Positions 1 through 47,239 of a stretch of DNA of 47,239 nucleotides are shown here, one piece after another. The notes below the pieces were generated by a model. It worked only from the letters and a program-made list of their open reading frames with translations, searched no databases and had not been told where the DNA came from. This DNA comes from a virus: positions 1-47,239 of the IMG/VR virus record IMGVR_UViG_3300020472_000049; one strand, 5' to 3'. The translations under genes were made by a program, and so were the position numbers. Positions within the stretch are counted from its first letter, which is position 1; every line of letters begins with the position of its first letter.

Positions 1-2
1 GA

Positions 3-296
3 TTTGGAGACGCAGATGTCTCCCATTGTTCTGGGATGACCAGAGAGGGGTGTTCGCCTAACGTTTTTGTTAACGAGATTCCTGTATCTCGTCAAGGAGA
101 TAATAACACAGGACACCTTCTGCCTGGTGCACCTTGCCCTTCACATTCTGCCCCTATTGCAACAGGTAGTACAACTGTCTTTTGTAATAGTGATGATAAT
201 GGAAATGCCTTAGGTATTGGAAGAGTAGGAGATGCAACATGTACCTCTGTAGCAGCGGGATCACCAAACGTATTTGCAGGACCATCGCAACCATAG
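3..296 (+). CDS. PAAR-repeat baseplate spike-tip protein, 5' end outside the window
   Basis: PAAR proteins cap the central spike of contractile tails (T4 gp5.4 is the model) and sharpen the tip that pierces the host envelope. The frame is open from base 3 and reads FGDADVSHCSGM before the first internal Met at 36, which is how these proteins normally run near their N-terminus. The true start therefore lies just left of the window and the Met at 36 is probably internal. Visible family hallmarks are the PNVFVN stretch, SRQGD, a CPSHSAPIA segment, GRVGD and a closing SPNVFAG. The Cys and His residues suit the metal-binding fold known for PAAR tips. The stop is TAG at 294-296, and the next small gene begins 4 bases later. 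Its place just upstream of gp25 and gp6 supports a baseplate role. Confidence 0.88.
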   Translation, partial: FGDADVSHCSGMTREGCSPNVFVNEIPVSRQGDNNTGHLLPGAPCPSHSAPIATGSTTVFCNSDDNGNALGIGRVGDATCTSVAAGSPNVFAGPSQP

Positions 297-299
297 ATT

Positions 300-446
300 A
301 TGGCAAAACCAAAAGGAACGTGGATGAATAATGAATTCATCGAAGCAAGACCCAAGAAAACACGTCAAGGGAACAGTAAACACACCAAGTACAGTGCTAC
401 CTCAAGGAATCATGGAAGAAAAGCAAAACGAGGTCAAGGAAGGTAA
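300..446 (+). CDS. Small very basic conserved phage protein (48 aa)
   Basis: A 48-residue frame starts at ATG 300, four bases after the PAAR stop, and ends with TAA at 444-446. It begins MAKPKGTW and continues with ARPKKTRQG and a C-terminal RKAKRGQGR, so roughly a third of it is Lys or Arg with few acidic residues. Small basic proteins of this type sit near the baseplate genes of T4-like cyanophages, as far as I recall, but no function is established. Strong basicity could mean nucleic-acid binding or packing against an acidic structural partner; that is inference. A longer overlapping frame exists from 331, but it lies almost wholly inside this gene in another reading frame, so I prefer this frame for 300-446. 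The next gene probably starts inside its last 35 bases. Confidence 0.65.
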   Translation: MAKPKGTWMNNEFIEARPKKTRQGNSKHTKYSATSRNHGRKAKRGQGR

Positions 447-600
447 GGCCAAAAGAATAATTAACGGAATGAGGAACCATAATGTACCCGTAGACATGGG
501 AGATGACTTCTATGACAACGGAAATGAGTACTGCAAGTACCTTATTACAGACCCCAGAAGTGATCTATTACTAAAGAGCTCGAAAAAAGTGTCTAAATAG
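412..600 (+). CDS. Small protein of unknown function (about 62 aa)
   Basis: I do not recognise this family. The C-terminal half looks like a real folded protein: it contains VPVDMGDDFYDNGNEYC and YLITDPRSDLL, then a Lys/Ser-rich tail. The stop is TAG at 598-600, 25 bases before gp25. The start is uncertain. ATG 412 has an AAGGA sequence just upstream at short spacing and would overlap the preceding gene by 35 bases. ATG 469 avoids the overlap and begins directly before the conserved-looking region, but has a weaker ribosome site. ATG 331 is less likely because it would lie almost entirely within the 48-residue gene. Nothing suggests a membrane segment. Position between the spike-tip gene and gp25 suggests co-expression with baseplate genes. 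Confidence 0.5.
   Translation: MEEKQNEVKEGKAKRIINGMRNHNVPVDMGDDFYDNGNEYCKYLITDPRSDLLLKSSKKVSK
592..599 (+). promoter_or_regulatory. Possible T4-type late promoter box (one mismatch)
   Basis: TCTAAATA differs at one base from the T4 late consensus TATAAATA. It overlaps the TAG stop of the preceding gene and lies 26 bases before the gp25 start. The spacing is slightly longer than at the two perfect boxes in this window, so this is a weak call. Confidence 0.3.
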
Positions 601-625
601 ATTGAGGTCGAGATATTAGGAAAGA

Positions 626-1015
626 ATGGCAACAAGCAGCCGTGCGTTTAAGGACTTTGATCTGACATTCAGACGGAATCCGATAACGAACGATGTAAAT
701 ACACTCTCTAATGAGGGTGCTATCAAAGAGTCTGTAAAGAACATTGTTCGATACAACTTTTATGAGAAGCCTTTTCTGCCGAATTTTGGTGGCAACATAA
801 CTGGTGCACTTTTTGAATTATACGAAGCAAATCAAACTGGGTTACTTGAATCCCAAATAAAGAATTGCATTAATCGGTATGAACCAAGAGTTGTGTGCTA
901 CAAAGTAGCTACAGCATTTGATGAACGTTATAATGATTTGCAATGTGAGATATATTACCTAATAACTGGTCTTCCAAATGTTCTAGACACACTAGAAATT
1001 ATACTGAAGCGGTAA
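626..1015 (+). CDS. 25: Baseplate wedge subunit gp25
   Basis: gp25 is a small lysozyme-fold protein of the T4 baseplate wedge. It binds gp6 and helps nucleate sheath assembly, and is present in nearly all contractile injection systems. The 129-residue product matches the usual length (T4 gp25 is 132). It starts MATSSRAFKDFDLTF and has the typical FRRNP and TNDVNTLSNEGAIKESVKN region, followed by PFLPNFGGNITGALFE. ATG 626 is preceded by AGGAAAG at 618-624, a good ribosome binding site and the clearest in this region. The TAA stop (1013-1015) overlaps the gp6 ATG by one base, so the pair is probably translationally coupled. Identification is firm from sequence pattern and order. Confidence 0.95.
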   Translation: MATSSRAFKDFDLTFRRNPITNDVNTLSNEGAIKESVKNIVRYNFYEKPFLPNFGGNITGALFELYEANQTGLLESQIKNCINRYEPRVVCYKVATAFDERYNDLQCEIYYLITGLPNVLDTLEIILKR

Positions 1016-2886
1016 TGGCTCTAACTCAAGTCAATTCGTTAGAATTTAACGAAGTAAAGGCACAATTAATTGATTACTTACGAGGTCAGACAGAATTCTC
1101 TGATTATGACTTCGAGGGATCTTCATTGTCCGTTCTTTTAGACGTATTAGCATATAATACTTACTATTCTTCGGTAAATGCTAACCTCTTAGTCAATGAG
1201 AACTTCCTAGACACAGCAGTTTTACGTGAGAACGTCGTTAAACTAGCTAAGTTGATAGGATATACCCCAACGAGTGCTAGAAGTGCCCGTGCGACCTTTA
1301 CAGTGAAGGTACAGACCGTTTATGGAACTGGTGCCAATGGTCGTGGATATCCACAGAGTGTTCAGATCAATAGAGGGATCTTTACATCCTTTGTCAATGA
1401 CAATTCTAACTATATTTTCTCTATACCTAAAGATTTAATAGTATCCGTCAACACTTTAGACGGAATTGCTACATTTACAGATGTAGTAGCATATGAGGGT
1501 ATCTTTGTAACTGATACCTTTGTTAAAGAGTCCAGTGAACGTCAAAGGTTCATTCTTGGAAATGCTCAGGGTGACACTTCTTCTATGACGGTGGAAGTGA
1601 CACGTGGTACCCTTACTGATGCTTACTTAGAGGGTACTGATATAACAGCCGTCAGTAACGTTAGTAAAGTATTCTTCCTAGAAGAGTCTGAATATAAGAG
1701 ATCTGAACTTATCTTTGGTGACGGTGTACTTGGGGAAGCATTACAGAACGGAGACGTTATAGAAGCGACCTATACGACCTCACAAGGTGGTGGTCCTAAT
1801 GGTTTGAAGGGATTCTCCTTCGCAGGTACAATTAAGGACTCTCAGAACAATCCAATCACTGCTGGAATCACTCTAACACTGGATTCTGCTCCTGATGGTG
1901 GTGCTGAAAAGGAATCTGTTGACTCAATCAAGTATTCCGCACCTAAATTCTACTCTTCCTTTGGAAGGGCGGTAACTACTAAGGATTATGAAGCAATTAT
2001 TCCTCAGATTTACCCAAATGTCCAATCTATAGTCGCATTCGGTGGAGAGGAGGCAGAACCTCCCGAATACGGTAAAGTTATCGTTGTTATTAAGCCCAAG
2101 AACGCAGACAAATTGTCTATCTCGGAAAAAGACGCGGTTCAGAAGAAAATTCGCTCTTATTCCGTTGGTGCTGTGGAACCGAAGATCATGGATCCTTCAG
2201 TTCTGTATATTGACCTGACATCTTTCGTTTATTTTAACCCAAATATAACTAGACGCGATCAGGCAGAAATTAAACAGATTGTCTATCGTGTTTTAGAGGC
2301 TTTGAATGCTTCTACTGAATTTAATAAGTTCGGTGGTAAGTTTAAGTATTCTAAGATGCAGAAAATCATCGATGATGCTGAACCTGCGGTAACATCGAAT
2401 ATTACGCGAGTTAGAATGCGTAAGAATGTACCTGTGACGTTAAATCAACGATTTAACTATAAGATATGTTTTGGTAACAGAGTTAACGCCCAATTAGACA
2501 CTCCTACGTTTGAAACAAACGGATTTAAGCGTGCTGATGGTGGAAATACGGTCTATTACCTTAATGATGATGGTTTGGGTACTATACGTCTGTTTTACGT
2601 CAACACAGACGGTTCTAAACAGTACATAGGCGGTAATTGGGGACTAATTGATTATACTATGGGAGAAGTGACAATCAATGATTTGGTTATCACTGAAGTT
2701 GTTAACTCAACTGACAATATTATTCAGTTCTCTGTAGTTCCTGAATCCAATGACTTAATCTCTCTCCGAGAGACCTATTTGACAATAGGTATAGATAACT
2801 TAGTTGTTAATGTAATTGATGACGAAATTTCCAGTGGTAGCAACACTTCTGGAACAGGCATAATCCCAGAATCTAGTTATAGTTAA
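1015..2886 (+). CDS. 6: Baseplate wedge subunit gp6
   Basis: gp6 forms the core ring of the T4-type baseplate wedge and holds neighbouring wedges together; it belongs to the gpJ-like family of contractile tails. The 623-residue length is close to T4 gp6 (660). Typical features are the N-terminal NSLEFNEVKAQLIDYLRGQ, then FEGSSLSVLLDVLAYNTYY, and further on the YSAPKFYSSFGRAVTTKDYE segment with the adjacent YPNVQSIVAFGGEE stretch. A C-terminal domain of about 170 residues follows. The ATG shares one base with the gp25 stop and there is no independent strong ribosome site, so reinitiation is likely. The TAA stop at 2884-2886 is three bases before the giant downstream gene. No frameshift or truncation is visible. 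Confidence 0.95.
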   Translation: MALTQVNSLEFNEVKAQLIDYLRGQTEFSDYDFEGSSLSVLLDVLAYNTYYSSVNANLLVNENFLDTAVLRENVVKLAKLIGYTPTSARSARATFTVKVQTVYGTGANGRGYPQSVQINRGIFTSFVNDNSNYIFSIPKDLIVSVNTLDGIATFTDVVAYEGIFVTDTFVKESSERQRFILGNAQGDTSSMTVEVTRGTLTDAYLEGTDITAVSNVSKVFFLEESEYKRSELIFGDGVLGEALQNGDVIEATYTTSQGGGPNGLKGFSFAGTIKDSQNNPITAGITLTLDSAPDGGAEKESVDSIKYSAPKFYSSFGRAVTTKDYEAIIPQIYPNVQSIVAFGGEEAEPPEYGKVIVVIKPKNADKLSISEKDAVQKKIRSYSVGAVEPKIMDPSVLYIDLTSFVYFNPNITRRDQAEIKQIVYRVLEALNASTEFNKFGGKFKYSKMQKIIDDAEPAVTSNITRVRMRKNVPVTLNQRFNYKICFGNRVNAQLDTPTFETNGFKRADGGNTVYYLNDDGLGTIRLFYVNTDGSKQYIGGNWGLIDYTMGEVTINDLVITEVVNSTDNIIQFSVVPESNDLISLRETYLTIGIDNLVVNVIDDEISSGSNTSGTGIIPESSYS

Positions 2887-2889
2887 TCC

Positions 2890-5800
2890 ATGCCAATAGA
2901 GCAGTCTTCGTGGAAGGTAGCTAATTGGGTCACTCCCTCAACGCAGGTAACAGTTGACCCTATTGATGCTACCGTTTCACCAGAAAGTAGGTCTAAAATT
3001 TCTGATAGGATTGAGGAAACGATTCCTCAGTTCATCAGGGACGATTATGGCGACTTTGTTACTTTCCTCAAGTATTATTACCAAGGATTAGAGTTAAAGG
3101 GCAATCCTGTTGATATTGTCCAGAATATAGACGAATATTATAACATAGACCGTCTGAATGACCTAGTAGAGAAGACTACAGCGTCTTCTGGTCTTACAGA
3201 AGTTGCTACAGTCGTTGACGTAGCAAATACTAGAGACTTCCCTAAGGAAGGACTCTTGATGATTGACGATGAGATCATATATTACTCAAGTAAGAGTCAG
3301 ACCCAGTTCAAAGGTTGTGTACGAGGGTTCCATGCTACTACAAAGGTAGGTACATTAAAGGAATATACATTTGCTTCATCTACAGCCGCTACCCATGCTT
3401 TTGGCGCGGATGTAATTAACCTAAACAACCTATTACCACTATTTTTACTTCAAAGGTTTAGGGATCAGTTTGCTGAGTCATTCCCATCCAAATTCCATGA
3501 AGATATTCGCCAATCTTCAGTAACGAAGCGTCTTAAGGACTTCTATGCTGCGAAAGGTACATCTAGATCATTCAAATATCTCATTAGGGTTCTATTTGGT
3601 GTAGAATCAACTATTGAGTATCCAAAGGAAAGAATATTCAAGCCCAGTGACGCTTTCTACACTGTTAGGGAAGTTATTCGTGCTACAGCGATCTCAGGGA
3701 ACCCAGTAGAGCTAACTGGAGAGGTTTTATACCAAGCAGACGACCCAAATGACGATTCAGTCGAAACTGCGCGAATTTACGTTAAATCTGTTGTTGAAGT
3801 TTTCACCGAGAGCGGTAAAATCTACGAATTAGACGTAGATACGGAAAATGGTGCTGGATCCTTTACAACTCCTTATAAAACACTCTTAAGTGAAGATGTA
3901 AGCTCTAATTTGAGTGAAAGTGAAGTTTCAGTTGACTCAACTATTGGTTGGCCCGAAAAGAACGGTGCTTTCCGTATAAACAGCGAAGTTATAGAGTATA
4001 CAGACAAGACAGTCACTCAATTCCTTGGATGTACTCGCGCTAGACAGGATACAACTAACCAACCCCATATTGCGGGTTCGGAAGTTACTTCTGCCTTTGA
4101 GATTTTTGGATATTCCAATAAAGACCAATCTAAGATCAGTTTGAAGGTCTATGGTGGTACTAGAGGTGTTGACTTGGTTACTGGTGGTAGATATTACCTA
4201 CAGGACTCAAAAGTCACTACTCCTGCTGCTCCAGGATTCGATTCACTAGATCCCATCTGGGATAGCTTTGTATACAACGTTAAAAAGCTTGTAAACTCCA
4301 CTGGTGCTAGTTTAGCGAACCCTTCTCAAGATGGATCGGTTGTAGCGACTATTACGACGGATCAGAACCATGGATTGAAGCGTGATGACAGAGTTACGAT
4401 ATTAAATGCTCCAGAAGACGTATATAACTCAACTTTCACGGTTTTGGGTACAAGTGACTCTACTACCTTCCAAATCCTACTTCCTACGACTCCAATCGCA
4501 GGAGTTGTCTCAACTTTCTTAATTGCGCGAGAATTTGCTAAATCTACGTCTACAGATACGTCGATTCGCACAAATATTGAAAACACGCCATCTGACATTC
4601 AAAATGTCTATAAATCGGCAGATCACGCGATTGTTGCTTCTCCAGGAATTCCAGGACACCCAATTGGACCATTTGACTCATCTGATCTAGATCCAGGCAA
4701 TCAACGCTATTTGAAGCGTATTCCACTAACTACAATTACTAAATCAACCAAAACAGCGACTCCAGTCGGTCAGGTTGGAATTGGAGTTAATGGAGTCCCA
4801 ATTTTCTCATATAAGTCAGAATCAGTCAAGTTATATGGTGGTGTTAGTGATATTAGTGTATTAAGTGCTGGTGACGGTTATGATATTACAAATCCACCTA
4901 TTGTTGAATTTGAACCCTTATGGAGTAATGGAACTTACTTCCAAGTCAATGTTAGGATAAGAAACAGTATAGGATATCGTTATAAGAACATAGGAAGCGG
5001 TAAAAGCGCAGAAATAGGTACAGAACCTACTCATACAGATTCATCGCTTGTACAGGACGGAGCATGTATATGGCAGTACGAAGGTCTCTCTGCTGAGGCA
5101 ACTGTTAGTGTAGCTGGTCGTGTATACGCTATTAACGTAACTGATGGTGGTAGTGGTTATACTTCTACACCAAACGTTTCTATATCAGGCGGTGGTGGTA
5201 CAGTACAGGCATCTGCGACTGCTACAGTCACTAATGGTGCTGTTAATGCTATATCGGTCACTGCTGAAGGTACAGGATATACTTCTACTCCAACTATCAC
5301 TATTTCAGGTGGTGGGGGAACTGGTGCTAGTGGTGTGGCAGTTGTTCGTGGTGGTTTGACTGCTGCTGGCATTACTGTTACTAATCCTGGTTCTAACTAT
5401 GAAGAGAGACCAATGGTCACTCTAATTTCAGGTAGTGGTGCTGTTGCCTATCCATCTATTGTTAATGGTAAGATTGTTTCCATTATCCTAACTTATGGTG
5501 GTAGTAACTATTATGGTCCTCCTGACGTTGTTATAACTGGGGATGGAGTTGGTGCTGTTGCTTTTGCGAGTATTGATGGATCAAGTAAGCAAGTTACTAA
5601 TATTAGTGTAACTAACGGTGGTATTGGTTATACTGCTGGTCAAACTTTCGTAGATGTCGTATATCCAGGTTCTGGTGCTAAGTTCCAAGTAGAATTGCCA
5701 GAATTGACTGCTAATACCGCTGCTACGCCAGAAGAACTTGGAGTTACGACTAATGAGCTCGTAGCACCCAAAGTTGCCGATATTCATAATGGTGTTTCTA

Positions 5801-8800
5801 TTAAAGGTGCCAACTATGGAATATATGGTGGAGAATATGGATATCTCTATAATCCGAAGAAATTACGTTTCCTTTTAGGAGATAACGTTAGTGATGGTGA
5901 TAATTCCGAATTAAACCCAACTAGGCACTCTCCTATCTTAGGATGGTCATTTGACGGTCATCCGATCTATGGACCTTATGCATACGTAGATAGGGAGAAT
6001 AAAAACCCATATAATCAGTTAAAACTGATGGTTAGCTCATATCGCGTAAAAACGACTAGAGATGCGCTTATTACGGGTTTAACCGATACAATGGGAACAT
6101 ATATCGAAGATTATGAATATATCGAAGGATCGGGCGATTTAGATCAATATAATGGTCGTTTTTGCGTAACTCCCGAATATCCCGCTGGAATCTATGCATA
6201 TTTCTGTACTTTGGATGGTACGACTGGTAATCCCAAATTCCCGTATTTTGTTGGTCCATCATTCTATTCTCAAGCAGATAGCATTAACTGGAAGGGTAAT
6301 GGTCTACAACAGAACTTTACTGAAGATGCTGTAAGATATAAGTCACCATACATTTATACTGATACTTCTATCGTAAGGAGAAAGGAACTGGGCGATCCAG
6401 TCGAATATGTCCTTGCATTGGAAGATGCTACCACTCCTCTTGTTTTAGAGACCAGTGAAAGCACTAATATGCAGTTTATTGGATTTGTTGATGTTGGTAT
6501 TGGATATTATGATTACTTCCCAATTATTAAGGGTGGTGCTGTAGATTCATTATATGTTTCTGCTACTAACAGGTATTTCTCATCAGGTCTAGATCAGTAT
6601 CTAATTGAAGGTGCTGGATTTGACTATAAAGTCAATGATAGACTTGTATTTGATGAGACTGATACTGGTGGTAGTGGTATCTCTGCTAGGATTTCAAGAA
6701 TTGCTGGTGAGACTGCTAATACCTTACTCTATAGTGTTGATAGCACAACCGATGTTATAACAGGTACTTTAAACACAGCGACTGCTCATTATATCAAACC
6801 AGGGGAAGCAGTAGATATTAGTATTGGTAATAATGAGTCTACTAGAGAAATTAAGGTTAAAACCATTACAACCAACACAGTTGATAACTATCACTTCAAA
6901 TACTTTGATCTGACTAATTTTTATATCAGTTCTCCAGGTAGAGTAAAGCAAACTAATCTAACTCTTACTGGTGGTGATAATTATACTAATGGCACATATA
7001 ACGGTACAGTACTGACTGGTGGAACTGGTTCAGGTGCTACTGCTAATATAACAATTAGTGGAAATGCGGTAACTGCTGTTTCTATACAGAATGAAGGTAA
7101 GAACTACGTAGATGGTGACATATTAAGTGCTGCTATATCTAACGTAGGTGGTACTGGTGCTGGATTTAGTATTGATATTGGTAATGTATTAAAAACAGGT
7201 GGTATTGTACAAGATCAGTGGACACTCTTTGCTGGTAGTGGTGGAACACCTGGAACATACACTAGAGTACCTCTTAAGAACTCTTCTGCCCCTTCTGGTG
7301 AAGGTGCTGAGTTCACTATCGTAGTTGGTGTTGGTGGAGGAGTAACAAGTGTAACTGTAACTAAGGAAGGTAGTGGATATAACGTAAATGAGCAATTAGA
7401 TCCAACAGATTCTGATATTGGTGGATGTAGTGGATTCTACATAACACCTAATGCTATTAATTTAGAATTTACTGGTAGAGGTAGTGCTTCTCATCAATTG
7501 AGTGTAGGTGAAACTATTGTTGTGTCAGGAACTAACCCATCTGACTATGATGGAACTCATACTATAACTGGATATACAACCGAAAGGAAATTCCAGTTCA
7601 AGAAAGCAGTAGGAACTATTACAGACACTGCTATACCAACACTTACAGAGGTTTTTGTTAAAGAGGCCAAACTAGATTTCATCAATGGTCACCTTTACAA
7701 GTTTGATACTACTGATGCCTCTAATGATGGCAAGAGACTTGAATTCTCCTTTGATAAGGAAAATACCAATGTATTCACATATAGGAACATAAGTGATACT
7801 CAAAATGATCCCCAGACTGGACAACAACAGTCCATTACCATTGACTTGGTAGATGTTCCTGGTACATTATTCTACTTTGATATTAATGGTATTAATGGTG
7901 GAGCAGGAAGTTACCTTAGTGTAGTAAATGACCCATTCTTGGGATCTAACACTATTGTTACGACTCCTACTACTACTTCAATGACATTTACTCTGGCTAG
8001 AGAACCAGAGTCTGCTTATAGTTCAACTAATCAACTGTCATACGCAACTAACTCAATATTCCCTTCTGGTGGTATATCAGCAATCAATATTGGTGACCCA
8101 GGTAGAAATTACTCTACGATTCCTAAATTTACTGGTATAGAACGTTCTGGTGGTGGTGCTACTGCTACATGTACAATTTCTGGTATAGTGGAAGACGTTG
8201 CTGTACTTGATTCAGGTATTGACTACAATGGTAGCAACCCACCTGTTGTAGTATGCTCAATGCCAGACTATGTTGACTTAACTGTTGATCAGGTATTTGG
8301 TATCTTTGTTACTGGGGATGTTGTTATATCTCAGACTACTCTTGGTACTGATACTGCTCGTGGTAAGGTTATTTCATGGAATGCCAATACTTCTACATTA
8401 AGAGTTCAACCACTTCGTAACAATTTACAAGGTACAGCGAACCGTGGTTTCATTATGTTTACCACAGGCAACAATAATACAAATAAAGTTTATGTTGGTT
8501 CAAACCAAGCCTTAATTACTGCTATATCTGGTGCTCAAGCTGCTGTTGCTGCTGTTGTTCCCACCTCTGGTGAATTGATCGGAAGAATTGAGACAATGGC
8601 TGTTAATAGTGGTGGTAGCAACTACCGAACCGCACCAACAGTATACATTGATGATCCTTGGTATGGTGGTGCACTTACTGTAAGTATTAATAGTCAGAAC
8701 TCATCTGCTAACTTCACTCCTGGTACATATACTGGTATAACACAAGAGTCTGTTGCTCCTACTGGTGGAGACTATGCTGAATTTACTATTGTAATTGATG

Positions 8801-11800
8801 CTTCTTCTCAGGACGTTACTTCTGCTACTGTCACTCTTGGTGGTAATGCTTATGCTCTTGGTGATTTGATCACTATCAATGGTGAGAAGATTACTGGTGG
8901 TGGTTCTGCTGATGACTTTGTACTTAAAGTTGAGTCATTGACATACTTTAGAAAAGCAGTTACATCAACAACTATTAACGCTTCTATTGATGAAGTAATA
9001 GTGACTAACTCAGGTTCTGGATTCTTATCTGCTCCTGAAGTACAAATCTCTGGTGGTACTGGTATTGGTGCGTCACTTAGAGCAGAAATTATAGATGAGA
9101 CTGTTAAATCTATTGTTATCGAGTCATCTGGTACTAAGTTCCAGAACCCTCCTATTATCACAGTTAAACAGGGTACTGGTAGGGGTGCTTCGATACTATT
9201 GAAATCAACTGACCTAGGTAAGGTAATCAATCTAGGTGGAGATAATATCACGTACAACTATTCACATGATAGAACCCTCAAACCGTCCGTTAATACAACT
9301 TATAATTTACAACTCACAAGAACTCAGGTCGTTGACTTCTTCACTGTTACGGATGGGGGATACTCATTCGTTACAAAACCAACAATCGAACTTGTTGGTG
9401 GAGGTGGAAGCGGTGCAGTATTGGATGCTATTATTGATAACGAAGTTATTCAAGCTATTGCCGTAACGAACCCAGGTAAAGGATATTCATCAACACCTAA
9501 GGTACAGGCTAGAATGACACACTCATTCGTAGCTCTACAATCTAATAATACACTCAACTTCCCATATGGTACTAAGATCCCTGTAGGGACAGAAGTAAGC
9601 TTACTTGAGATTGATGGCACATTACCTGCTCCTTTATTAGCAAATACTACTTACTATGCCATCGCACCTCTGTTGAGTAATGGTATGGCAGATAACCAGT
9701 TGAAACTTGCTAGCACATTATCTAATGCTGTTGCTGGTACTTCTATTACTATTACTGGTTTGCCTATGATAGGTCCAGGTGGAACAAGTACATTTAACCT
9801 AACAACAACTGATTTGGGTGATGTTATCTCAGTTATCATGAAACCAGCAACATTCTCTGTTGGTGAGAAGTTATATCAAGGTACATCAACAGATTCATAT
9901 TCTGCTATCGGTGAAGTTAAGTATTGGGATCCTAAGGGTAGAATCCTTTCTGTTGAGATAGAAACAGGTGAATTCCTAGTAGGACAGCCTGTATTTGGTT
10001 TACAGACTAAAGCATTTGGTGAGATCCATGAATTTGATAGATCTCAGGCTAATTTCAGAGTAAGTCCTATTGCTACTGCTACTGCTGAGTGGAAGAGAAC
10101 CACTGGTATTCTCGATCTTAATGAACAGCGTATATACGACTCTAATAGGTATCAGGAATTCTCATATGTTGTTAATTCACCTATTAACGTTAAGGAATGG
10201 AAGAATCAATTTAAGACATCTGCCCATCCTGCTGGATTTAAGGTACTAGGTACACAAGTAGTATCACAATCCACATTTAAGAACTATCGTAAGAAGTCAT
10301 TCTATAATCCTTCCAATCCATCATCTTATGACTGGTGGGAACCAAGAGAAGGTGATCCTACTGAGTCATTCTATGGTACGACTTACTTTACACCTAAGCC
10401 TTCTGCTTCTAACTCAGGTAAGTTATCTAGAATTGAGAACTTCTTCTTAGGTAAACCAGATTATACTGCTCTTGTACCAACTAACGTTCAGATTAGTGGT
10501 AAGCAGTTACTTGATGTTAGGAAGATCTTGACTGCTGTTGTAGACAAGATGGATAGAATCAATGACAGGACAATTACCTTTGATGGTAGTAGTTCTTCTA
10601 TTGTATCCACTGCTAACAATCAGTTTACCTTAACTAACCATGGTTTACTTACTGGTCAGAAGGTTAGTTATAATGTAGTAGCTGACAGATATCAGGATGC
10701 TAGAGATTTAATAATTGCTAATATTGATCATATAATTGATACTACTTCTACTTGGTTAGAAGCAACTTATCCTGCTTTAACAGATGGTACTAAACCTGAT
10801 TATAACGCAGCAACATGTAAGAGAGACCTTAGATTAGTAGTTGTTAACTGGGTTAATGACTTACGTTATGGTGGTAACTCATTCTCATGGGATGTAGCAG
10901 ATCAGTATATTGGTGGTGTTGGTGTTCTTGCTAATAAGTATGCTGATGCTAAGTTCCTAATCCTTAAGAACAAGCAACTCATTGCTGAGGAAGCATTGGG
11001 TAAGATGAAGGTAGATTATCCTGCTTTCAGTGTCCATAATGGCACCGATCAAGATTGTTACGATGATATTATTGATGTATTAGAAGCGATCTCTTATAAC
11101 ATGACATATGGTGGCAACAGTGAAGTATATGATGGTGCCAACTACTATGTTACAGGTAATCATGTAGATTCTGTAGAAACTGAGGTCAACACAGCATTTA
11201 ACCATGCTAGGGATTTGGCTATCAAGGTAGCACAGAACTATCCTCTAGTACTAGCACATTCATCTGAGGTACAGTTCTTTGATACCTCAATTACTGCTGA
11301 TACTGCTGGTTATATCAGTAACTTAGTTGCTGATGCTAGAAATATAATTCTTGCCAATAAGAATCAGATTGCTAAGACTGCTGTAGATAGAATGGAGACA
11401 CTATATCCTTCTCATGCCGTTACTGGTGGTAGGATTGAGTGTGAATATGATGTTAGAGACTTTATAGACGCAATGGTTGAGAACCTAGCTCGTGGTGGTA
11501 ACGACGAAGTTTGGGATGCTTCAAACTACTACGTAACAGGTGGATTTGTTATTGGGGAAGAGGTTGAATCAGCATATGTCTTTGAACAGGCAAAATTAAT
11601 CACAAATGTGGTTGTACAGAATAAGACAGTATCCGATATGACAGGTCAGGTAATTGATCCAATTACAGCCGATCCTGAAGATAATAAGTGTGCTACTGTA
11701 CAGGCAACTATAACAACTTTATATGATATAGTAATCGCTGCTATCACTACACCTCTAAATCATGCTTCTTTAACTAGAACTGAGAAGACTGGTGGTAATA

Positions 11801-14800
11801 GAGGATCATGTGCTCTTGTTGAGTCTGCTATTACTACTCAGATGGCAATTATCACAACTGCCATATCAAATGACAATATGAGTCATGTAACTCGTACTGA
11901 ACCAGCAAATGCCATATATCATATTGCTGGAGAGGAGACCGAGACTATTGCTGCTATTCAATATGCTAGAGATCTTGCCAAGCAAGCAGTACAGAACCTA
12001 TTACCTGTAGCAGATGCTACTATTACTGTAGATTATAATGGTTGTACTGATGTAAGAGCAGCCATTGACACTCTTGCTGAGATTGTATGGAAAGGTATTG
12101 ATAATCCATCCAGTATTCCTGATAGGAACGTTGGATCATATCCAGACATCAGAGTAAGTGATGCTGTACAGGGTTATGAGACATATGCCCCAACTAAAGC
12201 TGCTTATCTACCTGCTTCTGGTCTATTCACAGTTACCTTAGCAGATCATGGATTTGAATTAGGTGAGTACGTACAGTTCCCAGATGATACATTTAGATTT
12301 ACATGTTCTAAGGATAGTCATGCTACTCAGCATACATATCCAAGATCCACTGACCCTGCTAGTGGTAAGTGGTTAGAGATTATTCAACTTTCTAAGGATA
12401 CTTTTACTGTTAACGTTGGTATAACTACTGACCTTTCTACTCATACATTCGTTTCTGCTACAGGTACACATACTTTCGTATCTGGGGTTTCTAGTGCTAT
12501 TACAGTAACAGGTGGTGCTACACATACAGCAGCTGCTGGTACAACATATAACCCATTGACGGGTGATCTAGTTTTAGAGATTGGTTCACATTCTCTTACT
12601 ACTGCTAATACAGTTACTATTGCTGATAGTGGAGTTATATTTACATGTGACATGGATAGTCACGGTTCCAACCATGCTTATCCTAGAGCAACTGATCCTG
12701 TTTCTGGTGAGGCACTTGCTATTAGTGCTGTAACTGCTACAACTATTACTGTTAACGTTACTCCTGCTACTAAGATCTGGAAGAAGATCAGTAACGCTGA
12801 CGATTACTATGTAATTAGAGTAGATGCTGATAATATTAAACTTGCACAGTCTCCATCGAATGCTGCTGTCAATAGATCTATTGCTATAACTGGATTATCC
12901 ACTTCTGATCAACATAAGTTAAGAGTTAGATTTGATGGATATACTACGGACTTCCAGTTGAGATATAGGGATGCTGCTGTAGCACCAACCAATAAGAATA
13001 TGCTTATGGTTGTTATTAATGGTATAGTACAGAACCCAGTATCATATAGTTTATCTGGTAGTACATTAACTTTCTCTGAGGCACCTATGATGGACTCAGA
13101 AGTCATTGTTATGTACTATAAGCGAAATGATATAACAACTAACTTCCAGTTAGATCAATTTGGTGATGTAATCAGTTCTTTGAATACTACTGATGGACTC
13201 TATCAGGGTTCTGGATATACTGCTGGTACATATAATGGTGTTTCTCTAATCAATAAGAGAGGTAATACTGGTACGGGAGCAACTGGTAATATTGTAGTTA
13301 CCGATGTACTTGATAGTGCTACCCACAACACAAACAACCAATATGCTGATGCTCGTCTACTAATAGACAACAACGCTGAGGTTATTGCTGATGTTGCTGT
13401 TGGTTTACTTAACAATTATGGTACTCCTACTGATAATAGAGTATCAGATGGAGCAAACTTAATATTAATGAATAAGGACTTCATTGCTAAAGAAGCAGTG
13501 GACAGAATGCATGCTGATATTCCTTATGTCATACCTAATAAGAGATCATTTGACGCATATAACCTAATACAAGGTAATAGAGAATTCCTAGCATGGGAAG
13601 CATATCATCTATTCAGTACTATAGACTATCCTGGATATAATCACGCTCAGGGTTATACATCTCAGGATTGTGTTGATGATGTTCTTGATATTATAGATGC
13701 TGTATCCTTTAACCTCCTACATGGTGGTAATAATAAGGTATATGATGCTGCTTACTTCTACACTGGTGCTTATGATAGTGGTAGTGTTATTGCTGGAGAG
13801 GAACAACAGACTCTTGCTGTTATTAACCAATTGAAGACACTGATGAATAAGGTTGTTGTCAATGAATTGGTTACAGTTGGTGGATCTCATGGATATACTC
13901 AGTATACAGAAGATACTACCTATATCTTTGATGGTTGTGTAAGTATTAAGTCTACAATCTCTACATTATTATCCATTGTTGAGACTGCTATCAATACTGA
14001 CTTAATGGTACATGTCACTAAGACAACTCCTGCCCTATTTGTTGAACCAACAGGTGATAGTCAGGATTGTGTTGATGATATAGTCGATGTATTAGAAGCA
14101 ATTGGTATTAACTTGAAGTTTGGTGGTAACAGTGAAGTATACGACGCTGCCAAGTATTATGTTGATGGTGCTCACGTTGCTGGAGAAGAAATTCATACCA
14201 TATATGCTTTCCGTGAAGCAAATAAGATAGCACAAGAAGTTGCTAGACAGGAAGCTGTTACTATACAAGGTACACACGGTGCCACTCAGAAATATGATGG
14301 TGGATTGACCAGACTTAGTGGAAATCCTTGTGCTACTGTATGTTCTACCGTAGACACACTATTCAACATCGTTGAGGTGGCAGTAGATACTGATACTATG
14401 AGCGCATTCACTAGGACTGCTCCTACTGGATTTACTGTTCCTGGACTTGGATCCAATCAGTGTAAAGCAGACACAGTTGATGTTTTACAATCAGTTGGTG
14501 TTAACATAGCATTCGGTGGTAACCATATTCTTTATGATACTATCAATATGTACTTCACTGGAGCACATATTTCAGGTGAAGAGACACAGACTAAGTACGT
14601 CTTTGAAGAAGCACGTCAGATGGTTCTCAAGGCAATCAATAATGAGTCATTTGAGTTATATCCACAACTAAATCTAACAACTAAGCAGCAGTTTAAGGAT
14701 AGCACTATCACAGCATATTCTACAACTACACCTGCTTCCTTTACTCCTACAGCAGCAACCTATACACAAGCTAGTGGTAATCTAGAATTAACCATTGGAT

Positions 14801-17800
14801 CACATAGTCTAACTGTTGGTACACGCATACAGATTGCTGATGCTTCATTGACATTCAAGTGTGCTATGGATGGTAGTGTCACACATCACCAGTATCCTAG
14901 ATCCACTGACTTCGCATTTGGTAAATCTATAAAAATTACAGCAGTAACTGGAACCACAATTACAGTGAACGTTGGGTCAACTCCTCAGGTTCTATTTGAT
15001 GTCACTGATGCTTCATATAACGGTGCTACAGGACGTTTAGAACTACAGATAGTCAATACTCAGTTCAATGTAACCAACGCTACTTACAACCCCGTTACAG
15101 GCGACCTGGTGGCAACTATAGGTAGTCATTCAATGATAGTTGGTGAGCACATCTTATTTGCTCCTAATTCACTAACATTTACATGTGCTATGGATGAACA
15201 TTCCACTAAGCACACCTATCCTAGGGCAACAGATCCATATTACAACAAACCTCTTAATATTACTGCTAAGGATTCAACTACAGTGACTGTTAATGTGGGT
15301 ACTTCACCTACAGTTAACCATGATGTTACTGATGGTACATATGAACCTACAACTGGTGAGATGAGTCTTACTGTTGGTAATCATTTACTTGAGGTTGGAA
15401 ATACAGTATTACTTAATACAAGTGATCTTAAATTCCAATGTGATCTAGACAATTACGTTACAGATCACTCATATCCTAGATCTACTATTGATACACATAC
15501 AGCCACTGGTGCTGCTTTCAATACACAGACAGGTATCGTTACTATAACCGTTGCTTCTCATGGAATGAGAGATGGTGACTGGGTTAAATTAGATGATGAT
15601 AGTCTAACCTTCACATGTACTCAGGGTGGTGGTACTCATGCTTATCCACGTTCTACAGATCCTATATCTGGTAAGTGGGTTCAGGTATCTGGATGTACTG
15701 GTAGTACATTTGACATACAATGTTTAGAGAATACTCCTTGTACTAATGCTACTGTACATACCTTTAACTCTGCTGTTACAAACGGAATTAAGCAGAAGAG
15801 AGATAGGTCATATCAGAACGCAATGAAGATATCTTCTGTTACTGGTACAACTATTACACTTAACGTCGGTATATCCTCTGATACTACAACTCACAGATGG
15901 AAGCCTGGACACGTTGCTACTGCTGGTGTTATTGGTGGTGGAAATCATACTCATACATGGGCTGGTGGAACTGCTACTGGAGCAGTTATACTTCCTCATG
16001 GATTCAGACCTCAGAGAATACTAACCGTAGAGACTGCTGCTTATAATCCTACTACAGGTATTATGACACTGACTGTACCTGATCATAATCTAACTTCTAC
16101 TGACCAGATTAAGATTAAGGATGATTCAGTATCATTTACATGTACTCATGGTGCTGGCACTAAGACATATCCTAGAGCATCTGACCCAGTAAGTCAGAAG
16201 TGGATTAATGTAGGGAATATTACTAGAGATACTTTCACAATACAGGTTCTAGATTCTACACCTTCTACTAACGTAACTGCTCATACATTTGTATCTGCCC
16301 TTGCTGATGGCATTACTGTTGCTGGTCAGACTGTTAAACTTGCTGATGGTTCTATTACATTGACTTGTGATATGGATGATCACTTCACTGATCATGCTTA
16401 CCCAAGAACAGCAACTATAACTCATACAGTTACTGATGCTACTTACAATCCAACAACAGGTATATTAACATCTACCATTGCTGGTCATGGAATGGTTTCT
16501 GGAGACTTTGTTAAATTCGCAGATGATTCACTAACATTCACATGTACTGAGGGTGCTGGTAATCACACATATCCAAGATCATCAGATGAAGCTTCTGGTG
16601 CTTGGTTAGAGATAAGTAACGTCACTGCTAATACATTTGATGTACGTGTTGTTGATATTCTACCTTCTACTAACGTTACTGCCCATACATTCGTAAGTGC
16701 CAGCTCAGGTGGTGTCACACAGAAGATTGACAGAGCATATGACTCAGCACTTCAGATCATTGATGCTACATATGACACTATTACTCTTGATGTTGGTAAA
16801 GCACCTGAATTAGCATTCACACCGACTGGTGCTACTTACAATGCTGCTGCTGGTACCATGGAAGTTACCATTGGTGCTCATAATTTAAGAATTGGTACAA
16901 AGGTTAAGATGTTAGATGGTGCCATCACATTCACATGTGATGAAGATGCTGATGCTACTAATCATGCTTATCCTAGAACTACTATTGATGGACATCAGGC
17001 TACTAACGTAGCATACAACCCAACATCAGGTGTAATGAGTATTACATCTGCTGCTCATGGATTACGTAATGGAGATAAGGTCAAGTTAGCACCTAATAGC
17101 TTTAAGTTTACATGTACTCATGGTGATTCTGGTGATCACACATACCCTCGTTCTACAGATCCATTCTACGATAAGTGGATTGAGGTAACTAATGCTGCTA
17201 CTGATACATTTGATCTACAAGTCCTAGCAACTCAACCATCTTCTAACGTTACAACTCATACTTGGGTAGCTCCTACAGCATTAACACCAACTGGTGCCAC
17301 TTATAGCGGTACTACGGGCGTAATGAGCATCACATCTGCTGCTCATGGATTAGAGAATGGAGATATGATTAAATTGAATGATGGAGCAATAACCTTCAGG
17401 TGTGATTATGGTTCTGGTATCCACACATGGAATGGTGGTACTTCTAGTAGTGCTATTACTGTAACTGGTGGTAGTAACATGGATGTCACTACTGCTACCT
17501 ATGATTCTGGCACTGGAGAATTGATATTAAACGTTGGAACACATAGTTTAACGACTTCTAATACAATTCAGATTGGTGCTAATAAACTATCATTCACTTG
17601 TGAGTTAGACAGTCATGGTTCGGTTCACACTTATCCTAGAGCAACTGATCCTGTTTATGGTCAGACCTTATCTATTACAGATTATGATATTGAGACGATT
17701 ACAGTCAATGTAGGTAATACACAGGGATCTGGTACTGCTTATCCTAGAGGAACTAAGTCAGAACTCACAGCTGCTGCTGGTACAACATATGATCCTGCTA

Positions 17801-20619
17801 CGGGTTTGATGGTTGTTACAACAACTGCTGCTCAACATGGTATTGCGGTTGGAGATGAGGTTCTATTTGATGATGGTGCTATATCATTCACTTGTGCCCA
17901 AGATGGTAACAGTGCTGTTAAGCCATATCCTCGTTCCAGTGACTATGCTAGTGGTAAGTGGTTGAAGGTTCATGCTAAGACTTCCAATACATTTACAGTA
18001 CAAGTATTAGACACAATTCCTTCCACTAACACTGATGCTCATGTATGGGTATCTGGTGTTACTAATGGTATCAATACAAGAGATCCTTTAAGTGGTAGAT
18101 ATGTCCCAGTTTCTAATGTAACTGCGAATACATTTGATATTCAAGTATTGGATTACACTCCATCTACTAATGAATCAACACATACGTTCGTTTCTGGTGT
18201 TGCTAACTCAATTAACAGAGCAGAGATTAGAGCGAAACGTGATAGGTCATATGATCATGCTATTAATATTTCAGCGGTATCTTCCACTACTATTACTTTA
18301 GATGTTGGTATATCATCTCATGTATCTACACATGCGTACGTATCAGCTTTATCTAACAGTATTATTACTGGTGGTCAGCATACTCATAAGTTTAAGAGTG
18401 CCACATCAGGTGCTGTAATAACAGGAGCACCTTATACTCATACATTCTTGAGTTCCACTTCTGGTGCTGTACTCAATGGTCAGTGGGGATGTACACATGT
18501 TCAAGCTGCTGTTGATACCTTAATGGATCTAGCATATACAGCAATAGATCAGGGTAACTTTAGTGGAATAACAAGGACTGTAGGTCAATGTGGTGATGGT
18601 TATGAAACTGCACCAACAATTACTTTAACTGGTGGTTCACCAACTACAGCAGGAACAATGGTTCCAATACTTTCTAAGGAAGGTACGATTAAGAAGATTG
18701 ATCTTATCGCAGTAGGGGTTGGGTATAATAATGTTCCTACTGTTAAGATCACATCTAATACTGGTGCTAACGCTACAGCTACTGCTGCTGTCGCTGGTGG
18801 TGCTTTGACAGGTGTTACGGTTACGGAAGGTGGATTTGGATATGATGATGTAACAGTTGAAATTATTGCTAATGCTGCTGACACAATTACAACAACATCT
18901 ACTGCTTATGCTACTGTTGGTAGGCATTTAGAGAAGATTGTTGTACAGTCCAGGGGTCAGGGATACTCTTCTACCCCATCTATAGCAATTAGTGGTGGTA
19001 CACCCGCTACTGCTGCTAGTGGTGCTACTGCAACTCTTACAGGAGCTGTTACTTCGGTAACCTTAGTTAATGGTGGAGATGGTTATAAGAATACAGATAT
19101 GCTTGGTGCCGATGCTTCTGATATTGGTGGCACGGTTACGAATTCATTCCAGATTGAGGTTTCAACAGTATCCTTTAATGGTGTTACTACTGCTTTTGCT
19201 GCTACTGTTAGTGGTAGTGGATATACGTTACCTGCTAACGATAGATTCCTATTATTCTTGAACTCTACTATACAGAAGGTTACTGATTCATACTCATATA
19301 CAGGAACACCTTCTACTATTACATTTACAGAAGCTCCATTAGGTAATATGGACTTCTACTGCTTCTACGTTGGGCAGTTACAGGATATGGATGATCTTGC
19401 CCCATACTTTAATGGAAGTAAGAAGACATTCATTCTTAAGAAGAATGATCAACCATTCTCACTTGAATCTGATTCAACAGCTGTTATAACAGCGAATAAC
19501 CTCGTTATGTTCCTTAATGGAATATATCAGGAACCTGAAGTTGCTTACACTCTCAATGGTTCTATCCTTGAGTTTAGTGAAGCACCTAGAGCGGGTACAG
19601 ATGTATCTGTATTCATCTATACTGGATCAAATCTGGATATAACAACTGAAGATACTTACAATTGTCTTGATCCTGGTGATATCTTAGAGATTCAATCTGA
19701 AGGAGAGTCACGTAAACTTGCTACTGTTGCTAGTTCGTCTTCATTAGATACATATGAGTATACAGGACTCAGACCAACAGTTGCTGAGTTTACTGCTACT
19801 GTAGTTGGTGGTAAAGTTGTTGATGTAACAATCACATCTGCTGGTTCTAACTACGAAGTCCCCCCATACCTCTTGTTCAGTGGTGGTGGTGGAACTGGTG
19901 CTTTTGCACAAACAACTATTGAAGTTGGTAGTGGTAGAGTTATAGGAGTAACCAACCTTGAGGGTGGTTCTAACTATAATACTGCTCCAGCAGTCACACC
20001 ATATCATCCTATTGCTCTGGAAAGAACGCAGAGAGACAGAGCAGTTTCTAACGGTGTATTCTTATATACTACTCAGTTAACCTCAAATATCTCTGCTACA
20101 GCAAGCACTATTAATGTACTCGACGCATATTATAATGGCGGTGTAGGATTCCCAAGTCAGGGTCAGATAATGATTCCTTTCTGGAATAGCACTGCTGGTG
20201 TATGGGGTGTTGAAAGGATTCTTTATGGTAGTGTTGATTATGGGGCTAATACTTTCACTGTCACTACCAATGGTAGAGGACATAAGGATACTGGTCCTTC
20301 CCTAGGAACTGGTCATGCGATCAGTATACAACAGGGATCATACAATTCTGCTGATACTTCGGTAACAGTAAATGGGGTCTTACGATCCTCAAGTTTAGTC
20401 ACCGCTACTATGGGTGCTAATCACAATCTTCTAACAGGTATGGAGAGGTTCATTAAGTTCACCTCTGGTCAGGGATCATATCCTGCTACCTCATTAAATG
20501 GTACTTACAGGATAACAAAAACTGGAGATACCACATTCACGTTCACCATACCAGTAGGATTGGCTGCGACTGGAGAGAGTCTAGAGATTCTTCCAACAGT
20601 TCGCGTCTACGTAGTATAA
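2890..20619 (+). CDS. Giant modular baseplate wedge protein in the gp7 position (5,909 aa)
   Basis: This uninterrupted frame lies between gp6 and gp8, the T4 gene 7 position. The N-terminus (residues about 30-95) has ETIPQFIRDDYGDFVTFLKY and NIDEYYNIDRLNDLV, typical of cyanophage wedge/fibre proteins. A GDEIIxY-type module sits at about 105-155 and again at 340-395. GxGY beta repeats fill about 650-935. A YHYH domain spans about 945-1130, with FDGHPIYGPYAY at 1021-1032 and GRFCVTPEYP further on. More beta repeats follow to about 2200. A region with RIYDSNRYQEFSYVV and HPAGFKVLG lies near 2410-2460. Residues about 2600-5200 hold alternating helical and YPR beta modules. The C-terminus has two NGxxQ-type domains and more GxGY repeats. 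T4 gp7 is 1,032 residues, so this is nearly six times larger. The ATG lies three bases after the gp6 stop with no ribosome site, suggesting coupling. The wedge role is inferred from position and N-terminus; fibre functions are possible. Confidence 0.85.
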   Translation: MPIEQSSWKVANWVTPSTQVTVDPIDATVSPESRSKISDRIEETIPQFIRDDYGDFVTFLKYYYQGLELKGNPVDIVQNIDEYYNIDRLNDLVEKTTASSGLTEVATVVDVANTRDFPKEGLLMIDDEIIYYSSKSQTQFKGCVRGFHATTKVGTLKEYTFASSTAATHAFGADVINLNNLLPLFLLQRFRDQFAESFPSKFHEDIRQSSVTKRLKDFYAAKGTSRSFKYLIRVLFGVESTIEYPKERIFKPSDAFYTVREVIRATAISGNPVELTGEVLYQADDPNDDSVETARIYVKSVVEVFTESGKIYELDVDTENGAGSFTTPYKTLLSEDVSSNLSESEVSVDSTIGWPEKNGAFRINSEVIEYTDKTVTQFLGCTRARQDTTNQPHIAGSEVTSAFEIFGYSNKDQSKISLKVYGGTRGVDLVTGGRYYLQDSKVTTPAAPGFDSLDPIWDSFVYNVKKLVNSTGASLANPSQDGSVVATITTDQNHGLKRDDRVTILNAPEDVYNSTFTVLGTSDSTTFQILLPTTPIAGVVSTFLIAREFAKSTSTDTSIRTNIENTPSDIQNVYKSADHAIVASPGIPGHPIGPFDSSDLDPGNQRYLKRIPLTTITKSTKTATPVGQVGIGVNGVPIFSYKSESVKLYGGVSDISVLSAGDGYDITNPPIVEFEPLWSNGTYFQVNVRIRNSIGYRYKNIGSGKSAEIGTEPTHTDSSLVQDGACIWQYEGLSAEATVSVAGRVYAINVTDGGSGYTSTPNVSISGGGGTVQASATATVTNGAVNAISVTAEGTGYTSTPTITISGGGGTGASGVAVVRGGLTAAGITVTNPGSNYEERPMVTLISGSGAVAYPSIVNGKIVSIILTYGGSNYYGPPDVVITGDGVGAVAFASIDGSSKQVTNISVTNGGIGYTAGQTFVDVVYPGSGAKFQVELPELTANTAATPEELGVTTNELVAPKVADIHNGVSIKGANYGIYGGEYGYLYNPKKLRFLLGDNVSDGDNSELNPTRHSPILGWSFDGHPIYGPYAYVDRENKNPYNQLKLMVSSYRVKTTRDALITGLTDTMGTYIEDYEYIEGSGDLDQYNGRFCVTPEYPAGIYAYFCTLDGTTGNPKFPYFVGPSFYSQADSINWKGNGLQQNFTEDAVRYKSPYIYTDTSIVRRKELGDPVEYVLALEDATTPLVLETSESTNMQFIGFVDVGIGYYDYFPIIKGGAVDSLYVSATNRYFSSGLDQYLIEGAGFDYKVNDRLVFDETDTGGSGISARISRIAGETANTLLYSVDSTTDVITGTLNTATAHYIKPGEAVDISIGNNESTREIKVKTITTNTVDNYHFKYFDLTNFYISSPGRVKQTNLTLTGGDNYTNGTYNGTVLTGGTGSGATANITISGNAVTAVSIQNEGKNYVDGDILSAAISNVGGTGAGFSIDIGNVLKTGGIVQDQWTLFAGSGGTPGTYTRVPLKNSSAPSGEGAEFTIVVGVGGGVTSVTVTKEGSGYNVNEQLDPTDSDIGGCSGFYITPNAINLEFTGRGSASHQLSVGETIVVSGTNPSDYDGTHTITGYTTERKFQFKKAVGTITDTAIPTLTEVFVKEAKLDFINGHLYKFDTTDASNDGKRLEFSFDKENTNVFTYRNISDTQNDPQTGQQQSITIDLVDVPGTLFYFDINGINGGAGSYLSVVNDPFLGSNTIVTTPTTTSMTFTLAREPESAYSSTNQLSYATNSIFPSGGISAINIGDPGRNYSTIPKFTGIERSGGGATATCTISGIVEDVAVLDSGIDYNGSNPPVVVCSMPDYVDLTVDQVFGIFVTGDVVISQTTLGTDTARGKVISWNANTSTLRVQPLRNNLQGTANRGFIMFTTGNNNTNKVYVGSNQALITAISGAQAAVAAVVPTSGELIGRIETMAVNSGGSNYRTAPTVYIDDPWYGGALTVSINSQNSSANFTPGTYTGITQESVAPTGGDYAEFTIVIDASSQDVTSATVTLGGNAYALGDLITINGEKITGGGSADDFVLKVESLTYFRKAVTSTTINASIDEVIVTNSGSGFLSAPEVQISGGTGIGASLRAEIIDETVKSIVIESSGTKFQNPPIITVKQGTGRGASILLKSTDLGKVINLGGDNITYNYSHDRTLKPSVNTTYNLQLTRTQVVDFFTVTDGGYSFVTKPTIELVGGGGSGAVLDAIIDNEVIQAIAVTNPGKGYSSTPKVQARMTHSFVALQSNNTLNFPYGTKIPVGTEVSLLEIDGTLPAPLLANTTYYAIAPLLSNGMADNQLKLASTLSNAVAGTSITITGLPMIGPGGTSTFNLTTTDLGDVISVIMKPATFSVGEKLYQGTSTDSYSAIGEVKYWDPKGRILSVEIETGEFLVGQPVFGLQTKAFGEIHEFDRSQANFRVSPIATATAEWKRTTGILDLNEQRIYDSNRYQEFSYVVNSPINVKEWKNQFKTSAHPAGFKVLGTQVVSQSTFKNYRKKSFYNPSNPSSYDWWEPREGDPTESFYGTTYFTPKPSASNSGKLSRIENFFLGKPDYTALVPTNVQISGKQLLDVRKILTAVVDKMDRINDRTITFDGSSSSIVSTANNQFTLTNHGLLTGQKVSYNVVADRYQDARDLIIANIDHIIDTTSTWLEATYPALTDGTKPDYNAATCKRDLRLVVVNWVNDLRYGGNSFSWDVADQYIGGVGVLANKYADAKFLILKNKQLIAEEALGKMKVDYPAFSVHNGTDQDCYDDIIDVLEAISYNMTYGGNSEVYDGANYYVTGNHVDSVETEVNTAFNHARDLAIKVAQNYPLVLAHSSEVQFFDTSITADTAGYISNLVADARNIILANKNQIAKTAVDRMETLYPSHAVTGGRIECEYDVRDFIDAMVENLARGGNDEVWDASNYYVTGGFVIGEEVESAYVFEQAKLITNVVVQNKTVSDMTGQVIDPITADPEDNKCATVQATITTLYDIVIAAITTPLNHASLTRTEKTGGNRGSCALVESAITTQMAIITTAISNDNMSHVTRTEPANAIYHIAGEETETIAAIQYARDLAKQAVQNLLPVADATITVDYNGCTDVRAAIDTLAEIVWKGIDNPSSIPDRNVGSYPDIRVSDAVQGYETYAPTKAAYLPASGLFTVTLADHGFELGEYVQFPDDTFRFTCSKDSHATQHTYPRSTDPASGKWLEIIQLSKDTFTVNVGITTDLSTHTFVSATGTHTFVSGVSSAITVTGGATHTAAAGTTYNPLTGDLVLEIGSHSLTTANTVTIADSGVIFTCDMDSHGSNHAYPRATDPVSGEALAISAVTATTITVNVTPATKIWKKISNADDYYVIRVDADNIKLAQSPSNAAVNRSIAITGLSTSDQHKLRVRFDGYTTDFQLRYRDAAVAPTNKNMLMVVINGIVQNPVSYSLSGSTLTFSEAPMMDSEVIVMYYKRNDITTNFQLDQFGDVISSLNTTDGLYQGSGYTAGTYNGVSLINKRGNTGTGATGNIVVTDVLDSATHNTNNQYADARLLIDNNAEVIADVAVGLLNNYGTPTDNRVSDGANLILMNKDFIAKEAVDRMHADIPYVIPNKRSFDAYNLIQGNREFLAWEAYHLFSTIDYPGYNHAQGYTSQDCVDDVLDIIDAVSFNLLHGGNNKVYDAAYFYTGAYDSGSVIAGEEQQTLAVINQLKTLMNKVVVNELVTVGGSHGYTQYTEDTTYIFDGCVSIKSTISTLLSIVETAINTDLMVHVTKTTPALFVEPTGDSQDCVDDIVDVLEAIGINLKFGGNSEVYDAAKYYVDGAHVAGEEIHTIYAFREANKIAQEVARQEAVTIQGTHGATQKYDGGLTRLSGNPCATVCSTVDTLFNIVEVAVDTDTMSAFTRTAPTGFTVPGLGSNQCKADTVDVLQSVGVNIAFGGNHILYDTINMYFTGAHISGEETQTKYVFEEARQMVLKAINNESFELYPQLNLTTKQQFKDSTITAYSTTTPASFTPTAATYTQASGNLELTIGSHSLTVGTRIQIADASLTFKCAMDGSVTHHQYPRSTDFAFGKSIKITAVTGTTITVNVGSTPQVLFDVTDASYNGATGRLELQIVNTQFNVTNATYNPVTGDLVATIGSHSMIVGEHILFAPNSLTFTCAMDEHSTKHTYPRATDPYYNKPLNITAKDSTTVTVNVGTSPTVNHDVTDGTYEPTTGEMSLTVGNHLLEVGNTVLLNTSDLKFQCDLDNYVTDHSYPRSTIDTHTATGAAFNTQTGIVTITVASHGMRDGDWVKLDDDSLTFTCTQGGGTHAYPRSTDPISGKWVQVSGCTGSTFDIQCLENTPCTNATVHTFNSAVTNGIKQKRDRSYQNAMKISSVTGTTITLNVGISSDTTTHRWKPGHVATAGVIGGGNHTHTWAGGTATGAVILPHGFRPQRILTVETAAYNPTTGIMTLTVPDHNLTSTDQIKIKDDSVSFTCTHGAGTKTYPRASDPVSQKWINVGNITRDTFTIQVLDSTPSTNVTAHTFVSALADGITVAGQTVKLADGSITLTCDMDDHFTDHAYPRTATITHTVTDATYNPTTGILTSTIAGHGMVSGDFVKFADDSLTFTCTEGAGNHTYPRSSDEASGAWLEISNVTANTFDVRVVDILPSTNVTAHTFVSASSGGVTQKIDRAYDSALQIIDATYDTITLDVGKAPELAFTPTGATYNAAAGTMEVTIGAHNLRIGTKVKMLDGAITFTCDEDADATNHAYPRTTIDGHQATNVAYNPTSGVMSITSAAHGLRNGDKVKLAPNSFKFTCTHGDSGDHTYPRSTDPFYDKWIEVTNAATDTFDLQVLATQPSSNVTTHTWVAPTALTPTGATYSGTTGVMSITSAAHGLENGDMIKLNDGAITFRCDYGSGIHTWNGGTSSSAITVTGGSNMDVTTATYDSGTGELILNVGTHSLTTSNTIQIGANKLSFTCELDSHGSVHTYPRATDPVYGQTLSITDYDIETITVNVGNTQGSGTAYPRGTKSELTAAAGTTYDPATGLMVVTTTAAQHGIAVGDEVLFDDGAISFTCAQDGNSAVKPYPRSSDYASGKWLKVHAKTSNTFTVQVLDTIPSTNTDAHVWVSGVTNGINTRDPLSGRYVPVSNVTANTFDIQVLDYTPSTNESTHTFVSGVANSINRAEIRAKRDRSYDHAINISAVSSTTITLDVGISSHVSTHAYVSALSNSIITGGQHTHKFKSATSGAVITGAPYTHTFLSSTSGAVLNGQWGCTHVQAAVDTLMDLAYTAIDQGNFSGITRTVGQCGDGYETAPTITLTGGSPTTAGTMVPILSKEGTIKKIDLIAVGVGYNNVPTVKITSNTGANATATAAVAGGALTGVTVTEGGFGYDDVTVEIIANAADTITTTSTAYATVGRHLEKIVVQSRGQGYSSTPSIAISGGTPATAASGATATLTGAVTSVTLVNGGDGYKNTDMLGADASDIGGTVTNSFQIEVSTVSFNGVTTAFAATVSGSGYTLPANDRFLLFLNSTIQKVTDSYSYTGTPSTITFTEAPLGNMDFYCFYVGQLQDMDDLAPYFNGSKKTFILKKNDQPFSLESDSTAVITANNLVMFLNGIYQEPEVAYTLNGSILEFSEAPRAGTDVSVFIYTGSNLDITTEDTYNCLDPGDILEIQSEGESRKLATVASSSSLDTYEYTGLRPTVAEFTATVVGGKVVDVTITSAGSNYEVPPYLLFSGGGGTGAFAQTTIEVGSGRVIGVTNLEGGSNYNTAPAVTPYHPIALERTQRDRAVSNGVFLYTTQLTSNISATASTINVLDAYYNGGVGFPSQGQIMIPFWNSTAGVWGVERILYGSVDYGANTFTVTTNGRGHKDTGPSLGTGHAISIQQGSYNSADTSVTVNGVLRSSSLVTATMGANHNLLTGMERFIKFTSGQGSYPATSLNGTYRITKTGDTTFTFTIPVGLAATGESLEILPTVRVYVV
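3217..4075 (+). repeat. Pair of GDEIIxY/GCxR modules in the giant wedge protein
   Basis: Two similar segments occur within the frame at about 3217-3350 and 3910-4075. The first reads FPKEGLLMIDDEIIYYSS and then FKGCVRGF; the second reads WPEKNGAFRINSEVIEYTD and then FLGCTRAR. Both share a hydrophobic start, a (D/N)xE(I/V)I(Y/E)Y core and a GC(V/T)R end. The first copy interrupts the conserved N-terminal wedge region. A degenerate copy lies near 20100-20280, and a related segment occurs in the DUF4815 gene near 27610-27800. Confidence 0.6.
4840..5690 (+). repeat. GxGY beta-repeat array, first block
   Basis: The frame encodes about six to seven tandem units of roughly 40 residues. Each has a valine-rich strand, a GGxGY or GSxY turn, a TPxVxISGGGG strand and a GAxAxA spacer, for example DGGSGYTSTPNVSISGGGG. 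The DNA is dominated by GGT, ACT and GCT codons, which makes units similar at nucleotide level. Such repeats are common in cyanophage virion proteins and probably form a stacked beta structure. Confidence 0.75.
6950..9500 (+). repeat. GxGY and TPGTYTG beta-repeat arrays, second and third blocks
   Basis: After the YHYH domain the array resumes. A variant unit with (T/P)NGTYNG or TPGTYTR, a GAEFTIVV-type strand and an end like SDIGG occurs near 6960-7180, 7220-7440 and 8710-8930. Classical GxGY/TPxVxI units lie near 8060-8260, 8590-8680 and 9000-9500. Between them is an ordinary, non-repetitive domain of about 200 residues (7440-8060). Confidence 0.65.
10680..14660 (+). repeat. Helical GGN/YDAAxYY module array in the giant wedge protein
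   Basis: Six copies of a predicted helical module of about 40 residues share the pattern CxDDIxDVLExIxxNLxxGGN followed by xVYDAAxYYxxGxHxxGEE. The GGN codons lie near 10870, 11110, 11493, 13722, 14122 and 14515. They are interleaved with two partner helices: an ADAxxLIxxNKxxIAxEAxxxM unit (about 10940, 11330, 13340, 13450) and a CxxVxxxIxTLxxIVxxAI unit (about 11690, 11810, 12040, 13935, 14330, with a further copy at 18490). The same three units recur in the giant gene at the right edge. Confidence 0.8.
12190..12790 (+). repeat. FTC/YPR beta modules, leading pair
   Basis: Two copies of the beta module that dominates 14730-18480 occur here, separated from the main array by the second half of the helical array. 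Each has an L(E/T)xGxxVxxxDxxxxFTC-type strand, a short Asp/His-rich loop, then YPR(S/A)TDPxSG, as in the YPRSTDPASGKW near 12336 and the YPRATDPVSGE near 12676. Confidence 0.75.
14730..18480 (+). repeat. FTC/YPR beta-module array in the giant wedge protein
   Basis: About a dozen in-frame copies occur of a module of roughly 70-110 residues. The consensus is a TYNPTTGxM strand, then HGLxxGDxVKxxDxSxxFTC, a loop with conserved His, and YPRSTDPxSGKW. Many copies continue with a TFxVxV strand and PSTNxTxHTFVSA. YPR codons lie near 14890, 15210, 15467, 15640, 16160, 16390, 16560, 16963, 17135, 17620, 17737 and 17920. The Cys of FTC and the loop His are almost invariant. The right-edge gene carries the same array from about 43520. 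Confidence 0.85.
18585..20010 (+). repeat. C-terminal GxGY repeats and NGxxQ domains of the giant wedge protein
   Basis: GxGY units return at about 18585-19215 and 19770-20000. Between them are two copies of a domain with a (F/L)LN(S/G)xxQ start and an I(T/L)F(T/S)EAP end, near 19255-19370 and 19505-19630. A third copy, reading VVINGIVQNPVSYSLSG, lies near 13010-13130 inside the helical array. From memory, this domain type is common near the C-terminus of cyanophage wedge proteins. Confidence 0.6.
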
Positions 20620-20622
20620 ATA
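20615..20622 (+). promoter_or_regulatory. T4-type late promoter for gp8
   Basis: A perfect TATAAATA box lies 20 bases before the gp8 ATG. It contains the TAA stop (20617-20619) of the giant upstream gene. T4-like phages use this box with the gp55 sigma factor and gp45 clamp to start late transcription. A promoter here would free gp8 and later genes from reading through 17.7 kb. Confidence 0.8.
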
Positions 20623-20642
20623 ACCTATAAAGCCCTTGTCTG

Positions 20643-22166
20643 ATGGCACTTGTAACCGACAAATTTAGAATTTACGCAGCCGAGGCGTTTAGAAATACCC
20701 TCGGTAGCTCTGGTTCGGATGCAAACAAAGTATATTTGTTTGTAGGTCGTCCGAAAGCCTGGGGCACTACTGATTCTCCTCCTACAAATGAGCCTATTGA
20801 CTCATTTACATATCATAGGCAAACATATGGAGATTCAGTTGCGTTTAAAAGAGTAGATATCACTGATACATCTTTAGTGGTACCAAGAGTAGACTGGATA
20901 GATCCTACTGAGACTACTGGTGGTACTGGACGTACGTATTCTATGTACAAGCCAGACTATAGTCCTGCTAAGACTACTGCCAATGGTGCTACTCGTTTAT
21001 ATGACTCAAACTTCTATGTGATGAACTCTGACTTTAACGTGTACAAGTGTTTGTACAATGGTCAGTCTCCCACATACCCTAGAGGAAGACCCTCACTTGT
21101 TCAACCAACGGGTACCTCTACCACAGTTATTGAAACCAATGATTCATCCGAATACAAGTATCGTTGGAAATATATGTATACCATTGATGCTGACAATATC
21201 CTGAAATTCGTTACTACAGAGTTTATCCCTGTACTTGAAAATAGTTTAGTACAAGCTGCTGCTGGTGCTGGATCTATTGATACTGTTGTTATTGAAGGTG
21301 CTGGTCAAGGCTATAACAATGACACCTACACCAACGTTCCTATTCGTGGTGACTGGTCAGTCAATGGTGGAACACAGGCATATTGCTCTGTTACTATAGA
21401 ATCTGGTTCTGTAACTAACGTTACTGTAACCAACTCTGGATCCAAATATAGTTTCGGTACTATTGATGTTGGATTAATCCCTAACATTGGTGCTGGTGGA
21501 TCTGGTGCTAACTTAGACGTTATCATTCCTCCTAATGGTGGACATGGTAATGATGTTATCAGAGAGATTGGTGCTTACCGTCTCATGTTTGCTTCTAAGT
21601 TAGAAACATCAACAGCATTCGTTGACTTCCCAACTGACCTCACATTCCGTAGAGTTGGTTTGGTACTCAACCCATTTGATTATCAGACGACTGCTATCTC
21701 AGACCAGAACACAAGATCTGCTATTAAAGCAATGATCTTCCCTCAGTCTGGCACAGGTACACCTAGCGGAAACTTTAGTACGGGTACGACGATCACTCAG
21801 ACTACCACTAATGCTAAAGGATACGTTGTATCGTATGATTCAAATACCAAAGTCTTAAGGTATTATCAGGACTCCAATGATGGATTGACCTCTGGGAACA
21901 TTGTTCCTTTCAGTGGTAACTATGAAATCACATCTTCTAACCTAATAACTGCTACCCCAAACCAATCATTTGGTACATCAACTGTACCTGTAACTCAGAT
22001 TACTATCGGTGTATCTGTATATGAACTTGGATTAGCATTCATTGAAGGTTATGCTAACGGTGAGATTGAAATCAACTCTGGAGAAGTCCTCTACATAGAC
22101 AATAGGAACCCGATTACGAGATCGGCAGATCAAAACGAAGAGCTCAAAGTAGTAATTGAATTCTAA
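20643..22166 (+). CDS. 8: Baseplate wedge subunit gp8, enlarged by a beta-repeat insert
   Basis: gp8 is a dimeric component of the T4 baseplate wedge that contacts gp6, gp7 and gp10. The N-terminus MALVTDKFRIYAAEAF, then VYLFVGRPKAW and later YKYRWKYMYTID, fit cyanophage gp8. T4 gp8 has 334 residues; this one has 507. Part of the excess is a GxGY insert at residues about 212-299 (AGQGYNNDTYTNVPI, then NSGSKYSFGT and GAGGSGANLDVII). After it the gp8-like sequence resumes with RLMFASKLETSTAFVDF. A late promoter box lies 20 bases upstream. No Shine-Dalgarno sequence is visible before the ATG. The TAA stop directly abuts the next ATG. Confidence 0.9.
   Translation: MALVTDKFRIYAAEAFRNTLGSSGSDANKVYLFVGRPKAWGTTDSPPTNEPIDSFTYHRQTYGDSVAFKRVDITDTSLVVPRVDWIDPTETTGGTGRTYSMYKPDYSPAKTTANGATRLYDSNFYVMNSDFNVYKCLYNGQSPTYPRGRPSLVQPTGTSTTVIETNDSSEYKYRWKYMYTIDADNILKFVTTEFIPVLENSLVQAAAGAGSIDTVVIEGAGQGYNNDTYTNVPIRGDWSVNGGTQAYCSVTIESGSVTNVTVTNSGSKYSFGTIDVGLIPNIGAGGSGANLDVIIPPNGGHGNDVIREIGAYRLMFASKLETSTAFVDFPTDLTFRRVGLVLNPFDYQTTAISDQNTRSAIKAMIFPQSGTGTPSGNFSTGTTITQTTTNAKGYVVSYDSNTKVLRYYQDSNDGLTSGNIVPFSGNYEITSSNLITATPNQSFGTSTVPVTQITIGVSVYELGLAFIEGYANGEIEINSGEVLYIDNRNPITRSADQNEELKVVIEF
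21280..21535 (+). repeat. GxGY beta-repeat insert within gp8
   Basis: Two GxGY-type units of the kind seen in the giant wedge gene occur in frame inside gp8: EGAGQGYNNDTY and, after a spacer, TNSGSKYSFGTID, ending in a GAGGSGANL turn. Flanking sequence on both sides looks like ordinary gp8, so this appears to be an acquired surface domain. Confidence 0.6.
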
Positions 22167-25100
22167 ATGGCACAGAATACGAATCTAAACATATCTCCCT
22201 ATTTTGACGACTTCGATGACGACAAAGGGTTTTTAAAGGTATTGTTTAAGCCTGGGTTTCCAGTTCAGGCAAGAGAACTAACTACACTCCAATCACTCCT
22301 ACAGAACCAGATTGATACATTTGGTCAAGGTGTGTATAAAGAGGGTAGTATGGTGGTACCTGGTGGTACTACACTTAACAGGAATTATCCTGTTGTTTTA
22401 GTTCAGAATAACTATCTGAACCTACCTTTAGAATTGTATAGAGATTCGCTTAACGGCAAGGTTGTGAAGGGTGCCACTTCAAACATCCGTGCTAGAGTTA
22501 GCTTCTCGATTAGTTCTACTACATCAACTCGTGGATATGTTTCATTTTATGTAACATACCTAACCAAAGCAGATGATAACACTACAAGTACATTTACTGC
22601 TGGTGAAATTTTAACGTGTGAAGAAGATATAACTTACAGTACCTCAACTATAGTTGCTGGTACACCTCTTGCTCAGTTGCTTAACTCAAATAGCACTGCT
22701 GTTGGATCTACCGCTAACATTGGTAAGGGTGTATATTTTGTTCGTGGATACTTTGTTCCTGTAGCAGAGCAGACTCTATTACTCGATCAGTATAACAATA
22801 CTCCATCTTACAAGGTTGGACTTAAGGTAGAAGAAAGAATTATTACTGCTGATGAGGATGCTACCCTCTATGATAATGCTGTTGGTAGCACTAACTTCTC
22901 AGCCCCAGGTGCTGATAGGTTTAAGATTAACCTAACTCTGGTTAAGAAAGCTTTAACAGATCCTAACTCTGCTGACTTTATTGAACTCTTACGTACTAAT
23001 GTTGGTAAGATTGAGAAGAAAGTTGAGCGTAGTGATCTTGGATTTATTAATGATGTATTAGCTACTAGGACTAAAGAAGAGTCTGGTGACTATTATGTCA
23101 AGAGATTTAGCGTTGATGTAAGGGAAAACCTTAACGACGCATTTAATAATGGGGTCTATAACAGTGATCAAACAACTCAGGATAGTGCTACACCTACTGA
23201 GGATAAGCTTGCTGTACAAGTCTCTCCAGGTACTGCCTATGTTTCTGGTTATAGAACAGAGAAACTAGCCAATTCATTTAAGGATATTGACAAGCCCCGC
23301 ACATTTACTGCTGCTGATTCGCAGTCAATAACATCAGATTTTGGTAACTATGTTGTTGTAGACAATCTTTATGGTGCTGTAGAATTATATGATACTGTTG
23401 GTTTATATGATGAGAGAATTGATACTGATGGTAACTCTAATGGTAGCAATATAGGTCAAGCGAGAGTATTTGGATTCTCATTTGATAGTGGTGCTAGAGA
23501 CGTTGATGCTACTAACTATCAGGTGAACCTAGCAGATATTGATCTGTTTACCACTGTTACTATTGGTAGTGCTGCTATAGTATCCGACAAGAAGTACATT
23601 GGTATGACATCAGGTGCTACTGGTTATTCTAGAACTAATGGTACTGTTACTGCAGTTACATTTGAAGGTGTGACTGGTACATTTGTTAATGAACAGATTG
23701 CTTTAGAAGAAGCTCCTTCTTCTGCTGTCGCTACTATATCTGCTGTAACTGACTATCAGTTTACAGATACTAAGTCATTCTTTAAGTCTGGATTCACCTC
23801 TGATTTAATACTTGACAGTCAAGCAACTGTCTCTGCCAATGCTCCTGTATTGAGTAGTGTTTCTGGTAATGCTACTGGTACTATAACTGCTTCATTAAGT
23901 AACTTTGTTTCACAGGTAAGAGTTAATGATATATTAAGGTTTAGTAATAATAACTTATCACATCAGGTTAGAGTAACTGCTGTAACCAGTGCTACAGTTA
24001 TTACTATTGCTAGAGTCGGTACTAATAACCTTGCTGACGGAGCAATTAATGGTAATATCACTATCCTAAGAGGACAGATTAGGGAAGCTCAAAAGAGAAC
24101 ACTTATATCACCTATTCCAAAAGCTGCTGTTAAGTCTACCTCGACTAATAGCTCTGGTACTGCTGTTGCTCCTTTAGGATACTTCCGCAAGTCTTATACA
24201 ACCAGTGTCACAGGTGGAGCATTCTCAATATCTGCTGGTTCTAATTTAACATTTAGAGATCCTACCGATGCTGATGATTTCCAAGTCGTCGTCACTGGTG
24301 GTACTAATGTTGGTACTTCATATACCGTAGGTAACGGTATCTCAACTACTTCTAGCCCTGGTGATGCTAGTGCTTCAATCACTGGATTGAATGCTGGTTC
24401 TACCACTGCTACTGTCATAGCAACAGTCTATTCAAGTAATAGAACTGCTAAGGCAAAAACAACTGAGCGTATGAAGGTGCTCAGAGTTGACCATACTTCA
24501 GGCAGTACTGCTAATGGTTTAACACAAACTACTGCTGGTTACGGTCATAGATTAGAAGATAAGTACATCTCATTGGGTTGTGCTGATGCTTTCAAACTGA
24601 AAGCTGTATATGAGTCATCTAATTCTGATGATCCAGAAATCCCCAACCTAGGATATAGTAACCTTATTGGTACTCTTGGAATAGGTGAGATTCTAACAGG
24701 TGCTGAATCAGGTGCTAAAGCACAGGTGGTTTCATTTGATAGCACAACAGTATACTATGTCATGTTGAATGACAGTGCCTTCTCAGGTGAGGAAGCAATT
24801 AGTACACCAAATGCTAGTGGTAAGATTACTGTTGGATCAATTAAAGCAGGTAGCGCAAACATAACAACTTCTTTTGAATTAGACAATGGTCAAAGAGAAC
24901 AGTATTATGATTACTCTAGACTTGTAAGAAAGTCTGGTTATGCTGCTCCAACACGTAGATGCTTAGTCATCTTCGATAGATTTGTAACAACCAGTGGAGA
25001 TGGGTTCTATAGTGTAGACTCATATGCTACTGAAGATTATAAGGAAATTCCTACCTTTGGAACTATTCCTCTTAGAAATGGTTTAGACTTCCGTCCAATG

Positions 25101-28100
25101 GTCCCTACTGCTATTTCAGGGTCAGGTACAAGACTATCACCATTCTTACATTCATCAAACGATTACTTTAACCATAGTAATAGAGCATTCACTGGTAACC
25201 TTGTAGGTATACCAGGACAGGCAGATACAACTATCCTATCCTATGAGTACTACCTAGGTAGAATAGACAAACTTAGTATTAATAGAAATAATAAGATTAT
25301 TATTGCTAAGGGAGAACCATCTGAGAATCCTGTAGAACCAGAAGCAGTTGATGACGCAATGCTTTTGGCAACGATTACAATTCAACCATATGTCTTTGAT
25401 GTTGATGAAGACGTAACAATTGTACAAACGAATTATAAGAGATATACATTTAGAGATATTCAACAACTTGAGCATCGTATCAAGACTCTTGAATACTACA
25501 CACAACTATCCTTACTTGAGGCTGAAACTGCTTCTTTTGCTGTCCGTGACACTAACGGAATGGACAGATTCAAGAATGGATTCATTGTTGACAACTTCGC
25601 ATCATTAGGAACCAGTGATACTTTCCATCCCGACTATAGAGTCTCGATTGATTTTGATGAGGGTCATTGCAGACCTTCTCATTACACAACGAACATCCCA
25701 CTAATTGTTAGTGCTAACTCTACTAACATTAAACAAACAGGAGATATAGTAACTCTACCATATACTGACTTAGTATTGGTTGACCAACCCTATGCTTCTG
25801 CTCTTGAGAATGTCAACCCATTCAACGTCTTTACATTCATTGGAGATATTAAGTTAACTCCAGAATCTGATGATTGGGTAGATACTAAGACATTATCTGC
25901 TATTCAAGGACCAACCGTTGAGGGTAACTACCAGACTTCATTACGTGAGTTTGGTGCTGACCAGAATGGTTTAACACCTATCCAATGGGGTTCATGGCAG
26001 ACAACATGGTCTGGTACCGTTTGGCAAGAGAGACAGGTAACAACTGGTAAGGGTAAGAACCGTAGGACTAGAACTGAACGCTTCTCTAGAGTCAGAACAG
26101 ACCAGTCTAGAACAGGTGTACGTCATAGTATTACACCTATTATTGAACAACAGAGTCTTGGTAACAGGATCGTATCTGTTGAGCATATTCAGAATATGCG
26201 TTCTAGAAACGTTGAGTTTAAGGGTGAAAAACTTAAGCCAAGAACACGCTTCTATGCTTTCTTCGATGGTGTAGATGTTAAGGCATATATTACTCCAAAA
26301 CTACTTGAGGTTACTAAGAACCCTAATGATGATTCTGATACAAACAGTACACCATTCCAAGTTGGTGAGACAGTTAAAGGTCTTACATCTGGATGTACAT
26401 TAAGAATTTTAGAACCTAATGACTCATACTCCAAGAACCCATATACGGGTACAAGTATCATCTCAGTCTCGGATTACACCGCCAACCTTGGATGGATTAA
26501 TATTGACACCAGTGCTCTTGCTGCTCAAGCTCTCGGAGCTTATTCTGGCAACCCAATACCAGGTGAGGTCTTGGTTGGACAGTCTTCAGGTGCTCAGGCA
26601 AAGGTTAAGGAAAGAAGGTTAGTTAGTGATAGTTCTGGTTTCTTGAAGGGATCATTCTTCCTACCTGATCCTAGTAAGGCAACTAATCCTAAGTTTAAGA
26701 CTGGTACTAGAATCTTCCGTTTATCTGACACTACTAATGATTCCACTGTACAAGGTGAATCAGAGTCTAGTGCTCAGACAGAATACTCTGCTACTGGTAT
26801 TCTCCAGACTCAGCAGGAAACTATCATTTCTGTACGTAACGCACAAATTGACGAACAGAAATTCACACAGAACAGGACTTTATGGTCTGACCCACTAGCA
26901 CAAACATTCCTGATACAGGATGAGGATCTAGATGGTGGTGTCTTCTTAACTAAGATCGATCTATTCTTCCAACAGAAGGATGCTGAGATCCCAGTTGCGA
27001 TTGATATTCGTACCGTAGAAAATGGTACTCCAACGCAGACTATCGTACCTTTCTCCAAAGTAATTAAAAAGGCAACTGATGTTGTAACATCTACAGATGC
27101 CTCTACACCAACAACATTTATATTTGAGTCTCCAGTTTACATTGGACATTCACAGGAACACGCTATCGTTGTTACCTCTGACTCAAATCAATACAAAGTA
27201 TTCATCTCACTTCTAGGTGAAGATGCTATAGATGCTGCTCATGCTGGTGAGAAGATTTCAGAACAACCTTATATTGGTGTTCTCTTCAAATCACAGAACG
27301 CATCTACTTGGACACCATCTCAGTTTGAGGATCTGATGTTCAAGATCTATAGGGCAGAATTTACTCTACCTACTACTCTCGCTCAGTCTAAGTTGATTCT
27401 TAACAACGCAACACTGGAAGAGAACAATGGTGGATTTGTAAGTGCTCTACCAAACGCTTTTGCTACTACCTCTGATCAAGCATACGTTGATGTTTTCCAT
27501 AGCAATCATGGTATGCAATCTAGCACCAACTACGTAGTGGTTGATGGTGTTACTTCAGAAGTAGGAGATACTACACTTAAGACAGCTCTTGCTGCTACTG
27601 GTGTATCACAAATTACTGTTAATAATGCTGCTAACTTCCATCTCTGTATAGGTGGTACTGCTGCTGAAGCTGCTTCTCTGAACTCTGGTAACACAGGTCC
27701 AGGTAATGCTGCTCCTGCTGTATCTAATACCAATCCTGGATTCGTTAAGATCGGGGATGAGATTATTGCTTATGAGCATATTAACGCTGGATCACCTGAC
27801 TGGGTTATTGATATCCTAGGTCATAATGCTGCTTCTGTTAGTGGTAGAAATTGGGATCCTGTTACTAACTCTGGATCTGCTACAGGTACAGCTCACATTA
27901 TCGATGATCCTGTTGCTTGTTATACCCTTGCTGGTATACCTTTAACTAAGATCAATGGCACACACCATACATCTACATTTGGTGGACTCTCTTCGTTGAA
28001 TAGTCCTCATAAGTATAGACTTAATATTACAGGAGTTAAAGCACATAAAACTATTAGTGCTGGTGGTGATGGTGTTACAATTTCACAGAACACTCCTTGG

Positions 28101-28829
28101 GATGTGTTAACTCCACAAATTCAATCACAGGTACAACCTGGCTGTAGCATTAGTGCTAGAGCATTAGGTACGAGTGGAACCTCTTGTGGTCCATTCCCAA
28201 ATGGTGTATCTGCTGAGACTTCATTCGTTAAGGATACCACTTACAGAGATGTAACACTTAACGATATCAATTATTTCCTTGCCACTAAACTCATTGCTTC
28301 TAAGCAGAATGAGATTAGTAATATGTCTGGTGGAAAGTCACTTGATCTAGAACTTAACTTCTTCTCTGATTCAAGTCATCTTTCTCCTGTTGTTGATACT
28401 CAAAGAATGAGTGTTACAACTACGGCTAACCTCATCAATAACGCTGCTCCTTCCTTGGGAGTGGGTGATGAAAATGCCGCTATATACATCACTAGACTCG
28501 CCAGGCTGGATAACTCAGCTACTGGTGTTAAGGTTGCTTTATCGGCAAATAATTTCGAGTTCTCTAATATTGTCGCAATGTACAAACTTGTCCCAGTAGG
28601 TTATACTGGTGACACGGATGACCTCAACTTTGAATACTTCAACACTACTGGTATACCTGATAGTGGAGCAATGGTTCCTCAAAACGATCCATTTGTCTTC
28701 AGTGACTATGAGTACACAGTAGATGATGCTCCCGCTTATGATGGATTCCAACTGAAGATCGTACTTAGAAACTACAATCAACCTTACATACCAAGAGTCA
28801 AGGATTTAAGAATCATTGCCCTTGCCTAA
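22167..28829 (+). CDS. Large DUF4815-type virion structural protein (2,220 aa)
   Basis: The N-terminus carries the DUF4815 signature: ISPYFDDFDDDKGFLKVLF, KPGFPVQARELTTLQSLLQ and NQIDTFGQGVYKEGSMV. This family is found in T4-like cyanophages next to gp8 and is treated as a baseplate-rim or fibre component; the precise role is unknown. A middle region (about residues 940-1060) has DGFYSVDSYATEDY and IPLRNGLDFRPM. An Arg/Lys-rich loop (GKGKNRRTRTERFSRVR) lies near 1294-1310. A domain at about 1555-1690 has LWSDPLAQTFLIQDED, GGVFLTKIDLFFQQKD and FESPVYIGHSQEHAIVV. A GDEIIAY module interrupts the C-terminal part near 1815-1890. The ATG follows the gp8 stop with no gap or ribosome site. The stop shares one base with the next start. 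The length is intact, with no break in frame. Confidence 0.85.
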   Translation: MAQNTNLNISPYFDDFDDDKGFLKVLFKPGFPVQARELTTLQSLLQNQIDTFGQGVYKEGSMVVPGGTTLNRNYPVVLVQNNYLNLPLELYRDSLNGKVVKGATSNIRARVSFSISSTTSTRGYVSFYVTYLTKADDNTTSTFTAGEILTCEEDITYSTSTIVAGTPLAQLLNSNSTAVGSTANIGKGVYFVRGYFVPVAEQTLLLDQYNNTPSYKVGLKVEERIITADEDATLYDNAVGSTNFSAPGADRFKINLTLVKKALTDPNSADFIELLRTNVGKIEKKVERSDLGFINDVLATRTKEESGDYYVKRFSVDVRENLNDAFNNGVYNSDQTTQDSATPTEDKLAVQVSPGTAYVSGYRTEKLANSFKDIDKPRTFTAADSQSITSDFGNYVVVDNLYGAVELYDTVGLYDERIDTDGNSNGSNIGQARVFGFSFDSGARDVDATNYQVNLADIDLFTTVTIGSAAIVSDKKYIGMTSGATGYSRTNGTVTAVTFEGVTGTFVNEQIALEEAPSSAVATISAVTDYQFTDTKSFFKSGFTSDLILDSQATVSANAPVLSSVSGNATGTITASLSNFVSQVRVNDILRFSNNNLSHQVRVTAVTSATVITIARVGTNNLADGAINGNITILRGQIREAQKRTLISPIPKAAVKSTSTNSSGTAVAPLGYFRKSYTTSVTGGAFSISAGSNLTFRDPTDADDFQVVVTGGTNVGTSYTVGNGISTTSSPGDASASITGLNAGSTTATVIATVYSSNRTAKAKTTERMKVLRVDHTSGSTANGLTQTTAGYGHRLEDKYISLGCADAFKLKAVYESSNSDDPEIPNLGYSNLIGTLGIGEILTGAESGAKAQVVSFDSTTVYYVMLNDSAFSGEEAISTPNASGKITVGSIKAGSANITTSFELDNGQREQYYDYSRLVRKSGYAAPTRRCLVIFDRFVTTSGDGFYSVDSYATEDYKEIPTFGTIPLRNGLDFRPMVPTAISGSGTRLSPFLHSSNDYFNHSNRAFTGNLVGIPGQADTTILSYEYYLGRIDKLSINRNNKIIIAKGEPSENPVEPEAVDDAMLLATITIQPYVFDVDEDVTIVQTNYKRYTFRDIQQLEHRIKTLEYYTQLSLLEAETASFAVRDTNGMDRFKNGFIVDNFASLGTSDTFHPDYRVSIDFDEGHCRPSHYTTNIPLIVSANSTNIKQTGDIVTLPYTDLVLVDQPYASALENVNPFNVFTFIGDIKLTPESDDWVDTKTLSAIQGPTVEGNYQTSLREFGADQNGLTPIQWGSWQTTWSGTVWQERQVTTGKGKNRRTRTERFSRVRTDQSRTGVRHSITPIIEQQSLGNRIVSVEHIQNMRSRNVEFKGEKLKPRTRFYAFFDGVDVKAYITPKLLEVTKNPNDDSDTNSTPFQVGETVKGLTSGCTLRILEPNDSYSKNPYTGTSIISVSDYTANLGWINIDTSALAAQALGAYSGNPIPGEVLVGQSSGAQAKVKERRLVSDSSGFLKGSFFLPDPSKATNPKFKTGTRIFRLSDTTNDSTVQGESESSAQTEYSATGILQTQQETIISVRNAQIDEQKFTQNRTLWSDPLAQTFLIQDEDLDGGVFLTKIDLFFQQKDAEIPVAIDIRTVENGTPTQTIVPFSKVIKKATDVVTSTDASTPTTFIFESPVYIGHSQEHAIVVTSDSNQYKVFISLLGEDAIDAAHAGEKISEQPYIGVLFKSQNASTWTPSQFEDLMFKIYRAEFTLPTTLAQSKLILNNATLEENNGGFVSALPNAFATTSDQAYVDVFHSNHGMQSSTNYVVVDGVTSEVGDTTLKTALAATGVSQITVNNAANFHLCIGGTAAEAASLNSGNTGPGNAAPAVSNTNPGFVKIGDEIIAYEHINAGSPDWVIDILGHNAASVSGRNWDPVTNSGSATGTAHIIDDPVACYTLAGIPLTKINGTHHTSTFGGLSSLNSPHKYRLNITGVKAHKTISAGGDGVTISQNTPWDVLTPQIQSQVQPGCSISARALGTSGTSCGPFPNGVSAETSFVKDTTYRDVTLNDINYFLATKLIASKQNEISNMSGGKSLDLELNFFSDSSHLSPVVDTQRMSVTTTANLINNAAPSLGVGDENAAIYITRLARLDNSATGVKVALSANNFEFSNIVAMYKLVPVGYTGDTDDLNFEYFNTTGIPDSGAMVPQNDPFVFSDYEYTVDDAPAYDGFQLKIVLRNYNQPYIPRVKDLRIIALA

Positions 28830-29125
28830 TGGAAGATTTTGAAGCATATGCTATAGAGCGAGAAAAAGAAATTCTCGCTAATAAACCGAAGGTCGAGAGA
28901 GACCCTCGTGATGAGAAAGGATTAATTAAAGTAGAGGACCATAAGAACTTAGGAAGAGACCCCAAAAGCAATGCTATCATTAATACGGATAGTGTTGGTT
29001 ACCATGCTTATGTCAAAGCAAGGGAGCAAGCAAGACTAAAATCTCTTGATGTTCACGAACTCAAATCTGAGATTAATGAACTCAAGGATATGCTTAAGGT
29101 TCTAGTAGAAAATAGTAATAAATAA
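28829..29125 (+). CDS. Small charged protein with C-terminal coiled coil
   Basis: A 98-residue charged protein of unknown function. The first 40 residues are rich in Glu, Lys and Asp (YAIEREKEILANKPKVERD). The last 35 form a likely coiled coil with heptad Leu/Ile positions (LDVHELKSEINELKDMLKVL). The ATG overlaps the stop of the DUF4815 gene by one base, indicating coupled translation. No signal peptide or membrane segment is present. It may act as a small virion connector or assembly chaperone, but this is inferred only from size, charge and neighbours. Its stop lies within an AATAAATA box. Confidence 0.75.
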   Translation: MEDFEAYAIEREKEILANKPKVERDPRDEKGLIKVEDHKNLGRDPKSNAIINTDSVGYHAYVKAREQARLKSLDVHELKSEINELKDMLKVLVENSNK

Positions 29126-29137
29126 TTGAGATAAATA
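29117..29137 (+). promoter_or_regulatory. Two adjacent NATAAATA late promoter-like boxes
   Basis: AATAAATA at 29117-29124 overlaps the stop of the preceding gene, and GATAAATA at 29130-29137 follows five bases later, 22 bases before the ATG at 29160. Both fit the NATAAATA form of the T4-type late promoter. The second has the spacing seen at the other late boxes here and is the better candidate. Confidence 0.55.
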
Positions 29138-29159
29138 CTCTTTAGGGAAATACTAGAGC

Positions 29160-29498
29160 ATGGCTTCAGCCGTATCCAATTTATTGATCTATCAAGGTTC
29201 CGATTTCAACATCGACTTTTCTGTCGAGAATGATAACGGCACCGAATTTGATCTCACTGGATATAGCGCAGCGTGTCTAATAAAGAAGCATTACACAAGT
29301 AGTACATCTACAACTGTTTCAACTTCTATATTAACACCACTCACTGCTGGACGTATTCAACTTGGACTAGCTGCTTCAGTTACAACAACTATGAAGTCTG
29401 GTAGATATGTTTATGACGTTGTTATAACAGCCGCTTCTGGATTAAAAACCAGAGTGCTAGAAGGTACAGTTAGTGTTCTTGAGGGGGTAACACTCTAA
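29160..29498 (+). CDS. Small beta-sandwich-like virion protein (112 aa)
   Basis: The 112-residue product begins MASAVSNLLIYQGSDFNIDF and alternates short hydrophobic strands with Ser/Thr-rich loops, including FDLTGYSAACLIKK, AGRIQLGLA and SGRYVYDVVITAASG. This layout resembles the N-terminal Ig-like domain of phage baseplate or fibre proteins such as BppU (where a QG-D-xxxxF start and a GxYxYDV strand recur), though I cannot confirm homology. A late promoter-like box lies 22 bases upstream. The TAA stop shares one base with the next ATG, so it is probably translated as part of the 29160-31398 chain. Likely role: a small virion connector, inferred. Confidence 0.7.
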   Translation: MASAVSNLLIYQGSDFNIDFSVENDNGTEFDLTGYSAACLIKKHYTSSTSTTVSTSILTPLTAGRIQLGLAASVTTTMKSGRYVYDVVITAASGLKTRVLEGTVSVLEGVTL

Positions 29499-29719
29499 TG
29501 GCAAGATTAAGATTTGGTGACCAATCGGTCCCAAGAGTAACACGAGTCGCCACAGGTGGTGGCGGTGGTACCGTTGGAGCATTGGCTGACGTAGATTTAA
29601 CAGACACAAGTTCTGGTGGTCTACAAGATGGTGGAGTCTTAGTATACAGTTCATCACTGGCAAAATTTATTCCGACAACGGTCTTAAACAACATCACAGT
29701 TAATGGGGGAACATTCTGA
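29498..29719 (+). CDS. Small Gly-rich virion protein ending in NGGTF (73 aa)
   Basis: A 73-residue protein with a Gly hinge (VATGGGGGTVGALADVDL) followed by a segment common in phage fibres (DTSSGGLQDGGVLVYSSS). It ends NITVNGGTF, very like the DGGTF end of the next protein. The ATG overlaps the previous stop by one base, and its TGA overlaps the next ATG by one base, so the three genes form a tightly coupled chain. The fibre-like LxDGxVLVYxxxxxKF pattern suggests a structural role; nothing more specific can be seen. Confidence 0.7.
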   Translation: MARLRFGDQSVPRVTRVATGGGGGTVGALADVDLTDTSSGGLQDGGVLVYSSSLAKFIPTTVLNNITVNGGTF

Positions 29720-31398
29720 TGGCATCGCAACTTCTTATTAAACGTAGTACGGGGACAGCCGCTCCTGGTACTATTAACTTTGGTGAACTTGCGGTAACAG
29801 TTGGTTCTGGTACGCAAGCAAACCTAGGAGACAGACTTTTTATTGGTGACAATAGTTCGGCTGCTCAGGTTGTAGGTGGTAAGTATTACACCGACATGAT
29901 GGATCAAGTCCATGGTGTTACAACTGCTGCTAGTGCTCTTATCGTTGATAGCAACAAGAAACTTGATGACTTCTACGTTGATGACGTTCAAATCAATGCT
30001 AACGAAGTTACAACAAGTACAACAGACGCTGACCTAATCTTATCTGCTAATGGAACAGGTAAAATTGTCTTACAAGATGGTCAGGAACTAGAATTTGGCA
30101 CCACAGGTGACATAGAGTTTGTCTGGAACGACAGCGATGCTGACGTACAGATTAGAAGATCAAGTGGTGGTAACGCTGCTGCTGCTTTACTAATACAGGA
30201 CGACATTCCCCTTAAGTTCGGTACTGGTAACGACGCACGTGTTTACTACGATGAGACAACTCTAGACAAACTACGTTGGGCTGGTGCTGATCAAGAATTC
30301 GATTCAGGTGTTCAGGTCAAATTTGCTGACACTACTACTGCCTCTAACACTACCACTGCTGCTGTAACTATCGCAGGTGGACTTGGTGTTAATGCTAAGG
30401 CTTGGATCAAAGATTTAAACGTAGATGATGACGCAACTATAGGTACCGCCGCTGGTGATACCTTATCAGTTAACTCAACAACTACTTTTGAAAACGGAGT
30501 AACATTTAATGGTACTACATCCATTAATGCTACAATCAATCAGACGGGTGAATTCACAATTGACTCGTTGAAGATGGATGGTAATGTCATTTCTACCACT
30601 TCTGGTACTGAGATGATCATTGACCCATATCCTGCTGGAAATGATTCAGAAGGATTGGTTATTATTAAAGGTGATCTACAAATTGATGGTACAACAACGA
30701 CAGTGAACTCTGCTTCAATGTCTGTTAATGATCCCACCATCGAATTGGGTGATCCTACTACAGCATTATCATTGACCGCCGCTGCCACCTCTGGTGCCAC
30801 AGTTCTTACTGTTGACAGAGTTGTTGGATTAAACGTAGGAGACGATATCACTGGTACTGGTATCCAAGGTTCTACAAGCATTTCAGCTATCGATGTTGGT
30901 CTTAAGCAAATTACCTTAGACCAAGCCATTAACTCAAATATTGATTCTGGTGGATCAATCGTCGCATCACGCGATGCTAGTGATGGCCTAGATAGAGGTG
31001 TGAAGGTACATTATAATGATGGGTCTTCTAACAAGTTCGGTTTCTTCGGATATGACCGCACAGGCGGTGCTGATGGAAACGGTGCTTGGACCTTCATTGA
31101 GAATGCTACCGATACAAACACTGTATTCGGTGTAACAGGTAATCGTGGTACTGTAGTTCTAGGTGATCTAGAACTTGATACAGACCTCGCTGTTCAATAT
31201 GGTGGTACAGGTGCTTCTACCTTTACCCAATATGGTATCACATATGGAGATAGTACTGACCCTCTTAAAGTAACTGCTGCTGCTAATATGGCATCACCTG
31301 GTACTGGAGACGACGCTACTACTTCTTATCAAGTACTAACCGTTACTGCTGCTGGTGTCCCAGTATGGACAAACACTCTGGATGGGGGAACGTTCTAA
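29719..31398 (+). CDS. Tail-fibre-like virion structural protein (559 aa)
   Basis: The N-terminus LLIKRSTGTAAPGTINFGELAVT, followed by LFIGDNSS, is typical of cyanophage fibre and structural proteins. The middle contains repeated short beta segments such as TTDADLILSANGTGKIVLQD and DIPLKFGTGNDARVYYDE, with a Thr/Gly-rich run toward residue 330. The C-terminus has VQYGGTGASTFTQYGITYGD and ends in DGGTF. These elements suggest a trimeric beta-structured fibre or fibre adaptor. The protein has no predicted membrane segment. The ATG shares one base with the previous TGA. A 16-base gap with a T run separates the stop from the next gene. The family assignment is by pattern only. Confidence 0.7.
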   Translation: MASQLLIKRSTGTAAPGTINFGELAVTVGSGTQANLGDRLFIGDNSSAAQVVGGKYYTDMMDQVHGVTTAASALIVDSNKKLDDFYVDDVQINANEVTTSTTDADLILSANGTGKIVLQDGQELEFGTTGDIEFVWNDSDADVQIRRSSGGNAAAALLIQDDIPLKFGTGNDARVYYDETTLDKLRWAGADQEFDSGVQVKFADTTTASNTTTAAVTIAGGLGVNAKAWIKDLNVDDDATIGTAAGDTLSVNSTTTFENGVTFNGTTSINATINQTGEFTIDSLKMDGNVISTTSGTEMIIDPYPAGNDSEGLVIIKGDLQIDGTTTTVNSASMSVNDPTIELGDPTTALSLTAAATSGATVLTVDRVVGLNVGDDITGTGIQGSTSISAIDVGLKQITLDQAINSNIDSGGSIVASRDASDGLDRGVKVHYNDGSSNKFGFFGYDRTGGADGNGAWTFIENATDTNTVFGVTGNRGTVVLGDLELDTDLAVQYGGTGASTFTQYGITYGDSTDPLKVTAAANMASPGTGDDATTSYQVLTVTAAGVPVWTNTLDGGTF

Positions 31399-31414
31399 CG
31401 CTCTTTTTTAAATT

Positions 31415-31630
31415 ATGGATGTAAATATAATCATTTCTACATTACAACGTAAAGTTTCTGAGTTGACTATCGCTAACACAATGCTTGAAGCGAAAGTGAT
31501 TGATTTAACCAATCAGGTAAATCAGTTAAATACTATTAACCAAGAAAAATCATCAGAGAATGCTATAAATGGCAACGAGGATCAAACTCAAAAGCTCAAC
31601 GACAGCAAGCGCGACTCCGACGACTTCTGA
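31415..31630 (+). CDS. Short coiled-coil protein overlapping the next gene (71 aa)
   Basis: A 71-residue product with a clear N-terminal coiled coil: IISTLQRKVSELTIANTML and AKVIDLTNQVNQLNTI show heptad hydrophobic spacing. The C-terminal 20 residues are polar (NGNEDQTQKLNDSKRDSDDF) and are encoded in the 62 bases that also encode the start of the large fibre-like gene in another frame. No good ribosome site precedes ATG 31415. Short coiled-coil proteins of this kind may act as fibre chaperones or trimerisation partners; that is inference. The reading frame is short but has coherent structure, so I consider it likely real. Confidence 0.6.
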   Translation: MDVNIIISTLQRKVSELTIANTMLEAKVIDLTNQVNQLNTINQEKSSENAINGNEDQTQKLNDSKRDSDDF

Positions 31631-34600
31631 TTTAGTCGATAAGGAAGTTGCCCTTAATATAGTTGATAAGAAGCTTTTCGTTAACAACAACGGATCAATA
31701 CAGGAGATAGCAAATGCTGTGCCAAACACAGCTGAGGTTACCGCCTCAATGTTTGCTGCCGATGTAACAAATGGTCCTAATAATACTTGGTTTGTTGCTA
31801 AATCAGGATCTGATACTACAAATTTAAGTGGAGGTTCACCTAGAGGTAAGAGTCAATCGACTCCATTCCTTACTGTTGGTAAGGCTTTATCTTTAGCAAC
31901 TTCTGGAGATATAATCAATATAGCGTCTGGAGAATTTCAAGAAACATTTCCTCTAGCCATACCCGACGGAGTAACAGTTAAGGGTGCTGGTCTGAGAGCA
32001 ACACAAGTATACCCCACAGGTGCCACCAACGATCTGAACTGTTTTGTATTGGCTGGTGATACTACAGTTTCAGATTTAACGATAAAAAATATACTTTATA
32101 ATTCTGGTAATGATACTGGTTACGCATTTGTATGTGCTAACAGTTGGGATTCAGATAGAAGTGCTTATATTAATAGAGTAACAGTAATAAACAAAGGTAG
32201 TACTACCTCTGCAACAGACCCTTATGGATTTGATGCTGGAGATGCTGGACGTGGTGCTAAATTAGATGGTGCTATTTCTAGTGCCAATTCACTAGAGACT
32301 GCTGTCCTTTTCAATGAGGCAACATTCATAGTACCTAATTCCGTTGGTGTATATCTTACTAACGGTGTTCGTTGTGAGTGGCAGAACTCCTTCATATACT
32401 TTGCTAACGAAGGTATTAAGGCTGTTCAAGGTCCTACTGGTAAGCATGGTACAGGTACTGCTAGATTAAAACTATCTGGTACTTCTGGTACGTTTGCTGC
32501 TGGTGAAAAGATATACCAGTTAGAGAACGCATTCAAATCTGGTACATACGCTCTATCAGGTAACGTTGTAACTGTCACACGTACTGCTCATGGTCTAGTT
32601 ACTAATGATCGTATACATGCTGACTTTACTACAGGCACTGCTACTGATGGTTTCTATCAGATAGCATCTGCCCCTACTGCTGATACTTTTACTTTTGCTC
32701 TCACTTCTGGTAACACAAGTGGTGATGTAACATACAAGAAAGCAGATGGTTATGGTGATATTTCATCTAACGATGGAACATATATCTTCCTAACAGGTAA
32801 AGGTGAAGGACAATTTACCACAATATTAGAGACAGGTAAGACTTGTACACCTAATGCTGACTCTGCTATTGATACAACTATCAAGAAGTTTGGTAGTGGT
32901 TCATTACAACTTGACGGTACTGGTGACTTTATTGGTATCGATACTCAGGATGACTTTGGGTTTGGTACTGCTAACTTCTGTATAGAAGCATGGATATATC
33001 CAACTAGCATTGCTGGTGTCAATACTATTGTTGACCTTCGTACTGGTGCTACATCAGATACTGCTCCTCATTTATATCGGGATGGTACTACACTTCATTA
33101 TGGAGTTGCTGCTGCTTCAGTAGCAAGTGGTGGTACTTTAACAGTAGATACATGGGCTCATGTTGCTGTTGCTCGTTACAATGGAGTTACAAAACTATTT
33201 TTAAATGGAACTCAAGTAGGTTCTAACTACACAGACAGTAATAATTACGGAAGCACAAAGACATGTAATATAGGTTCTGCTACTGGAACTGGATCTAGTT
33301 TCTGGACTGGTCATCTTGATGAAGTAAGGCTATCTCAAGGTACAGCAAGATTTACTGGTAACTTCAGTGCTCCTTCATCAGAGTACGGAACAGACATATA
33401 CACATCATTACTACTTCACTTTAACGGTGACGATGGATCTAGTACCTTTACTGATGCTGGATATATCAAGGACGTTCGTTCTGACGGTGGTGACTCTGCT
33501 ACTGGCATCTCACTTGTAGACTATAGTGAGTTTGGATGTGAATTAAAAGCAATTGCTTCTTCCAACATATACGGTAACAAGGGTGTTGTAGCTGATGGCA
33601 ATGGATGTAAACTCATCCTGTCAGCACACAACTTCATGTATATTGGTGCTGGTAAGGACATGACGAACGACGGTTCGTTAGCACAACAAGCTAATGAGGC
33701 TGTCGAACTTAATGGTGGTAGAGTATTCTATTCATCAACAGATCAAAAGGGTGACTTTAGAGTAGGTGAAGTATTCTTAGTTGACCAAGAAACTGGTAAC
33801 GTTAACTTCCAGTCTACATCATCTTCACAGCAAGCAACCAGTATAGGTCTATCTGACAACACTGGTACAACAAACATTTATCCAGCATATATTGAGACTG
33901 GTAACATTCGTCTCGCTGGTAACACACTTTCCACTACAAGTGGTGACTTATTAATTGACCCTGCTGGCAACCAAGATACTACCTTTAACGGTGAGGTTGT
34001 TTTCGCAGAGAACGCATATTTTGACCAGTATAAGATCGGTAGTTTCAACTCTGATCAAATCGGTTCTATTGATGTCTACCTCGGTCCTGTTCAGAAGAGG
34101 GGTGGATTTAATGCTTATGGTCTACAGTCTGATACTAACTTATTACTATCATCTGATGGTGTAGCTACTGTAACATTACAGAATGCTGGTACAGGATATG
34201 TTGGAGGTGCCACAAACATTGATGTGGATACTGATCCTGCTGTTGTATCAACTGCTACTGTTGCGTTAGATCTAACTGATGGTGCTGTTAAGGCAATTAC
34301 ATTAACTGCCGTAGGTAATCTTTATACAACTAATCCTGTTGTAACATTCGGTACTGGAGCAACACAACCAGATGCTACTGCTGCTTTAGAAACATATGGT
34401 ATTATTAACAGAATTGATATTGCGGATGGTGGTGCTGGTTACACAGGAGCACCAACATTAACAATAGCAGAACCACAAGAATTTACATGGGATACTGAAA
34501 CAGGGATAAGTGGTAACACAATTACTCTTGATGGTCATCCATTTGAAAATAATCTTAGAGTAGTATACGATAATGCTGGTGGTTCTGAGACTCCTGGCCT

Positions 34601-37600
34601 TACAAATGGTAACACATATTATGTAATTAATGCTCAGGTGGATGGTACTGGTGCTGGAACCACATTCCAGTTATCTACTTCACAGGGCGGTAGTGCTGTA
34701 TCACTAACTGCTAGTGCTTCTGCTGCTGGAGAGAGTCACGTACTCAAGGGTGTTAACGCAACTGCTACTTGTACAATCAGTGGCGATGCTATTAATAGCA
34801 TAACCATTACAGAGCAAGGTACATTGTATGATGGTACCAGTGCCGCAACTATTCAACAATCATCTGCTGGACAGACTACTGAAGCTTCTTTCACAGTCTT
34901 TACTGGTAGGAAGATTGATAATGTTTCTATCAACTCTAGAGGATCTGGATATACTTCTGCTCCTACTGTAACAATAGCACCAGACACTACAGACACTACA
35001 GGATCTGGTGGTACTGCTACTTGTACTATTGGTTTCCCAGTTGGTACAGTCAATATCACAAATGCTGGATCTGGTTATAACATAAATCCAACAGTTCAGT
35101 TAAGTGGTGGAACTCCTACATCAGCTGCTCAACTTACACCTGTCTTCAGTAAGAAGAGTTCTAGAATAACAGAATTAACTATCACCGATCCAGGTGTTTG
35201 TTATGATACTGCTCCAACCGTTGCTTTAGAAGGTGGTGCTGGTCATGACGCTAAACTTGTTGCTAATATACAATCATTAACTGGTACTATAACCAATGCT
35301 GGTACAGCATATACTCCTGGTAGCTATACTGGAGTATCATTTAGTTGGGTAAGCGGTGCTACAGAACCAGACAGTGCCACTACAGCGGACTTTAGATGTC
35401 CAGGTTGGGAAGGTACTATAACCAATGCTGGTTCAGGATATCAAGACGGAGATTATAGTTCAATTACTTCTGTAAACGTACCTCTTCAGACGTTCACAGT
35501 AACTGTTATTACCAACCCTAATGCTTCACCGCCAGATAACGTATTCGTTATTAACGGTAGCACACAGGCTGCGATCTCTATGACCGAGGGTAATACTTAC
35601 CGCTTCGATCAATCAGATGCTTCTTGTGCTGGTCATACTCTAATAGCAGGTAGAGAAGATGGTGATCCTTTAAGTTCCGACATTGTTTCTAATACTGTAG
35701 GTACTGCTGGATCAGCAGGTGCTTTCACTGACTTCACAATACGTACTGGTACTGCTGGAGAAACTGTAGATTATATTTGTCAGTCTCATGCTAACATGGG
35801 TGCTGCTATTACCATTAGTGCTGGTGCTGCTGGCAACTATGGTGATGGAATGACCTTTGACTTGAAGGTTGAAGGTGGTGTATTTACTTCGATTAAGACA
35901 ACATCCACACAAGGTCAAAACTACTTTGCTGGTGATACCCTTTCATTTGTACAAGCAGATGTTGGTGGTTCTGGTAGTGGTGTTATATTTACTCTTACCT
36001 CAAATAACACAACTCTATCTGAAGTAGAGAACATCAGTCTGACTGGTGGTCCTTACACTGTTGGAGATGTTCTAAGTGTTGATCCTACTAATGTAGGTGG
36101 TACTGGATCTAACTTCCAATACACTGTAACTAAAGTAGGTTTCGTTAGAGACGTTACTATATCTGAAGCAGGTTATGGATATAACCCAACACAAAGACTT
36201 AAGCCAAGAATTATTCCAGAAACTTCTGGAGATACATTCTTAATAGATGTTGCTACTACAGCAACTTCTGAGACATTTGAGTTAACCCATGATGGTGCTC
36301 TTAACAACAGTCATTTCAAGATTGCTGGTAAGAAGGATGCTTCATTAGAGCAAGGTACTGTTACTATTGGTTCTGGTGTTGGTGCTGTACAGATAATGGG
36401 TGACACTGGTCACTTGACCAGTATTGGTAATGCTACCTTCGATGGTGATCTTACTGTTAAAGGTAACCTAGCATTTGGTGATGAGGCAACTGATACTTTA
36501 AGTATCACTGGTGTCCAAACAATAACAGGTGATTCAACACAAACAGGTAACTTAGCTTTAATAGGTGACCTAACACAGACAGTTGGTGATGTAGCTCTTA
36601 CCAATTCAACCATTCAACTTGCTGATGGTACTGCTGCTGCTCCTACTCTCAACCTAGTTACTTCTGCTACTACTGGTTTATTCAAGAGTGATACTGATAC
36701 TCTTGGTGTTTCTATTGCTGGTGTAGAAAAGGGTAAGTGGGGTGCTTCATTTGCCGTAGGTAATGATTTCCAAGTAGGTTCTACTACAGTAACTGCTAGC
36801 CCAGTTCTATTAGTTGATGTTGCTAACAGCACAATCAAGACAGGTACTGCTGCTATTGGTCTTCAGATTAATAATGATGCTTCTATAGAAGCTATCGGTA
36901 CTAATGCTGATGTTAGTTTAACATTCAAACCTAAAGGTCAGGGTGGAGTAACCGTTCAAGGTGGTCCTGACAGAGACTTTATTATTAATGATGGTTCATC
37001 TACGACCTTAAAGGTCGATATGGACAAAGGACAATTAGAGACGACAGGATATATTCAAGCAAATGGTAGATTAAGGATTACTGATAGCGAAATATCTAAC
37101 GTTGCTACAGGTGTTAATACATCATTTGGAGAATTAATTACATTAGATACTTCTGGAACTGGTACTACATTCACTGATGGTACGTTCACTAACGTTGCTA
37201 TTACTTCTACTGCTAGTGGAAAAGGATCTGGTGGTACTGTTGATGTAACAGTTGTAAGTAGTTCTATTACCGCAGTAGTAAAGAATGTTGGTGGTAAAGA
37301 TTATGTTGATCAAGATGAGATTGTACTTGATGTAGCAATCATTGGTACTGATTCTGTACAAAAGGTTATCATCACTGATGTTGCTGGTACTGGTATTAGT
37401 TTCAAACCTAGTGTTGCCAGAAACATACTATGCGATACCACTGGTTTATTGATTGTTCCTGTAGGAGATACTAACTCAAGACCTCCTGCTGCTGACACAT
37501 ACTTAGGTGGTGTACGTTACAATACTTCAACTTCACAGTTTGAAGGATATAATGGTATCGATTACGTATCTCTTGGTGGAGTACGTGACGTTGACCAAGA

Positions 37601-38699
37601 TACTTACATATTAACTGAGGTAACTCCTGGCTCTGACGAAGATACATTCGAGTTTTATAATGAAGGTACTAATTCATTATCCTTAAACAAGGATAAGTGG
37701 ACTCTTAGAACTGCGAAGCTTGTTGATGTAGAAGGAACATATACTCTTAACGGTACAATAGGTTTAGATACGTTAGATGTTCAGAGAAAAGGAACATCTA
37801 TTGCTAAGGTTAGAAGTAGTAAGGATTTTGAAGTTACTGGTGGTTTATTCTTAAAGAATCAGTTAATCGCTGGTACTATCGCAACCTTCACTGACGGCAC
37901 CCTAGGAGCGAACCCAGGCACCTTTAACGCGACTGCTGCAGCATATGACCAATCAGCAACATTTAATGGTACTGCTGGTACTTCCGAGTTTGCTGGTGCA
38001 GGTGCTACATTCGATATCGTTACTGATGCGAATGGTACAATATCATCTATCACTATTAATAGTGGTGGTGTTAACTTTGAGATCGATGAAATTGTCACCA
38101 TTGGTGGTGGTTTATTAGGTGGTGGTGCTGGTACTGATGTAACCTTCACTGTTGCTACTCTAAGCAATCCTGACGTTGCTCACGGTAAGGTTAGTGCTTT
38201 ACAGGGTGAACTCCGTTTCAATATGAACGGTGACAAGCAGTTCTTGTCATTGGATTCATCAGGAGCAAAAGCAGGTCTTAAGGTCAATAGAAATTATGAA
38301 GCAGGTGGAGCAACCAGTTATCTAACTGTATTGGATTCCACAGCAACTTTTGTAGAATTAGATTCCGCAAGAGTAGAGGGTGGAGAAATAACTTCATTTA
38401 CAACAACTGTTAACGTTGACGCATTCGATAAGACAACTTATAAGGGAAGCAAGACATTAATTACCATCGAAGCAAATGATGGTAAGGTTCATATGTTTGA
38501 GGTTACTGCCATTTGTGCTTCTGGAGGTACTGTAGCACATGCTACTATAACCAACTCAATAACATCTGATAATGATTTGATGGATGCTACAGTTAATTTG
38601 AACGGTAATGCTGTACAAATTACGTTAGCAAAATCATCTCAGGCTACATCATCGACAACCTTTACTGGAAGGTACACTACCACTAAGGTTAAAGTATAA
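31569..38699 (+). CDS. Large mosaic fibre-like virion protein with lectin-like and cupredoxin-like domains (2,376 aa)
   Basis: The N-terminus (MATRIKLKSSTTASATPTT, then VDKEVALNIVDKKLFVNNNG) is typical of cyanophage fibre-like proteins. Residues about 68-155 show a beta-helix start (WFVAKSGSD, TPFLTVGKALSLATSGD, IPDGVTVKGAGLRAT). Residues about 424-634 look like a LamG/ConA-type lectin domain: FGSGSLQLDGTGDF, FCIEAWIYPTS, DTWAHVAVARYNGVTKLFL, LDEVRLSQGTARF. GxGY repeats occupy about 865-1300. A cupredoxin-like domain lies at about 1306-1420, with His1356, Cys1404, His1407 and Met1410. More beta repeats follow to about 1545. Near 1980-2005 is a GGVRYNTSTSQFEGYNG segment typical of fibre tips. 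The last 110 residues form a conserved-looking C-terminal domain. It probably binds host surface sugars; this is inferred from the domains. Confidence 0.82.
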   Translation: MATRIKLKSSTTASATPTTSDLVDKEVALNIVDKKLFVNNNGSIQEIANAVPNTAEVTASMFAADVTNGPNNTWFVAKSGSDTTNLSGGSPRGKSQSTPFLTVGKALSLATSGDIINIASGEFQETFPLAIPDGVTVKGAGLRATQVYPTGATNDLNCFVLAGDTTVSDLTIKNILYNSGNDTGYAFVCANSWDSDRSAYINRVTVINKGSTTSATDPYGFDAGDAGRGAKLDGAISSANSLETAVLFNEATFIVPNSVGVYLTNGVRCEWQNSFIYFANEGIKAVQGPTGKHGTGTARLKLSGTSGTFAAGEKIYQLENAFKSGTYALSGNVVTVTRTAHGLVTNDRIHADFTTGTATDGFYQIASAPTADTFTFALTSGNTSGDVTYKKADGYGDISSNDGTYIFLTGKGEGQFTTILETGKTCTPNADSAIDTTIKKFGSGSLQLDGTGDFIGIDTQDDFGFGTANFCIEAWIYPTSIAGVNTIVDLRTGATSDTAPHLYRDGTTLHYGVAAASVASGGTLTVDTWAHVAVARYNGVTKLFLNGTQVGSNYTDSNNYGSTKTCNIGSATGTGSSFWTGHLDEVRLSQGTARFTGNFSAPSSEYGTDIYTSLLLHFNGDDGSSTFTDAGYIKDVRSDGGDSATGISLVDYSEFGCELKAIASSNIYGNKGVVADGNGCKLILSAHNFMYIGAGKDMTNDGSLAQQANEAVELNGGRVFYSSTDQKGDFRVGEVFLVDQETGNVNFQSTSSSQQATSIGLSDNTGTTNIYPAYIETGNIRLAGNTLSTTSGDLLIDPAGNQDTTFNGEVVFAENAYFDQYKIGSFNSDQIGSIDVYLGPVQKRGGFNAYGLQSDTNLLLSSDGVATVTLQNAGTGYVGGATNIDVDTDPAVVSTATVALDLTDGAVKAITLTAVGNLYTTNPVVTFGTGATQPDATAALETYGIINRIDIADGGAGYTGAPTLTIAEPQEFTWDTETGISGNTITLDGHPFENNLRVVYDNAGGSETPGLTNGNTYYVINAQVDGTGAGTTFQLSTSQGGSAVSLTASASAAGESHVLKGVNATATCTISGDAINSITITEQGTLYDGTSAATIQQSSAGQTTEASFTVFTGRKIDNVSINSRGSGYTSAPTVTIAPDTTDTTGSGGTATCTIGFPVGTVNITNAGSGYNINPTVQLSGGTPTSAAQLTPVFSKKSSRITELTITDPGVCYDTAPTVALEGGAGHDAKLVANIQSLTGTITNAGTAYTPGSYTGVSFSWVSGATEPDSATTADFRCPGWEGTITNAGSGYQDGDYSSITSVNVPLQTFTVTVITNPNASPPDNVFVINGSTQAAISMTEGNTYRFDQSDASCAGHTLIAGREDGDPLSSDIVSNTVGTAGSAGAFTDFTIRTGTAGETVDYICQSHANMGAAITISAGAAGNYGDGMTFDLKVEGGVFTSIKTTSTQGQNYFAGDTLSFVQADVGGSGSGVIFTLTSNNTTLSEVENISLTGGPYTVGDVLSVDPTNVGGTGSNFQYTVTKVGFVRDVTISEAGYGYNPTQRLKPRIIPETSGDTFLIDVATTATSETFELTHDGALNNSHFKIAGKKDASLEQGTVTIGSGVGAVQIMGDTGHLTSIGNATFDGDLTVKGNLAFGDEATDTLSITGVQTITGDSTQTGNLALIGDLTQTVGDVALTNSTIQLADGTAAAPTLNLVTSATTGLFKSDTDTLGVSIAGVEKGKWGASFAVGNDFQVGSTTVTASPVLLVDVANSTIKTGTAAIGLQINNDASIEAIGTNADVSLTFKPKGQGGVTVQGGPDRDFIINDGSSTTLKVDMDKGQLETTGYIQANGRLRITDSEISNVATGVNTSFGELITLDTSGTGTTFTDGTFTNVAITSTASGKGSGGTVDVTVVSSSITAVVKNVGGKDYVDQDEIVLDVAIIGTDSVQKVIITDVAGTGISFKPSVARNILCDTTGLLIVPVGDTNSRPPAADTYLGGVRYNTSTSQFEGYNGIDYVSLGGVRDVDQDTYILTEVTPGSDEDTFEFYNEGTNSLSLNKDKWTLRTAKLVDVEGTYTLNGTIGLDTLDVQRKGTSIAKVRSSKDFEVTGGLFLKNQLIAGTIATFTDGTLGANPGTFNATAAAYDQSATFNGTAGTSEFAGAGATFDIVTDANGTISSITINSGGVNFEIDEIVTIGGGLLGGGAGTDVTFTVATLSNPDVAHGKVSALQGELRFNMNGDKQFLSLDSSGAKAGLKVNRNYEAGGATSYLTVLDSTATFVELDSARVEGGEITSFTTTVNVDAFDKTTYKGSKTLITIEANDGKVHMFEVTAICASGGTVAHATITNSITSDNDLMDATVNLNGNAVQITLAKSSQATSSTTFTGRYTTTKVKV
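34160..36190 (+). repeat. GxGY and related beta repeats in the mosaic fibre-like protein
   Basis: Units with GAGYTGAPTLTI, GSGYTSAPTVTI, GSGYNINPTVQL, TAYTPGSYTGVSF, and GSGYQDGDYSS occur at about 34180-35460, then GQNYFAGDTLSFVQADVGG and similar at 35900-36190. They are the same unit types as in the giant wedge gene and in gp8. The cupredoxin-like domain sits between two parts of the array. Confidence 0.7.
35485..35825 (+). other. Cupredoxin-like domain within the fibre-like protein
   Basis: The segment encodes FTVTVITNPNASPPDNVFVI, then EGNTYRFDQSDASCAGHTL, and ends VDYICQSHANMGAAITI. A His in GHTL (residue 1356) and the C-x2-H-x2-M cluster (1404, 1407, 1410) match the ligand set of type I copper domains. 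The His-to-Met spacing is two residues shorter than in plastocyanin (C-x2-H-x4-M), so copper binding is not certain. The fold assignment is by pattern. Confidence 0.55.
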
Positions 38700-38702
38700 A
38701 TA
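38695..38702 (+). promoter_or_regulatory. T4-type late promoter for the gene at 38723
   Basis: A perfect TATAAATA box containing the TAA stop (38697-38699) of the large fibre-like gene lies 20 bases before the next ATG. Both features are identical to those at the gp8 promoter. Confidence 0.8.
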
Positions 38703-38722
38703 ATCTGAGGTAACCTAGTAAC

Positions 38723-39262
38723 ATGGCGACGAAGAATTTCTCATCAATAGGCGGGTTTGCTGTAGGTTCTACGGAGATCTTAAACACCTCCTATGAACTT
38801 AAGAACATATCTGCTATCCATATGGTAGCGGATGATTTCACTGATGCCTCGAATGATCTCTATATAACTAAGCGGACCACAACTCCTAGCGATAATTTAC
38901 TTCGTTTGAGTTTTGACGGGAGTACAAACATCTCGACAAATAGTCCAGCGTTGGGACACAATAGTGTCGCATTCGTAAAAGGTAAAGTTTTTGGTCAGGA
39001 GACCTCTAACAATACATACATCATGGCTTCCATCTATGATTGTGTTGTAACGGTAGACACCAATGGTGTTCCTACTCTCCAAGGACAATACGAACAGGTG
39101 ATCCATGAGCACCTACCAGGAGTTGAATCTTGGACAATTACCCCCGTTGCTTTCCAAATTGGAAGTAACGCATATTTTAGTTTTGATGTTGAGTCAACAA
39201 GTACGACCTCAACCGTGAAGTGGATTGGTATTATTGACATTACAAAAGTAACAACAGCATAA
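38723..39262 (+). CDS. Small virion structural protein (179 aa)
   Basis: A 179-residue protein starting MATKNFSSIGGFAVGSTE, with alternating beta strands (YELKNISAIHMVADDF, NLLRLSFDGSTNI, NTYIMASIYDCVVTVD, NAYFSFDVES, KWIGIIDITKV). The layout suggests a single beta-sandwich. I do not recognise a named family. A perfect late promoter lies 20 bases upstream, and a GAGG sequence lies 12 bases before the ATG, a rather long spacing. It is followed after 17 bases by the right-edge giant gene, with which it is probably co-expressed. A role as a small fibre or baseplate component is inferred from neighbours. Confidence 0.7.
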   Translation: MATKNFSSIGGFAVGSTEILNTSYELKNISAIHMVADDFTDASNDLYITKRTTTPSDNLLRLSFDGSTNISTNSPALGHNSVAFVKGKVFGQETSNNTYIMASIYDCVVTVDTNGVPTLQGQYEQVIHEHLPGVESWTITPVAFQIGSNAYFSFDVESTSTTSTVKWIGIIDITKVTTA

Positions 39263-39279
39263 ATCTGGAGTAAAAAAGA

Positions 39280-42200
39280 ATGACGTTTAGGCTGAGTTCC
39301 TCACAACAAAGAATTGAGGGTATTGGTAACGTTCCGCAAGGACCGTGGACCAGTGCTACTTACGGACGTGCTAATGGTATCGTTACGGTAACATCTATTG
39401 CTCATCGTTTGAACAAGGATGAGAAACTGTATGTCAAACCAGGTGCCGATAGCCTCCTAAGGACTTTTGATGAAGGTCAATATACGATAGCGATTATAGA
39501 TGAAGATACTTTTAGTATATCAGGAACTGGGCAGAATTTTATTGAAGCTGCCACAGCAATATCATACAGAAGCGTAAGATCTTTAGTCATCAATGCTTCA
39601 GATAAGATGGAGCTTAGTGTTGGTTCTGGAACCAATGAAGATGATGCTGTATTCATAACCAAGAGTGATACTGGTAATATTCGTGTAGGTATTAATAATA
39701 CTAATCCTGAATATGATTTAGACGTAGAAGGTCAGATAAGAACTACAAGGTCTATCATTTCAGACACAGCGCAAATTCGTAACCTCGACGTAACTAACGA
39801 GTTTGTAACTAAAGGTTTAGACCTCAGAGGTCCAAACTTAATTAACTTTGAAGAGACAGACCCAACACAATCAGACTTCGGTACGATATACTATCCTACC
39901 GCTGACAACCCTCCTCGTCAGACACAGAACAACAGAGTTGCTACTACTAAGTTTGTATACGACGTTGCTACTGCTGACAATGGTGGTCGTGTTTACGTAT
40001 CATCTGTAGCTGGTATAGGTGACGATGATAACGATGGTAGATCAGCTGCTAAGCCAGTTCGTACCATTAAGAAAGCTTCTCAGATTGCTTATAGTCTACA
40101 GCAGGATACTCAGACTCCTGAGTACGTATCTATTATTGTATCTGGTGGTGAGTATCTAGAAGATAACCCAATATCACTACCATATAACTGCTCACTAATT
40201 GGTGATAACTTAAGAAGAGTTATCTTACGTCCATTGAATATGGACAGGCACATGATTAAAGCGTCTAACGAGACGTATTGTGCTGGTGTTGTATTCAGAG
40301 ACCACTTAGATGCTAACGGAAGTCCTGACTGGACATGGAAGTATGCTTATGTATTTGACGATAAGCAGAGACTCAACTATGAGCCAGATCTAGAACCTTT
40401 CCAGTTCTCTCCAGGTTTAGAGAACAAAGGTAGAAACATCTTTGCTATTACCTTTGAAAACCACACAGGTGACAACACTACTCTACTCGTAGGATACGCT
40501 GTAGAAGGTGGTTCGTCATCTTCACGAGCGATTATTGAAACGGTAACGTTCACAGGTCCACAAGCATCTCCATATTCATCTGGTACTATTGTTGTACTGA
40601 TGGATGATGATGAATCAACCTTCCAGCTCGCTGAAAGATTATACTATGCTGATGTTTATGCCAACATCATTAAGACAGGTGCTTCACCATCTGATTCACT
40701 TGACGTTGCTGACAGAGAATCACAGAGACCTGAAACTGAGATCATCAAACACCAGAGGTATCAGTGGGTTGTAAACTCTGAGACAGAGAAGCTTCGCTTC
40801 GATGGTAGTAGTGATACAATCGTAGATGCTACTAACAACACAATTACCATACCATTTCATAGACTTGAGACTGGTTGGAAAGTATTTTACACAGTTGAGA
40901 ACACAGGTGGAACAGTTCCACAAGGTTTAGTTAAAGATACGACTTATTATATCCGTTCGATTGATGACAATACAATTGCTCTATATGACACTGCTCTTAA
41001 CGCATTAAACAGTCAGGTCACTACTGGTGTCAGAGATCTAGGTGATCCTGGTACAGGTGATGAACATACATTATTCCACTCTAGAGTATTCACTAGAGAC
41101 AATACAGTCTTCTTCCCTAAGCATGGTCTCTTCACTGGAGATGGTGTTTACTATCGTCCTTCTAAGGCATCTAATATAGGTGGACTTGTAACTAATAGTT
41201 TAATATATGTCTATAAGGTAGATAATAATTACTTCAGTCTTTGTAATACACAGGCAGATGCTACCTCTACTGATATTGGTGGTAACGATACTCCAGTAGT
41301 TCTTCCTCTAACTGATGAAGGTAAGGGTTATCAGAGATTTGAAAAAGCACTCAACGTAGTTGACGTTGCAACTCTAACAACTGACCTTGCTACACAGCAA
41401 ACCTATAATGGTATTAAGTTAACTGTAACAGGTGCCTCTAGAACTATTGAAGGTATACCTTTCGTAGGTCATGACTATGAAGTAGGACAGGAAGTCCAAG
41501 TATATGGTTTACCATACACTGCTATTGACTTTGGTTCAAGTGCTTCAACATCTTATACACAGTCCACAACAACCTTAACAGTAACAGTTGCTAATACAGA
41601 TCCTACAAAGATGAATTCTTTGTGGCCAAATCTGACTACTATTGGTGGTGCTGGTGGTAAGGGTGTTGGTGTACACATCACATTTGATGCTGGTGGACAT
41701 CAATCCAAGTCTTTCCATATTGCTCAGTACGCAACTGGTACACTTGCTCAAACACAAAGTGATTTCGCTTCTGTTCTGGGTGGTAGTTCCAACTTAGGTG
41801 CTGGTGTTGCTAGATATAATTCATCAACAAACGAAGCATACTTTGTAATCAGAGCATCAGATTCTGCTACTAGATCTGGTAATGCTAACGTTCTTGATAA
41901 CTTAGGTGACTTTAATGGACGTAAGTACGTTACTCATCGTATTGAACGTGCTGATGGTTACTCACTAAACTTCTGTACAAGAGGTTCTTGCTCTAAGTTT
42001 GCTACAGAATTTGACCCATCTGGTGACCAGCAGGTTTGTTCTGCTACAAACTATGCCTTGATGTCATTAAGGAACTCTCCTTACGCATTTGAGAAGGTTG
42101 AGTTTGGATCAAGTATTCAAGAAATGGCGAAGAGCAGAGATGCTGCTGAGACACTGAATAACAACGTTGACTTCATTGCTCTTGAGTCATACGCTCACGT

Positions 42201-45200
42201 TAAGAAATTATATAACGCTGGTACTTCTACTAACTTCACTAGATCAGGTACATATACATGCTCTGGTAAGGTGATGACCGTTGTATGTGGAAGAGGTCAT
42301 GGAGTATTTGCTAAGAATTCCTATAGTTTAGTATACAGTGGTGCTACAGCTGATGGTGCTTATATCATCGATGACACTGCTGATCATAGAACCTTTACTA
42401 TCCTATTAAGTGCTGCTAGCACAGATAGTGGTACTGTAACAGTTACTGTTCCTGCTCCATGGCAGACACCTAACTCAGTTCCACCTATTGATAGACCTGC
42501 TGATGGTTCATCCTTAATCCTTGCTAACAAGCAATTCATTGCTCAGGAAGCTGTAGCAAGAATGCTTGCTAACAACCCAGGATATAATGTTCCTACTGGT
42601 TCACAAGCATGTATAGATGACGCTGTAGATTATATTGAAGCATTTACTTACAACCTAGCATACGGTGGTAACGACCAAGTTTGGGATGGTTCCAAGTACT
42701 ATGTTGATGGATCACACGTTGTAGGTGAAGAAAATGAATCTGTAGAAACCTTTAACTTAGTTAGAGATCTTGCTATACAGGTTACACGTAACGAACCTAT
42801 CACAATTACTGGTGGTCATGGTTTAACACAGATCAGAGATTACACTATTACTCCTGATGCTGCTGGTTCTGGACAAGGTAACAAGCACGCTGACGCACGT
42901 AATTTAATCTGGTCTAACAAAGAATTTATTGCTGACATTGCTGTCGGTAGAATGAATGCTGACTTCGGTTACGAAGTTCACAGTAACAAGCATGTTGATG
43001 CTCATGATCTAATAATTGCTAACAAAGACTTTATTGCTGCTGAGGCATATGCTATAGAGTTAGCTGAAGATCCAACACTACACGTTCCTACAGGGAATGG
43101 ACAAGATTGTATTGATGACATTGCTGACATCGTAAATGCTATTGCGTTTAACGTACAGCACGGTGGTAACAACAAGGTTTGGGATGCTGCTAGTTACTAT
43201 GTTGGTACACCTCACCTAGATGATGAGGAGTTCCAGTCAACACGTTGTATTGAACATGCTAAAGAACTTGTTAAAAAGGTTCTTGCTAACAATACAATAG
43301 TTGTTCGTGGTACACACCTCAAGACACAGACATTTGATACAACTATCACTCATGATAGTTCTCCTTCTGCTGGAGTTTATACATCTGCTGATTGTACTGA
43401 TGTAAGAGCAACTGTTGATACTCTATTTGAAATCATTCACAGTGCTATTCTTAATGACTCCTTAGGTAATATTAAGAAGGTAACACCTAGACCATATAAG
43501 GTACCTTCACCTAATAAGTTAACTGCTAGTGGTGCTGATTATAATCCTTCTACAGGTATCATGACTCTAAGAGTCAATACTGATACTAAGGATGTAACCA
43601 ATGCTACCTTTACTCCAGCTAACGGTAACTTAGAACTAGAGATTGGTGCTCATACTTTAACGACAAATGATAAGATAAGAATTAAGACTGGTGCTTTAAC
43701 ATTCACCTGTAATTTAGATGGCCATGGTAGCAACCATGCTTATCCACGTACTACAATTGATTATTCAACTGCTACTACTGGAACAACATATAATCCTACC
43801 ACTGGTATCGTATCCATAACCACTACATCTGGTCATGGATTACAAAATGGAGACTGGATTAAATTTGAAGATGATTCCTTAGTATTCAGTTGTGATGCTG
43901 GTACAGGTAACCACTCATATCCACGTCCTACAGACCCCATCAGTATGAAGTGGGTACAGGTTTCTAATGTAGGTGGACTTACATTTGATATAGGACCAGT
44001 TACTGCTTCTCAACCTTCAGTATTCGCTGGAGCTCATACATTTGTTAGTGCCACTGCTAATGGTATTTGGAAGAAGAGAGATAGGGCATATGAACAAGAT
44101 TTAGATATAGCATCTGTATCGAGTACAACCATTACAGTTAACGTTGGTATCTCTAGTGATACTTCCGCACACCTATTTGTATCAGCAGTAGCTGGTGCTG
44201 TATTAACAAGTCATGGAATTAGTACTGCTCAGTACATCAAGCTTGCTAACGATTCGTTAACATTTACTTGTGATCAGAACGGTTATCAGACTAATATGAC
44301 TTATCCTAAGTCATCTTCTACTGCTAATCAAGAAGGATGGTCTGATATTACTGCTGTCACTGTAGACACAGTTGATATTCAAATTGGTAAGACTACTGTT
44401 GAAGGATTTGATACTAAGGATGCTACTTATACAGCATCTACTGGTGTCATGGTAGTTACTATTGGTGCTAATGACTTTAAGGTTGGTCAAACAATTAACC
44501 TAGCACCTGGTTCAATAGACTTTACTTGTGATCAGGATGATAACCAGACCGTACATAGTTACCCACGTCCTTCTGACCCATATTACAATGAGCCTGTAGA
44601 GATAACTGCTATTGGTAACTCAACTCATACAGCAACTAACGCAGTATATGATCCTGCTGAAGGTAAGTTAACACTTACTATTGCTGATCATGGTATGAGA
44701 CAGGATAGTATGGTTAAGATTGCTGATGGATCAGTAACCTTTACTTGTGCTCATGATTCTCATGCTACAAACCATGCGTATCCAAGGGCAGAGCGTAAAG
44801 CAATAACAGCCACAGATGGTGCTTATAACACAGCAACAGGTCTTGTAACGATTACTGCTGCTGGACATGGATTAACAGTTGGTGAATATATTAAGGTTAA
44901 AGATAATGCTTTATCATTCTCATGTACTCATGGTGGTGGAGGTACTTCATCATATCCTCGTCCTACTGATCCTATCAGTGGAAAATGGATACAGGTTGAA
45001 ACAGTAGCTGGTGATAACTTCACATTCAAGTGTTTAACTACTATACCTTCTACTAACACAACTACACATACATTCGTATCTGCTGTTGCTGGTGGTATCA
45101 TTCAGAGAGATCCAGATAGTAATGTTTGGAGACATGTACAGGTTGTAGACAAAGATACTATCAATGTCTGTATCTCTGTATCATCTAATGAGACTACTCA

Positions 45201-47239
45201 TAGATTTGTATCTGCTACTGCTAATGGTATAACTCAGAAAGATTCTGTTATCTCCTTACAAGTTGGTCAGACATCTGCTGTAAACTATACACCTACGAAT
45301 GCTAATTATGATCCTCTAACAGGTGAAATGGTACTGACTCTTAATCAGCACCCTGACATCAATGGAGCGACCCCACACTCTTCCACAGATGCCTCCTACG
45401 ATGCCAATACAGGCAAGATGGAGATCACACTGGCAGGTCACGGTTTTGAGAATGGTAACTTTATAAGGATTCCTAGGGATTCATTTAACTTTACTTGTGA
45501 TATGGATGGAGGTACTTCCACCAAGTCATATCCTCGTGCCAATGATACTGCTGCTGATTGGTGGTTAGAAGTTGAAGATTCTACAGAGAATACCTTTAAG
45601 GTTGATGTAGGTAAGTCCCCACGTAAGAACTTTACAGTATCTGCTGCTGATTACAACCCAACAACAGGTGTACTAGAATTAGAAATAGGTAAGCATAGCC
45701 TAGTTGCTGGTACAGCAATTAGATTACCTAATGAGTCACTCATATTCACTTGTGACTTTAACAGTAATAATAACGTAACTCAAAAGAAATATCCTAGAGC
45801 AAGTGGAGCATCTACAGGTAATGGTAAGGACTATGCCTTTGAGACTGCTCTCAACATCGACTCTGTAGGACATAAGAAGCTTAGCTCAACTCTTGCTGCT
45901 TATAACCCAACAACAGGTGTAATGACCTTGACCATTGCTGGTCATGGAATGAAGAATGGTGATAGAGTTAGAATCGCTGATGATAGTCTAACCTTCACAT
46001 GTAATGAGGATAGCCATGGTTCTAACCATAGTTACCCTAGAGCATCTCAAGCTACCTTCACTGCTGCTGCTGGTACAACATACAACCCAACTACAGGTCA
46101 GTTGATTGTTACTACATCAGCTAACCATGGAATGGCTGCTAATGATTGGATTAAGTTTAATGATAATGCTATATCATTCACTTGCTTAGAAGACTCTAAC
46201 AATACTACACACGCTTATCCAAGATCATCTGATCCGATGAGTGGTAAGTGGGTACAGGTTGAGAGTGTTACTAGCAATACATTCACAGTTTCTGGTGATC
46301 AGATCCTAGACTGGGCACCTTCTACTAATGCCACTACACATACATTCGTAAGTGGAGTTACAAATGGCATTGTTCAGAAGGATCCTGCTAGTGGAAACTT
46401 CCTAACAATTTCAAATGTATCTACAGACACATTTGATGTTCAGGTATTAACTTCTTCTCCTTCTACAAATACTACAACACACACATATATTTCCTCTACT
46501 GCGAATAATGTTGAGTGGGAGAACTCAACAATATTGGTTAATGTTAACGGTGGACAAGGTGCTATCACTGATACCACTGTTCACAACTTCGTTGCTTCAC
46601 CTAAAATACAACCAACTGGTGCTTCTTACAACCCAACAACGGGTGTAATGGCAATCACCGTAGTTGCTCATGGAATGTCCAACGGTGAATACGTCTTACT
46701 AGATGATAATACATTTACTTTCACATGTGATAAGGATAGTCATGGTACTAACCATACTTACCCACGTGTAAATGATCCTGCTAGTGGATCATGGTTGAAG
46801 GTCTCTAACGTTACTAATGATACATTTGAAGTAACTGTTCTATCAAAACTTCCTTCTACTAATACAACCACTCATACATTCGTATCTGCTACTGCTGGTA
46901 TTACAAGAAGTCAGGTATGGACTGGTGGTGACTATAGTCATACTTACGTATCCCCAACTGATCTAACACCTACTGGTGCTGCTTACAACCCAACAACGGG
47001 TATCATGACACTCACCGTTCCTAATCATGGAATGTCTGATGATGAGTATGTCAAGATTGCTGACGGTGCTGTAACCTTTAATTGTGCTGAGGACGGTGGT
47101 GGTACTAACCACGCATATCCTCGTTCTACAGACCCTGCTAGTGGTAAGTGGTTAAAGATCGACAAGATTGATGCTAATAGCTTTAGTGTACAGGTTCTTG
47201 CTAAGACACCATCCACTAATGTTACTGCTCACACATACG
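39280..47239 (+). CDS. Second giant fibre-like virion protein, 3' end outside the window (at least 2,653 aa)
   Basis: From ATG 39280 the frame stays open to the right edge (last complete codon ends at 47238). GGAG at 39267-39270 gives a ribosome site nine bases before the start. The N-terminus is MTFRLSSSQQRIEGIGNVPQ, followed by a fibre-type VGINNTNPEYDLDVEGQI. Residues about 230-300 show a beta-helix entry (GRVYVSSVAGIGDDDNDGRS, PVRTIKKASQIAYSL, EYVSIIVSGGEYLEDNPISL). A less repetitive region follows to about 1070. Residues about 1075-1410 hold helical modules like those in the gp7-position giant, including two GGNxxVWDxxxYY copies. From about 1415 to the edge is an FTC/YPR array of about twelve units. 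It probably forms a large fibre or baseplate-rim protein; role and full length are unknown. Confidence 0.85.
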   Translation, partial: MTFRLSSSQQRIEGIGNVPQGPWTSATYGRANGIVTVTSIAHRLNKDEKLYVKPGADSLLRTFDEGQYTIAIIDEDTFSISGTGQNFIEAATAISYRSVRSLVINASDKMELSVGSGTNEDDAVFITKSDTGNIRVGINNTNPEYDLDVEGQIRTTRSIISDTAQIRNLDVTNEFVTKGLDLRGPNLINFEETDPTQSDFGTIYYPTADNPPRQTQNNRVATTKFVYDVATADNGGRVYVSSVAGIGDDDNDGRSAAKPVRTIKKASQIAYSLQQDTQTPEYVSIIVSGGEYLEDNPISLPYNCSLIGDNLRRVILRPLNMDRHMIKASNETYCAGVVFRDHLDANGSPDWTWKYAYVFDDKQRLNYEPDLEPFQFSPGLENKGRNIFAITFENHTGDNTTLLVGYAVEGGSSSSRAIIETVTFTGPQASPYSSGTIVVLMDDDESTFQLAERLYYADVYANIIKTGASPSDSLDVADRESQRPETEIIKHQRYQWVVNSETEKLRFDGSSDTIVDATNNTITIPFHRLETGWKVFYTVENTGGTVPQGLVKDTTYYIRSIDDNTIALYDTALNALNSQVTTGVRDLGDPGTGDEHTLFHSRVFTRDNTVFFPKHGLFTGDGVYYRPSKASNIGGLVTNSLIYVYKVDNNYFSLCNTQADATSTDIGGNDTPVVLPLTDEGKGYQRFEKALNVVDVATLTTDLATQQTYNGIKLTVTGASRTIEGIPFVGHDYEVGQEVQVYGLPYTAIDFGSSASTSYTQSTTTLTVTVANTDPTKMNSLWPNLTTIGGAGGKGVGVHITFDAGGHQSKSFHIAQYATGTLAQTQSDFASVLGGSSNLGAGVARYNSSTNEAYFVIRASDSATRSGNANVLDNLGDFNGRKYVTHRIERADGYSLNFCTRGSCSKFATEFDPSGDQQVCSATNYALMSLRNSPYAFEKVEFGSSIQEMAKSRDAAETLNNNVDFIALESYAHVKKLYNAGTSTNFTRSGTYTCSGKVMTVVCGRGHGVFAKNSYSLVYSGATADGAYIIDDTADHRTFTILLSAASTDSGTVTVTVPAPWQTPNSVPPIDRPADGSSLILANKQFIAQEAVARMLANNPGYNVPTGSQACIDDAVDYIEAFTYNLAYGGNDQVWDGSKYYVDGSHVVGEENESVETFNLVRDLAIQVTRNEPITITGGHGLTQIRDYTITPDAAGSGQGNKHADARNLIWSNKEFIADIAVGRMNADFGYEVHSNKHVDAHDLIIANKDFIAAEAYAIELAEDPTLHVPTGNGQDCIDDIADIVNAIAFNVQHGGNNKVWDAASYYVGTPHLDDEEFQSTRCIEHAKELVKKVLANNTIVVRGTHLKTQTFDTTITHDSSPSAGVYTSADCTDVRATVDTLFEIIHSAILNDSLGNIKKVTPRPYKVPSPNKLTASGADYNPSTGIMTLRVNTDTKDVTNATFTPANGNLELEIGAHTLTTNDKIRIKTGALTFTCNLDGHGSNHAYPRTTIDYSTATTGTTYNPTTGIVSITTTSGHGLQNGDWIKFEDDSLVFSCDAGTGNHSYPRPTDPISMKWVQVSNVGGLTFDIGPVTASQPSVFAGAHTFVSATANGIWKKRDRAYEQDLDIASVSSTTITVNVGISSDTSAHLFVSAVAGAVLTSHGISTAQYIKLANDSLTFTCDQNGYQTNMTYPKSSSTANQEGWSDITAVTVDTVDIQIGKTTVEGFDTKDATYTASTGVMVVTIGANDFKVGQTINLAPGSIDFTCDQDDNQTVHSYPRPSDPYYNEPVEITAIGNSTHTATNAVYDPAEGKLTLTIADHGMRQDSMVKIADGSVTFTCAHDSHATNHAYPRAERKAITATDGAYNTATGLVTITAAGHGLTVGEYIKVKDNALSFSCTHGGGGTSSYPRPTDPISGKWIQVETVAGDNFTFKCLTTIPSTNTTTHTFVSAVAGGIIQRDPDSNVWRHVQVVDKDTINVCISVSSNETTHRFVSATANGITQKDSVISLQVGQTSAVNYTPTNANYDPLTGEMVLTLNQHPDINGATPHSSTDASYDANTGKMEITLAGHGFENGNFIRIPRDSFNFTCDMDGGTSTKSYPRANDTAADWWLEVEDSTENTFKVDVGKSPRKNFTVSAADYNPTTGVLELEIGKHSLVAGTAIRLPNESLIFTCDFNSNNNVTQKKYPRASGASTGNGKDYAFETALNIDSVGHKKLSSTLAAYNPTTGVMTLTIAGHGMKNGDRVRIADDSLTFTCNEDSHGSNHSYPRASQATFTAAAGTTYNPTTGQLIVTTSANHGMAANDWIKFNDNAISFTCLEDSNNTTHAYPRSSDPMSGKWVQVESVTSNTFTVSGDQILDWAPSTNATTHTFVSGVTNGIVQKDPASGNFLTISNVSTDTFDVQVLTSSPSTNTTTHTYISSTANNVEWENSTILVNVNGGQGAITDTTVHNFVASPKIQPTGASYNPTTGVMAITVVAHGMSNGEYVLLDDNTFTFTCDKDSHGTNHTYPRVNDPASGSWLKVSNVTNDTFEVTVLSKLPSTNTTTHTFVSATAGITRSQVWTGGDYSHTYVSPTDLTPTGAAYNPTTGIMTLTVPNHGMSDDEYVKIADGAVTFNCAEDGGGTNHAYPRSTDPASGKWLKIDKIDANSFSVQVLAKTPSTNVTAHTY
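42490..43490 (+). repeat. Helical GGN/WDxxxYY modules in the right-edge giant gene
   Basis: Two copies of the CxDDIxDxxExxxxNxxxGGN unit lie near 42610-42735 and 43108-43230, with GGN codons near 42664 and 43162. They are accompanied by ADGSSLILANKQFIAQEAV, ADARNLIWSNKEFIADIAV and DAHDLIIANKDFIAAEAY units, and by one CTDVRATVDTLFEIIHSAI unit near 43396. All three types match the modules at 10680-14660. Confidence 0.8.
43520..47239 (+). repeat. FTC/YPR beta-module array in the right-edge giant gene
   Basis: About twelve in-frame copies match the modules at 14730-18480. YPR (once YPK) codons lie near 43733, 43915, 44300, 44560, 44773, 44953, 45523, 45787, 46027, 46208, 46750 and 47110. The leading strand YNPTTGxM recurs near-identically in DNA (for example around 45655, 45903, 46082, 46626 and 46983). 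The array is still running at the edge. Confidence 0.85.

Follow-up and report, generated by a model that had tools for sequence, protein, structure and literature searches.

The window analyzed here, the entire 47,239-nucleotide stretch of the IMG/VR record IMGVR_UViG_3300020472_000049, contains on its plus strand a reading frame that runs from an ATG at position 2890 to a stop codon ending at position 20619 without any internal stops. The frame codes for a protein of 5,909 amino acids with a computed mass of 630.2 kDa and a pI of 4.8 (hereafter, the giant). It is located in the gene order gp25-gp6-giant-gp8 (Table 1), which corresponds to the setting of gp7 in T4, where the order is gp6-gp7-gp8. 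T4 gp7 consists of 1,032 residues (3,099 nt), and the giant is thus 5.7 times as long. Upstream of gp25, positions 1–302 of the window read as the end of a short Gly-/Ser-rich protein; P-HM2 has a PAAR gene in the corresponding region.

Table 1. Positions of the genes and protein modules in the window (aa numbers refer to the encoded protein).
Feature	Positions	Strand	Evidence
gp25 baseplate wedge subunit	626..1015	+	Pfam GPW_gp25 E 2e-9; phrog_261
gp6 baseplate wedge subunit	1015..2886	+	phrog_219 E 1e-176
Giant gp7-type protein, putative wedge protein, 5,909 aa	2890..20619	+	frame, selection, T4 gp7 homology
Part homologous to T4 gp7, aa 211-316, YxxKGTxxSF motif	3520..3837	+	hhalign P 4.9e-7; PDB 9f4a
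Beta-barrel, aa 463-552	4276..4545	+	VIA-align 4hiz Z 10.7, 2.1 A over 80 residues, 25% identity; UBA6 Z 11.2
YHYH domain, aa 980-1109	5827..6216	+	Pfam PF14240 E 8e-28
First R2 block, aa 2603-3069, phycobiliprotein-like repeats	10696..12096	+	R2 model
R1 pair, aa 3104-3299, 86-aa beta-barrel repeats	12199..12786	+	R1 model; inside stretch that L095 lacks
Second R2 block, aa 3487-3961	13348..14772	+	R2 model
Long R1 array, aa 3956-5150, 15 copies or part-copies	14755..18339	+	R1 model
Conserved C-terminal part, aa 5178-5907	18421..20610	+	62% identical to L095 end
gp8 baseplate wedge subunit	20643..22166	+	phrog_438 E 4e-164
Tail-fiber gene, cut by window end	39280..47238	+	phrog_5342; 15 R1, 2 R2
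R2 copies in tail fiber, aa 1075-1389	42502..43446	+	R2 model

The first 2,000 residues of the giant matched phrog_2885 (E 0) and phrog_701 (E 4e-295), and the other two thirds of the protein matched both profiles too. The giant is collinear with a 5,915-aa protein encoded by an 82-kb contig, L086; the two are 80.5% identical over 5,901 aligned residues, with the largest indel being no longer than 15 aa. Values of dN/dS calculated for this pair were between 0.08 and 0.31 in all 20 alignment segments, indicating purifying selection. Of the 99 relatives found in IMG/VR, 80 loci were retained; the homologous frame reaches the end of the locus in 77 and comes to a stop of its own after 3,747 codons in three. 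The frame at 2890–20619 is one continuous protein under selection. A preliminary description of the window had read the frame as unbroken over 5,909 codons between gp6 and gp8, and its product as larger than 600 kDa and almost six times as long as T4 gp7; the ORF scan, the profiles of the neighboring genes, and dN/dS bear out the former, and the computed mass and length ratio the latter.

An assembly artefact or collapse of repeats is unsupported. Tandem Repeats Finder listed no array, and copies within DNA repeat families of at least 49 nt were 60–83% alike, i.e., too diverged for easy collapse. Two contigs from IMG/VR sample 3300032032 cover gene bases 1–8033 and 9707–17730 (together, 16,057 of 17,730 bases), with five and three differences from the window, seven of the eight silent; since they differ, they do not represent the same molecule as the window. 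The 1,673 bases between them are in neither contig; the homologous L086 extends across this interval. A third contig has 62 differences across bases 1–4062. A frameshift or collapse in the repeats, which the preliminary description had named as the danger to its reading, was looked for as far as possible, and, given the near-identical contigs, L086, dN/dS, and the Tandem Repeats Finder result, the frame stands. In L006, the contig covering gene bases 1–8033, positions 1058–3946 differ from window positions 1–2889 at 199 of 2,889 bases (ungapped count). Despite this divergent flank, its match to the start of the giant gene contains only the five differences in 8,033 bases; judging from the sequences, the contrast looks like a recombination border close to where gp7 starts.

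Relation to T4 gp7 and to giants of other cyanophages

In an hhalign comparison, an N-terminal profile made of 30 sequences aligned residues 211–316 of the giant with residues 727–813 of T4 gp7 (probability 92.5, P 4.9e-7). A PDB search with the N-terminal profile gave gp7 (9f4a) as the top match, at E 9e-4. The giant and T4 gp7 have in common the gene position and a homologous stretch of 86 columns, and the homology is limited to this one stretch of about 86–106 residues. It is located near the N-terminus of the giant but within the final third of T4 gp7. A counterpart of the ~700 T4 residues that precede it was not detected in the giant, while about 5,600 residues follow it in the giant, compared to about 220 in T4 gp7. 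The AlphaFold model of the N-terminal part was weak (mean pLDDT 56, pTM 0.29). When this model was used in Foldseek, 9f4a_A0, a chain of 1,031 residues, was ranked first with E 2.9e-4 but with a TM of 0.08, and 5iv5_BJ of the T4 baseplate was also on the list; gp7 was not among the rows returned by VIA-align, where one domain fills the list.

PMC7029224 states that cyanomyophages lack T4 gp7 and that VrlC appears to take its place. On that account, the gene between gp6 and gp8 could code for a fiber or spike protein, with VrlC doing the work of gp7, and both the shortness of the T4 gp7 homology and the modules that the giant has in common with the tail fiber (see below) would fit. We consider this unlikely, as the pairwise profile test and the PDB search both point to gp7, and the order gp25-gp6-giant was constant in the isolates read. 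Within the short stretch concerned, the sequence profiles speak against the absence of gp7 as worded in that paper. The gp7 position given in the preliminary description holds, and so does identity as a gp7 relative, based on gene order and profile homology.

The window phage is a relative of the Eurybiavirus phages P-HM1, P-HM2, and MED4-213, and the order of structural genes is identical. The gp7 proteins of these phages (4,446–4,458 aa) resemble the giant in position, in collinear N- and C-terminal parts, and in the presence of two repeats, R1 and R2, though they have six R1 and two R2 copies compared to 16–17 R1 and seven R2 copies in the giant. The proteins at the gp7 position of other isolates consist of 6,198 aa (S-ShM2), 5,422 aa (S-CREM1), 5,195 aa (P-SSM2), 4,878 aa (Sf-CH8), 4,225 aa (ACG-2014f), 4,067 aa (Bellamy), 3,895 aa (S-SRM01), and 3,048 aa (S-PM2), and in the first 18 complete IMG/VR relatives of 3,747–5,915 aa. 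Table 3 of PMC10665884 gives 1,937 aa for the S-CREM2 protein and reports 91 unique peptides from virions for ORF122 of this phage, which is matched to gp7 by map position only. PHROG profiles of 4,179 and 6,136 positions were available before this work, and tblastn with the first 600 residues found 470 phage records, of which 457 bear the name Synechococcus, Prochlorococcus, or cyanophage. Giant proteins are the norm at the gp7 position of T4-like cyanophages, and size by itself is not new; the surprise at the size implied in the preliminary description was misplaced, given the 3,048–6,198-aa giants of the isolates read and the shorter S-CREM2 protein.

In most isolates gp8 directly follows the giant. 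The exceptions are S-PM2, with one small gene before gp8, and S-ShM2 and S-CREM1, where the next gene is otherwise named. The giants of P-SSM2 (annotated gp7) and S-ShM2 (annotated virion structural protein) follow gp6 and have an N-terminal part homologous to that of the window giant, with about 29% and 36–37% identity, respectively; the former has R1 without R2, and the latter R2 without R1. The S-ShM2 giant (L110 18144-36740) also contains ~500 additional residues between the parts that align to residues 132 and 136 of the window protein. A 573-aa CDS named ‘gp7 baseplate wedge initiator’ (L110 36765-38486) lies directly after the S-ShM2 giant, at the place expected for gp8, and the naming in this record may be shifted. 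In S-SKS1, a gp7 match (L105 19982-26979) has no annotated CDS and the sole frame of at least 1,000 aa there is 1,571 aa long; it seems that the gene is disrupted in this record or that the sequence is poor. A 200-kb contig contains a second, distant gp7-like match (G027:C1:9545-21235; 31% identity, two internal stop codons) as well as gp8-like matches of 36–46%, and a second phage genome may have been joined into it.

Modules of the giant and the R1 repeats

By VIA-align, the barrel at residues 463–552 is matched by the E1 FCCH domain (Z 11.2) and by the barrel of a phage endosialidase, that of phi92 (4hiz; Z 10.7). R1 barrel models are likewise nearest to the E1 FCCH domain (Z 8.0) and, less clearly than the first barrel, to the phi92 endosialidase (Z 7.0), with Z of 7–8 being middling on the VIA-align scale. 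The E1 domain thus matches the window barrels as well as or better than the endosialidase does. Unlike the latter, the giant contains long R1 arrays, and no sialidase domain was found in a Pfam scan of gp7. The YHYH domain is elsewhere predicted to be a metal-dependent hydrolase (PMC7824862).

At the inclusion threshold, R2 occurs seven times in the giant and R1 17 times, with 16 of the R1 copies scoring at least 20 bits. At that score, relatives had 0–15 R1 copies in a first set and up to 18 later. A 4,445-aa relative without R1, L095, is collinear with residues 1–3097, 3305–3944, and 5178–5907, so the excess of the window protein consists mainly of two R1-holding stretches, residues 3098–3304 and 3945–5177, 1,440 residues in all. 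The AlphaFold model of an R1 trio (residues 4383–4610) had a mean pLDDT of 87 but a pTM of 0.48, and Foldseek found nothing below E 0.001 for the R1 model. A PDB search with the R1 sequence gave two matches at E 0.57–0.58, which are of no use. Each of the 13 window R1 copies tested had its closest counterpart in L086 or L087, and for 12 of them the best L086 match was at the corresponding position; this position-by-position match implies that the array is older than the divergence of the window and L086.

R2 repeats and phycobiliproteins

R2 is a repeat of ~97–100 aa that is common to gp7 and the tail fiber, and the tail fiber gave a sub-threshold match to the Pfam phycobilisome family. A PDB search with a profile of five R2 copies placed phycobiliproteins at the top (E 0.11; 12 of 14 rows). 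The 158 R2 copies were then reduced to 37 representatives, of which 30 make up alignment A6. With A6, the best E was 8.3e-5, and 58 of the best 60 of 117 matches were named phycobiliproteins, which are mutual relatives and count as one family rather than as 58 independent tests; the other two were a ribosomal protein and a ‘bacterial fluorescent protein beta’, the latter aligned to the same segment as the phycobiliproteins. A profile of all 158 copies scored 40.2 (P 1.6e-6) against a profile of 80 phycobiliprotein frames, which came from loci in almost every cyanobacterial genome. None of 200 column shuffles reached this value (maximum 23.2), and the reversed profile scored 14.2.

Residues 39–107 of the phycobiliprotein profile (PF00502) align with residues 1–62 of R2. 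Within this segment, 59 of the 62 non-redundant R2 copies retain C37 and 61 retain D40; among the 53 full-length non-redundant copies, C..D was found in 50 and C-x-R-D in 10. These two residues line up with the chromophore Cys and Asp of phycobiliproteins, where the Cys and Asp of the CxxD motif have chromophore-related roles. Unlike phycobiliproteins, R2 is about 97 aa long, is repeated, and occurs inside virion proteins.

The R2 copies of the window scored 14.6–18.2 bits against PF00502, all under the curated cut-off of 22.2 bits, and are therefore called phycobiliprotein-like rather than members of the family. When taken singly, seven of the 30 A6 copies matched PF00502 at E of 1 or lower and 23 did not; eight other Pfam families matched one A6 copy each, and PF00502 itself gave weak matches at this level in four of 14 control genomes, including E. 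coli. The low scores, the 23 copies without a match, and the weakly positive controls would be expected if the likeness were due to chance or to convergence of helices, with no tie between the families. That explanation, too, appears improbable. The phycobiliproteins among the PDB matches, related entries as they are, fall on the same segment, and the score of the real profile exceeds those of shuffled and reversed ones. Moreover, one R2 copy of the S-CREM1 giant scores above the Pfam cut-off (22.9 versus 22.2 bits) over its whole length (residues 1–96 of 100), with CLRDM at the motif, which led us to judge derivation from phycobiliproteins slightly likelier; none of the remaining 29 A6 copies passes. 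Finally, tblastn with one R2 found 317 of 50,697 phage records, and all 317 are cyanophages by name.

The R2 model found five copies of at least 20 bits in the tail fiber of S-PM2, reportedly one of the phages studied for light-dependent adsorption, and none in the T4 segment tested. No copies of at least 20 bits were found in the scanned loci of P-SSM2, Bellamy, ACG-2014f, S-SKS1, S-SRM01, and Sf-CH8, each covering a portion of the genome. The model also matched phycobiliproteins of Synechococcus WH7803, with the best E being 2.4e-8 in a small search set.

Sequence comparisons thus suggest that R2 probably derives from phycobiliproteins, with Cys and Asp of the chromophore type retained and the repeat used for the gp7 arm and tail fibers. 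If so, a cyanobacterial light-harvesting fold would have been turned into a structural part of a phage and contribute to virion architecture. Several marine cyanomyoviruses adsorb in a light-dependent manner, and Prochlorococcus is without phycobilisomes, according to PMC2984593. A phycobiliprotein-derived R2 would be a testable candidate for, and not a demonstrated cause of, such adsorption. That some R2 copies bind bilin and in this way explain light-dependent adsorption is a speculation to which we give very little credence. The presence of a phycobiliprotein-like R2 in gp7 and the tail fiber looks new: among titles and abstract openings of open-licence papers, which are weak evidence of absence, no earlier account of phycobiliprotein-like repeats in phage tails was found.

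Co-variation with the tail fiber and a model of the wedge

In 12 genomes with both genes complete, the lengths of gp7 and the tail fiber were strongly correlated (Pearson 0.957; 0.947 for 11 independent contrasts). The correlation of contrasts stayed at 0.92 or higher when any one genome was dropped and was 0.87 without both extremes, and none of 2,000 tip permutations reached the observed value. The genomes are Eurybiavirus-like only and come from contigs that happened to hold both genes, not from a designed sample. The window and G003, G009, G015, G016, G020, G031, G032, G033, and G035 were left out because the fiber is cut by the end of the contig or window, and G030 was dropped before the counts, its lengths being the same as those of G029. 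The lengths of VrlC (2,213–2,235 aa, 12 genomes) and of ORF-2376 (2,377–2,450 aa, 11 genomes; MED4-213, where it is split, was left out) are nearly constant, and the tiny variation of VrlC also correlates (0.55–0.64).

R1 is present in both proteins in nine of the 12 complete genomes and in neither in three. Among genomes with a cut fiber, seven have it in both proteins and three, so far, in neither; G008 and G012 are uninformative, as their fiber fragments (1,387 and 1,084 aa) stop before the R1 region, which begins at about residue 1442 in the window fiber. The co-variation could arise simply because R1 modules are used in both proteins, which would then have no functional link. When R1 residues were removed, the correlation fell to 0.62 (0.46 for contrasts), and in one lineage gp7 has 10–18 R1 copies while the fiber stays at eight. 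We give this explanation a substantial chance, somewhat below even. Against it, recent intragenomic exchange of R1 between the two genes as a cause of the coupling was not seen in five genomes, where R1 copies of gp7 were no closer to their own fiber than to foreign fibers (88 of 120 permutations reached the observed value). Along with the phycobiliprotein origin of R2, we propose that the gp7 arm and the fiber may be matched in length since both must reach the host together. The length relation predicts about 5,700 aa for the cut fiber of the window, an extrapolation beyond the fitted lengths that provides a simple check of the coupling. The co-variation looks new; no earlier account of it, or of the architecture of giant gp7, was found in the titles and abstract openings of open-licence papers, again weak evidence of absence.

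Taken together, a single 630-kDa gp7-type wedge protein with a modular arm is the best explanation of the data, and one that we hold to be rather likely. The N-terminal ~320 residues would dock on gp6 and gp25 and hold the wedge together, while the remainder would project as a long arm composed of beta domains, the YHYH domain, R2, R1, and the conserved C-terminal part. In T4, each wedge contains one copy of gp7 bound to its neighbors. By analogy, one giant per wedge would result in six arms per baseplate, beside tail fibers with the same modules, and the arms may extend reach and contribute to contact with the host surface. Arm length would depend chiefly on the R1 repeats and to a lesser degree on R2. 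The occurrence of the same modules in the fiber and in gp7 suggests a shared building kit. The ‘six built-in fibers’ of the preliminary description stay conjectural, with added support from tandem beta-barrels between conserved ends and from repeats common to the tail fiber. A wedge protein would thus have grown to 630 kDa with its gp7 core kept, through addition of repeat modules that are common to the tail fiber.

Alternatively, the giant may be synthesized as one chain whose gp7-like wedge part and fiber-like part are then separated by cleavage. The conserved N- and C-terminal parts are indeed separated by a repeat region of variable length, and an S8 peptidase gene is reported in P-HM1 and P-HM2 (PMC3037559). 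We find this less probable even than a fiber or spike protein, since the complete relatives read retain one frame, 3,048–6,198 aa long, with the exception of the S-SKS1 record, which has no long frame.

Another ORF of the window, at 31569–38699, contains a concanavalin-like lectin domain (PF13385, E 1e-15), and its orthologue is annotated as gp7 in P-HM1 and P-HM2. This ORF was rejected as a second gp7, as no link to the gp7 core was seen (hhalign probability 0.6%), and the annotation in P-HM1 and P-HM2 looks wrong. In MED4-213, the annotation of the orthologue (L004 13336-20620) comprises two CDS separated by a gap, which reflects either a frameshift or truly two genes.
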